Below, in pieces: positions 1 to 64,000 of a stretch of 64,000 nucleotides of DNA. Both the position numbers and the translations under genes were made by a program. Under the pieces are notes generated by a model. It did not search any database. It had not been told where the DNA came from and was given only the letters and a program-made list of their open reading frames with translations. Source of the DNA: Antedon mediterranea (lineage: Eukaryota; Echinodermata; Crinoidea; Comatulida; Antedonidae); assembly GCF_964355755.1 (NCBI RefSeq), contig NC_092679.1:18094932-18158931 (forward strand). Reading direction: 5' to 3'. Each line of letters opens with the position of its first letter. Position 1 is the first letter of the stretch.

Positions 1-573
1 TGGTATATATTTATTTCCTTAATTACAAGATGCTTAAACTTGTTAAAATTTCACTTACATGTTATGATATTAACTTCAAGGAACACAAAGAAATCTAAAA
101 ACAATATGGGAATGTTACAGCCTAAATCACTACTCAATAAATACATTTTGTACGCTATACGGCACGCACTGATGACATATTATAATAAATTAGAACATGT
201 CTTGCGCAGTGGAATTTTTCAGTGAGCTGCTAGCTCACGTTCGGCACACACTTGAGGAAAATGACTCATATGACAAAAAAATATTAAAATGATAGATATT
301 TTCCTCACCGGCACGCACGCGTGGCTGATTCCTCACAAATTGTCCCATGCACACTGAGAAAAGAAGTGTTATTCATGCCAGTTAACTCAGCCGATAGCTA
401 TAGTGCGCCGGGCTTCAGATCGTACAGTTTCACTTTAAAAACTTTATATTCTTGAAAAAGTTACCCAAATGTAAAAATCAATCTATATATTTAAAAAATT
501 CTTAAAAGAGTACAGCTTAAACAAGTACAGCTAATAATTGTAATTGAATCATTTTATTACGTGTCAAATTTGA
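1..573. other. Region downstream of receptor A, no gene seen
   Basis: This AT-rich stretch lies 3' of the receptor A tail on the minus strand. I see no coding exon, RNA gene or element with clear ends. It presumably includes the receptor's 3' untranslated region. Confidence 0.4.
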
Positions 574-993
574 CTAGTTATTATACATTGTGTCAAAGTC
601 AGAGATGGCTTCAGCTGCTATAGACTTCTTCTCTTTTACATGTCCATAGGCATATGCATATTCAGGGTTATCTTCAGATGAAGTGTTGAGTTTTTCCAGT
701 AGTTTCTTGTGCATTTTGTTTTGGTAGACAGGGGATTCTTTCACCTGTAAGTGCATTACTATTTGGACTGGTTGGTTAAAATTTGCATATGCATATGAAT
801 ATTCATGACCTGAATTCAAAATAGCACCAGGATTCTCTCTGTTGTGATAATGACAACTGTGCTGACAAAGACAATGTGAAAGAGTTTGTAAAGGAATTTG
901 TTCTGTACATGAAACATTTGGTACTAGATATTCTGATGGCATTATCTCCACCACTTCATCTGTTTTGGTGAAATCATCTGGACTACATTGGGT
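574..993 (-). pseudogene. Cytoplasmic tail of Ig receptor A, cut from its body by a transposon
   Basis: About 138 codons encode only a cytoplasmic tail: C-S-P-D-D-F, then SEYLVP, a YSYAYAN cluster, PVYQN, a YAYAYGHV cluster and a final MYNN. Three Tyr-x-Asn sites (YAN, YQN, YNN) fit the known pYxN preference of Grb2-type SH2 domains. I see no canonical ITAM (paired YxxL/I). The same tail is joined to a membrane segment in receptor B (10248-11816) and occurs in the protein at 26744-27247. The Met that opens the present reading frame (994-996) lies in the transposon terminal repeat, so this fragment has no natural start of its own. Removing the element at 994-2297 plus one copy of its 7-bp target duplication joins this frame exactly to the body at 2298-3366. 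Expression of the detached piece is unknown. Confidence 0.75.
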
Positions 994-2297
994 CATGGAT
1001 TAAAGAATAGAAGGATATGCATCGACGTGAGATCAAGGGTTCCTTGACTCTCGCCGACAGACCGCGGACCGCCCACAATGTTACAGTTTAATTAACCGCA
1101 TGGTAACAACGAAACGGTCGCGTGCCTAATATATTGTTTACTGCACATGTGCAACGACATTTAACCTTGTTGGCTACTACGCTTCTTTCGCGCGTTCTTT
1201 GGTGGCATGATGTTTGTAGATGGTCAACTATTGACTATGTTGGTTTCTGCCGCGATTGATCTACGCTAATGATTTTTTTATGATGATTAAAGTAGCATTT
1301 TATGACCTGTAGTAGCCCTACATCTGAGACAATAACTATTAGTTGTCTCATTTGTTGTAAAATTACAAAATCAGCAAGAATGCTAGCCTAGCTAGGCCCA
1401 GGCCTTGTACTAACTAGGCTAAACTGGGCTAGTAAACCCTATGATTTGCCGACATTGATACTGCCTAGGTAGGCCTAGGCTAATCTTAAATACTCACCGT
1501 TGTCTTACTTCTTGTGTGAATAATAATAATAGGTAGGCCTACTTCGTTTGTTCGTGATCAAGTTTGCCCTGCGTGTACTTTTCAAAACGACCGCTAGGTA
1601 ACGAATCGCAACTATACATAGCCAGCCAATCCCGGATCAGGGATCGCTGTTTTCATTCAATTAGGCCCGGTGATTGGATGTGATGTGGATGACATAACCA
1701 CTAGCCAATCACCAGGCACTACAGTTTAAATATAATCACATCGATAATTAAGGAGATTTATGAAGAAACCACTGCTTAGCCATATATTAAAAAACACGAT
1801 TGTTGTATGTCTGAACACCGGCCACGCTAACAACATACATGGTCAAATGCATAATTTAATATTCTATAGATTAACGCAATTTTTAATGACAGAAGATGGC
1901 AGGCAAATAATGATAATTCAAATATAAAAATGGCATATTTTATTAATATTACCAACTACCTAAAATTACCAGTCGTAAGAAAGTGAACTTTTCGTAGTCC
2001 GATTGTGATGAAACTAAAACAGAATTATTCAGCAATATATGTTTGTTATCAATTAATCATCGACGCAGACATGTCAATAGAACATTCAGACTGCGCATAC
2101 GATTTCTACATGGTTACGTTTTGGTCTCAAAAAATGTAACAGTTGATTCGCAGCGTTTTACAGAGGGCCGCGGTTAGAGACACGGAGTTCAATGAACGTG
2201 TTTGTTTGATTGGCAGCAGTGCTTTAGTATAGGCAAGCGCGTTGTAAAATCGTTTGATGTCACCGTCGATGCATATCCTTCTATTCTTTAATCCATG
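994..2297. mobile_element. 1.3-kb non-autonomous DNA transposon in receptor A
   Basis: Perfect 34-bp terminal inverted repeats (994-1027 and 2264-2297) begin CATGGATTAAAG and extend imperfectly about 12 bp further inward. The 7-bp sequence ATTGGGT flanks both ends (987-993 and 2298-2304) as a target duplication. Receptor B at about 10636 shows the related uninserted site (actgagt followed by tgacatg). No transposase frame is present. The CATG-type termini and 7-bp duplication recall the P superfamily, whose members make 7-8 bp duplications, but this assignment is tentative. Confidence 0.85.
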
Positions 2298-3366
2298 ATT
2301 GGGTTGACATGTCTTTATTTCTATATCCCTTTTTCTCTTTATTTCTTTTAGTTTTAGATTTTTTATAGATAATAATTGTTATAATGATAATGACTATTAA
2401 AGCACACGTACCAATGATGTATATATAGGCAACATCCACTTTAGCACCACCCTTTTCACCTATTTTTTTATTTTTATTATCAGTAGTATCATCTTCTGGT
2501 TGAATCTTGTATTCTGCAAATCCATGTACATCATTAGAAGATGTCACATGACACTTCAACACACTGTCAGTCATTTTATCAGTGATGTTCAAATAAAGTT
2601 GTGATGTGTTGCTCAATAGATTAGTATTATCCATTGTCCAGTTGTATTTGCATTCAGAACAATTATGTCCACTCTTACATTGAAAAACAGATATCTCTCC
2701 AATTTTAAGATCATCTTTGGGAACAATTGTCACTTTAATCTTGATGTTTATGTCATTTAAATAACAATTATTCCCATCATTATCCAAAATATTTAGTGTC
2801 ATTTTACAACGAAATATCATTTCATTATCTTTCTCCGTAATCAGCCATGTGTTTGTCCGAATCATATGAGTACTATTTCTGAAGTCCACCCCATCCTCTA
2901 AAAAGTCTTTCCATTGTAGTGAAGGGTTTAGGTTCATGTGTTCCACTTGGCAGACAGCAGTCATGTTATCACCAACATTATAAGTGGATGGATTTGAATA
3001 ACAAGACTGTTTTGGAAGAACAGTGAGATAAGCAATGTTGGATTCTTTGACAAAGCTTGGTCCAGCATATACTTTACATCTGTACTCACCCGAGTCTGAT
3101 GGATTCACATTTTGAAATTTCAAAATAAACTGTTCATCTGTAACAATAAACTCTAGTCCTTGTTGTTCTTCAACTACACCTTCATCAGTTTTTATCCATT
3201 CAACCCAGTAATTGTCTTTTTTGTTAACGATGCAATTTAAGGTAGCAGATTTACCCTCAAGAAATGTTTTATTTTCTAAAGTAACTGAGGCCTTTCCTAG
3301 GCTAATTGTAGTTAGGATGAAAGGGGTAAAGAAAAAGAAAGACATCCTGTCTAGCACCAGCAGCAA
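2281..3366 (-). CDS. Ig-domain receptor A, body (three Ig domains and membrane segment; tail replaced by transposon-derived end)
   Basis: The frame gives 361 residues. A hydrophobic signal peptide covers residues 1 to about 26; Met8 is a possible alternative start. Three Ig-like domains follow, by their Cys-Trp-Cys pattern: C45/W57/C97 with a DSGEYRC motif, C139/W152/C187, and C230/W243/C272. There are several N-glycosylation sites. A membrane segment spans about 311-334, followed by a basic stop-transfer region. The last five residues (SWIKE) and the stop come from the transposon at 994-2297, so the present product is a receptor without its tyrosine tail. The third Ig domain resembles those of B and C (the CKYNWTM segment), while the first two differ clearly, so the ligand probably differs. 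The gene is a single exon. Its role as an immune-type surface receptor is inferred from architecture only. Confidence 0.8.
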   Translation of the reverse strand: MLLVLDRMSFFFFTPFILTTISLGKASVTLENKTFLEGKSATLNCIVNKKDNYWVEWIKTDEGVVEEQQGLEFIVTDEQFILKFQNVNPSDSGEYRCKVYAGPSFVKESNIAYLTVLPKQSCYSNPSTYNVGDNMTAVCQVEHMNLNPSLQWKDFLEDGVDFRNSTHMIRTNTWLITEKDNEMIFRCKMTLNILDNDGNNCYLNDINIKIKVTIVPKDDLKIGEISVFQCKSGHNCSECKYNWTMDNTNLLSNTSQLYLNITDKMTDSVLKCHVTSSNDVHGFAEYKIQPEDDTTDNKNKKIGEKGGAKVDVAYIYIIGTCALIVIIIITIIIYKKSKTKRNKEKKGYRNKDMSTQSWIKE

Positions 3367-4411
3367 ACATCACTATTTTTCATTTCTGAATGAAAACTGG
3401 AAAGCGCCATAAATTGACTCTCGATTGAATCACTTATGCTTTCTATAGAGGGCAGTATATAAATATGAAAAAGCTATTATAATGTTTATGCAAGTCCGTA
3501 GCTTAACTCTAAACATTATAACTAGAGAAACCAGATAATAGAAATCTATTTGAAGATTTATATGGCAAACTAAAAATATCACTATCATACATACTAAATA
3601 TTACAACATTTACTTAATTTTTTGCAAGAATTTCAACATGTTTATATGTAAATTGTAAATGTTGTTTCATGAAGATACATTATACAGCAATAGCGCTATT
3701 TATTTACCTGACTATTAATAATCAGTGTAAAAAATCATGGCAGACGAAAGGGTGTAATTTTACTTTTTCCCGAAAATTAAATACATTGAAATAAAGGCAT
3801 GCTACCTTTCATAATTTTCGGGTCATGAAAAATGTAAGGCAAGAGGGATTTATTCCTCCCACTCTACAACCCCTCTATAATTTTTTTCTCGATCTTACAA
3901 CATTTTTCCCCAAAAAATAATGGGAGGGAGGATCGAGTCTTTATCTTTTATGTTTTATATGTAACATACAGTATACCTACCATTTCTAAGTAAAAAGGCC
4001 TATTCCATTCACAAGAAAACCAATGTATATAAAACATAAAAAAAGCAGACAAAGTCTGAAAATATTCAATATGTAAATCTAAATCAATGTAAATATATAT
4101 TATTTATCAACATGGCTGGTCCATTCGCGTGCGCAAATTTGAGTTAGTGTTTACCGACCAACCAATCAACCGACCAAATAGTGAGCTATAGAGTTGCGTT
4201 GCACGCGACTAAAAATACAAATTATTACAGTTAAAAAATTATATTTTCTAGAATCTATTCTCATCTTCCTCTTATGTACAAGAATTGACAAAAAGTCATT
4301 TTATAGCATAGGACAATAAATAGAATGGATGTTATCATAAAAAGAAACATAATACATACATACAACCAGTACATGTAATATACTTGGTAAAATGCTTGCA
4401 AAGTAATACAA
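3367..4411. other. Intergenic, with one degraded repeat end
   Basis: No gene is seen. At about 4125-4212 is a sequence ending in a GC-rich hairpin (gttgcgt / acgcgac). A similar hairpin (agtcgcgt / acgcgact) occurs at 34278-34296 next to comparable text, so this is probably the end of a dispersed repeat. Confidence 0.4.
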
Positions 4412-4704
4412 TTAAATAATAATAATAATAATAAATAACATTTATAAAGTGCAAGAGACAAAGGTTTCAAAGTGCTGTGTTTTCCAAGATCTGTGCAAGT
4501 AGTAGCGTGTGATTATGCTTCTCTGAAGAGATGAGTTTTGAGTTTAGTTTTAAATGTGATTACAGATTTTGATGAGCGTATTTCGAGGGGTAGAGTGTTC
4601 CAGAGTTTTGGGGCTGCGACAGCGAAAGCACGATCACCGTAAAACCGAGTTCTGGAACGGGGTCCAAAATAAATCCTATCTGTTAGTTGTAACATAAAAA
4701 GCAT
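4412..4704 (-). mobile_element. 5'-truncated non-LTR retrotransposon 3' end (CR1/L2-like)
   Basis: The minus-strand frame 4513-4704 encodes a reverse-transcriptase C-terminal signature: RAFAVAAPKLWNTLP, then a Lys-rich stretch ending in THLFREA. This is typical of CR1/L2/Rex-type elements. A short 3' untranslated region and an (ATT)n-like run at about 4412-4436 follow. A related copy of the 3' part lies in the opposite orientation at 58690-58826. Only the last 60 or so codons remain, so the copy is dead on arrival. Confidence 0.75.
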
Positions 4705-5379
4705 CAGACAAATATTTATTCTATTTTACCATATCATACAGTGGTAAAATGATGAATATAATTATGCAAAAAATTAATTTAGATATTCCAAAGAATTTCT
4801 CTATATTATCATACAAGCGATAATCAGCTTTTATAAACAATATCCTTATTTCCCCTGTCTAATTGTAGTTATGCTGATAAGGGTAATTATAAGGAGAGAC
4901 ATCTTTGTAGCTGCCATGTACCAGTTGCACACAACCATGTGTCATATATACAGAATGCAAAGAATAGAGTAAAGTAGATTATAAATGATAGAGGGTGCTA
5001 TTTACATAATACCATTTTATTGTAACTTTTATTTTGATACATATGCACTGCGCACTGTTCATTCAACTGTAATAAGCATCTCTTTTGGTATATAATGGTA
5101 CACCTTAAAAGGTAGCATCATCATCTTTAAGAACTGATATGATGATGATATTGTATCTGGAGTTTCCAAAGTCTAATTGTAGTACAGTATGATAATAATG
5201 GTAATCATAATTAGGAAAGACATCTTTATAGCTGCCAGATTCCCAAAATAGTGTGTCACATTACTGGATGAAAAGAATATTAGTAAAGTAGATTGATAGA
5301 GGGTGCTATTAACACAAGCTATAATAATTTATATAATATTAACCATTATTAGAACTTTTATTTTTATTTGTATGTTGTA
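4705..5379. repeat. Two diverged direct repeats, no gene
   Basis: About 4855-5010 and 5160-5310 are diverged direct copies. They share a TCTAATTGTAGT-type start, a 'gacatcttt.tagctgcca' block and a 'agtagatt...agagggtgctatt' end. I see no coding potential. Confidence 0.5.
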
Positions 5380-5837
5380 ACATTGAAACTACAGAAATGA
5401 CATACGAAACCAGATTTTTGTTTTATGAACGTTTTTATTTATATACAAAACAAGTGTTTTTGAACAAATACAAAGCAACAAAGAGGAAAATTAGATGGGA
5501 AAATTATGAATGACTAATTATGACTAATATAACTATTTGTGATCTGTACTGCAGAACTTATATCAGTGATGTAGCCACAAGAAATAAAGTGGTGCACTTT
5601 CCACAAAAAAATGGAACAATCTCTGTGCAGGCCACTGAGTTGTCAGTCAGGCATCTTTAAAAAACCTTACCAACCGTACGGGTGGCTACGGCCCTGATAT
5701 TACTTCACCATATTTGTGCCCCAGCCCTTATTTTGTCCTTAAATCATACAGTTAAAGTTAAACTGACATTAGGCTTTAGAATGTTCGTGAAGAAGTCAAC
5801 ACTAAAAATCATTCCTATAAATATTTAACATAATCAT
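5380..5837. repeat. Segmental duplication block, copy 1 (pairs with 9806-10247)
   Basis: From 5380 (aacattgaaactaca) to the transposon at 5838 the sequence closely matches 9806 onward, and the match resumes at 8413 beyond the transposon. It is the region 3' of a receptor tail, duplicated together with the tail. Inside, about 5567-5697 resembles a repeat ending in GGCTACGGCCCTGAT that recurs near 35100. Confidence 0.7.
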
Positions 5838-8412
5838 CAGGCCCGTAGCCAGGGGGGGTTTTTATGGTTCGGGCGAACCCCCCCTTTACAGCGAACCCCC
5901 CTTAACCGACTGCGAACCCCCATCCCCGACATGCCCAATACCTCACCCTCATCTCCGAAAATCGTCCAAATACGTGCCCCACAGTACAAAAAGTTGTTCG
6001 TAAATTAAAAAATTCGTAAACTCGTTCGGAATAACTCATACAGTACCTTCTTCCCTGTATGAGCGTACTTCGAGCGATATAGTCTGTAAATTTCTAAGAG
6101 TTGCAAATGAATTGCCAATTTTAACCTGAAAAATAAATGTTTGGTCCCTGCATTCAACATGATATTGACGCGTCTCACAGCGAGCTGGGGGACGAACGAT
6201 TCGTACAAAGGAAAGGACACCGCCAGACAACTGCGTACCAATTGTTTAGATCACTGGCAGTCAGGCAGCATGCATAAAGTATATAGTCTTCCGACATACA
6301 TCAGTATTTATGTGTGGCTATGAAGTATAATGTATCATAGAGGATTATAGTGAATATTAATATTTTACACTATAATATCTATGGTATCATGTACTGTAGT
6401 TCACATTATGGCATCCGATTATTTTTTTCTAGACCACCAGCCGATACGTACTCAAATGTATCAATATCACCTATTTACATTGGCATATTTAATTTCCTCA
6501 ACAAATTGCTGTAAATAAATATTATAGATAGAGCTATAATAAGAATTGCATTTTCCTTCACCCAGTGTGCTTTTTTCGGGGCTTCTCCTAGACGTACGTT
6601 CGCATTGAACTTGAACGCAAAACAAAATATCGAGTAAAATGATCTAACAATCGGCGGTTCCGCACAGAGCACGCGCATCTAACATACGGCAACAAATTAA
6701 TGTTATCGTTTAAATAGTCCACGAGTCCAAGTACGATCGTTTTGCTCATTGGTAGCATGCTGCATGAGAGTGTCTTTTCCGGCCATCTAGGGGTGTCATT
6801 TAACAAAATTTGCTTCGCCGATACGTACTCAAATGTATCAATATCACCTATTTACATTGTCATATTTAATTTCCTCAACAAATTGCTGTAAATAAATATT
6901 ATAGATAGAGCTATAATAAGAATTGCATTTGCCTTCACCCAGTGTGCTTTTTTCGGGGCTTCTCCTAGACGTACGTTCGCATTGAACTTGAACGCAAAAC
7001 AAAATATCGAGTAAATGATCAAACAATCGGCGGTTCCGCACAGAGCACGCGCATCTAACATACGGCAACAAATGTTATCGTTTAAATAGTCCACGAGTCC
7101 AAGTAAGTACGATCGTTTTGCTCATTGGTAGAATGCTGCATGAGAGTGTCTTTTCCGGCCATCAAGGGGTGTCATTTAACAAAATTTGCTTCGCCGATAC
7201 GTACTCAAATGTATCAATATCACCTATTTACATTGGCATATTTAATTTACTCAACAAATTGCTGTAAATAAATATTATAGATAGAGCTATAATAAGAATT
7301 GCATTTTCCTTCACCCAGTGTGCCTTTTTCGGGGCTTCTCCTAGACGTACGTTCGCATTGAACTTGAACGCAAAACAAAATATCGAGTAAATGATCTAAC
7401 AATCGGCAGTTCCGCACAGAGCACGCGCATCTAACATACGGCAACAAATGTTATCGTTTAAATAGTCCACGAGTCCAAGTACGATCGTTTTGCTCATTGG
7501 TAGCATGCTGCATGAGAGTGTCTTTTCCGGCCATCTAGGGGTGTCATTTAACAAAATTTGCTTCGCCGATACGTACTCAAATGTATCAATATCACCTATT
7601 TACATTGGCATATTTAATTTACTCAAAAAATTGCTGTAAATAAATATTATTGATAGAGCTATAATAAGAATTGCATTTTCCTTCACCCAGTGTGCTTTTT
7701 TCGGGGCTTCTCCTAGACGTACGTTCGCATTGAACTTGAACGCAAAACAAAATATCGAGTAAATGATCTAACAATCGGCGGTTCCGCACAGAGCACGCGC
7801 ATCTAACATACGGCAACAAATGTTATCGTTTAAATAGTCCACGAGTCCAAGTACGATCGTTTTGCTCATTGGTAGCATGCTGCATGAGAGTGTCTTTTCC
7901 GCCGGCCATCTAGGGTGTCATTTAACAAAATTTGCTTCGCCGATACGTACTCAAATGTATTAATATCACCTATTTACATTGGCATATTTAATTTCCTCAA
8001 CAAATTGCTGTAAATAAATATTATAGATAGAGCTATAATAAGAATTGCATTTGCCTTCACCCAGTGTGCTTTTTTCGGGGCTTCTCCTAGACGTACGTTC
8101 GCATTGAACTTGAACGCAAAACAAATATCGAGTAAATGATCAAACAATCGGCGGTTCCGCACAGAGCACGCGCATCTAACATACGGCAACAAATGTTATC
8201 GTTTAAATAGTCCACGAGTCCAAGTACGATCGTTTTGCTCATTGGTAGAATGCTGCATGAGAGTGTCTTTTCCGGCCATCTAGGGGTGTCATTTAACAAA
8301 ATTTGCTTCGCCTCAGGCCCCACCCCAGGGGGGGGGGGGTAGGTATGGGGGTGGGGTGACCCAAATACTTAGTGTGCGAACCCCCCCTTGACAGATCCTG
8401 GCTACGGCCCTG
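5838..8412. mobile_element. 2.6-kb DNA element with CAGG(G/C)CCGTAGCCAGG ends and 5-bp target duplication
   Basis: The ends are inverted (left CAGGCCCGTAGCCAGG, right CCTGGCTACGGCCCTG) with G/C-rich subterminal tracts. The flanking ATCAT (5833-5837 and 8413-8417) is a 5-bp duplication. The paralogous site at about 10220 has a single ATCAT and no insert, so the empty site is visible in the same window. No transposase is seen. Most of the interior is a five-unit tandem array. The superfamily is not assigned; Transib-type elements make 5-bp duplications but usually begin CAC. Confidence 0.8.
6442..8311. repeat. Tandem array of five units of about 374 bp
   Basis: Units start with cgatacgtactcaaatgt at about 6442, 6819, 7195, 7567 and 7941 and are nearly identical. 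The many short minus-strand frames here are the same phase of this repeat and are not genes. The array sits wholly inside the transposon at 5838-8412. Confidence 0.9.
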
Positions 8413-8614
8413 ATCATCAACAATAGCACAGCTAATTATCAGAATTTGTTATTATACATTGCTTCAGACTTCTTCTCTTTTACATGTCCATAGGCATATG
8501 CATATTCAGGGATAGCTTCAAATGTGGTTTGTGTTTTTTCAGTAGTTTCTTGTGCATCCTTTATTGGTAGAGATGTTTGGTAGACAGGGGATTCTTCCAC
8601 CTCTAAATATATTG
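8413..8614 (-). pseudogene. Relic of a receptor tyrosine tail
   Basis: The minus-strand frame at 8439-8614 matches the last 55 or so residues of the receptor B tail: YLEV, SPVYQTSLPIKDAQETTEK, a YAYAYGHV cluster, then MYNN. Homology stops at 8614, where B continues with its TAIYLEV codons; beyond it the sequence is unrelated. With 5380-5837 this is the broken 3' half of a former receptor copy. Confidence 0.75.
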
Positions 8615-9566
8615 AAATAATTATTTTTAGACATGTTGATTTGAAAGTGAGAAGCCTTCTTATTTTTAATAATATTACAATCAATTACTGAGAGTCACAA
8701 TTTAATTTGGTCATAAAAGTTATTTCAACAAGATTCAACCTTGCATCTTCAGCTACAGACTTCTTCTCTTTTACGTGATCATATGCATACTATATTACAT
8801 AGCCTATGTAAATACGTGAACGTGATTGATTGAAACTGCATCACATGACTACCGCTGCGAGGATCGTAAATAGTATATATCCTTGAGTACGATGATATTT
8901 ACTGGGTAATTTTCGCGTAATTATCGTTTCCCTGTCATTAAACATATAAAATCCAGCAAATTCTCGAGTACGATGATATTGACTGTGTAATTTTCGTGTG
9001 GCAACACTCGCGTTTGGCGATAAATAAACAAAAGTCATCTACTGGGTCTTGAAATCGCGATGAAATCGTCTTGTTGCTTCATGCGCTGTGCCACGGAACT
9101 TGCTTAAAGAAATTAATCAACTAAACTATTTAAACTATGCATACATAGCGCCCTCATTTGTTATTAGTCCTCCCTAGATGTAATGAAAGATCGTTTGTGA
9201 TTGGTTAATACTCACGGTAGTAGTTAGTTATGCACGACGTGGCGAACATCCGGTGATTCGGCTCGAAGAAGACGAATTATTCGGCCTACCTGATTATAAT
9301 ATTATTGTTAATGTAGGTTTTATTGATAGAAATTCTTCTGTTAATTTAAACGACCTAGACCTAAGTGAATATTTTATTGCCAAGGAATCATTTAATTAGT
9401 AATTATCTGTATATTATTCTTCACAAGGTAAGGTGAATTCAACGCCTAACTACTGTAGGCAGGCTTATTACAATACAAAGGAGGCCTAGCTACACCCGAC
9501 CCAGCAGTAGATATTCAACTTGTTGTTGGCAATGTAATATAACAGATATCGCCTTTTATATCGGTA
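8615..9566. other. Intergenic with a second tail scrap
   Basis: At 8745-8796 a short piece resembles the tail end (a degraded YAYxHVKEKKS) in minus orientation. About 8884-8915 and 8964-8998 are direct repeats around GAGTACGATGATATT. No intact gene is seen. Confidence 0.5.
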
Positions 9567-9694
9567 AAATATAAGATTTGACATCCCCTTGGGAATGATA
9601 TTTTTTTCGATGGAATATATTTCCCAAAGCGTTAAGGTAAATATATTCCATCGAACAAAATATCATTCCCAAGGGGATGTCAAATCTTATATTT
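9567..9694. repeat. Long near-perfect hairpin (56-nt arms)
   Basis: Arms 9567-9622 and 9639-9694 are inverted copies with one mismatch around a 16-nt loop. It could be a palindromic MITE or foldback insert. Confidence 0.85.
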
Positions 9695-9734
9695 AACCTC
9701 TAAGCAGGCAAAATCTGTATAATATTCCGGGATA

Positions 9735-9805
9735 TGTAGTTTCTTGTGCATCTTTTATTGGTAGAGATATTTGGTAGGTTGCATATGCATATGAATATTC
9801 ATAAC
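9735..9805 (-). pseudogene. Internally deleted scrap of receptor tail
   Basis: Codons resembling SLPIKDAQET are fused directly to codons resembling YSYAYA. This means the intervening tail was lost. It ends where the duplication block 9806-10247 begins. Confidence 0.6.
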
Positions 9806-10247
9806 ATTGAAACTACATAAATGACATACAAAACCAAATTTTTGTTTTATGAACGTTTTTATTTATATACAAAACAAGTGTTTTTGAACAATACAAAGCA
9901 ACAAAGAGGGTAAAATTAAATAGGAACATTATGAAACTAATTATGGCTAATAACTATTTGTGATCTGTACTGCAGAACTTATATCAGTGATGTAGCCACA
10001 AGAAATAAAGTGGTGCAGGCCACTGAGTTGTCAAAGGCATCTTTAAAAAACCTTACCAACCGTACTGGTGGCTACGGCCCTGATATTACTACAGCATATT
10101 TGTGCCCTAGCCCTTATTTTGTCTTCAAATCATACAGTTAAAGTTAAACTGACATTAGGCTTTAGAATGTTCGTGAAGAAGTCAACCCTAAAAATCATGA
10201 TTCCTATAAATATTTAACATAATCATCAACATTAGCAGAGCTAATTA
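9806..10247. repeat. Segmental duplication block, copy 2 (3' flank of receptor B)
   Basis: This closely matches 5380-5837 plus 8413 onward, and carries the uninserted ATCAT site at about 10220. It is the 3' flank of receptor B. Confidence 0.7.
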
Positions 10248-11816
10248 TCAGAATGTGTTATTATACATTGCTTCAGACTTCTTCTCTTTTACATGTCCAT
10301 AGGCATATGCATATTCAGGGATAGCTTCAAATGTGGTTTGTGTTTTTTCAGTAGTTTCTTGTGCATCTTTTATTGGTAGAGATGTTTGGTAGACAGGGGA
10401 TTCTCCCACCTCTAAATATATTGCAGTTTGGGCTGGTTGGTTAGAATTTGCATATGCATATGAATATTCATGATCTTTATTCAACATGGCACTGTGATGA
10501 CAACGAATCATATTCTGGTGTGAAAGAGTTTGTAATGAGGTTTGTTCTGTGGATGAAACATTTGGTACTATATATTCTGATGGCATTAGCTCCACCACTT
10601 CATCTGTTTTGGTGAAATCATCTGGACTACACTGAGTTGACATGTCTTTACTTCTACACATTTTTTTCGCTTTATTTTGTTTAGTTTTAGAGATTCTATA
10701 GATAATTATTGCTATAATGATAATGAGTATTAAAGCACATGCACAGATGATGTATACATAGACTGATGTGTGCCTACTGATAGTACTGATAGAGGTAACT
10801 TCTTCATCTGTCTCATTTTGTTTACCACTGTTTGTCTGGCTGCAGTTATTGTCATTAGTGTTATCAGGTTGTATCACATATGAATCTGATCCATGTACAT
10901 CATTAGGAGATGTCACATGACATGTCAGTAGGCTGGCAATCATTCCATCAGTGATGTTCAAGTTGAGTTGTGATGTGTTGCCCAGTTGACCTGTATTGTT
11001 CATTGTTCAGTTGTATTTGTATTCTGGACAACTGTGTCCAGTCTTGCAGTTGAATGAGGATAACTTTCCAACTTTAGAATTGCCACATGTAACAATTGTC
11101 ACTTTTATCTGAACATTTATTAATACTTTGCAGATTCCCTTTTCTAGGTCTTCAATGTGGTGTTTCCCCTGATTTGTCACATTTAAGATACATGCAAAAT
11201 ACAATAGATTTAACTTTTCTTCAACTAAAAACTCATTTTCTAAACTCAGGTGAGTTGCATTTTTGATTGATTTTATTTTTATCACAGAAATATTTTTGTT
11301 AACATTCCATTGCAGTTCTTGAGAATCAGTAGGAAATTCTTCAATGATTTTTGAGGTACAGTACAAAATCAGCAAACCTCCAACCATGTAAAATTCTTTA
11401 TTTGACTTTGAGTGACAAGTTGGTGTAGTAAAGGCAACCACATTAAGTACAGCAGGCTTGGAAGTCTTCAAAATGATGTTTGAACTATTGATGGCATGGC
11501 AGCTGTACTCCCCAGAATCTAACAATGTAACTTCTGGTGTATTGAGTTTACATGAGTCGGTCTCCTCATCAAAATCTACTTGTATCTTACTTGTTCCAGG
11601 ATGTAGAGTCTTGCTGTTATGTTTCCAAAAACAAGTCAAAGCTGGTTTCCAATCTGAAAACACACAAAGGAATTCAGCTGTTCCTTCTTCTAGAATATTC
11701 TTATCTTTTGGTTCATAAAGAAGATGAAGATCAAAGCTAAATGCAAAACTCAGCAGTAAAACGATGATTAAACTTAAAAGATTTCTTGACACCGATTTCT
11801 GAAACATGTTGACCAT
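10248..11816 (-). pseudogene. Ig-domain receptor B with one nonsense codon
   Basis: This is one continuous frame of about 522 codons except for TGA at 11007-11009. Receptors A and C have TGG (Trp) there, in the CKYNW motif, the core Trp of the third Ig domain. Before the stop are a signal peptide and two Ig-like domains nearly identical to receptor C. After it come the rest of domain 3, a membrane segment (YVYIICACALILIIIIAII), and a tail shared with receptor A: CSPDDF, SEYIVP, a YSYAYAN cluster, YLEV, SPVYQTS, YAYAYGHV and MYNN. No frameshift accompanies the stop, so the change is recent, polymorphic or a sequence error. If translated as is, the 269-residue product would be a secreted two-Ig protein. 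The TM/tail part alone has a downstream Met but no signal peptide. Confidence 0.8.
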
Positions 11817-12110
11817 TCAAGAAATCAATTTATAAATTCATTGCTTGCAAACTATAAAATTAATGTACTTTCATATTATGTATTATATAGCAAGATTGTT
11901 TCCTGGTCAAAGACGTTTCATCCAACGAAGGAATGAAAAAGTAATTGTACATTGTGAAATTGTCAGTTTTCGTTTCATTTTCATATTTGCTTTAATAGCA
12001 ATAGGTTGGCCAATAAATCATTGCACTGATTGACAGTGATTGATAGGGAATGTGATGATAGGTGAATACAATTTAGCTATAAAAATGATGTGCATGTGTG
12101 GGGCATAATT
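11817..12110. promoter_or_regulatory. Upstream region of receptor B, duplicated upstream of receptor C
   Basis: The roughly 290 bp upstream of B's start are almost identical to 14682-14975 upstream of C, so both genes probably inherited the same promoter. I cannot define a TATA box or start site with confidence. Confidence 0.45.
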
Positions 12111-13076
12111 TAGAACATTAATTTAAAGTACAACAAATAAATTCAAATCTCCTTGTTCAAACTGGTGATGTAGTATGTGTTAAATGAAAGGGAATATTTT
12201 TCATTAACTGCTGATACTGTACACTAATTCACTCAGTTTCCCCTTCACAAGAATCAGTAAATACAATATTTCAAACAAATTTCTGTGATGTATTTATTAG
12301 ACAGCTATTTACATTGAGCAAAAAACATATTTTTTAGAATCGTCTGATTATAGCGTGGACCAAATACAGTAGTAACTTGTAAACAGTGGTGTAACGGCTA
12401 TAAGCACTCACTGGCTAAACCCAGGGGTACTGGAGCTTACAGGCCCCTGACCTAGGTCCAGAGTAAAAAACAGGCATTAGAATATGTTCAGCGTTGGCGG
12501 GCCACTTAGGGTCCTTAAACCAGGGGCCTTATGCCTCTACTTTATGCCACTTCTTGTAAATTGTATAAATAATAATATAATAATATAATGATAATAGGTA
12601 TGAGAAATATACCCAGACCATTCAGAACAAAACGCTATTTGCAAACAATATCAAGCAGCCTTGTTGCATAATGTTGCCTAAAATAATTTTAGTTATATAT
12701 ATAAATAATTAATAATAATTTAATTTTTTTAGTTCCTATGTAAATTTATAGTGTACAACACAATTTTTTGGGATTTTGAATGGTATCACAAGCAGTAAAA
12801 TACAGCTATTATTTCTTTATAAATCAACTTTGATTAGCATTAACTTAAATGTTCTGCCCACCTAATTACTACCGGTATTTACATGTCATTGACGACTAAA
12901 ACTCATTAAGCATGTATCCCAAATTAGTATTGCATACAGGATCACAGAGTATAATGTTTGTGATGTTGTAAAATAATGAACTACAGTATACAACTAGTGA
13001 ATTGATCATGGAAAAGTTGTCATTCATTGCATAAAATGATATAATACATGCATTTTAGAGCATAGTAGTAGCTAAT
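12111..13076. other. Intergenic between receptors B and C
   Basis: Apart from the repeat at 12387-12552, I see only AT-rich sequence, including the 3' flank of receptor C. Confidence 0.4.
12387..12552. mobile_element. hAT-like MITE, degraded
   Basis: It begins CAGTGGTGTAACG and its reverse complement shares blocks (aaggcccctggtt, ctaagtggccc, ccaacgc) with the better preserved element at 30011-30158. No clear target duplication is visible. Confidence 0.5.
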
Positions 13077-14681
13077 TTATTCTGATGAGTTTTGTTCTGG
13101 AGTGTCACTGTTCAGTGTGAAATAAAAGACATTTTTCGGAACAGGATTAACCATTTCATCATTCATGCTCTGAGAAGGGTTTGACAATTCCGTACTGTAT
13201 GAATTAGTTTCTAAAGAATCCAGTGTAAAATAAAACACACCAGCTGCATCCGTCTGTCTATCTAGGTTTATGGACCCTATGGCATTATTATTGTTTGCAG
13301 AGCTGGCGTATGCGTGTTCTGTTGTACCAGCATCCTCAAATGTGGATGACTTTCCAAAATCGTTATCGTGCATAAATGATGATAAACTTCTAACAGGAAA
13401 GGCAGATGTAGGAGCAGCTGATACAAAGGATATGTCGCTTGTGGTGAAGGTTGATGGAGTAACTAAAGGGTTGTCTGGTATAACTGCATACATGGCACTA
13501 CCAGAATAGTTTTCTGCTAAAATACTATTGCCTTCATTGGGGGAAAGAGAAGGTATTTTAGTAACAGAATAAGTGATGCAACATGGAAAATGTTTATATG
13601 ATTGGTAGATACCAACACTAATGAGTGACAATACAACAAAGGTTGTTGAAACAGAGATAGCGACAACAAGATAAACTGAAGTAACTTCTTCATTTGTCTC
13701 ATTTTTTTTACAACTGTTTGTCGGACTGCAGTTATTGTCATTAGTGTTATCAGGTTGTATCACGTATGAATCGGATCCATGTACGTAATTAGAAGATGTC
13801 ACATGACATGTCAACTGACTGCCAATCATTTCATCAGTGATGTTCAAGTTGAGCTGTGATGTGTTGTCCAGTAGATTTGTATTGTTCATTGTCCAGTTGT
13901 ATTTACATTCTGGACAATAATGTCCAGTCTTACAATGAAAAGAGACTGTCTTTCCAACAGAAATGCTAGATGCAACAATTGTCACATTTGTCCGAACATA
14001 TTTTATTGATATTTTGCAGTTCTTATTTTCTGAATCTTGTAAATTTGTCACATTCAAGATACAAGCAAATTGCAATTTATTTAACTTTTCTTTGACTAAA
14101 AACTCATTTTCTAAACTCAAGTGGGTTGCATTAGTTGTTGACTTTGTTTTTATAAAAGAAATATTTTTGTTAACATTCCATTCCAGTCTTTGAGAATCAG
14201 TAGAAATTTCTTCAATAATTTTTGAGGTACAGTACAAAATTAGCACATCTCCAACCATGTAAAATTCTTTATTTGATTGACAAGTTGGTGTAGTAAAGAC
14301 AACGACATTGAGTACAGCAAGCTCAGAAGACTTTAGAATGATGTTTGAACTATTGATGGCATGGCAGCTGTACTCTCCAGAATCTAACAATGTGACTTCT
14401 GGTATACTGAGTTTACATGAGTCAGTCTCCTCATCAAAATCTACTTGAATCTTACTAGTTCCAGGATGTAGCGTCTTGCTTTTATGTTTCCAAAAACAAG
14501 TCAAATCTGGTTTCCAATCTGAAAACACACAAAGAAATTCAGCTGTTTCTTCTTCTAGAATAGTCTTATCTTTTGGTTCATAAAGAAGATGAAGATCAAA
14601 GCTAAATGCAAAATTCAGCAGTAAAATGATGGTTAAACTTAAAAGATGTTTTGACGCAGATTTCTGAAACATGTTGACCAT
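13077..14681 (-). CDS. Ig-domain receptor C with ITIM-like tail
   Basis: This is an intact single-exon frame of 534 residues. The signal peptide spans about 1-28. Three Ig-like domains follow: C51/W64/C106 (with DSGEYSC), C151/W168/C207 and C250/W263/C292, with many N-x-S/T sites. The membrane segment is about 335-358, followed by a Cys pair. The tail of about 175 residues carries VFYFTL twice (Tyr484 and Tyr520). Both match the ITIM consensus [SIVL]xYxx[LVI], which in known receptors recruits SH2 phosphatases when phosphorylated. SAMYAVI (Tyr398) and EHAYAS are other tyrosine sites. The ectodomain is nearly the same as receptor B up to the EEVTS residues just before the membrane, where similarity ends abruptly. 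An inhibitory partner of B is therefore likely but not shown. Confidence 0.85.
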   Translation of the reverse strand: MVNMFQKSASKHLLSLTIILLLNFAFSFDLHLLYEPKDKTILEEETAEFLCVFSDWKPDLTCFWKHKSKTLHPGTSKIQVDFDEETDSCKLSIPEVTLLDSGEYSCHAINSSNIILKSSELAVLNVVVFTTPTCQSNKEFYMVGDVLILYCTSKIIEEISTDSQRLEWNVNKNISFIKTKSTTNATHLSLENEFLVKEKLNKLQFACILNVTNLQDSENKNCKISIKYVRTNVTIVASSISVGKTVSFHCKTGHYCPECKYNWTMNNTNLLDNTSQLNLNITDEMIGSQLTCHVTSSNYVHGSDSYVIQPDNTNDNNCSPTNSCKKNETNEEVTSVYLVVAISVSTTFVVLSLISVGIYQSYKHFPCCITYSVTKIPSLSPNEGNSILAENYSGSAMYAVIPDNPLVTPSTFTTSDISFVSAAPTSAFPVRSLSSFMHDNDFGKSSTFEDAGTTEHAYASSANNNNAIGSINLDRQTDAAGVFYFTLDSLETNSYSTELSNPSQSMNDEMVNPVPKNVFYFTLNSDTPEQNSSE

Positions 14682-14975
14682 TCAAGAAATCAATTTATAA
14701 ATTCATTGCTTGTTAACTATAAAATTAATGTACTTTTTGAGTTTCATATTATGTATTATATAGCAAGATTGTTTCCTGGTCAAAGACGTTTATCCAACGA
14801 AGGAATGAAAAAGTAATTGTACATTGTGAAATTGTCAGTTTTCGTTTCATTTTCATATTTGCTTTAATAGCAATAGCTTGGCCAATAAATCATTGAACTG
14901 ATTGTCAGTGATTGATAGGAAATGTGATGATAGGTGAATACAATTTAGCTAGAAAAATGATGTGCATGTGTAGGG
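14682..14975. promoter_or_regulatory. Upstream region of receptor C, shared with receptor B
   Basis: This is nearly identical to 11817-12110, with small indels. Similarity ends at about 14975, marking one edge of the B/C duplication. Confidence 0.45.
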
Positions 14976-15402
14976 CATGGATGAAATTAAACTGTTGGGT
15001 GTGTGAGTGGTTGTGGAATAGGGCTTTTAGGGTGGGGGCAACGTTTATTGGTGGAAGGCATTATTTTTTGTTGGTGTAAAATTCTAATGGTAGATAAAAC
15101 ACCCTCAATAAAATTATGTAATAATATATGGTATTTATTCAAGAACAGGGGATTTAGGTGAAGGGTTGCTAATGACATCTCGCATTTCAATCTTGCTTCT
15201 AGTTCGTAGACTATGTTTCGAAATAATGACTCAAATAAACAATAGTTTCAACTACTGTACTTAATTTTATTGAAACTATAATGTTATTAAATGAAAGTAT
15301 TTCATACATATTTATTAAAACTTTATACACGTTTATACACAATTTTTACTTAATCTCAAATAATACAAAAGTTTGATTTGGGTCAATGATTAAGTATAGA
15401 CT
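14976..15402. other. Intergenic, nothing recognised
   Basis: AT-rich; probably contains the 3' untranslated region of receptor D. Confidence 0.35.
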
Positions 15403-16575
15403 TTATACAGCTTCTCCTTCTTGATTTACACTTATTTTTATTGTTTCTGTACCTGTCCTAGTAACCTTTTTTTTAGGTGTTAAGCCAGGAAGATAAAATT
15501 TTGCAGAATGCTTTAACTTAATTTTGCCAATAAAAACTGCAACTATAGTAAGACAAACAATGCATCCTATTGTTACTGGTAATATTACAATCAGATTTGT
15601 TGTTTCTTTGTTCACTGAATTTTGTTCCAATTGTGTTGAAATCTTATTAATTGTTTTTTGATGATTTACATTTAGGATATATGTAGCATTTCCCGTAGCA
15701 AAATATTTAGAAGCAATGCAAGTTGTATGACAATCGTTCATTTTTTTTGTTATATTGTTGATTCTATTGTCAGAGATTTTGAAATTGTTTTTTACGTCAT
15801 TATTGCAGTTTTCAAACATCCATTGGTACGAAACATCTTCAAAATGTTCTTTTATATTGCATGTTATACTATTGTATTTGAAATCTGGCGTAATATGCAC
15901 ATGAAGTTGATTAGTGATGTTTAACGGTTTTGTAGTACACACACGTGGAACTTGTTCTCCATTCGCCGTCATCATGCATTTATAATCGTCACCGTGTTTC
16001 ATCATAGAAGCTGGAAATATTGCAGATAATGTTGTGTATTCTGTATTTTCCAACAAATTCAATTCTGCTCCTTCAGGAATATCGAGCCATTCCATTTTAA
16101 AGTCCCCTCTAGTTTCAGAAGTACATGATATTACCACATCTTCACCATCAATGTACATATCACTAGATAGGCTACAGTACGGATATTGTCTATCTGCTAC
16201 ATCATGAACAGTTAATTTACCTGCTTTGGACTTGGCTATAATGTCTGTTCCATATAGTACAACACATTGATAATTTCCTTCATCTGACATTTTAACGTCT
16301 GAAATCTCCAGAATTACATTTCTCCTATCAACATCAAACCTCTCTTTATCATTGTAGTCCGGGGTGAAAAGAGCTCCGTCTTTCCACCAGTTGAATGTTA
16401 TTTGGTTTAGGTCTGCTAATTCTCCATGCAGGATGCATATCAATTTAACATTACTGTGTTTATAAGCTTGAATATCTTCTGGATGGAATGCAATAGTGAC
16501 ATCCACACAGAGACTTTTTGAAATTAAAATGTAAAAGTAACACAAAACCACTACAACCTGCTTTATTGAAGCCAT
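15403..16575 (-). CDS. Ig-domain receptor D with short tail
   Basis: This is an intact single-exon frame of 390 residues. The signal peptide is about 1-23. Ig-like domains are C47/W63-64/C104 (with DEGNYQC), C151/W163/C200 and C239/W252/C286. The membrane segment spans about 327-349 and has no charged residue. The cytoplasmic tail is only about 40 residues, with one tyrosine (FYLPG) and no ITIM or ITAM match. It is clearly diverged from A-C in sequence but has the same three-domain plan and orientation. It may signal through a partner or act as a decoy; the sequence does not decide. Conserved Cys/Trp positions make the Ig call firm. Confidence 0.85.
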   Translation of the reverse strand: MASIKQVVVVLCYFYILISKSLCVDVTIAFHPEDIQAYKHSNVKLICILHGELADLNQITFNWWKDGALFTPDYNDKERFDVDRRNVILEISDVKMSDEGNYQCVVLYGTDIIAKSKAGKLTVHDVADRQYPYCSLSSDMYIDGEDVVISCTSETRGDFKMEWLDIPEGAELNLLENTEYTTLSAIFPASMMKHGDDYKCMMTANGEQVPRVCTTKPLNITNQLHVHITPDFKYNSITCNIKEHFEDVSYQWMFENCNNDVKNNFKISDNRINNITKKMNDCHTTCIASKYFATGNATYILNVNHQKTINKISTQLEQNSVNKETTNLIVILPVTIGCIVCLTIVAVFIGKIKLKHSAKFYLPGLTPKKKVTRTGTETIKISVNQEGEAV

Positions 16576-17578
16576 GATTTTGATTGAAATTTTATTTCAA
16601 ATTTTCCCACTCAAACTCATTTTTAAGTAGGGGGAGTGTGCATTTTTTATAGTTAAAAAAGCCATAAAAATATATCTAATTCTTTTTCCTTTACAGTATT
16701 CTTTCTATCTTCAAAATTAAATTTGCAATTTTTAATTATTTTTTGCAAATTACATTACAAATGTTTATATTTATTATTTTAACTACATAACTATTGTATT
16801 GGACGTGTGTATTTAATAATGGTATCAACCATCAACCAACCGTTTCTTTTCATGTGATAACATTGTTTGGTCCTGTGCCAGACTAAATATAGATTACAAA
16901 GCATTGATACACTTGAGCAAGTTCAAACTAGTTACTGCTAAATAGGCATATACAGTACAGTAGTTGCTAGAACTAATATGATCTTTATTGTTCGAGGTTC
17001 AAACTAAAAGTATTCTAATCTACTTTAATATATTTTATTAGGGGGTGGGGGTTCGTGTAAAATAATGATTAATATTCTTTGTGGTTATACCATGGACCTA
17101 TACATTTATAGGTCCATAGTTATATACACAGAATATTGTGGTTATACAGGATACTGTGGTTATCACACAGGGTGCTAAATTGCATAGTGCTACGAGTACA
17201 GATGATACTTTATTAATATCTGTTTATAGTGGTTGTTGTCAGTAACTATTTATTAAATTAAAGTTTAAAATTATTTGGCTAAAAAATGAGGTTATGGCTA
17301 TCTCTTTAATTAAGTGTGAAGCTGTACTGAATCATGTTAATTTTTAGACATATATTTATTAAAAATCTATAATATGAAGGATACTATATTACTATATATA
17401 AGCAGTTTTCTTTAATATTATCTTATTATATTGTTTGTTTGTTTGTATATCAAATTAATAGGTACTTGATTTTCTTGAGTTTTGATAGTTTGTAGACTTT
17501 AGCTGTTTTGGTCACTATATCTATGACCAAATATTGTGTGAAAATAAGGAAAGTATTGCTATAGTGAGTAATAATATA
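16576..17578. other. Intergenic upstream of receptor D
   Basis: No gene is seen. A small hairpin at about 17093-17121 (atggacctata / tataggtccat) is the only structure noted. Confidence 0.35.
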
Positions 17579-17823
17579 AGTTCCCTTTCGACAGTCCTTT
17601 TTTTCCTTTTCACTTCCTTGTTCTTTGTTATTCTTGTTTTCATGTCGGAATTAAATACAGTATATCAAATCAAATATTAGGAAGAACAAGGAAGAGTGAA
17701 ATAGCACAATTTCACTCTTCCCTGCTGGGAAGAATATAGGAAGAGAAAAATAAAGAGAAAGGCATCACTTCTTATGATTCATGCTGAAGTTTAAGTTCTT
17801 CATATGCTGAATCATTAAAAAGT

Positions 17824-18621
17824 TTATCTATATTGTTCATGTCTATCATTTTTTTTTTCGTCTTTCTTAGTTGCTTCTCCAAAATGATGTTCATCTTGTT
17901 TGCGGCTCTTTTCGTTGCTATCATCTAATCTATTTGATTTAACACCTTTTTCCTTTCTTCCATCATTTCTTTCCATGACATCATTCTCATTGTTTTCTAT
18001 ACTGTCATACTCTTTGCTGTTTCGTTCATTAATATCATCATCTTTCTTATTATTTAAGATCCCCATGATTTCATCCTCCAATGTCATCTCAGAGTTCCTT
18101 TGTGGAATCAATATTTCTTTCGCCTCACCCACTGGTAGATTACTTTTCGTCATCTTGTCTATTACACTGTAGGCCGGATCTGTAGTTTCCTCATACACAC
18201 TCTCTAGTGACTGCCTTCCTAATGTGCTCTTTGACAATGCTGGCATGCTACTTAAGCTCGGCAGCGGAGGAGGCAGCATCTCTGACATTTGCTGCGTAAC
18301 TGGCAGCGTGTTTATCGATGCAGAATCAAGAGCTTGCAAATTTATCGACACAGAATCAGAATTCTGTAGTGTATCACTGGTGAGATAACACCGGGGTATT
18401 GTTGTGTTCTGAAGAGTGTACGATCCAAAATTGGAATTAGAAGGGGAAATTAGTAGATGGGACGAATAGTTACGATTATTAAACATCAGTCCTTGATGAC
18501 TCATCATGTTTCTTTCATGTTCGTTGTATTTCAACTTGTAGAGAAATTTACAGCACATGAAAATGATCAATATTGCTAATAAAACTGCTATAATAATAAC
18601 GACAATTGGTATAAATTCCAT
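17824..18621 (-). CDS. Membrane-anchored tyrosine-tail protein, copy 1 (C-terminal frameshift)
   Basis: The frame encodes 265 residues. Met-Glu-Phe is followed at once by a membrane anchor (about 4-22), a Cys pair (FMCCK) and a basic stretch, so the N-terminus should face outside with practically no ectodomain. The tail has a PPPLP proline motif, VYEET, AYSVI and EYDSI. Compared with copies 2 and 4, a run of T on the plus strand (about 17850-17859) has 10 bases where the others have 9 (TTTTCTTTT). This shifts the frame in the Lys codons, so the product ends KNDRHEQYR and loses the SAYEEL site. The undisturbed stop remains at 17772-17774. A splice acceptor (TTACAG) lies 30 bp upstream of the ATG. 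The architecture resembles LAT-type adaptors; no sequence homology to them is claimed. Confidence 0.75.
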   Translation of the reverse strand: MEFIPIVVIIIAVLLAILIIFMCCKFLYKLKYNEHERNMMSHQGLMFNNRNYSSHLLISPSNSNFGSYTLQNTTIPRCYLTSDTLQNSDSVSINLQALDSASINTLPVTQQMSEMLPPPLPSLSSMPALSKSTLGRQSLESVYEETTDPAYSVIDKMTKSNLPVGEAKEILIPQRNSEMTLEDEIMGILNNKKDDDINERNSKEYDSIENNENDVMERNDGRKEKGVKSNRLDDSNEKSRKQDEHHFGEATKKDEKKNDRHEQYR

Positions 18622-18723
18622 TGTTTGACTTTTCTTTTTTCGGATACAACTCTGTAATTAATAAAAATGTAAAAAAGCTACATTCAATAAATAAATATAT
18701 TTAATTGTTCTACCTTCTCCATT

Positions 18724-18724
18724 G

Positions 18725-18785
<61 letters not shown>

Positions 18786-18790
18786 TATAT
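18724..18790. repeat. (TA)n microsatellite
   Basis: A pure TA tract in unit 1. Shorter versions occur at about 20667-20697 and 22777-22808 in units 2 and 3. Confidence 0.9.
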
Positions 18791-19109
18791 TAATACTACT
18801 TTTCTAATATTACTTTTCTAATTTCTTTTGTTTTCTGTAAGAAAATGTAAATTTATTTATAATTGTTCATTATTGTCCTAGTATAACAGTTAGGCCTACA
18901 GTAACATGTTAGTTTATATATTGTTTTTTATTTGTTTCTCCACACTCCAACAATTTAATGGAGTAATATAAAACATAAGGGGTTACCCCGGTGTACTAGT
19001 ACATCACAGCCACTGATCATTAACTGGGCCCTCTGGGAGACCAGTCTTTCAATGAAGAGGTCTCTCAGTATAAATATTAATAAATCAATAAATAATATAA
19101 ATAATTTAC

Positions 19110-19140
19110 CTTGTGATCAGATCTGTTGATTCCTTATATC
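19110..19140 (-). other. 31-nt putative 5' leader exon of copy 1
   Basis: It is bounded on the minus strand by TTCTTTTAG| and CACAAG|GTAAATTA. Spliced to the coding exon acceptor it places an in-frame TAA upstream of the ATG, so it is noncoding. Conserved in units 2 and 3. Confidence 0.5.
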
Positions 19141-19713
19141 CTAAAAGAATTACTTTGTGTTCTTTAAAACACGTTTTCTATTCCGAAGGTGTTTGCATCA
19201 TTCTTTTTCTTTCATGTTATGTATTTCTATTTTGGATTTGCATACTTTGTACCTGATAATATTGACTAATATCGATTTTGTAAAATTTTCGGTATGAGTA
19301 GTTTCTATCGGTTTGATAAAGATTTTTGTGTTTCTTCCTTGTTTCGTATAATTAAGTTTGGTTTTAATCAAATTGATAGTACGAACGAACTTGCGTTTGT
19401 TACCCCTAAACGTTAATATTCAAATGAAAAAAGTACAGAGACTAATACAAAAATAAATGTAATTAATTCAATAACATATTTATGACACAGGAGGGACACT
19501 TCTTTTTTTTTTTCTAAAGTATATATATCTGTTCGTTTTTGTTCAATGTAATATAAGTTCGTTTTCGACAGTCCTTTTTTTTCTTTTCACTTCCTTGTTC
19601 TTTGTAATTCTTGTTTTCATGTCGGAATTAAATACAGTATATCAAATCAATATTAGGAAGAACAAGGAAGAGTGAATATAGGAGGAGAAAAATAAAGAGA
19701 AAGGCATCACTAC

Positions 19714-20562
19714 TTATGATTCATGCTGAAGTTTAAGTTCTTCATATGCTGAATCATTAAAAAGTTTATCTATATTGTTCATGTCTATCATTTTCTTTTC
19801 GTCTTTCTTAGTTGCTTCTTCAAAATACTGTTCATCTTGTTTGCCGCTCTTTTCGTTGCTATCATCTAATTTATTCGCTATAACATCTTTTTTTTTTCTT
19901 CCATCATTTCTTTCCATGACATCATTCTCATTGTTTTCTATACTGTCATACTCTTTGCTGTTTCCTTCATTAATATCATCATCTTTCTTATTATTTAAGA
20001 TCCCCATGATTTCATCCTCCAATGTCATCTCAGAGTTCCTTTGTGGAATCAATATTTCTTTCGCCTCACCCACTGGTAGATTACTTTTCGTCATCTTGTC
20101 TATTACACTGTAGGCCGGATTTGTAGTTTCCTCATACACACTCTCTAGTGACTGCCTTCCTAATGTGCTCTTTGACAATGCTGGCATGCTACTTAAGCTC
20201 GGCAGCGGAGGAGGCAGCATCCCTGACATTTGCTGCGTAACTGGCAGCGTGTTTATCGATGCAGAATCAAGAGCTTGCAAATTTATCGACACAGAATCAG
20301 AATTCTGTAGTGTATCACTGGTGAGATAACATCGGGGTATTGTTGTGTTCTGAAGAGTGTACGATCCAAAATTGGAATTAGAAGGGGAAATTAGTAGTTG
20401 GGACGAATAGTTACGATTATTAAACATCAGTCCTTGATGACTCATCATGTTTCTTTCATGTTCGTTGTATTTCAACTTGTAGAGAAATTTACAGCACATG
20501 AAAATGATCAATATTGCTAATAAAACTGCTATAATAATAACGACAATTGGTATAAATTCCAT
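19714..20562 (-). CDS. Membrane-anchored tyrosine-tail protein, copy 2 (intact)
   Basis: This is an intact frame of 282 residues. The anchor spans 4-22 and is followed by Cys23-Cys24, a plausible palmitoylation site as in LAT and NTAL, and a basic KFLYKLK stretch. The rest is a hydrophilic, probably unstructured tail with proline motif PPPLP (117-121), VYEET (Tyr143), YSVI (Tyr151), YDSI (Tyr205), a Lys/Asp/Glu-rich part, and SAYEEL (Tyr273), which fits [SIVL]xYxx[LVI]. There is no catalytic domain. The ATG is the first in frame: the leader exon at 21203-21233 carries a stop in this frame. I infer a scaffold that docks SH2/SH3 proteins at the membrane. An unrelated fast-evolving membrane protein is the alternative. 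Confidence 0.8.
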   Translation of the reverse strand: MEFIPIVVIIIAVLLAILIIFMCCKFLYKLKYNEHERNMMSHQGLMFNNRNYSSQLLISPSNSNFGSYTLQNTTIPRCYLTSDTLQNSDSVSINLQALDSASINTLPVTQQMSGMLPPPLPSLSSMPALSKSTLGRQSLESVYEETTNPAYSVIDKMTKSNLPVGEAKEILIPQRNSEMTLEDEIMGILNNKKDDDINEGNSKEYDSIENNENDVMERNDGRKKKDVIANKLDDSNEKSGKQDEQYFEEATKKDEKKMIDMNNIDKLFNDSAYEELKLQHES

Positions 20563-20697
20563 TGTTTGACTTTTCCTTTTTCGGATACAACTCTGTAATT
20601 AATAAAAATGTAAAAAAGCTACATTCAATAAATAAATATATTTAATTGTTCTACCTTCTCCATTGTATATTATATATATATATATATAATATATTAT

Positions 20698-20884
20698 ATT
20701 GCACTTGCACTGATGAAGGGCTAGTGTTGCCCGAAAGCTCTGCTAACTTTTCTGGCTGTTTACTTTATCGTTTTGATTTAGCTTTTCGCTTTTTATTTTT
20801 GTATCTCCATTGAGATCCAGCCACTGATACCCACAGCATTGTCATTTTTTTCAGTAATTTGCCTTTGGATTTATATAATATATT
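20698..20884. repeat. Inserted repeat of about 190 bp in unit 2
   Basis: It is absent from unit 1 and flanked by repeats of TATAATATATTA, consistent with a target duplication. It includes tgatgaagggctagtgttgc and cccgaaagctctgc. Its family was not recognised. Confidence 0.6.
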
Positions 20885-21202
20885 AAATAATACTACTTTT
20901 CTAATATTACTTTTCTAATTTCTTTTGTTTTCTGTAAGAAAATGTAAATTTATTTATAATTGTTCATTATTGTCCTAGTATAACAGTTAGGCCTACAGTA
21001 ACATGTTAGTTTATATATTGTTTTTTATTTGTTTCTCCACACTCCAACAATTTAATGGAGTAATATAAAACATAAGGGGTTACCCTGGTGTACTAGTACA
21101 TCACAGCCACTGATCATTAACTGGGCCCTCTGGGAGACCAGTCTTTGACTGAAGTGGTCGCCCAATATAAATATTAATAAATAAATAATATAAATAATTT
21201 AC

Positions 21203-21233
21203 CTTGTGATCAGATCTGTTGATTCCTTATATC
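21203..21233 (-). other. 31-nt putative 5' leader exon of copy 2
   Basis: Sequence and splice signals are the same as at 19110-19140. Confidence 0.5.
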
Positions 21234-21990
21234 CTAAAAGAATTATTTTGTGTTCTTTTTTTCATGTTTTCTATTCAGAAGGTCCATAGATTCAATTTAT
21301 AATGTTTGCATCATTCTTTTTCTTTCATGTTATGTATTTCTATTTTGGATTTGCATACTTTGTACCTGATAATATTGACTAATATCGATTTTGTAACATT
21401 TTCGGTAAGAGTAGTTTCTATCGGTTTGATAAAGATTTTTGTGTTTCTTCCTTGTTTCGTATAATTAAGTTTGGTTTTAATCAAATTGATAGTACGAACG
21501 AACTTGCGTTTGTTACCGCTAAACGTTAATATTCAAATGAAAAAAGTACAGAGACTAATACAAAAATAAATGTAATTAATTCAATAACATATTTATGACA
21601 CTGGAGGGACACTTCTTTTTTTTTCCTAAAGTATATATATCTGTTCGTTTTTGTTCAATGTAATATAAGTTCGTTTTCGACAGTCCTTTTTTTTTCTTTT
21701 CACTTCCTTGTTCTTTGTAATTCTTGTTTTCATGTCGGAATTAAATACAGTATATCAAATCAATATTAGGAAGAACAAGGAAGAGTGAATATAGGAGGAG
21801 AAAAATAAAGAGAAAGGCATCACTACTTATGATTCATGCTGAAGTTTAAGTTCTTCATATGCTGAATCATTAAAAAGTTTATCTATATTGTTCATGTCTA
21901 CCATTTTCTTTTCGTCTTTCTTAGTTGCTTCTTCAAAATACTGTTCATCTTGTTTGCCGCTCTTTTCGTTGCTATCATCTAATTTATTCG

Positions 21991-22671
21991 CTATAACATC
22001 TTTTTTTTTCTTCCATCATTTCTTTCCATGACATCATTCTCATTGTTTTCTATACTGTCATACTCTCTGCTGTTTTGTTCATTAATATCATCATCTTTCT
22101 TATTATTTAAGATCCCCATGATTTCATCCTCCAATGTCATCTCAGAGTTCCTTTGTGGAATCAATATTTCTTTCGCCTCACCCACTGGTAGATTACTTTT
22201 TGTCATCTTGTCTATTACACTGTAGGCCGGATTTGTAGTTTCCTCATACACACTCTCTAGTGACTGCCTTCCTAATGTGCTCTTTGACAATGCTGGCATG
22301 CTACTTAAGCTCGGCAGCGGAGGAGGCAGCATCTCTGACATTTGCTGCGTAACTGGCAGCGTGTTTATCGACACAGAATCAAGAGCTTGCAAATTTATCG
22401 ACACAGAATCAGAATTCTGTAGTGTATCGCTGGTGAGAAAACACCGGGGTATTGTTGTGTTCTGAGTGTACGATCCAAAATTTGAACTGGAAGGGGAAAT
22501 TAGTAGATGGGACGAATAGTTACGATTATTAAACATCAGTCCTTGATGACTCATCATGTTTCTTTCATGTTCGTTGTATTTCAACTTGTAGAGAAATTTA
22601 CAGCACATGAAAATGATCAATATTGCTAATAAAACTGCTATAATAATAACGACAATTGGTATAAATTCCAT
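21991..22671 (-). CDS. Membrane-anchored tyrosine-tail protein, copy 3 (frameshifted)
   Basis: The frame encodes 226 residues: anchor, Cys pair, PPPLP, VYEET, YSVI and YDSI as in copy 2, then it ends RKKKML. A plus-strand T run at about 22001-22009 has 9 bases where copies 2 and 4 have 10. The frame therefore breaks in the Lys codons and about 57 residues with the SAYEEL site are lost. The original stop survives at 21827-21829. Copy 3 shares SYTQN (one codon shorter) and CFLTS with copy 4, but its anchor with copies 1 and 2, so it is a mosaic of the two types. Confidence 0.75.
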   Translation of the reverse strand: MEFIPIVVIIIAVLLAILIIFMCCKFLYKLKYNEHERNMMSHQGLMFNNRNYSSHLLISPSSSNFGSYTQNTTIPRCFLTSDTLQNSDSVSINLQALDSVSINTLPVTQQMSEMLPPPLPSLSSMPALSKSTLGRQSLESVYEETTNPAYSVIDKMTKSNLPVGEAKEILIPQRNSEMTLEDEIMGILNNKKDDDINEQNSREYDSIENNENDVMERNDGRKKKML

Positions 22672-22808
22672 TGTTTGACTTTTCCTTTTTCGGATACAAC
22701 TCTGTAATTAATAAAAATGTAAAAAAGCTACATTCAATAAATAAATATATTTAATTGTTCTACCTTCTCCATTGTATATTATATATATATATATATATAA
22801 TATATTAT

Positions 22809-22995
22809 ATTGCACTTGCACTGATGAAGGGCTAGTGTTGCCCGAAAGCTCTGCTAACTTTTCTGGCTGTTTACTTTATCGTTTTGATTTAGCTTTTCGC
22901 TTTTTATTTTTGTATCTCCATTGAGATCCAGCCACTGATACCCACAGCATTGTCATTTTTTTCAGTAATTTGCCTTTGGATTTATATAATATATT
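22809..22995. repeat. Inserted repeat of about 190 bp in unit 3
   Basis: Essentially identical, in sequence and position, to 20698-20884; inherited by duplication. Confidence 0.6.
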
Positions 22996-23313
22996 AAATA
23001 ATACTACTTTTCTAATATTACTTTTCTAATTTCTTTTGTTTTCTGTAAGAAAATGTAAATTTATTTATAATTGTTCATTATTGTCCTAGTATAACAGTTA
23101 GGCCTACAGTAACATGTTAGTTTATATATTGTTTTTTATTTGTTTCTCCACACTCCAACAATTTAATGGAGTAATATAAAACATAAGGGGTTACCCTGGT
23201 GTACTAGTACATCACAGCCACTGATCATTAACTGGGCCCTCTGGGAGACCAGTCTTTGACTGAAGTGGTCGCCCAATATAAATATTAATAAATAAATAAT
23301 ATAAATAATTTAC

Positions 23314-23344
23314 CTTGTGATCAGATCTGTTGATTCCTTATATC
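23314..23344 (-). other. 31-nt putative 5' leader exon of copy 3
   Basis: Same exon and splice signals as at 19110-19140. Confidence 0.5.
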
Positions 23345-23937
23345 CTAAAAGAATTATTTTGTGTTCTTTTTTTCATGTTTTCTATTCCGAAGGTCCATAG
23401 ATTCAATTTATAATGTTTGCATCATTCTTTTTCTTTCATGTTATGTATTTCTATTTTGGATTTGCATACTTTGTACCTGATAATATTGACAAATATCGAT
23501 TTTGTAACATTTTCGGTAAGAGTAGTTTCTATCGGTTTGATAAAGATTTTTGTGTTTCTTCCTTGTTTCGTATAATTAAGTTTGGTTTTAATCAAATTGA
23601 TAGTACGAACGAACTTGCGTTTGTTACCGCTAAACGTTAATATTCAAATGAAAAAAGTACAGAGACTAATACAAAAATAAATGTAATTAATTCAATAACA
23701 TATTTATGACACAGGAGGGACACTTCTTTTTTTTTTTCTAAAGTATATATATCTGTTCGTTTTTGTTCAATGTAATATAAGTTCGTTTTCGACAGTCCTT
23801 TTTTTTCTTTTCACTTCCTTGTTCTTTGTAATTCTTGTTTTCATGTCGGAATTAAATACAGTATATCAAATCAATATTAGGAAGAACAAGGAAGAGTGAA
23901 TATAGGAGGAGAAAAATAAAGAGAAAGGCATCACTAC

Positions 23938-24786
23938 TTATGATTCATGCTGAAGTTTAAGTTCTTCATATGCTGAATCATTAAAAAGTTTATCTATATT
24001 GTTCATGTCTACCATTTTCTTTTCGTCTTTCTTAGTTGCTTCTTCAAAATACTGTTCATCTTGTTTGCCGCTCTTTTCGTTGCTATCATCTAATTTATTC
24101 GCTATAACATCTTTTTTTTTTCTTCCATCATTTCTTTCCGTGACATCATTCTCATTGTTTTCTATACTGTCATACTCTTTGCTGTTTCCTTCATTAATAT
24201 CATCATCTTTCTTACTATTTAAGATCCCCATGATTTCATCCTCCAATGTCATCTCAGATTTCCTTTCTGCACTCAATGTTTCTTCCTCCTCACCCACTGG
24301 TAGATTACTTTTTGTCATCTTGTCTATTACACTGTAGGTCGGGTCATCTGTAGTTTCCTCATACACACTCTCTAGTGACTGCCTGCCCAATGTGCTCTTT
24401 GACAATGCTGGCATGCTGCTTAAGCTCGGCAGCGGAGGAGGCAGCATCTCTGACATTTGCTGCGTAACTGGCAGCGTGTTTATCGACACAGAATCAAGAG
24501 CTTGCAAATTTATCGACACAGAATCAGAATTCTGTAGTGTATCGCTGGTGAGAAAACACCGGGGTATTGTTGTGTTCTGAGTGTACGATCCAAAATTTGA
24601 ACTGGAAGGGGAAATTAGTAGATGGGACGAATAGTTACAATTATTAAACATCAGTCCTTGATGTCTCATCATGTTTCTTTCATGTTCATTGTATTTTAAC
24701 TTGTAGAGAAATTTACAGCACATGAAAATGATCAATATTGCTAACAAAACTGCTATAATACCAACGACCGTTGCTATAAACTCCAT
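23938..24786 (-). CDS. Membrane-anchored tyrosine-tail protein, copy 4 (intact)
   Basis: This is an intact frame of 282 residues with the copy 2 plan: anchor with Cys pair, PPPLP, VYEET, a YSVI site, YDSI and terminal SAYEEL. The anchor start (ATVVGIIAVLLAI) is closer to the protein at 26744-27247 than to copies 1-3. A segment after YSVI (EEEETLSAERKSEM) differs from the EAKEILIPQRNSEM of the others. The coding exon begins at an acceptor (ATTACAG) 33 bp upstream of the ATG, and a TGA lies in frame between them. This excludes an in-frame ectodomain spliced on at this acceptor, so the tiny extracellular part is real for this copy. Probably the oldest member of the array. Confidence 0.8.
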   Translation of the reverse strand: MEFIATVVGIIAVLLAILIIFMCCKFLYKLKYNEHERNMMRHQGLMFNNCNYSSHLLISPSSSNFGSYTQNTTIPRCFLTSDTLQNSDSVSINLQALDSVSINTLPVTQQMSEMLPPPLPSLSSMPALSKSTLGRQSLESVYEETTDDPTYSVIDKMTKSNLPVGEEEETLSAERKSEMTLEDEIMGILNSKKDDDINEGNSKEYDSIENNENDVTERNDGRKKKDVIANKLDDSNEKSGKQDEQYFEEATKKDEKKMVDMNNIDKLFNDSAYEELKLQHES

Positions 24787-24836
24787 TGTTCCACTTGTCC
24801 TCTTTCAGATATTACAACTCTGTAATTTATAGAAAC

Positions 24837-26079
24837 AAATAAAAATGTAGTTAAACGCTATAAAAGCTACTTTCATAAAATAAATACTGTACTGGTATAT
24901 TTTGTTGTTCTGCCTTATCCATTGATGCAGTACTGTACTAGTATTTAGTAATACGAAACAGGATGGGAAGCCAAAGGACGGTGCTCATGAATAATTTATG
25001 CATGACCTTTAACAAAGTGGCCAGGTCTTAGTGTGAAATTCTGTCGTCATAACATGAAATTCTGTCATCTTAACTTTTTGAAGAAGATGAAGTTAGCATT
25101 TTCCTGTTAACTAGAAATAATGTACATATAAAACCTTAAATATACAGTTTAAATTCAACTTAAAAGTGGAATTTTCGAAACTCTAAATAATATTTGAACT
25201 TTAATTGAACTAATTTAATTGTTTAACCAAATAGCATTTGTATTGGGTTGAAATGGCTGTGTTAAAAGCAATACATTTTGCACGGCGTTGGAATGCGACA
25301 TTCAGAAGGACCCCTGCAAGACAGGGGAGGGAGTGAGATACTGCTGTTCTAGACACCCAAATCAATATACCCAGGCCATACCTAGTATGTAGCCTAACTA
25401 CTGCCATTAGTACCTAGGTATGCCCCCTAGGCTAGCCCTAATAATAATAATATAGGCCAAGCCTTGTAGTAGTAGTATTACTAGGCATGGTTGTCTCCCT
25501 CTGGCCAGTCGTCGTCTTTGCGCAAGGATACCGCAACTAATAAAATGGCTATGTTGACTGTTTATTATTTGACGTACCAGCAAACTCAGAATCTTCGTCG
25601 TCCTCCCCCTTCCCGTTCTGTTACGTAAAGTCCCTACTATTATTACATTAGGACGATAATGAACAATATATAAATACTGTACACTATACAGTTTGTAAAA
25701 AACATGAAAATTGAAGGTAAATAAAACTTTGAATAGGCATTTTGTAGTTTTGATAAAGGTAATCACTTCTGTAGAAAAAAAAATTATGTTTTCACTTATA
25801 AAAAGAGAAAAAATAAAACAGACTATTTAAACTATATTTTGCTTTAATTTGCAGTTTTTTGTTTTTTCAATTTTTTTTTGGATCAAATTTTTGATATCTT
25901 TAATTAGTTTCAACAGAATGAATGTTTGTTTTATTAGGATGAGAACCTTTTTTGTTTTGTGTAGGAAAAATTTAAATTTATCTACTTTATTTATCATCGT
26001 TTGTTATTGCTGTAGTGTAATAAATAGGCTTTTGCAGTTACCATGTTAGTTTAAATATACAATTTTGATAGTAATTTAC
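24837..26079. other. Intron/intergenic upstream of copy 4
   Basis: Holds AGGCCTA/CCTAGG-type motifs around 25380-25500. Around 25680-25830 is a diverged piece similar to text at 39880-40010 and 41950-42060 (the TTAA element family). No coding exon is seen. Confidence 0.4.
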
Positions 26080-26105
26080 CTTGTGATCTTGTTGCTTCCT
26101 ACGTC
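26080..26105 (-). other. 26-nt putative 5' leader exon of copy 4
   Basis: Between TTCTTTCAG| and CACAAG|GTAAATTA. It aligns with the 31-nt exon of the other units, 5 nt shorter; the length change is tolerable only if noncoding. Confidence 0.45.
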
Positions 26106-26743
26106 CTGAAAGAAAACTATCATTTGTGTTTAGTTCCTTTCTAATTTGTACATCCATTTGTATACAATTCTTGTTCTTTTTGTGTTTTCTATTTTTGCAT
26201 ACTTTGTACAGTACCTGATTATTTTGACTAATATCGATTTTGTAACATTTTCGATATGAGTAGTTTCTATCGGTTTGATGAAGATTTTTGTATTTCTTCC
26301 TTGTTTTGTATAATTAAGTTTCGTTTTTTCAAATAAAAGTTGACATCATTTTTATATAGCTGTTTAGAAATATAACAGACTTGCATATAAATACGGCAGT
26401 AATTGTTTACTGTTATTATACAAAACAGTAAACAAAAAATTAGTAGATCGTTTACCATACCTAAAGAGCCAACAACATCGGCATGGATTCGAACAAGTCT
26501 TCTCGGATAAGGTCCAGTGTACACAGTTTGCTTGTGTGCACTTTAGTAGAAGTTAACCAGGTGAACTGGTTCCCAAAATTGCCTCTGTATCTGAACAGTG
26601 ATTAATTTACTATTGGTAATCCTTGGCCACATGTGCCTATAAATACATACAGTAACAAAAATAGATTAAAAAAAATGAAGTACAGTGCCCTTAAAGAATT
26701 CATCGATATTTTACATTGTTGTATCTTTTTCCATAGCAACTTC

Positions 26744-27247
26744 TTATACACTAGTTTCATAGTAAGAGATTGCTTCAGCTATTGACTTCTCTTTTACATA
26801 TGCATATGCATGTTCAGTAATATCTTGAGTTTTTTCAGTAGTTTCTTGTGCATCTTGTATTGGTAGAGAGGTTTGGTAGGCAGGTGATTCTTCCACTTCT
26901 AAGTATAGTGCAGTTTGCGGTGGTTGGTTACAATTTGCATATGCATATGAATATTCACTACCTTTATTCTTATTCAAAATGGAACCAGGATTTTCTCTGT
27001 TGTGGTATTGGCAACTGTGTTGACATGGGCCGCTATTCTGATGTGGAAACATTTGTGATGAAGTGTGTTCTGCTGATGTAATATTTGGTACTTCTGACAT
27101 TAATTTTGGTTGTACCACTACTTTATTGAAATCTTCTGAATTACGCTGTTCTCTGAATATCAACTTGTACACAAATTTACACCACAGAAATATGATCAAT
27201 ATTGCTAACATAACTGCTATAATACCAACGACCCTTGCTAACTCCAT
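26744..27247 (-). CDS. Membrane-anchored protein with receptor-type tyrosine tail (chimera)
   Basis: The frame encodes 167 residues. The first 30 or so (VVGIIAVMLAILIIFLWCKF, then YKL) match the anchor of copies 1-4. The tail instead matches receptors A and B: CQHSC.YHNRENPG, a YSYAYAN cluster, ALYLEV, SPAYQTSLPIQDAQETTEK and HAYAYVKEK. There is no signal peptide and no Ig domain. An in-frame TGA between the splice acceptor and the ATG rules out a spliced ectodomain through this acceptor in this frame. The Tyr-Ala-Asn site could bind Grb2-type SH2 domains. It looks like a receptor-tail module put on an adaptor anchor, and could act as an adaptor version of the A/B signalling tail. Function is inferred from layout only. 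Confidence 0.75.
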   Translation of the reverse strand: MELARVVGIIAVMLAILIIFLWCKFVYKLIFREQRNSEDFNKVVVQPKLMSEVPNITSAEHTSSQMFPHQNSGPCQHSCQYHNRENPGSILNKNKGSEYSYAYANCNQPPQTALYLEVEESPAYQTSLPIQDAQETTEKTQDITEHAYAYVKEKSIAEAISYYETSV

Positions 27248-27631
27248 TGTTCCACTTGTCCTTTTTCAGATATTACAACTCTGTAATTAATAGAAGCAAA
27301 TAAAAGTAAAATCTTTTTCAGAAATATATGTATGGCATTCATTCTGTATCAATGCAAAAAATTGTTAGTTCCAGTAAAAGCTACTTTTTTTTAGCTACAA
27401 TTATTTATATAATGTGAAAATAAGTTTTTGTTTTATTCTCCTTGTTTCCTCTCCAGATATTTATTCTCTACCTTATATTAATTTTTCTTTTTCAAGTACA
27501 GTACTCCAAGTAGACACTTTTTTCCCAAAAGCTTGATATAAATTTTGGCTGTGTCACTCACATTCTTCATTCCACATAGTATGCTTACAATTACTAGCTT
27601 TCATATAAATTTGAGATATAAAGTCATTTAC

Positions 27632-27667
27632 CTTTAAGAGGACACAGATATTGTTGCATCCTTACAT
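27632..27667 (-). other. 36-nt putative 5' leader exon of the 26744-27247 gene
   Basis: Between a T-rich acceptor (TTTTTTTAG|) and CTTAAAG|GTAAATGA; positioned like the leader exons of the array genes. It contains short ATG codons followed by stops. Confidence 0.4.
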
Positions 27668-28324
27668 CTAAAAAAAACATACAGTATGCTGTTATAGTTC
27701 TTGTTTCACATAATCTATTTCAAATAAATTGGATTTTTTCTGCCAATTCCCCTTTTTTAAAAATAATATTTTTTTTTGGACTATACTACCACTGGATTGA
27801 CTAGTATCGATATTTTTAACATTTTCGATATGACTAGTAGTAACTAGCAGTTAATAAAGATCTTTTCTTTGTTTTTGTAATTACAGATTTTGATCAGTAA
27901 CCATAATTGAATCTAAAATGTTGAAAAATGTCTAAGAAACATTAACTTAGCAAAATATATTTTTAGGGACAGACACCTATGTAAGGAAAACATTTTGTTT
28001 TTTTCTGAAATTTATTTTGATTTTGTGGTGTTTTTTATTTATTTTCAGTTGTTTGCAAGATACTATTGTTAGTTCTTCGTCATACTTACCATTTTTGTCA
28101 TTCTATCGCAAATGTCTTGCTGATGCCTTGTTGTGTGACAGAATAAATATGCAAAACACAGGTACGGTATTTTATGATGGTATGAATTAATTACCTTGTA
28201 TACGGTAGGCCTAAACACATCATAGTCTGTTTATTCATATGGTTCTGTATCTCATAAAAGTAGTGCTTTATGAAATCATAGGTTCAACATCATTAGGTCA
28301 AAGGTTACTAATTTTTGTTTCTAG
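27668..28324. other. Boundary between the immune cluster and the next gene
   Basis: This stretch lies between the minus-strand cluster and the plus-strand gene at 28325. I see no exon I can support, though a first exon of the next gene may be here. Confidence 0.35.
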
Positions 28325-28485
28325 AAATAGTAGTATCGTTAAGTTTAAAAAAAATATAAACTGTTGTTTGCATCAGACTAAACCTAATTCCTCTATTACT
28401 ATCACTCAACCAACAGATTTGCAAGATCATCTGTCTGGCATCATTGATCATAATGCCACAGTGGCACTGACATTTTGTGATTGTA
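28325..28485 (+). CDS. Unrecognised gene, first visible exon
   Basis: Acceptor TTTTTGTTTCTAG, donor GTAAAT; ends with one base of a split codon that the next exon completes. Confidence 0.45.
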
Positions 28486-30006
28486 GTAAATTATTAATCA
28501 TGTTTAATATATATGTAATTTTAAATATTATCCAATCATTATTATTATTCTTTTAGATCAGATACACAGCCCAATTTTAACAGCATTTCCAAAAGCGACT
28601 CACTATTCGGACATTATGGATGCTTTCAGGGTATGTATCATCATCATCAACTTCTTCCTTATCAATTCATCATTTTCATTATCATCAACTTCATTATCAA
28701 TTCATCATTATCATTAACTTCATTATCATCATTATCATCATCTTCATTACCACCAACTTCATCATTATCAATTTCATTATCTCAACATTATTTATTATAA
28801 TATCTCCTTTCCTCATTATCATCACCGTATTCAATTTGTCTAAGGAAATCTGTTTTGTTTGTTTTCAGAGTGCTTGGGCAGAAAAAAAGAGGTCCCTAAA
28901 GAAAATAGACAAGGTAAATTACATTACATTACTTACATATACAGTATAAATTATTTATAAAAACTACTGTGGAGTGTCAGGGTGTTGAGAAATTGGTCAG
29001 AGGTATGAACGGAAGACTAGTGATCTGGAGGTCGTGGGTTCGAGAACCAACCCAGAATTATTTGCAAATTTGTTCGCAAGTATTCTCAATGTACTTTGTA
29101 TAAAGTACAACTTATGTCACAGTAGGGCAAAACATCTGACCAGTATATATTACTTATAATATTCAATATATTATATATTCAATACTTATAAAGATAAAGA
29201 TTATAATATGGTTGATAATTGGAGATGAATATTTTTTTTTTCTTAGAGAGATGCGGGGCAAATTAAAAGCCTGATGAGTGGCATCTTTATGGACGTTGTA
29301 TATCCATTATTGCACTCAACTACTTTGCCACCTTATAAGTGGGCTGATATTGATACTGAAAATGTAAGTAGTCAGAATAGTATAAAGCTCTGTCTACACT
29401 ATGAAACTAAAAGTTTGATGTGCCTAAATATGGTAGTGATATTCCCAAATATGGTAGTGATATGACATCATCATGTCCATATATGGGCACATCACATTTT
29501 GTTGTCACAAAAAGTTTGATAGTGTAGACAGAGCTTTAGACAATTATATATATTATTAACTAATGATATACCACTTTGGTTGGCTTCAGTTTTCCTAGAC
29601 CTACTACCAAAATACATTTGGTCTTCTGATACAGATATCAGGAACATTTACAATATTCACAGTAACACCGTCCACTGCCTGTGTCCTCCTGCAGATTAGG
29701 GTACACCTTGAAATGGTCTTTTAATATAATATAATGTTGTGTTTGTAACCATTTTTTCAACAATCAACCTACTGTATTACACAATAAAAAGTTGGGTTTA
29801 TAACCCAGAATTCAATCATTTTGATATTAATGTTTTCTTTTTACATTTTACAGGAAAGATGGGAAGCCATTGCTGAGTTCATGAAGGCCAACAGAGAAAG
29901 CAATGTACTAGCTAGTCATTTGCTCTCACCACACACAATGCATAAGCCTTTTGATATGTCAGAACTAACGTATGATCTTTGTTCGCTATACACACAAAAG
30001 AGGTGA
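28325..30006 (+). CDS. Unrecognised spliced gene, at least five exons
   Basis: Exons 28325-28485, 28557-28630, 28869-28913, 29247-29363 and 29854-30006 join with matching phases at every GT-AG junction into one open frame of about 182 residues ending in TGA. Recognisable pieces are ITITQPTDLQDHLSGI, HYSDIMDAFR, SAWAEKKRSLKKIDK, PPYKWADIDTEN and HKPFDMSELTYDLCS. The 3' part looks alpha-helical and soluble, with no membrane segment. I cannot name the family. The 5' end is missing: 28325 follows a pyrimidine-rich acceptor, but a Met 86 bp upstream (28239) in the same frame is another possible start. The last exon may instead end at AG|GTGATC, a possible donor overlapping the stop. Not related to the receptors beside it. 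Confidence 0.55.
28557..28630 (+). CDS. Unrecognised gene, second visible exon
   Basis: Acceptor ATTCTTTTAG, donor GTATGT. Two leading bases complete the split codon; 24 further codons end MDAFR. Confidence 0.55.
28631..28830. repeat. Impure (ATC)n/(TTCATTATCA)n simple repeat in an intron
   Basis: Direct repeats of TTCATTATCATCA type fill most of the intron between 28630 and 28869. Confidence 0.8.
28869..28913 (+). CDS. Unrecognised gene, third visible exon
   Basis: Forty-five bases, phase 0 at both ends; acceptor TTGTTTTCAG, donor GTAAAT; encodes SAWAEKKRSLKKIDK. Confidence 0.6.
28985..29070. mobile_element. tRNA-derived SINE-like sequence
   Basis: Contains a B-box-like GGTTCGAGAACC preceded by an A-box-like region (GGTCAGAGGTATG). 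Tentative. Confidence 0.35.
29247..29363 (+). CDS. Unrecognised gene, fourth visible exon
   Basis: Thirty-nine codons, phase 0; acceptor TTTTTTTTTCTTAG, donor GTAAGT; residues include FMDVVYPLLHSTTLPPYKW. Confidence 0.65.
29383..29538. mobile_element. 156-bp palindromic MITE (GCTCTGTCTACACTAT family)
   Basis: Inverted ends TAAAGCTCTGTCTACACTAT. The interior has ATATGGGCACATCACA and CATATATGGGC-type text. It starts 20 bp after the splice donor at 29363. Relatives occur at 36748-36870, 40420-40539 and 46311-46395. Confidence 0.8.
29854..30006 (+). CDS. Unrecognised gene, last visible exon
   Basis: Acceptor TTTTACAG; 50 codons and TGA. The stop overlaps the 8-bp target duplication of the MITE that begins at 30011. 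Confidence 0.6.
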   Translation, partial: ERWEAIAEFMKANRESNVLASHLLSPHTMHKPFDMSELTYDLCSLYTQKR

Positions 30007-30010
30007 TCCT

Positions 30011-30158
30011 CAGTGGGGTGACACAGAGGCCTGAGGCCCATGGTTCAGAAACCTTAAGTGGCCCTGCAACGCTTGTGGCCTTAGATGTTTTCAGCCTTTT
30101 TCATTGTATTTTAAAGCCTGTGGGTTTAGCTAGTGAGCTCATAGCTGCTACGCCACTG
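30011..30158. mobile_element. 148-bp hAT-like MITE
   Basis: Inverted ends CAGTGGGGTGACAC / TGCTACGCCACTG are flanked by an exact 8-bp duplication GTGATCCT (30003-30010 and 30159-30166), as hAT elements make. Similar to the degraded copy at 12387-12552. Confidence 0.8.
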
Positions 30159-30224
30159 GTGATCCTAACCTCTATGCAATAGGATGAGAAGAGAGTGTTG
30201 AACAGTACTTCAAGTGGTGTTGAC

Positions 30225-30380
30225 AGTTTGGTGGTTAAGATGTTTGCCTACCAATCTCAGCATCCTCGGTTCAAATCATGTTTCTCACTGCGCAAAAGAA
30301 CATTCCCGCCCAAAAACAGTTTAAGTAAAACTTTGTCCTGTGGACAGTGATAATCGCCTAGCTATTAACTGTAAATCGCA
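30225..30380. mobile_element. tRNA-derived SINE-like sequence
   Basis: An A-box-like TGGTGGTTAAGATG and B-box-like GGTTCAAATC are about 40 bp apart, as in tRNA-headed SINEs. Confidence 0.4.
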
Positions 30381-31069
30381 ATTATGCCAAATACAATTGA
30401 TAAGCATTTGAATATTTGTATAAAACATTTTGTGTCCCACTACCAGGCACTACAGTAGTCTAATTTTTCAGAAAATTATGATATTCCAAATTTGTATTTA
30501 TGAGACCATTTGGACGTAAACAAAAAAGTGTGGTTTTGAAAGAGTAGGCCGGTTGGGAGAGTTCAATGTATTAGACCAAATATATTATTTAACAAGTATA
30601 GTCATTTGATGAATTGGTTTATCAGAATAAACCAGGGGTCATTATATTTAATGTAATATACTTTATATCTGTTTTGCCAGTCGAGAAAAAGACAATAGAT
30701 TCATCATCACAGCCATATTGTAATATATTGTTATAAGTTAGTCATTTCGAGAAAGGATCATCAAGTGGTGATCACAGAGTAGTGTCACATGTATTTCTAA
30801 TTTGTTTCAGTTATTATAATTTGTTATAAGTGTACGTGTTTTGACTTATTTTATTTATTGAACTTCTCACTAAGATGTACATCCAAAGAAATAGTCATAA
30901 AACACATTTAGTAAAGGATGGTCCAGTCCCAATTGCACAGTGGCTGTGTGTGTGTACACCTGGATAACCCCCTATTCACCTCGAAAGATGTACCAGGTTC
31001 AAGTGCACATGAAATAGGTGTGTACACTGGACCTACGGTTTATAGTCCTTGTCCGAGAAGACTCGTTCT
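30381..31069. other. Intergenic before SLC25A29
   Basis: No gene. Around 30910-31069 is text (TGTACACTGGACCT and CTTGTCCGAGAAGACTC) that recurs reversed near 26490-26525, so part is a dispersed repeat. Confidence 0.4.
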
Positions 31070-31280
31070 CAGGGGCGCAGCCAGCGATGAAGTAAAGTGG
31101 GAAGTCGGCCGATAATTGAGTATTTTGCGAGCGAGGCGAACAACAATTGGCTGGGGGCCAGGGGCCGCCAAGGGTCCCCAGTCGGGGGCGTTCTAGACGC
31201 AGTGCGCAGGTGAAATCAAACCTGCTCGGTTTGCTTGTCAGGACCCCCTGACCTCCATGCACCCACTGGCTGCACCCTTG
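31070..31280. mobile_element. 211-bp MITE with CAGGGGCGCAGCCAG ends and 5-bp duplication
   Basis: Ends CAGGGGCGCAGCCAG and CTGGCTGCACCCTTG; exact flanking GTTCT (31065-31069, 31281-31285). Termini and duplication length match the elements at 5838 and 33131. Confidence 0.8.
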
Positions 31281-31703
31281 GTTCTACGGAGTTCTACCAC
31301 CATGGAGCCTCAAACTATTGCTGATTTTATGGCTACATAATTAATACGGTTCTATGTCTTAACCGCTCGACTACTCACTCGCACTCTTAATTTTGGGTAA
31401 ATTGTTGTTTCATTGAAAGTTCTAGATTTCTTAAGTTTAAACTTTTGTTGGTGGCGCTGTTTATTGAAAAAAAAAAAGAAATGTATGATTTTTTGACTCG
31501 TCGTGTGTGCCGAAAAAACAGACGACACGACACACACCGCGACACTCGCAGTACCACCGGTAGTGCAGCACCCATTCCCTCATCATTTCTTAAATCATGT
31601 TAGGCTAGGCCTTGTGTGTTTTCCCGAATGTTTTATCATCACAGCATTACATTTTCACATACATGATAACACCCAAGGCTCCTCTGTCTTGTTTAGAAAG
31701 AGA

Positions 31704-31743
31704 ATGGCACACATTCATGATTTTATCGCTGGTTGTTTTGGAG
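31704..31743 (+). CDS. SLC25A29: SLC25A29 exon 1 (coding part)
   Basis: ATG through TTT GGA G, donor GTAAGT; encodes MAHIHDFIAGCFG. The 5' untranslated region probably extends left to about 31500; TTTAG at 31692-31696 is a weak possible acceptor. Confidence 0.85.
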
Positions 31744-34700
31744 GTAAGTTTAAATCAGTCTCTGTCTTTACTAGGCCTCCTAGCTAGGCCTACATTAATT
31801 ATTAGGCTAGCCTATTATTTTAAATCCTGGCTAGGAGATGTTTAGGCCTAGCTAGTAGCCAACTAGGCTAGACCTACCTAATAGGTCTGAGTAGGACTAT
31901 GTAGGTGTTTTTCTACCGCTAGCTAGGCAGGCTAGTGCAGGCAATATATAGGCCTAGGGTAGGCCTAGGCCTATAACGCCTTAAAAATATAATAATACAA
32001 GATCCCTCCATACATTTATTCGTCCAATAAATTTAGGAAATATGCTTTCCTTTGGCATTGCCATTGACACATTAATTAAAAATAAAATAGTATAGGCCTA
32101 ACATTTCTTGAAGTTGAACTAGGCCTAGGCCTAGCTATAATTTTTTTTCACACTGCCTTTACAGAAGCTTTTTGTAGGCCTAGGCCTATGTCTGAAATTA
32201 TCGTAATTAACACTAACAGTCCCAAAATCTCTCTGTTTAAACGTTCCCAATTGAATTGGCCTATATATAATAATTTAATCAAGGCGACTGAAATGTAGGC
32301 CTATTCCTGTATCTATTTATTATTTTGATAAATAAATATTTTCTTTTATAACAATCAGCACATCGGAGTACCAATATTATCAGGTAATTTCTATGTAATA
32401 ATGCGGTACCTACAAATACGGTAGATAATATTTCTTTGCTTTATAACTGATATCAGACTAATGACAAGTGTTAAAATAAGATAACAGACTGTGTGTGTGT
32501 ATTGAATGTCAAAGATTTGCAATTACCCTGTATTATTATACAAAATATTTGACCAGCTGATCCTATTCCAAATACTGTACAATGTTACGTGAAGATGGTA
32601 AATATAAAAAAAAAAATCACCAACACAGTAGGAGAAATGTTTCACAAGGTATACACAGTTTGATAGAGATGCCCTACCATAGAACAGAAAGGCTGACTCT
32701 GGCGGACTGAATTGAAACTAAAAATCTAATACCATAAAATACATATTTTTAAGATGTACTGTAATTAGGTTTTCTAAAGCTACTGGTATTGAGTTTTAAA
32801 AGTATGCACTTGAATGTTTGAGTGTTTATATTAAAAAAGTATGGTATTTCATCCAGTCCATAGTCCACACAGAAGTAGAGAATTAACTTAACAAACAGCA
32901 CAGGGTAATGACATAGCTTCTTCAAGTTTTTCAAGTTCAGTGACCTATATTTAGGCTGTGCAAATTATTTTTATTTTAAGCCTTTTTAAAAAAACATTTT
33001 CTCAGCTACATATTTAGTTGCTATGTTATTATTTTTTAAGGCTTGAATAGTTTAGTAGGCTAATGTGGTACTGTTTGCTTCTGTTCTACAACCAGCTTCT
33101 ATTGTTTTATTCTTTACTTTGCATATACTTCAGGGCCGTACGCAGGATTTTATTTGGGTGGGTGCGGATTAATATATTTTGGACCATTTTCATAATATAA
33201 TGTATACACTACAGATTTATTTTAAGACCCTATAAAATGTGGACCTTTTGCAATTTGTGGGTGGCCGTCGAACCGCCAACCCCATCTCCAACCCCCCTCC
33301 TGCGTACGGCCCTGTATTTTGTAGAAATATTATTTTGAGTTTTTCGGTGGTAGTAGTAGTAGTACAATGTCAATCGTTTCAATAAATTATAACTGAAGAA
33401 ATAATATATGGTAAACTTAAATATTTATTATGCTGAGGGAAATATATATTCCTGAAAGCAAATTATTTTATTTGGTTGTTTTATTAATTTTTTTTTTTTT
33501 TTCCTGACAAATTTGGTAAATATTCTGCTTATCTTCCCGGAAATTCACATCTAGGTTTAATTTGTCTTTTTTTGAGATCGTTGACCGAAATGGATTAAAG
33601 GAAACAAGATCGTATGATGAAAGATTCATCAAGGCTGTAGCACATTCAGTATTCACATACTAATAATAATATTATGTGGTAATGTGACTATAATAGAAGA
33701 CCTTGTACACAGCTGTTAGTATTCATAATGATATGATTTAACAGGCCTACTGTAGCATACAGAAATTAATATAGTGGGGTTAAGCACAGTAGTGACTGTA
33801 GTGTACACTAGAGAGGTTTATTTTTATACATCCCTGGTTACTTTTAACACTTACAGTAATGTAGACAATCTGGCTGGTATCCCATTATAATGTCGGTGTC
33901 CATTGTTTTTTACTATTCAGACTACCACCATTTTTTAGAAACAACTTATAATAAAACTATATACTTACTATGTTGTTAAATTATTATCGCAATATATTTG
34001 ACTTGTGGGAAATTAATTCAAATTATTGATAATTTATTTATCCATTTTTTTACTATATACCGACTACCAACATTTTTTAGAAATCATGTATAATAAAAAC
34101 TATACAGTGTATAGTTTTTATTATACATGGTTTCTAAAAAATGTTGGTAGTCGGTATATAGTAAAAAAATCACTTACTATGTTGTTACATTTTTATTATT
34201 TTTACTATGTATGTTTTATTTGTGAAAAAGTAATTCGTGAATATTATATTTATGGATAATTTATTAATCCATTTTTAGTCGCGTGGACGCGACTCTATAG
34301 TTCACTATGTCAGTCAGTCAGTCTGTGTGTCTGTCGGTCCGGTATCACTATGCATTTTAGCACGCGACTGCCGCTGTTGGCCTTGTTTTTACTATACAGA
34401 CTACCACCATTATTTAAAGAAAAAAAAGTATAATAAAACTATATGTACTTACTATGTTGAATTTTTATTTTAGTATATTTGATTTGTGGAAAAGTAATTC
34501 ATGAATATTAATTGTTGATCCATTTTTTTACTATATACCGACTACCACCATTTTTTTAGAAACAACGTATATTAAAAATATACACTTACTATGTTGTTAA
34601 ATTTTTATTTTGCTGTGTATATTTGATTTGTGGAAAAGTAATTCATGAATATCTTATTTATGGATAATTTGTTTATATTGTTAATCTAATATTTGTGTTG

Positions 34701-37700
34701 ATTTTAATAACAAAATAAAAACAGATTACCAATGGTAAAACCTATTGAATTTACAAAATATAATAATTGAACCGGTACATCATTATCTAAGGTATCTCAC
34801 GCTGCAAAAAAGAAACTGCATTGGCAAAAAAATATTCAGACTTTTGTTAAGCAAATATTGTACAGTAATATCACTGAATAACAGATAAGAATGGTTCAAG
34901 GCTTTTCAATGCTAATGACACTTGAGAAAGAGGATTATAGAATTACAGTAAAATAGATCTTTTTTTCTTTCACGTGTTTCGATTGACCACAAAAAATCCC
35001 TGTACTTGGATGCAGCCATGACAAATAATGTGGCGAGGTTGTCGCAAGAAAAAGGAACAATCAGTGTCAAAAAGTGGTCTGGTTGAAACCTTACCAACCG
35101 TACAGTACTGGTGGCTATGGCCCTGATTTTTTCGAAAAAGTATTTGTTAATAAATAATTTGCTGGGGCACCAAGTGCATACAATACGGACAACCACCCTT
35201 TTACGATACTCAAACAACCTATTATAAATGCCGCTGCACACCTTCCATGCTATATCATAGAGGAATGACTTAATTCCTCCTCAGTTATGTATCCTACAGA
35301 CCCAACCTCTTGTGCCCTTTTCAGTTTTTGGGACCAACCGACCCACCAGTCTCATTCATTGTACAGTTTGTAAATGGCTATTAGGTGTGCTTTTTGTAAG
35401 ACATTAGCCTAAGACTGACTAATCCCCACACAGCCTCCCTACTCATGTCTGATTGCAATTTTAGTCATACCAGTATAAGAGACTTGTGGTTCTCCTCAAG
35501 GTAAAACATTTTGTAGTAATGTATAAATACTGTATAAGAAGGTTTTAATTCTGAGTGGTTTATTTTTGTTTTTTAGGAGCAGCAGGTGTGTTGGTAGGCC
35601 ATCCATTTGACACTGTTAAAGTAAGTATTGTATATTTTCATTGTCAAATCTAGAAATTTTACTATTCTATCCACCATTATTATATTTTGCTGAACCCATA
35701 CTGAATATAATTTTAAAACATTTGTATTTTTAGACCACTAGATTCATCATTTCTTTCTAAACTTGGATTACTACCATGTTTTATTGTCAGCACTATACAG
35801 TCTTCTTTACCAATTAATAAATAATCATTACCCTATTAATACCATCTTTTGAAAAACATCAAGCCTTGCATTCTGCCGTACTTTCATTATCACAACACTG
35901 TTCTGTACAACAACCAATTGAGGAATCACGATATCCAGGCATAGTAGTGAAAGCTAATACGGTAGTATTAGTATTACCATAATGTCGCCTATTAAAACCA
36001 TTAAAAGAAAAAAGTCAACAGCTCAATATTATTTACTAAATATCGACGGACTGTGTTTATTCTGTACACTTTACCATCTGCCACACAGTATGCCAAATAA
36101 AATAACTCTCATTCTATCTAATTTAAACAAAAACAAGCATAAATTAATATTATAAAATGGCAATGGTCTGAGGTTAAAGAAGGAAGTATATTTAACAATA
36201 CCCCACAATTAAATATTTAAAGTTGGTTGTACATTGGTGGGGGAGGAGGCCTGTACTTTTACAATACTCCAAACTAATGACAACAATTGTGCTAGTCGTA
36301 GAAGGTGGTCCACTATTCTTTGATACCAACTACTATAAAATTAGATTTAATTTAATCTCCAACTACAAATGGTGGGCTGTACTCACAATGTTAGTGTCAG
36401 AAGTATTCATTACAAGCTACTGTAGATGGTAACACTCTTTTATATCAAATTATTCAATCTGAAAATTGGGATAGAGCTTATGTATACACTACAATAAAAA
36501 ACATTTATTCAATAATATTAATAATATTTATAACAGGCTGGTAGTAATTCAGTGATAATGATGGAATTAGAAGAGGTCTGAAAATATAACATGCAAGAGT
36601 TTGCGTTTTTAAACATTATTTTGAGAATACCTTTATACTGTAATCAGTTATTTGGAGAAAATAGACGTTTAGTATTAATCAATTTTGCCTCTCAGCAGAT
36701 TTTTTGTTGTTGTTTCATAATGCTATTCCAATAATAATTAACTTTGAATAAAGATCTACACTATACAATTTTGTGTGATGCGGCCATATATGGACATGAT
36801 GATATCATATCACTAACATATTTGGGCATATCGCTAACATATTTGGGCACATCACACCTTTTTTTTTCAAACTATAATTGCTACAAACTTGTCCTTGAAA
36901 ATCTAGTGTGGTTTTTTAAGTGTTTGTACATACAAAAGATCAGACCGTGATTGTAGCCTTCACACAATCAAAAGAACAAAAACCAAATTCTGCAGTGCAG
37001 TAATTTTGTTATGCTAGAGAAGAACTTTTTGTTAATTGAAATTCCTCTTGAAAAATCAACCTTTTATAATTCATGCTTGTGTCTGAATATTCACCAATCA
37101 CACTTATTTTATATTCAATTTTTTCCTTATATTTCCTTAGTATTAACTAATGGTACTTGGACAATATAGATTTAAGGATTTCCTTTGAATTAATATTCAC
37201 TTGACTGCAAAGATAATTTTTAAATTTTAAGGGTATTCCCCTTACCATAAGGCCTGAAATGAAAGCACAATTACTAATTCATCCGCCATCAAACTTTTTC
37301 TTAAAAAACTCCTAACTAAAACAAATGAGCAACCCACCTACCACGCAAGCACATTTAGCCTTCCATACATTTACTAATACTACACTAAATCAGTTTTGAA
37401 ATTTTCAACTAGCATATGAGAATTCTACTAGCAAATTGCCAGTTATTGCAAAAGGCAATAAGTGAATAACTTTATTGAATCTACAAAAGGTGTATTCAAT
37501 GTTTGATTTTATTCATCTTTATTGTTTGGGGGATATCTTTAATAATTTTCAACTTTAAACATTAACAAATTATTATTTTTTGGTAGGTGAGATTGCAAGC
37601 ACAGAGTTATCACAATCCTAGATATTCTGGAATCATTAACTGTTTTTCAACAATTATAAGAAAGGAATCGGTATGTTCTCACTATTTTCGCTTGTTCTTT

Positions 37701-38623
37701 CAAGTTATTGTAGTCTATTTCATGCTTAGCTTACCTGGATAAACCAACAATAGCCTTTCTCCTTGAAGAGCAAAATATAAATAACTCGAAAAGTAGAAGC
37801 TTTCATTGAACTCCTCCTATCCACAAATGGTATATTACATGAACTATGTACTCAAGTGAGAGCCTCCCCACAAACCACATAACCACAATCATTCTAACCA
37901 TCTTGATATTTTTTACTTCAGGTATTTGGTCTTTTCAAAGGAATGTCCTCGCCCCTTATAGGCCTTGCTTTTATTAATGCAATTGTCTTTGGTGTGCAAG
38001 GAAACGTGGTAAGACTTTTTGAGAAGGAAACTTTACGCACTCAAGTAATTGCTGGCGGAACTGCCGGCTTTTTGCAATCCTTCATTTGCAGTCCAATGGA
38101 ACTGGCTAAGACGCGGCTGCAACTTCAGGGATATGGGAATGGCAACGGTGCAAAAGAATACAAAAACTCAGTTGATGCAATCATGAAAATATTTAAAAAT
38201 GAAGGATTTAAAGGTTGTTTTCGTGGCTTGAAATTAACAATCTGTCGCGATTCGTTGGGCTATTCTATATATTTTGCAGCTTTTCATCAATATTGTCAAA
38301 TGTTTTTATACATGTCGAATCAGGAGTACTTGCGGGTCTGGGAGTTACTACTAGCTGGTGGGTTCGGTGGGATGACCTCATGGGTCACGTCAGTTCCGGT
38401 TGACGTTATAAAAACGAGAATCCAAGCTGACGGAATTCATGGCAAAAACAAATTCAACGGTACTATTGATTGTATACGAAGTGGTTTAAAAGAAGAAGGA
38501 ATAAAAGTATTTACTCGTGGACTTGGCTCCACGTTACTACGTGCCTTTCCCGTCAATGCTGCAACGTTCACAGTCGTGTCTCTGTCGCTTGAACTTATGC
38601 AAGTCGATGAAGAAGATAGCTAA
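31704..38623 (+). CDS. SLC25A29: Mitochondrial basic amino acid carrier, SLC25A29-like
   Basis: Four exons (31704-31743, 35577-35620, 37587-37670, 37922-38623) give 289 residues, close to the human protein of about 300. The solute-carrier 25 family has three repeats, each with PX[DE]XX[KR]. They are visible as HPFDTVK (residues 22-28), CSPMELAKTRLQLQ, and PVDVIKTRIQADG. Segments GMSSPLIGLAFINA, FGVQGN and STLLRAFPVNAATF agree with SLC25A29 better than with SLC25A45, 47 or 48. SLC25A29 is known to move basic amino acids such as arginine and lysine across the inner mitochondrial membrane. I chose the ATG at 31704 because it places the first helix (HDFIAGCFGG) at the usual position. All junctions are GT-AG and in phase. 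The gene runs convergently towards YY1. Confidence 0.92.
31770..32310. repeat. Cluster of AGGCCTA / CTAGGC short motifs
   Basis: More than a dozen short TAGGCCTA-type words lie in the first intron of SLC25A29. A similar patch is at 1380-1545. This is a compositional feature, not an ordered tandem array. Confidence 0.7.
33131..33314. mobile_element. 184-bp MITE with CAGGGCCGTACGCAGGA ends
   Basis: Exact inverted ends of 17 bp (CAGGGCCGTACGCAGGA). Flanks tactt / tattt are a possible decayed 5-bp duplication. Lies in intron 1 of SLC25A29. Confidence 0.75.
33900..34660. repeat. Family of direct and inverted copies around 'gactaccaccatttttta'
   Basis: Blocks resembling ttttactat(a/t)...gactacca(c/a)cattttttagaaa followed by acttactatgttgtta occur at about 33908, 34050, 34388 and 34528. 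One inverted copy makes the palindrome at 34045-34169. At 34277-34345 is the hairpin repeat end seen also near 4190. Confidence 0.7.
34045..34169. repeat. 125-bp near-perfect palindrome
   Basis: Arms 34045-34106 and 34108-34169 (62 nt each) with one mismatch and a 1-nt centre. It can form a cruciform or a very stable hairpin if transcribed within the SLC25A29 intron. Confidence 0.9.
34940..35135. repeat. Dispersed repeat ending GGTGGCTATGGCCCTGA
   Basis: Shares ACCTTACCAACCGTAC and the terminal GGCTA(C/T)GGCCCTGA with 5560-5697 and 10000-10085. Probably another inverted-end element; its left end is unclear. Confidence 0.45.
35577..35620 (+). CDS. SLC25A29: SLC25A29 exon 2
   Basis: Acceptor TTGTTTTTTAG, donor GTAAGT; carries the first carrier signature HPFDTVK. 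Confidence 0.9.
36748..36870. mobile_element. MITE relic (GCTCTGTCTACACTAT family)
   Basis: TCTACACTAT, CATATATGGACATGATGAT and ATATTTGGGCACATCACA as in 29383-29538, with an internal duplication of 'cactaacatatttgggcat'. Confidence 0.6.
37587..37670 (+). CDS. SLC25A29: SLC25A29 exon 3
   Basis: Acceptor TTTTTTGGTAG, donor GTATGT; 28 codons beginning VRLQAQSY. Confidence 0.9.
37922..38623 (+). CDS. SLC25A29: SLC25A29 exon 4 (last)
   Basis: Acceptor TTTTTTACTTCAG; 233 codons and TAA, holding carrier repeats 2 and 3. Confidence 0.93.
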   Translation, partial: VFGLFKGMSSPLIGLAFINAIVFGVQGNVVRLFEKETLRTQVIAGGTAGFLQSFICSPMELAKTRLQLQGYGNGNGAKEYKNSVDAIMKIFKNEGFKGCFRGLKLTICRDSLGYSIYFAAFHQYCQMFLYMSNQEYLRVWELLLAGGFGGMTSWVTSVPVDVIKTRIQADGIHGKNKFNGTIDCIRSGLKEEGIKVFTRGLGSTLLRAFPVNAATFTVVSLSLELMQVDEEDS

Positions 38624-40419
38624 AATGGATACCTTATTTTTTTAGGTATTTTTTATTACCATACTGACGCAGGTATAAGCTCACCACATGAACAAAAAAT
38701 CACTACTACAAAAAACTAGAAAAATGTAGACTATAGTATTGTCAAAATTGCAAGGAATTCCATGGTTTTATCTATATTGTTAATAAATTTGCAAATACAG
38801 GGCGCAATTTGTTTACATCGAACATACAGTTAAAAAATAATGTATAATTAAATTATTTTCATTTGGCATGCCAGCTTGAGTCGCATAAGCAGGAAACCTA
38901 CTATATCCTATATTTTAAAAACTATAACTAGGATTCATATGTTCATAATTCCTTTTTTAGTAATTTGATACAGAATACTGCACACTAACATTAACAAGTA
39001 CAGTAATACATTATATATTTTACAAAAAACATTCAACTATATGCTAGGCCTTCAATATTTAGGTCTAAAACAACATTTTACTTTGCACAAAAATGTTATA
39101 AAGTTAGGTAGGCTTTTACCCGAGGATGGGCTTATACTGCGTCACTATGGTATCATAAATACGGTAATGGAATACATATTTGCGAGTATCAAAGCAATTT
39201 GTGAAGTAGTTTGGTTGAAAGTAAATTCTAGGGTAAGATTAATAATTAATGACATAGTAAACAATTTTCTATTTTAGGCAATAATTAAATTCACTTTATT
39301 CATAGAGTTATTCATATATATATTTGAATACCTGTATTCATATCCAATTACATTAATTCAGTATGATGCAATGTATTTAAGAAAAGATATAATAGTACTG
39401 TATTCGATACATGTTCAGATTAATTCCTACTTTTATTTTTGGCAACTACTGCACATTTTAGTATATGTACTAGAAATATTATACATTTAATAATCGCTTA
39501 TTTTCGCATTACAGAAAATTTAGTCATCTTATGGAGTGGTGTATCATTGTAATATTATAAATTAATTTTAATTTGTTATTTTATTTAGTACTCTAATGTA
39601 TGTTTTTAAGTTGACAAATTTTATTTATATATTTATTTTCTGTTTTAAGGTCTACTAACTATTATAACAGTACTAACACTAAGCCAATGTTTATGTTTTT
39701 AAGTGCAAATATTTAATTTATGCACAGAGTTAGTTGAGAGTTTTTATGTTTCTCTTTCTTTTGTTTAACATCTTCCTAAATTACTAGTATCTACTTTTTA
39801 GTGCAGTTAAAAAAATTATGCTCTTGGGGAAAAAATGTTTTTAATAAAAGAAAGTTACTACAGTATTACTATATACCATATACAGCATTTTACTCATTCT
39901 ATTAAAAATGTATTTTCCCTCAAAATCATGAAAAATAAAGATTTTTTTTGTTTTAATAAAGTTAATCACTTTCATAGAAAAATATTTTTTACTTATAAAA
40001 AGACAAATTATATGGTTAACTTGTACCAAAACATATTGGCTTGAATTTTTTTTCAATCCAGTTTTTGGTCAAAATGAGTAACTATTATGGGACATTAAAA
40101 TGGCATACTCAACAACAAAAAAAGAAGAAAAATTTCGGGAGGACAATATATATTTAATGTTGTTGGTAGATTATTTTGGATGACTTTATTATTTAGCAAT
40201 TTTAATTAAATCTACTTACTACTACTATTGTATTATCCTAATAGAAGAAGATGCAGTTGAATTTATGTATGGTTGATACAAATATGTTAGTTTATATATC
40301 GGTATTTTATTATGGTAAATTGTATCTGCTTGCCTAAGTCTAACAATTATTTTATAACACGTCAAGTGTATACTTGCCATTTGATTGGGGCATTATGTGT
40401 CTTTATTTGATCCATCCTA

Positions 40420-40539
40420 AAAGCGACAAAAAAATGTGATGTGCCCATTATATGGACATCATGATGACATTACTACCATATTTTGGTACATCACACTATT
40501 TTTTTGTCAAACTAGTTTGATAGTGTAGACAGAGCTTAA
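40420..40539. mobile_element. MITE relic (GCTCTGTCTACACTAT family)
   Basis: Right end TTTGATAGTGTAGACAGAGCTTAAG and interior ATGTGATGTGCCC / TGGTACATCACA are intact; the left end is decayed. Confidence 0.65.
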
Positions 40540-41926
40540 GTTATTTTTTTGATGCATCAAGTGTATACTTGTCATTTGATTGGGGCATTTTGCATCACAT
40601 GCCATGGATTCAACCTTATGATTAGGTGGTACCTTTCATGGTTTGTGTAAAGATTTTGAGAATATACTGTAAAAAGCAACATGTAGTGGGCATCAGCTCT
40701 ACTCCATGGCTATATTCTTCATATTTTTCTGATGGGCAACATTTTGTGTATTCTTGGAAAAGATGTACTGGTCTATTTTACTCAGTTCCACCTCATTATA
40801 AACCAGTATAGCTCTCAACTCAATTGTGTCCATTCCACTCATAAACATATGCACTCCGAGCCAGGCTGGGTATTTCTGCAAAGTTTATTTGCAGAGATTA
40901 TTTATTGCTTTTTACCCATGCTATGGTGCACATTTTGCAAATACGTTTTGTGTACTGTTATAATTTACAAAAAAATATATCAATTATTCATAATAAGCAA
41001 TAGATTCAATAAGCATCATGAAAGTGTATTGACAATTTTCCGATACATTTTGCAATGTAGTGTTAGTTTATACTGTTGAAGTTCATTAATATTCCATTTT
41101 TTTAAAGGTTTAGAATACAAAATATTATATATATTTATTGATATAATTATTATGTAGCTCATTTTGAAAATTATAATAGACGTAGTAACTGTATGTAGAA
41201 TATATTTAATTCAAATGCTATGATGTGTGTAGTATAAATTAAATATTGTATTTAATTTAGACATATCCAATCATGTATAATTTTAACACAATAGGTGTTA
41301 AAATTACATTTTTTGCATTTTTTTTAAATATTAATTTTTGATATAAGGTGAAGGAGTTTTTAATTTTGCGACAACCTGGGACGTATATTTTATGACATCA
41401 CATAAATGTATTATTTGCATTTAGTAATTTTCGTCGAGTTGTGTCACACGCTTGATTGATTCTAGGATCCCAGTGATGCATGAATCACATGTATTTTAAC
41501 CTCCTTGGGTTGATCATTACAAAATTTAAATTAATTTTTTTTATAGAGGGTGTCCTGCATGCAGTGGAAACTGACTACGAATGATTTACTTCATTTTCGT
41601 AATTTTGTTCTAACGCTGCAGCCAAATATAGCATACTAAAACCTCAATTCTATAAGCACATATTTATAATATTTAAATAAACTTGTAACCTCTTTTCAAG
41701 ATGTTTTGCACTAGCATTTTTGTATTTGAGTTTTGTTATGAATATTTTTACTCTCAATTTTATATTTTTTTTGCACTTACACACAATTAAAGTTTATTAT
41801 AATTGCACTCTAATGGAAAAGATGTTATTTTACAAAAGTTACTCAAGTAAATTGTTCTTTTATAATACAGAGTAGAACCTTAATAAGGGACGGACATTTT
41901 CAGGGCCCAACAAAGCATCTCCTTAA

Positions 41927-42241
41927 AGATGTATTGTCCCCCAGAAACATGAAAAATGATAATTAATTAAATCAGACTTTGAATAATGACTTCCGTAGAA
42001 AAAAAACGAAAAAAATAATTTTTTCACTCATAAAATAACATAAAATGGTTAAATTCAACCAAAAATCCATTGCCTGACAGCCAATTTAGCAATTTTTTGG
42101 CTTAAATTACAGTTTTTTCAGGTAAATAAATTTGGTTTTGATGCAATTTTTGGTCAAAGTGGATAACCATTATGTGACATTAAAATGGCATATCCAACAA
42201 CAAAAATTTTAAAAATTATTTTTCATGGGGACAATACATCT
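41927..42241. mobile_element. 315-bp MITE with TTAA target duplication
   Basis: Ends AGATGTATTGTCCCC and GGGGACAATACATCT flanked by TTAA on both sides (41923-41926, 42242-42245), as for piggyBac- or Kolobok-type elements. Diverged relatives appear at about 39840-40160 and 25680-25830. Confidence 0.8.
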
Positions 42242-43644
42242 TTAAATTTATAAGGACGTTCCCTGAATAGGGGTTGGCTGTAGTGACTGTTAACAACACA
42301 ATATTTTCTTTTGTTTGTTTTACAGTAAAGTGTCCCAAAGGAGGGGTTCAATTAATTAAATATGGTAAAATGTTTTCTTGGAAGATATACTCCTTTACTA
42401 ATTAAGAGAGAACACATTCATTCATAAGGGAAATGACCTCTACACTGAAGATCAGTAAATCAATGTGGTTATAAATTATATCACAGTATCAATGGAAGGA
42501 CTAAAATCATCTAATGAATGAAAATAATTACCTTTCTACAACCTTTTTTCTGAAATTGATATTGTTTCATCAGCCGATGTCTAAAGAAGAAATCATGTAA
42601 CTTTTCTTGTCTGAAATTACTAATTACTATATTTTATTCATCATGCAATTTTGTTCACAAATTCCTGCTGACGATGCTACTACTGTATAGGAATTTGTCC
42701 CAGTTAAATTAATTACCTATACATAAGGAAAAATATGCCAAGGCTTCAAATCCACACAAGCAAATAGCAGTAGTTTTTTCATTTTTAGTTTAAATCTGAA
42801 AAACTTTCAGGGGAAAGCAGTTTAATTTTAAAGCAAAGGTACTTGAGACTTCTGCTTCAACAAATTTACTTGCTTGTTAGTTGGTTCCTAGTTAGACACC
42901 ATTGGTAGTGGATAAAAAAAAGTAAATTTCTAGCCTTTTTGTTAAATATTCCTTTCCACAAGTTGAGTTCATATTAGTCGTACATTACAGTATCAAACAT
43001 ATTCTTGGCACAATGACCAGGGTAAGTGTGTTTTAGCTGCCTTTGCACCTCACTTTCTCAGAACTCACTATTTGTTTGATATTACAATACTTTATGCAGG
43101 GGATAGGCTGGGTTTCTGGCACCTATGGCGTGTCATACGTACTGGAATTTAGACACCTATCTGGAGCATAAAAAGGAAAATAAGATTTTTGGCCAGTTTA
43201 TCCAGGAGACTGTACAAGTAATATAAACACCAATAGCAGAAAATGAATTCACTTAAAACATTATATGTTGCATTTTATTTTATTTTTTTTCTTTCCAACC
43301 CTTTTTTGTTTACTTTATTATTGAAACTATAGGATGGATACTTTAATTAAAACTATAACATTTATTAAAAAAAGAAATTTACATTTACAAATAATAAAAG
43401 AAAACAAGATTTAAATTTTACAATTATTGCTACCCAAACTCGTTATCCCAATTTACAAAATTCCTATTAAAACCAACATAGCTATGCATAGAGCAGCATT
43501 TCATTCACTACCTTTAACTTTCATTCATCAACAGATTTTGTTAATTACCAGTTCTATGGTTCATTCATAAATATATGATGACCATCTCCGAGCAAGCAAG
43601 ATTATTACAGTAATTGAAACAGACTGAGTAATATTAAATATTCT

Positions 43645-43686
43645 TGTCCCCCTCTCCTTGTCCCCCTCTCCTTGTCCCCCTCTCTT
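43645..43686. repeat. Short tandem (CCCCCTCTCCTTGT)3
   Basis: Three direct copies of a 14-bp C/T-rich unit. Confidence 0.85.
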
Positions 43687-44179
43687 GACAACATATGTAA
43701 CATAATAAAGTATCAAACCATTATTTTTAAAACAGTACAATAACCAATTCAATAGGACATGCAATAGTCGTCAGTGCATTAAACATAGGCAGTGCAATAT
43801 AGTCATCAGTGAAAAATGTTTTAGTTTCTATATAGGCTACATGTAAACGAGATTATTAAACCCACATAATCTAAAGCCATAAATCAATTTAGTACAATGC
43901 ATCATTGACTAAATTTATTAAACCGGCTAGGGATTATGAATTGTATTATAATCTGTATTCAATTTGAGCATAGCAAATGGGTACAATCATTACACATTTT
44001 GTCTGTAGTTCCTGCAGGAGCAAGTGTGCAATAGTTTTATACAGTAAGTCTACTTTTTGTTTATAAATATCTGTTCAATTTACATATTTGTGCTTGGTTT
44101 TTAGGACTTGCTCTGATGCCATTTAGTGTGGATTGGATAATTACATCTTAAAGAAATAACAGCGTGAATGCTTTTTCCA

Positions 44180-44570
44180 TGTGAGTATATTGTGTGGTTA
44201 CCATGCGATAACTTTACTATTGCATGAGCATTATACCTCATGTGTGCATTGCATAGCTATGAAACAAAATTACAATTTGACTAATGAATGAGCATTTATA
44301 TCTCATGCATGCCTATCATGATTATAACTTGATCATCATGTAAGCATTACATGCCTATCATGTGATTAAAACATGACTATCATGTGAACATTGCATGCCT
44401 ATCATGTGATTAGAACTTTAATATCATGTGAGCATTGTATACTGATCATCAGATTATAACATTATTTTGTGAGCATGCCTGCCATGTGATTATAACTTGA
44501 TCATCATGTGATTATAACTTTACAATCATGTGAGCATTGCATAGCTATCATTACAATAATGACTAATCAC
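44180..44570. repeat. Imperfect tandem repeats of CATGTGAGCATTGCATGCCTATCATGTG type
   Basis: Some eight degenerate units combining 'atcatgtgagcattgca', 'tgcctatcatgtgatta' and 'taacttgatcatcatgtg'. Confidence 0.75.
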
Positions 44571-45571
44571 GATCACTGCCAGACGTACGTACCGTAACAC
44601 ATGAGCAATAAAAGACATTTACATCATTTTAAATAACATCATCCCGTAAATGAGTTTATAAAGAATTAAGGAATAAAATGAAGGCACTATTAGCTACAAG
44701 AATGTACTTAAATTCAATAATCCTGAACAAAACACCCATTTGACCAATCATAAGTGACAATTCAAAAGATCATTGGTCAATTGCTTGCGTTGCTTACTTA
44801 ATTTCTATAATCTTGAACAAAACACCCATTTCTTTTATACATCAATATACAGATATGACAATACATAATTAATTCATTACAAAAGAAAGTTATTTAAAAT
44901 AATGTGATTTATGTAATAATAATCACAAGTTTATGAATTGGCATATTTACATAAGTCTATTCTTTGTTTTACATTTCATTTACAATAGAACACTTTGGTT
45001 CCAGTTTTTCATTTTCGCCCTCAAGTCAGGACAAGATACCCACTCTGAATCAAAATTAGTAATAGCCAAATGTCTCGATTATATAGTATTATCTACAATA
45101 ACTATGGTAAGGAGAACCATTATTATTTTCTAGTAAAAGAGCAAACTGTCCTCACGGTGGATGCACAAGCAAATGGTATCAGCATAAAACTTTGTTCTCA
45201 CTTTGATGCAACGAAAGGACGTAATTTAACCAATCACAATGATGATCCTTGTGTTGCATTCTGGTGGGAACCAAGGTTTATGCAAAAGTTAAACAACACT
45301 AAATTGTTACCATATGTTCTTGCTGAATAATGATTTCATGAAGGGACCTAAAATGGTACTTGCCACCTACAATGAACAAATTTGCATGTAAGCATGCGTA
45401 TACAAGTTTATGCCTCTTAATTGCCTTAGCGCTAGTTGCTAACTACTGTTTAGTCACAGGTAGCTTGGGATAAAAATGATTATTAAGTGTTTGAACAGCT
45501 TTGTGAACTATAGAAGTTGACTCAAAGAGCGGGAAATCAAGCGCAATCAATGTTTGTATTTGACGACAAGG

Positions 45572-49948
<4,377 letters not shown>

Positions 49949-49957
49949 GGCCGGCTG

Positions 49958-51194
49958 GCGATTTTTTTTTTCGTACATAAGTTGGGGACCCCATCATGAA
50001 ACGTCACAAAATAAACATGAATAATTCATCAGTTAAATTTTCTTGTTCCGTGTGCACCCAAGCGTATAGCAACAAGAAGTGATTACACAAGTGCGGTACG
50101 ATTCTAGGCCTATCTCCGCTGTGGTTGCCGCGTGCGATTTCATAATAGAATAGCGGAGTTTTGTGTGGATTGTCGAAATAATCAGCCTTTAGTTTATGGT
50201 GTTTTTAATATAGTTTATTACTAAAGAATTACGTGTTAAAATTATAGTTTCTATTGATACTATTAGGCCTAATTACTAGTCTCTAAACCCCTGTATATTC
50301 TAGTACAGTAGTAGCTGTGTGGGTGTGTGTGACTTGTGTCTTTGGGCTATGTCCAATTACTACTTAGTTTAATGTCTTGCCTAGCTGTCGATTAGCCTCG
50401 ACACATTTTGCATAGTGGACGTGTGTGTGAAGAAGAGTGCGCGAAGGCAATCACGTGAATTGACCTAGAATCCTAGGCCTATTATTGTAGAAAGAATCGT
50501 ATCGCAGTTGTTGTTCCGTGTGCACCCAAGCGTTCTTGGACATAGCCCAAAGAAAGCTTAGACCCACAAGAATAAAGAATGTGTTTAATTTGTGTACTGT
50601 ATTTTTTAAATTCTGCTATCAATTATCAAACAATATGCAATGTACTCAAAGGAACTTTAAAAATGCGCGTATATGAACACATGAGATGGGAGGATTTGAC
50701 CCACGAGAATAAAAAATGTATTTTTGTGTAATGTTTATTGTTTAATTTTGCTGACTTATTACTCGGATTGTGTCATACCAAAGATAGTGTAACTATTACC
50801 AAAGATAGTGTAACTATCTTTGGTCATACCTAACACACACACACGTCACACACATCCACACAGCTACTACTAGAATATACATGGGTTTAGAGACTAATAA
50901 TTAGGCCTAATAGTATTAATAGAAACTATAATTTTAACACGTAATTCTTTAGTAATAAATTATATTAAAAACACCATAAACTAAAGGCCGATTATTTCGA
51001 CAATCCACACAAAACGCCGCTATTCTTCAACAGCGGAGAAAGGCCTAGAATTGTACCGCACTTGTGTAATCACTTCTTGTTGCTATACGCTTGGGTGCAC
51101 ACGGAACAAGAAAATTTAACTGATGAATTATTCATGTTTATTTTGTGACGTTTCATGAGAGGGTCCCCAACTTATGTACGAAAAAAAAAATCGC
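49958..51194. mobile_element. 1.24-kb Mutator-like element with long inverted arms
   Basis: Arms of about 370 bp (49958 to about 50330, and about 50830 to 51194) are inverted copies starting GCGATTTTTTTTTTCGTACA. The 9-bp sequence GGCCGGCTG flanks both ends (49949-49957, 51195-51203). Long arms and a 9-bp duplication are typical of MULEs. There is no transposase. The core holds an internal hairpin at about 50778-50828 (ACCAAAGATAGTGTAACTAT and its complement). Confidence 0.85.
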
Positions 51195-51203
51195 GGCCGG
51201 CTG

Positions 51204-54200
51204 GCCGGCTGCATAGATCCGGGTGGTTGTGAATATTAATTTTGTGAATTATTTTGATCTTTTTTATTACAGCGCCATCTATAATCGAGTAAATCTACAT
51301 CGAAAGTTTGGGTGGGGCTAACAAAGTTTTAGTGAAATTTGTGATTATTGATTTATAAAAGAGATTCCAAGAAAAAATTAGAAAGTACCACAAAAAAAAA
51401 AAAGTTAACTACAAATCTATATGTTACCAAATTTACTAAATAAATTTAATTTATGAATTGTTTGTCTTTTTAAAAACCATGTGTCTAAATATTTGAAATG
51501 ATGGACGTGCTTGGCATGGGATTTATTCAAAGCATTCATGGATATACAGGGAAAATGAGTCGTTTTCGATTGGATACTGGGCGGGATTACATTAGGGCTA
51601 AGGTAGTGGTGGAGTAACCACGGTATTCGTCGAATCTAAAACACACGCATACATATTATTTAACCATAATATATACAGTATGTATTTTAAAAACTAATGA
51701 ATGAAAACAATTTAGCCTGATCCCAATTACTCTCATCGCGTTTTTAAATTCTTAGGAAACGTAATACTCGAGATGGTCCCTTAAACACATAGGCGTTATT
51801 TTGGAAGATTCCAATCCAATGCGTGACTTTGCTACCACCTTTATAACCTTGGATGGAGCATCTATCCTAGCGGGGGTTAAACTGCAACTTAGCTCTTCTC
51901 TAACTAGGTAGCAGCCTACGTTTTCGCAAGTTTAATCGTCAAATTTACCTGTATTTGTTTTTAATAAAGGTAGACCTATACGTCATCTTAAGATTTTCTG
52001 AAGGAAATCAACGCTTTCGAAGATTTTTAATGGACTTTTGGTAAATAAGCCGTTTCCAAGACAACAGGCCGAATTAAAAGTAAGTGTTTTTTTAGCATTC
52101 ATTCAAAGTACGTATATTATAATATTATAGACATCTTCTGCATTTTAATTCTCAACAATTATCGTATTGTTTTACAAATTTTAAATGCAGTCGAAAAATC
52201 TGCGGAGATGGATGCATGCATCACTCTCTTCGTAGTATACTTTAAATAAAGTGCAATTACTCAATTTGATCATTGATGTCACGATGAGAGGGAGATACGT
52301 ATTTTCATCAATTTATTATTTTTTTTTTGTAATGATTTTAGTGGCCCTTCCTATTGTGGGGATCATATTATATTCATAACCAGAGGATTAAGGATACAAA
52401 TATAGTGTAGAGTTTAGCGCCGAGTTAAGATATTGAAATTGATATGAGGTCCATGGTAATATATATATTGTAGTATTTATGTTGAATTTACAAAGAAAGG
52501 ACCCCGCCCCAGCTAGACTAGTTGACCTACCACTAGCTAGATGGATACCTACATCAGGGAAAATACCTACATGGAGTAATCGTGTTACCATGGATTCTAA
52601 TCTCCGTGACGTAACCCAACAATGGTTTATTAAGGCCTAATAAATAATTATGTCACAGAAAATAACCAAGTTGATGATGAGTTTAGCCATTACGTAGATT
52701 AACGTCTGCAAATGTATTCAATCAATATTGAAACCATTGTGTGAACTTTTAATGGAGATATTACATTCATGAATTTAAGTATGCAGAATCATGGAGGTAG
52801 CCCGGCCCCACCCTCTTGGCTGAATTGTCATCAGTTGGAGACTGGGGGGGGGGGGGGTGTCTTTTTCATCAATGTTAGATATTAATGTACTAATAGTCTT
52901 TCTAAGGGAAAATAACGTCATACCTTTTAAATTGATGATTATGAATAATTGTGACGTTAGTTTTACCATGGAGAAATAAGTCTATAGATTTACGTTATAA
53001 TTTCATGTATAATAGATGGCTATAATGGATAACATTTTCTCCGTAATTCCATTTATAGATGGCTAGTTATAATAAGGATAAAAGTTGATATGCTAAACAT
53101 ACCGTAGGTCTATTATTAATGCAAAGGATGAAAGCTGTGTCCATCTATCGTGCTGAGATTCCATAATTAATTCTATAAAGATGTAACACTTGTTTCCCGA
53201 GAACATTGTTAATTGGATTGATTAATCCATACATTTTAATCAAAACGCTTGAGTACACTATTGATGTCCAAAAAGCAACCTCACTTTGAACTAGGCTATT
53301 CGTGGTTTGTGTGTGTGTTTATTTTGAAATCTGAATCGGATTTGATCGACCATTACAGTACTGTAAACAAAATATATTCTGGTAAATTTCCTACTTGGTG
53401 GACGCAACGCAAACGCTTTTTTGCCAATTAATTAAGTTTGGCCAAGTTTTTACATAGTAAGTGCGGCGTAACTTTCAAGGGGGACATCTGGTAAACAAAC
53501 AAGAGGGGAGAGGGTGAACAAACAAGGGGGAGTGTGGGGGAGGGGATAATACAGTATGTACCCCTATTCAGAGGACTCTAAAATGGGACACATTGCCGGG
53601 TCCGGAAAGTGCTGCTTATTATAGCACAAACGCGCGCGAGCGTCGTCAACTTTGTACGCTTCGTAGTGTTACTATATTTAATATTGTAGAAATTTTTTTA
53701 ATGTATAGTATATTGTTTATATCCATTTTGTTATTGTTGTTGTTTAAAATAACATGAAATTAATACGTTGGCAACCAGTAGAAGATATATATTATATATC
53801 CATGCCTAACATACAAATACTCTGCATTGTTTTGTTTTACGGTTGTGTCTGTTTATTTATTTTAACTAATAGCAATTACATGACATTTGAAACGATACGG
53901 GTTCACGTAGGAACGTGGCACGCATAACATGTAAACAAATAGAAGAAAAACCACAAAGTTTTAAAGTGGGGATATTGACACCACCAGTGTTACGGCATGC
54001 AATTTTTTTTTTTCGTTCCTCCATCGGTTTGTTTCGGAGGCAATTGACTTTTCGGTAAGGCTGCTCACACGACATACCCTCGATGTTCCCCTTAAAATAT
54101 TGTTTAACTGGAGAAGGGGGAAAATAATCTCATCTTTAATAAACATAAGCAAATATTTTGTACATAAGAACCGATTATAATTATAAATAAAGCTTCAGTT

Positions 54201-56150
54201 TTCCTCATTAAGAACTGCTAAACAATTTTTAAGATAATTAAGAGAAATAGTTTAAAATGTCAGCTCTGTTTAAATTAAAATTTTAAAGGCACTTAACTGG
54301 AAAACGAAGATCTGTTAAGATGAAAACCCACGAGTACCGTAGTTGCTAAGATACCTTCCAAACAATATGCTAATTCCTGTGTTTGAAATATAAGCCGTTA
54401 ACTATTACGTAATACGTTCTTTTGTAACGTGATTACGTAATCTGAAATTGATTGTTTGTCATTCATTGTTAGGGTTCTATTTTTAAGTGCATCTTAGTTT
54501 ACCATTCATTGTCTTAACATTGTATGTTTTGTGAATCAAAGGCGTCAGCTGCGGCGTTAATGTACATGCTTATAGAACAAAGAACTAAAGGTAAAATTTA
54601 CTACCTAAAACGTAATTTTAATTGCATATAATAATCATAGGCCTACACCTGATCCAGGACGTCCATGTTGAAACGTTGACCCTGTTGTGGTGGGTAGGCT
54701 TTTGAGCGAGTGGTTAATATCAATTTTTAATCATAATGTTTGGATCCATAAATTATAAATACCATTATATTATAGGCTTACATTGAGGACATCTAATAAT
54801 GTTATTGTTTCAGAATTTTAAAATCAGTATTAATTCCCAGACCCAGATTCATTTGGGGCTATCCTACATAAATTAGGGCCTATAAATACCAAAAGGCCTA
54901 CACATAAGATGTCTAACAATGTTATTGTTTAAAAATGTTTAATCAGTGTTAATTTCCAAATTCCATTAGTTTAGTTCAGACGGGTAAGTTTAGGCGGTGT
55001 GTGCCTTTTTAACATTTCAACAACGAATCAAATCGTTTTTTTCCATTGATTCCTACGTCGAAAAATCAAAATCAAATTGACTTAGTGCGTTTATATTGTC
55101 TGTTCAATGAACCGCGCCATCTTCTTCACTCGTCTACGGATTATACCATTATGATATAGGCTTACATTGAGGACATCTAATAATGTTATTGTTTTAAAAT
55201 CAGTATTTTCCAGATTTCATTAGTTCCTTTACGTTGAAAAATCAAACTGAATTGACTTGTTCAAACGCTAATCGTTTATGTTGTCTGTTCAATGGTCTGC
55301 GGCGGATTCAACAACCAGTGTTAATCTTGTTAATCGCGTGTAGTTCACCTCCTCAAGGCGTTACTATAGTGAAATATAAAAACATGGATGCCTTAATTTG
55401 TTGTGACTGCCAGCCGAAGCAAACAGCTGTTTTAGTGCTTAATGTCATGGGTATGCACGATATCTTCCACGCCAAGCCTTCGAATAATAATAATCATTTA
55501 ACTGCATAAATTGAATACAAAATAACTTTAGATCACACATTTAAATATTTCAATATATAAATTCGCTGGCACAGAACAAATATAAACCGCTCGGTGATAC
55601 AGTATATATAGATACAGAAAATTACTAAATTTAGAAACTATACTATATAGGGTAAAGAACCTTCGATATACGTCTTTTCAACACAAGTTTCACATTGATA
55701 TACCCCGGCAAGTTTCCTTTCCTGAAATTGCGTAGCCTATCCCCCCATCGCACGAACACATTGTAATTATGTGTCGGTCAAAGTATGGAGAGTCACCAAT
55801 GATAGTTTGTTGTGGGGGTTCCAACTTCAAACCAATTTCTTCTCATTCCGTTGTAATATCTCTCCCACACATATGAAATGTGTGGGAGTGTTAGAGATAC
55901 AAACAAGTAAATTTACTTTAAAATGTGCCATAAAGCAGTTACCGTGTTGTATTGATGACCTTGGGTGTCAAAGTACTCCCTAAAATCAATTTATAATTGT
56001 TAAGAACGAAAAGGCTTGGTACCCCTCTAAAATCTATACAATGAGGTAAAATTACAGGCCCAAAATGATCAGCAATTGCTGAATGGATCACCCTCATTAA
56101 ATATGGTGCAAATAAAATAAATAAATCAAATAAAACAAAGCAACGGTTTG
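51204..56150. other. Intergenic, possible noncoding first exon near 52.0 kb
   Basis: No protein gene can be supported. A CCGAATTAAAA|GTAAGTG donor-like site at about 52079 follows a less AT-rich stretch (51740-52079), and could be a 5' leader exon of a plus-strand gene beyond the window. A small perfect hairpin lies at 55862-55888 (CTCCCACACAT / ATGTGTGGGAG). A G run near 52843 may be unreliable. Confidence 0.25.
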
Positions 56151-56154
56151 TATT

Positions 56155-56281
56155 GTAAAGTTTGGTTACCATTGGCAAAAAAACGCAACACGACGCAATT
56201 ATCGATGATGATCCGTTGCGTCGGGATGATGTTTGCCTTACGAACGGCGTTGCGTTAACTTCAGTGTGAACCAAGCTTTAG
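56155..56281. mobile_element. MITE with AAAG(C/T)TTGGTT ends
   Basis: Left AAAGTTTGGTTACCATTGG and right TGTGAACCAAGCTTTA are inverted; inner AACGCAACACGACGC and GCGTTGCGTT are also inverted. Confidence 0.6.
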
Positions 56282-56694
56282 AGCTGTGTCATACAAATTG
56301 GCGTTGTACTCTACACGAGAAGTCTAAATGCTAAATACCGTATGTTACTTTTTACAATTATGCTGAATATATTAATTTTGAATATAAATGCTTTGTTCAG
56401 AAATATAATTTAATTTGAAAGCGTAACGTATGCGTTGTCGGCACTGCTTGCTATTACGTAACAGTAGAATTATTAGCATACTGCATCGATCGTCCCTGGC
56501 TCCAGGGTCCAATTGTCCAAGGAAATATCCAATGCTATGCACACATTAAAAAGAACACCTTTGTATGTTCATTTTCTTTAGCCTCGAATTAATTATTCTC
56601 GGCCTCGAATCTCGAAAATTTGAATCAAAATGATTAACGATAAATGTTCATGAACCTTAACCTGTTTGTTCGTTTTTTTTTTATTAGAGAGGAC

Positions 56695-56895
56695 ACTCTC
56701 TGGTGGATCCACTGTATGACATTTTGACCTACGTGAGTTTTATATAGACCTCTCTATGGTGGATCCACTGTATAACATTTTGACCTACGTGAGTTATATC
56801 ATGGAGGTATAATACAACCTCCATGGTTATATGTATATATGCATGTGCCTCTCTCTGGTGGATCCACTTTATAACATTTTGACCTACGCGAGTTC
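56695..56895. repeat. Three spaced copies of a 45-bp repeat
   Basis: CTCTCTGGTGGATCCACT followed by GTATAACATTTTGACCTACG and TGAGTT occurs at about 56695, 56750 and 56850, with variable spacers. Confidence 0.85.
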
Positions 56896-56899
56896 ATTT

Positions 56900-58685
56900 T
56901 AAACCGTGTCAAATATTGGTCTTCCCTGGCGCCCCCATACTTAGGCACTTACGTAGACCCAGTGCCATGCATTCATTTTCCCCTCTACTTCTACGTCTAT
57001 ATAACTATTTTAAACATTGATAATACTATGATTGTTGTATGTTCTTACAAGATGTAATCAGTACAATGTTAAACTTGTTTGAACAGTCTTGTTTGAGTTT
57101 TTGGGGATTCGTCAGATTGTTCTTGTAAAAACATGTAGTAGAAATTAGATTTAGCGAAGTGTGATTTGAACACTTCAGTTTAATCGAGCAAATATCTGTT
57201 GAATGGAACCCGGGATAGAAATTGATTACAAAAAGATAAAAATAAACAAAAAAAATAACACAAGCCAAAAAGTCAACAGAAGATTAACAGCTTGGTTAGT
57301 GCATGGAGAATGGTTAGTGTGAACAGGAATAATAAAATTGTAAACATTCCATTGGATTAATTTAGCGTAATAAAAGCAAACTTCGCTTTAACCGAATTTA
57401 TATAAATATATAATAATATTCCTCGGAGAAGAAGCCAAAATGAAAATTATTGATTTGATAACAAAATTCTTTTTCAAGATTCGATTTGACCACCAACAAT
57501 ATGACTACATTATTTTTAATCTTATTTCAGAAATTTCGTATCAAACGAATGGATTCCTCCATGATCACACTAAAATAGAATTTCCCCCCGTTCAGGTTTA
57601 GTTATTTAACCGGGTAAGTTTTTTCTATGGGTTAATAGTGGGCTAAATAAATAACTAACTCTAGCCTAGACGGACTCTTCTATTCTGGCGCGAGAAAGTG
57701 TGTGTCACCCGGAGAGATGGAAAACGACTACGCATACCTTAAAATCTAGAAATATATCCTTTGCCTGTAATTAAATTGCCCAATATTAATATTCCAACCT
57801 TTAAAAAAAACATTTCTTAGCTTTTTTGTTTTGATTTGCATTTGAAAAATCATACAAATACAGAGTGATAACATAAATTTACTGACATTACAAATAAATA
57901 CATTTATTTTCTGGAAAGCACTTTTACGATTGACCGAAAGGACTCAATTATTATCTTGAAATACGAACGGAGAGCAATAATGTTAATTTGTACAATTCTT
58001 AAAGCTCCTACTTGACAACCGATTGACCGGAGAATTAGGACACTTAATAGAGAAGTACACATAGGAATTTTAGTTACGAATAGGTATGCGAAATTGCGCA
58101 TGCGTCGTAGTGTCCGTGTCAATGTATTTCTCGAGGTCCGTGAAATTCGATAATAGGTACGGTAGATAAAAACTTATGTTTGCAGTCTTTAAATTTTGAC
58201 TCGTGCACAGTTGATAATTCTTCATGAAAATTAAATGTATATAGGTGTAAATAACCTTTTAAATATCATATTGAAGCATCGTAAAATGTACGTGCCATTC
58301 ATTTTATTTTATAGTTCATCAACGCAAAATGCGCGAAATTAAAATGTTCGCGAACTTTTAAGGAATGTACAGAACCTTTGATTTGTAACGTCAATAGATT
58401 GTTCACATACAATGTACGACTTGGCTAGGTAAGTAGATTCCTTTTCTTGCCTTCGTTACAGATAAATTGTTTAGAAAGATGAAATTAAACCAATGTACTT
58501 TAATAAATAGGAACATCGGCATCTTGCTAGTTTGTAAAATTCAATTCAAAAACATAATTAATTAAATAAACATCGCGACGTTTAACGCGCGACGTTTAAT
58601 TATTGTGTAAGAGTAGAGTTCGAATAATCATTCCCTCCTCCATAAGTATTAGTATACCGGGGTGTTGTGGGAAATTCTGTAAGTT
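56900..58685. other. Intergenic, nothing recognised
   Basis: No exon, RNA gene or bounded element seen. Confidence 0.35.
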
Positions 58686-58689
58686 TTTC

Positions 58690-58826
58690 AGTATACAAAA
58701 CTCATCTCTTCAGAGAAGCATAATCACACGCTATTACTTGCACAGATCTTGGAAAACACAGCGCTTTGAAACCTTTGTCTCCTGCGCTTTATAAATGTTA
58801 TTTATTATTATTATTATTATTATTAC
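58690..58826 (+). mobile_element. CR1/L2-like retrotransposon 3' end
   Basis: CTCATCTCTTCAGAGAAGCA, CACAGATCTTGGAAAACACA and GCGCTTTATAAATGTTATTT precede an (ATT)n tail. It is the same 3' end as 4412-4530, in opposite orientation. Confidence 0.75.
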
Positions 58827-58829
58827 ATA

Positions 58830-60298
58830 ACGTGTTCTAACATAAAATACAGTAGGCCTACTTTCGATATTTTCGATGTTTTGGTATAATTATAATGTAT
58901 GTCCATGGTTTAATGACAATAGCGATAATGTTAAACACGCTTGATTTTATAGAGCGATGTATTACCGATTACCTCCGCCAATGAGGTTATGTAGTTTATT
59001 TATGTATGTGACATATATATAAATTAAATACATTATTAAAAGCGTATAGGCCTATCAAAATATTATGAATACGTTATTGAAATATCAGCAACCAATTCCG
59101 AAGATAGGTCTGTTACTTTTTTTATGTTAATGAATATATGTTGTACACAGAGCTATAATATTATGACGTCATCATCCAAACATGACAGTCAATCATTACA
59201 CGTCTTGGAATCTTCAACCTTTGCTTTCTTAATGTGACGACGCTATCAGCTGTCACTGCGCATCTTTACGATATTTTAAAGTATGGGGCGCAAAACGAGC
59301 AATGTGTACTTTGATTTGATTAGATTGTTCAATAGGATTGGTGATGACCACCAGACTGTATTTTACTAGTAGATAGCTCTATTTTATTGCATACTTTTGA
59401 ATTTTTTGTGGCGTCATCTATTTTTTGTATAGTTCAATTTTGAGCATGGAGCAATATTTATCATTACTCCCTCTTTCAAGTGAATTTTTGTTTGTGTAGC
59501 CTTAGCCTATAATATAAATCATTGTACACAACATTACGGTTTGATTCTACTGCTGCTTATTGCCATGAATTGTTTTGACAACATTAGCGTTTCATACCCC
59601 CGTAGACAAAAATATGTCTGACGAAAATGAAGATGCTAACGTTTGTAACATGATTCCTATAGGCCTAAATATAATAATATAATACAAGTAGTACGTTGGT
59701 TTACCATTCATTAAAATTTTCATATCTTAAATATAGGCATATGCATATAATAATTTGTTTTATTCTATTAACAAATTGAAATTGTCATAACTATCTTAAA
59801 TTCATTAATTCTATATCCACAATTTTACGAACTCTACCCCCGGTTTTTTATTTGTTTAAATTTGATTTATTCAAGTACAGATAGAATAACAACAAACATT
59901 TTGAAATGTATTTAAAGAACGTGCGTTTAGGGACAATTTTACTGGCTGAAAGAATAAGCAATGTAATAAATATTTAAAAAAAATATTTGTACGAAGTAAT
60001 GATTAAAATGTCCTCATCGGTAAGGTTACTTTGGCACAAGTGCTTGACGACTTTACGAGTGAATGTTTTACTTATTTCCCGTTCAAATCCATAAAGTCCA
60101 TAAAGTTCAAACCGTTCTCACGACTACAACCTACTTCCAAAAAAACAATTTATTTCGAAAGAAATATTATAAAGAAAATAAATATGCAGTGCATAAAAAA
60201 CAGACGTGCCTATTTATATTATGTAGTATGCATGAGCTAGTAATTGTTGTATTTAAATAATCGATAATACCAAATTGTATTTACTAACGCAAATACGT
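58830..60298. other. Intergenic, nothing recognised
   Basis: AT-rich; no coding exon supported. Confidence 0.35.
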
Positions 60299-60381
60299 AA
60301 GCGCAACGCAAGTTATTTGACCAATCGCGACACGATGGATGATCATCTATTGCGTTGTGATTGGTCAACTCGCTTGCGTTT
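60299..60381. mobile_element. 83-bp palindromic repeat
   Basis: Imperfect inverted halves: GCAACGCAAG..TTGACCAATC and GATTGGTCAAC..GCTTGCGTT around GATGGATGATCATC. Confidence 0.55.
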
Positions 60382-61673
60382 TCGTCTCCGATCTTTTGCT
60401 GAGGCCATATTGAATTTTAATTAATAATACTGTATATTGTAGTCTGGTTTTATTAGTGTTCCTAGTGCCATTACTAGGAATAATTATTTATAGCCTTACC
60501 TACCTATAAACACGTTGTAAATAATAATGCTCAATTCAACCGGACTCTAAAAATAAATATATAACCAGGTTGCATACTTCAAAGAAGATGGGTCAAGAGT
60601 AACGTTTTGTTTGACCTTGTTAATACCTAATGATTGACCTGTGATCAAGGATAAATAATTGGTTGAGAAATTAAATTCCAACACCATAAGCATGGTTGCG
60701 GTCAGTGTCCATCGGTCGGGTCGTCATAACTATTTAAGAAATTAAGTAGTTGCTAATCGTTCTAGTGATGTATATTATTTTATTTGTTTTAATACAAAAG
60801 CAAGAAAGTGTAGCGAATGACAAGGAACCGAATCGACACAGGACCGAATCGACACAGGGGGGAAGGTGTAGGGACATTTTCACACTGGTAAGCCACAATA
60901 CTGAAATTTACTTCTGCGCGCGCTAATTCAATTATTCCACTGATCGGCAGCAGACAAACTTACAAATGCATTTTTGTAATTGAAAATACTTTTTTAAGAA
61001 GCAATTATTTCTTTGAAATGACTTATGATGAACAGTTTACTGTATAATCGTCATTGGAATCATTGAGTTGAAATTCCTTTTAAATAAACTAAAATGAATG
61101 GGACATTGATTGAAGGAAGTAGTATTCACAATATACCATGTGTGGGACTGCGAGTCTAATTGTGTTAGATCGAATCATTATCATGGTTTAATTAATTACG
61201 CATCTTCTGATTGATTACTTAATTAACAATCAATTCCATGTTTACAGTCAATCTGAGTGTGTAGTGTAAATGTATGTCTTCATGTTCAGTAAGCAAGTAA
61301 TTACTGATGTAACATTGCTTTGTATTTTAGATAGACTGTGTTCATACATAAGTCAATTTGAGTAGTCACGTATAGTGTGAATGAATGTCTTTATGTTCAG
61401 TAAACAAGTAATATACTGATTTACATTGCATTGAATTTTATATAGATATTACATAGGCTGTGTTCACACATAATTTTCTAGGCGATACCATTATTTTAGG
61501 TAGGTAATACAATATCTGTGTTCCATGGTATGGCAAGCCAAGTCCGCCAAAAGTCCCAATCCGACCATTCGACATTTTTCCCTTTTGCTCAGTCGTTCTT
61601 ATCGTTTTGAGGGGACTTTTCATGGAGTCATTAGCCTGCTATTAAATAACTCCTTGTTTTGTTTTTCTTCATT
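60382..61673. other. Intergenic, short repeats only
   Basis: Two direct copies of ACCGAATCGACACAGG (about 60827-60858) and two diverged copies of a block around ATGTCTTCATGTTCAGTAA (about 61245-61330 and 61370-61445). No gene seen. Confidence 0.4.
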
Positions 61674-61765
61674 GGGCCCGTTTCTGCTGCCAACCCAAAA
61701 TATACCGTATAAATATACCGTATAAATATACCGTATATGAAATTCGTGCACCGTTTCCGCTGCAC
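61674..61765. mobile_element. Element end with (ATATACCGTATAA)3
   Basis: GGGCCCGTTTCTGCTGCC is followed by three direct ATATACCGTATA units. The same start occurs inverted at 62541-62558. Confidence 0.6.
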
Positions 61766-62336
61766 ATACTTCGTGGGTGGGTTGTAAAAAAGTTGGCTTT
61801 CATTACCCAAAATGCATTTCGTGAGACGGAAGTATGGATTGACCTAGAGTCTCGTGTAGTGAGGTTACATGACAGCATTGCTTTCTATTTTAAATCTAAT
61901 GAGCAGAAGTGGCAACGAATTTACACCGCACATACAAGCACAATCTAGAAATGTCACTATAAATAAACTCTGTTATTCAAATTGAGTTTATATTATGCTA
62001 TATTATCCTATATTGCCGTTTTAATTTCCATTTTCTATTATACAGTATTTTACCATGATTTTACATCACGTTGTTGTCGTGTAAGAACATTCGATTTATT
62101 GTAATTAAAATCTCGGTATCTCTTCTGTTGCCATGCAGTCTCCCCCCCCCCCCCCCCAACCTTCGCTTCCCCCACAATTGAATTGCAAAAATAGTGATTT
62201 GTTCGGTCCACAGTGACATTTTGATCTGTTGCTTGCTTTTACACGTGTGTTTCAACTTTCAATGCAGCAGAAAAACCAAAACAAACGCGTCGCGCTCTGT
62301 TAGTTTTTGACCTCGTGTCACGAGTCGGGTCACATT

Positions 62337-62560
62337 TACGGTATATTTTGAGTGCAGCAGAAATGGGGTACGAAATATACGGTATATTTTGGAATATACC
62401 GTATAATATCCACAAACGATGGGGATATTTATACGGTATATATACCGCATATATATACGGTATATTTTTTATGAGACCCATTTCTGCTGCCAAAAAATAT
62501 ACCGTATATAAAATATACCGTATATATACGGTATATTTTTGGCAGCAGAAACGGGGCCAT
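62337..62560. mobile_element. Nested palindromic elements built on TATACGGTATA
   Basis: GCAGCAGAAATGGGGT (62354-) pairs with ACCCATTTCTGCTGC (62477-62490). The latter also pairs with GGCAGCAGAAACGGGG (62541-62556). Between them TATACGGTATA or its complement, itself palindromic, appears at least seven times. Confidence 0.75.
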
Positions 62561-63800
62561 TGTTGTTTTATACATACTGTCTGACCTTGAAAACCTAAGC
62601 TCTGGCGTAAGACAGAAGCCAAAGATTAATTCTCATTACTAGATACAGGAATCTGGTTCAAAACTGCTTTGCAAAATGTAACCTAAATTGACATAACGTA
62701 AATATTACACCTTACGTGTTAAAACGTAAAACAGACACAAGCTAGTTGAGGAAGAAGGGGATTTACACTGATTGTCAATTAATTATTTCCGTATAAGTTC
62801 CGATAGCCGATACGGACGACTATCTTGTCTCAAGTTGAATCTAATGAGCAGACAGACGTGTTAAACTATAGGTTTAAGTTCTGTCTTATTGCCAAGGTTG
62901 GTACTTGAATGACGAGTTGGTGAAAGCTTGGAAGGATATAACCCACCTGTAAAGACAGTGTTCTATGTTGTCCCTGATTTGTAATCGTTTTTCCAGTGTT
63001 GAAATGTTGTTTTCATGTTTTATCGATTTTCCAGGGTTCAGTTTTTTTATGGACTGCATGCAGGTACACCATTGTAAGATTTGAATTCACTTACAGCATT
63101 GTATTCTGCACAATAACCTACTAAACAAATACCTAAAATAGATTCAATTGAAATTATGTTGTATTTATTGTATGTGGTTTAATCTTGGACGTACACTAAC
63201 AAATATCGCCTCCATGATAGGGACTTGCCCTACGTGTCTAGGCGTCTTTTGAATGTTGTTAATCCACCATCAGTCAGCGTTTCGATGACGTATGAAACGC
63301 CATGTGTGCCAAAATATTTGTATTTTTACCAATATACCAGCCGTCTATACCTCAGTGTGGTATTCATGGGGAATCAGCTTTCTTCTGCCATGAGTAGAAT
63401 GTCTTATACTTTCAGACTTTATAATAAAACAGTTATAAATTTATCATCATGCAAATGGTCATTTTAATTTAAAAGACAGATAAACAACACAATCTAGTAG
63501 CAATTAATCGTTAATTCGGTTTTCACTGATCGATTTATTTCAAATAACTTCTGAATACAAAATAAACTCTTCCGCTGCCGTAATCCTAATGCATTATAAC
63601 GAATAATAGATAATTGACCATATAATAAATGATTATAATAACAGGATTAGTTTAAATGTATCATAATGCATGTATGTGTAGATGCGGTTACGGGTACGTT
63701 GACCGCATACCCACGCGAAACGCTTATAACCCAAGGACACTTTACGTAATGACGTCATCATAACGACATTTCTCTACGATTAAAGAAGACCACAAAATAG
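62561..63800. other. Intergenic, nothing recognised
   Basis: No coding exon I can support. Confidence 0.35.
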
Positions 63801-63888
63801 TTCATTGGTATTGTAGTGGTTACCGGTATTATTGGTTAAAAAACTTATTCCAAATAGGTCGCAGGTTCGAATCCTACACTCATGATCC
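63801..63888 (+). mobile_element. tRNA-like sequence (SINE head or tRNA pseudogene)
   Basis: A perfect B box GGTTCGAATCC (63863-63873) and an A-box-like TTGTAGTGGTTACCGG. The would-be acceptor ends do not pair and the anticodon arm is irregular, so not a functional tRNA. Confidence 0.4.
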
Positions 63889-63971
63889 TTTAACAAGTAG
63901 TCCTCGTTTTTTTGGCTGAGTAAAAGTATTGAATAGTAGGCCTACGCACATTCTAAATTATGTGTTTGTCG

Positions 63972-64000
63972 TGATTTGCTTTTGTTTGCTTTTTTACAGG
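63972..64000 (+). other. Possible splice acceptor at the window end
   Basis: A long T-rich tract ends in TTTTTTACAG|G, which fits the start of an exon just beyond the window. Confidence 0.3.

Follow-up and report, generated by a model that had tools for sequence, protein, structure and literature searches.

The locus examined here raises the question of whether a row of short membrane-protein genes beside immunoglobulin (Ig)-type receptors in Antedon mediterranea represents a set of signaling adaptors of the LAT kind. LAT-type adaptors have a tiny outside portion, an N-terminal helix, juxtamembrane cysteines, and a disordered tail with multiple tyrosines, and are tied to Ig-type receptors. 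The window, the whole stretch of DNA analyzed, comprises 64,000 nt of the forward strand of assembly GCF_964355755.1 (NC_092679.1:18,094,932-18,158,931) and contains the following Ig-receptor features.

574..999, minus strand: type-A tail of R1, a broken Ig receptor, homologous to the tail of adaptor copy 5
2281..3369, minus strand: R1 ectodomain and membrane segment (Ig domains)
8458..8614, minus strand: type-A tail fragment
10248..11006, minus strand: R2, ectodomain end, membrane segment, and type-A tail; an in-frame stop cuts off the remainder
11007..11816, minus strand: R2 ectodomain part (Ig)
13077..14681, minus strand: R3, intact single-ORF Ig receptor of 534 aa with a different tail (MYAVI and two VFYFTL sites)
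15403..16596, minus strand: R4, single-ORF Ig receptor of 397 aa with a short tail

Each intact receptor is encoded by a single ORF that includes a membrane segment of its own, and four of the six receptors bearing the copy 5-type tail are broken (R1, R2, Rb, and Rc). Rd and Re, to the left of the window, are intact receptors of the type-A kind. The receptor structure model was poor, with a mean pLDDT of 31.4. Inspection of the ORFs beside these receptors found five tandem minus-strand candidate adaptor genes with N-terminal anchors, as a sequence-only reading of the window had reported. Their ATGs lie at 18621, 20562, 22671, 24786, and 27247, and each gene comprises a 5' block, one coding exon, and a probable leader exon between them.

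17824..18621, minus strand: adaptor copy 1, with 265 aa in frame; the C-terminal part is in another frame, with its stop at 17772
19714..20562, minus strand: adaptor copy 2, intact CDS, 282 aa, with CC anchor, PPPLP, and SAYEEL
21991..22671, minus strand: adaptor copy 3, with 226 aa in frame; the remainder is frameshifted, with its stop at about 21827
23938..24786, minus strand: adaptor copy 4, intact CDS, 282 aa
26744..27247, minus strand: adaptor copy 5, intact CDS, 167 aa; chimera that changes from adaptor anchor to type-A tail at about codon 34

Copies 2, 4, and 5 are intact, and copies 1 and 3 are frameshifted by single-base length differences in A-runs. Judged by their DNA identity of 94.6-98.2%, copies 1-4 are recent duplicates; the array therefore represents two lineages (copies 1-4 and copy 5) rather than five independent witnesses, and motifs common to copies 1-4 prove little. 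Gene-conversion-like mosaics were seen by eye among these four copies. The comparison of copy 2 with copy 4 gave a dN/dS of 0.38 (at most 23 nonsynonymous among 38 changes, p = 0.0035), a ratio that, like all others in the cluster, gene conversion may distort. Scanning 163,932 bases for ORFs with an anchor within 10 residues of the Met and a tail of at least 105 aa returned six, five being the adaptor copies and the sixth a signal peptide belonging to a broken Ig receptor. The same architecture occurred in none of 10 Markov copies of the 84-kb cluster, and it exceeds chance.

The sequence-only reading gave each protein 3-5 residues outside, a single N-terminal anchor, juxtamembrane cysteines, a basic stop, and a long tail with several tyrosine sites. 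Placed by the hydropathy core, 5 residues lie outside in copy 2, within that range, and only 2 each in copies 4 and 5. The ORF translations bear out the single anchor and the cysteines at the inner membrane edge, which are CC in copies 1-4 and a single WC (WCK) in copy 5 and could be palmitoylated. The basic stop is likewise present, with a net charge of -1 before the core and +1 to +3 after it in the three intact copies; copy 5 has an additional Arg at residue 5, within the hydropathy core as placed. In copies 2, 4, and 5 the hydropathy core is free of acidic residues. The structure model of copy 4 has a confident N-terminal helix (residues 2-48), and 185 of its 282 residues have a pLDDT below 50. 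We predict that the copies are type III membrane proteins with a tiny outside portion, one helix, and a long, mostly disordered inside tail. The tails of copies 1-4 have tyrosines in an acidic context and the PPPLP motif that had been reported for them; SAYEEL is encoded near the C-terminus of all four, as proposed, with only copies 2 and 4 keeping it in frame. The proposed LAT-like plan beside Ig receptors holds as a prediction. At the protein level the anchor resembles the membrane segment of receptor Ra, with scores reached by 1, 0, and 4 of 500 shuffles for copies 2, 4, and 5, compared with 26, 0, and 104 of 500 for receptor Re. The DNA comparison was mixed (scores reached by 59 (Ra) and 75 (Re) of 300 shuffles for copy 4, and by 7 and 3 for copy 5), so this resemblance is left as a hint rather than a claim that the anchor and the receptor membrane segments are homologous.

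The regions upstream of the coding exons contain the following predicted features, in which a conserved 5' block may be a promoter or first exon.

19110..19140, minus strand: 5' leader mini-exon of copy 1, predicted, 31 nt, with in-frame TAA (left boundary placed manually)
19200..19373, minus strand: conserved 5' block of copy 1
21203..21233, minus strand: 5' leader mini-exon of copy 2, predicted
21313..21486, minus strand: conserved 5' block of copy 2
23314..23344, minus strand: 5' leader mini-exon of copy 3, predicted
23424..23597, minus strand: conserved 5' block of copy 3
26080..26105, minus strand: 5' leader mini-exon of copy 4, predicted (left boundary placed manually)
26167..26334, minus strand: conserved 5' block of copy 4
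27632..27667, minus strand: 5' leader mini-exon of copy 5, predicted
27797..27838, minus strand: conserved 5' block core of copy 5

The 168-base 5' block has five matches in the 354-Mb genome, each at one adaptor, and the stretches upstream of copies 2, 4, and 5 had no match among the receptor upstream regions of the 84-kb cluster. The block and the splice sites are kept among the copies while other parts of the intron diverge. In all five copies, joining the predicted leader mini-exon to exon 2 places an in-frame stop before the ATG, as a TGA between acceptor and ATG in copies 4 and 5 and as a TAA within the conserved leader exon in copies 1-3, so the copies are unlikely to be receptor tail exons. 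Sequence features of this kind indicate that the five loci are independent genes with their own transcription units. In-frame splicing to ectodomain exons, the finding that would have spoken against the sequence-only reading, appears closed to copies 4 and 5 by the TGA behind a conserved acceptor and unlikely for copies 1-3 given the leader TAA. With R3 as the query, matches in the window were confined to 2359-14681; R4 was absent from the matches listed, which means that a distant Ig exon further right could have escaped the search.

The link between array and receptors comes from copy 5. Its 5' block, leader, and anchor match those of copies 1-4, whereas the tail that follows, from codon 34 or so, shows homology to the cytoplasmic tails at seven linked Ig-receptor loci, with 53-81% identity and a best E of 4.5e-26. 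In a sliding comparison, copy 5 switches from copy 4 to the receptor tails at about codons 33-42. This homology switch shows copy 5 to be a chimera, in which an adaptor anchor was evidently joined by recombination to a receptor tail. The receptor tail on copy 5 is a point that the sequence-only reading had missed. Because the receptor tails should be inside, the copy 5 tail can be argued to be inside too; the homology ties the array to receptor signaling, and the tail in common links the system to its neighboring receptors by descent. The copy 5 gene contains no Ig ectodomain, as judged from the in-frame stops before its ATG and from R3-query matches that end at 14681. Between copy 5 and six receptor tails dN/dS is 0.52-0.66, which is weak for single pairs (one-sided p = 0.03, 0.05, and 0.12 in the three of six pairs tested). 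Tyrosines of the copy 5 tail are kept at 0.917, whereas Ser/Thr reach 0.429 and the other residues 0.625 (p = 0.026 by permutation), a figure based on the 6 of 10 tyrosines in scorable columns of an alignment that excluded the 8458-8614 fragment and had the Rb and Re ends trimmed by hand. Homology of the copy 1-4 tail to the receptor tails was considered as well and is not claimed, since profile comparison gave it a probability of 0.1; in pairwise comparison even the best three of 10 pairs were weak, since 10, 18, and 52 of 1000 shuffles scored at least as high, and a search with copy 4 returned no receptor tail. Two other receptor families (75 and 83 matches) yielded no recognizable tail-only gene with a membrane anchor; of five short frames (54, 57, 66, 133, and 307 aa), the one examined, of 133 aa, proved to be a receptor cut by a stop.

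The copy 5 protein has 7.4 tyrosines per 100 aa, whereas densities of 3.2 in copy 2 and 2.8 in copy 4 are ordinary. Phosphotyrosine motifs in copies 2, 4, and 5 showed no convincing excess over composition in shuffles; the lowest p value in copies 2 and 4 was 0.042, for YxxQ in copy 2, uncorrected for six motif classes. YxN (Grb2) sites number none in copies 2 and 4 and two in copy 5 (expected 0.75, p = 0.175), and the ITAM pattern is found in none of the seven tails tested. Conservation of the tyrosine sites, which the sequence-only reading had looked to for support, was not seen among copies 1-4: between copies 2 and 4 the tyrosine windows differ at 6 of 56 positions and the remainder at 15 of 194 (p = 0.58), and these copies are too young for such conservation to show.

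The absence of a sequence match to LAT-type adaptors, noted from the letters alone, stands in profile searches with copies 2, 4, and 5. The Pfam profile searches (at E up to 1 and E up to 10) placed no adaptor family among the matches listed, HMMER filters dropping most matches above E ~0.1, and the PDB profile search returned no adaptor. Membership of the LAT family was rejected, as no LAT, NTAL, PAG, or other adaptor match appeared in the sequence tests. A SCIMP model was present in the library and matched a receptor tail at E 0.17.

We give about even chances to the array being a local membrane scaffold set, one member of which carries a receptor tail on an adaptor anchor, with a LAT- or NTAL-like function. 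Most likely, engagement of the Ig receptors would lead Src- or Syk-type kinases bound to the membrane to phosphorylate receptor and adaptor tails alike, and the adaptors would keep effectors with SH2 or SH3/WW domains at the membrane. The genome has 53 SH2 exon matches, which are potential readers of such sites. The adaptors would provide additional docking sites, free of any receptor, that scale the signal and are controlled by the adaptors' own promoter and not by the receptors; this working mode would resemble that of LAT or NTAL, to which the proteins appear unrelated in the sequence tests used here. It is also conceivable, and we hold this more tentatively, that an invertebrate has independently evolved a LAT-like scaffold family in an Ig-receptor locus, partly through a receptor tail on a separately regulated anchor, resulting in a modular receptor/adaptor system.

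The adaptors, chiefly copy 5, could instead be a decoy or sink that competes for kinases and SH2 effectors and thereby damps or gates the receptors. Such a role is favored by the actual receptor tail, not a new one, on copy 5, by its own 5' block, and by SAYEEL in copies 2 and 4, which fits the inhibitory consensus [SILV]xYxx[LIV]; however, one ITIM-like site is close to composition (expected 0.4) and the tail of copies 1-4 differs from the receptor tail, and we regard this role as unlikely. Debris of a receptor cluster that duplicates fast, lacking ectodomains and function whether or not it is transcribed, would account for the two frameshifted copies, the several broken receptors nearby, and the recent tandem duplication with mosaics. 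This origin is less likely still, given that three of five copies are intact, that copies 2 and 4 give the low dN/dS above, that the 5' block and splice sites are conserved while other intron parts diverge, and that similar debris was not recognized among the 75 and 83 matches of two other receptor tails, with one of five short frames examined. Sorting of the Commissureless/PRRG4 type, in which short membrane proteins bind WW-domain ubiquitin ligases through a proline motif and bring Ig receptors to endosomes, seems improbable. Commissureless has Robo as its target, and PPPLP, which we take to be a WW/SH3-type motif, would suit this role. Comm (PF15957) is the Pfam model matched by most members (two of three, best E 0.093, the match spanning the anchor and the tail next to it), but its score is 13.4 bits, far short of the curated cut-off of 27; no PPxY was seen by eye in the adaptor copies, and the receptor tail of copy 5 is left unexplained. 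FlgO had a lower E than Comm in the Pfam search, 0.048 in one member. Drosophila comm is described as a short transmembrane protein (PMC5578492). Least credible are alternative cytoplasmic exons spliced in frame to receptor ectodomains, for although every ATG has an acceptor just upstream and the tail encoded by copy 5 is of the receptor type, a separate membrane helix and ATG are present in every exon, behind the TGA or leader TAA, the intact receptors each occupy one ORF that includes a membrane segment, and R3-query matches in the window all fall at 2359-14681 (R4 not listed by that search).

The scaffold reading gains interest from other invertebrates. According to a review, nearly all downstream signaling proteins have homologs in Botryllus, and LAT and SLP-76 are given as missing from Botryllus and other ascidians (PMC12065747). 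For amphioxus, a LAT-like molecule was reported as not found, an unknown membrane-bound substitute being among the authors' suggestions (PMC5431462). With LAT reported as missing in ascidians and not found in amphioxus, the array is worth testing: a membrane-anchored, receptor-free tail gene in an Ig-receptor cluster is a candidate for such a missing step, and a modular receptor/adaptor system of this kind, if true, could fill the LAT-shaped gap described for ascidians and amphioxus. The copy 5 chimera would illustrate one route to the origin of an adaptor, the sharing of a receptor tail.

The likeness to LAT, NTAL/LAB, PAG, LAX, LIME, SIT, TRIM, and SCIMP lies in the overall protein plan, known here from sequence. 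LAT-type adaptors have CxxC where the array has CC or WC, and several YxN sites where copies 2 and 4 have none and copy 5 has two; the array is also a tandem family inside a receptor locus, with a copy 5 tail common to the receptors. DAP12 combines a tiny ectodomain with a signaling tail, but, in contrast to DAP12 and the CD3 subunits, the array lacks both an acidic helix residue for receptor pairing and an ITAM. The open-licence literature consulted on invertebrate LAT-like adaptors and comparable receptor loci yielded no array-like gene set, the nearest being Botryllus BHF of the fuhc locus. BHF is described as disordered, membrane-associated, and probably palmitoylated, with Y-x-x-I/L sites and a place in the same locus as Ig-type receptors, and its disordered regions are called reminiscent of LAT except for the TM domain (PMC12065747). 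Compared by description, BHF is like the array in being a disordered intracellular tyrosine-motif protein encoded beside Ig-type receptors; unlike the array copies it is without a TM domain, and the passages on BHF mention no receptor-derived tail (PMC12065747). Invertebrate Ig receptors with tyrosine motifs are already known, among them the Botryllus fester co-receptors and Hydractinia Alr receptors, which are Ig-type with tyrosine-motif tails (PMC12065747). Those are full receptors, whereas in Antedon the tail is found also on a receptor-less anchor, next to intact receptors that are single-ORF genes.

The window belongs to a 25-Mb contig (C10) of a genome of 354 Mb in 18 contigs, whose gene content is that of an animal. 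A cluster of Ig receptors occupies its minus-strand left part and 20 kb further left, and five genes, candidate membrane adaptors termed copies 1–5, sit at the right end of the cluster. An intact receptor is a single open frame comprised of a signal peptide, three Ig domains (counted from the sequences), a membrane segment and a tail; R1, R2, Rb, and Rc are disrupted, whether by stop codons, by frameshifts or by an interruption. Four ectodomain pieces from the window were scanned with Pfam, and Ig domains were identified in each (Ig_3, E 9.6e-8 to 3.5e-14); the receptor profile also matches solved Ig adhesion proteins, including SYG-2 (aligned positions 33–259). The receptor tails are modular, and type B tail has genome matches only in Ra and Re.

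Receptors of the cluster and the candidate adaptor copies (minus strand for R1–R4 and the copies)
Ra: intact, 707 aa stop to stop; type B tail (YENQ and VYNQI sites)
Rd: intact, 482 aa; type A tail
Re: intact, 571 aa; type B tail, then type A
R3: intact, 534 aa; a different type of tail
R4: intact, 397 aa
R1, R2, Rb, Rc: broken; type A tail
Copy 1: ATG at 18621; 265 aa in frame, then frameshifted
Copy 2: 20562–19714; intact, 282 aa
Copy 3: ATG at 22671; 226 aa in frame, then frameshifted
Copy 4: 24786–23938; intact, 282 aa
Copy 5: 27247–26744; intact, 167 aa

R1 is split (2281–3369 and 574–999), its ectodomain frame ending in DMSTQSWIKE and its tail frame restarting 1.3 kb downstream, a pattern resembling an insertion within the tail. 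The membrane core of Rd (2017–3465 of L002, a stretch left of the window) is nearly identical to that of R1, except that it contains a Lys at the place of an R1 Thr. A distant receptor at C10:23.55 Mb (L003 4240–5376) is 52% identical to R3; its tail is very short, and what appears by eye to be its membrane segment contains an Arg, as in receptors that depend on a partner for signalling. Elsewhere in the window, a mitochondrial carrier gene (37907–38623, Pfam), which we take to resemble SLC25A29, is separated by ~10 kb from a presumably YY1-like exon (48892–49479) that has no Pfam match. Human SLC25A29 and YY1 adjoin on chromosome 14, parallel to the arrangement here.

The sequence-only reading had proposed that the five copies are a tandem array of LAT-like transmembrane adaptors. 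Copies 1 and 3 leave frame because of a one-base length difference in an A-run. Copies 1–4 are 94.6–98.2% identical in DNA and copy 3 is, by eye, an apparent mosaic of copies 2 and 4, so that motifs common to these four are not independent evidence. The introns upstream of copies 2 and 3 contain a repeat-like insert (20701–20877 and 22812–22985) that, by eye, the corresponding intron of copy 1 lacks. Genome searches with copies 4 and 5 gave no match beyond C10 18.08–18.12 Mb (E 0.01).

The five copies look like separate genes, as judged from their predicted gene structures. A 168-base block 5′ of copy 4 has five genome matches, one upstream of each copy (100, 85, 85, 84, and 90% identity, the last over a core of ~42 bases), a match missing from the search used not being proof of rarity. 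Compared with the 84-kb cluster, the sequence 5′ of copies 2, 4, and 5 matched the other adaptors and no receptor upstream region. Between block and coding sequence sits a predicted leader mini-exon, flanked by a pyrimidine tract and AG on the left and AAG|GTAAAT on the right, with lengths of 31, 31, 31, 26, and 36 nt in copies 1–5 (boundaries taken by reading, the automatic left boundary being too long in copies 1 and 4). Joining this leader to the conserved acceptor TTACAG|AGTTG places an in-frame stop ahead of the ATG in all five copies. Exon 2 itself supplies this stop in copies 4 and 5, and in-frame splicing of an ectodomain through this acceptor is therefore closed for these two; copies 1–3 would need an unseen exon.

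The predicted proteins consist of an N-terminal anchor and a long tail. In copies 2, 4, and 5 the hydropathy core starts at residues 6, 3, and 3, respectively; a net charge of −1 precedes it and one of +1 to +3 follows, and Cys residues are located at the inner membrane edge; copy 5 has Arg-5 inside the core as placed. The AlphaFold model of copy 4, built from only 3 sequences, shows an N-terminal helix with confidence (blocks 82, 93, and 86), a short helix at 181–191 (LEDEIMGILNS, block mean 70) and hardly anything else confident (overall mean 48.5). In 163,932 bases scanned, this plan occurred only in the five adaptor ORFs and one receptor signal-peptide fragment, and in none of 10 Markov copies of the cluster; as the loci were picked for their receptors, the count does not amount to a rate for the whole genome.

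Copy 5 is chimeric and shares its tail with the receptors. It matches seven receptor-tail loci (53–81% identity), all within this cluster, as well as the anchors of copies 1–4. In 60-base windows, its score against copy 4 runs from 105 down to 69 until about codon 32, is 33 across the junction and 14–23 thereafter, and against receptor tails it is 20–25 before the junction and 30–95 after. By BLAST, a 162-base match of copy 5 to copy 4 (88% identity) gives way to receptor-tail matches of mostly 68–80% identity in the longer pieces. Copy 5 thus combines the 5′ region and anchor of the adaptor copies with a receptor tail; either copy 5 gained that tail or the tail changed later in copies 1–4. 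The copy 5 tail is very probably intracellular, as it is homologous to tails of receptors whose Ig domains should be outside. Re (L002 5075–6790), with its type B then type A tail, is a second case of tail-module shuffling.

With two receptor tails from contig C3 as queries, 75 and 83 matches were obtained. Of the 75, one lay in an open frame of 133 aa and all others in frames of 429–536 aa; five of the 83 lay in frames of 54, 57, 66, 133, and 307 aa. The 133-aa frame, the same place for both queries, lies directly behind an Ig ectodomain frame from which a stop separates it, and reads as a cut receptor. With this one of the short frames inspected, the two other receptor families give no sign of tails without receptors. 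Single-ORF Ig receptors with short tyrosine-containing tails, mostly in frames of ~430–540 aa, form large tandem arrays at C3:11.87–11.90 Mb and 18.70–18.91 Mb (L004, L005, and L007); the tails are 86–100% alike in the former, which holds 18 copies. This big intronless family deserves separate study.

Between copies 2 and 4, nonsynonymous changes lie below neutral expectation (dN 0.035, dS 0.094, ratio 0.38; at most 23 of 38 changes, p 0.0035). Copy 5 against six receptor tails gave dN/dS of 0.52–0.66; for three of these pairs a one-sided test was run, with p 0.03, 0.05, and 0.12. In columns covered by at least three receptors, which include 6 of its 10 tail tyrosines, Tyr was retained at 0.917, compared with 0.429 (Ser/Thr) and 0.625 (remaining residues); p was 0.026 by permutation. 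Copies 2 and 4 show no extra Tyr-window conservation (6/56 positions differ, remainder 15/194; p 0.58), and one tyrosine site is lost in copy 1 and a different one in copies 3–4. No motif class was convincingly more frequent in copies 2, 4, and 5 than in shuffles (lowest p 0.042, YxxQ in copy 2), and Rd gave p 0.014 for YxN, these values being uncorrected over six classes and seven tails.

A LAT-like scaffold is our first choice for the role of the copies; we infer the topology, palmitoylation, phosphorylation, and SH2 docking that such a role would involve, and the genome encodes SH2 readers (53 exon matches). Decoys rank second as an explanation. Commissureless-like sorting proteins are possible, but the Pfam score is far below threshold. 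A DAP12-like receptor subunit is disfavoured, as no acidic residue was found in the helix (hydropathy cores) and no ITAM in the tails (motif counts).

No homology of the copies to vertebrate adaptors was found. Ascidians are reported to lack LAT homologues (PMC12065747), and none was found in amphioxus (PMC5431462). Among the published systems considered, the nearest is Botryllus histocompatibility factor (BHF), which is disordered, probably palmitoylated and encoded in the receptor locus (PMC12065747). BHF is described there as LAT-like save for the transmembrane domain, whereas the copies here are predicted to have a transmembrane anchor. Relative to these systems, what would be new, pending confirmation, is a candidate transmembrane-anchored set in which one member carries the receptors' own tail.
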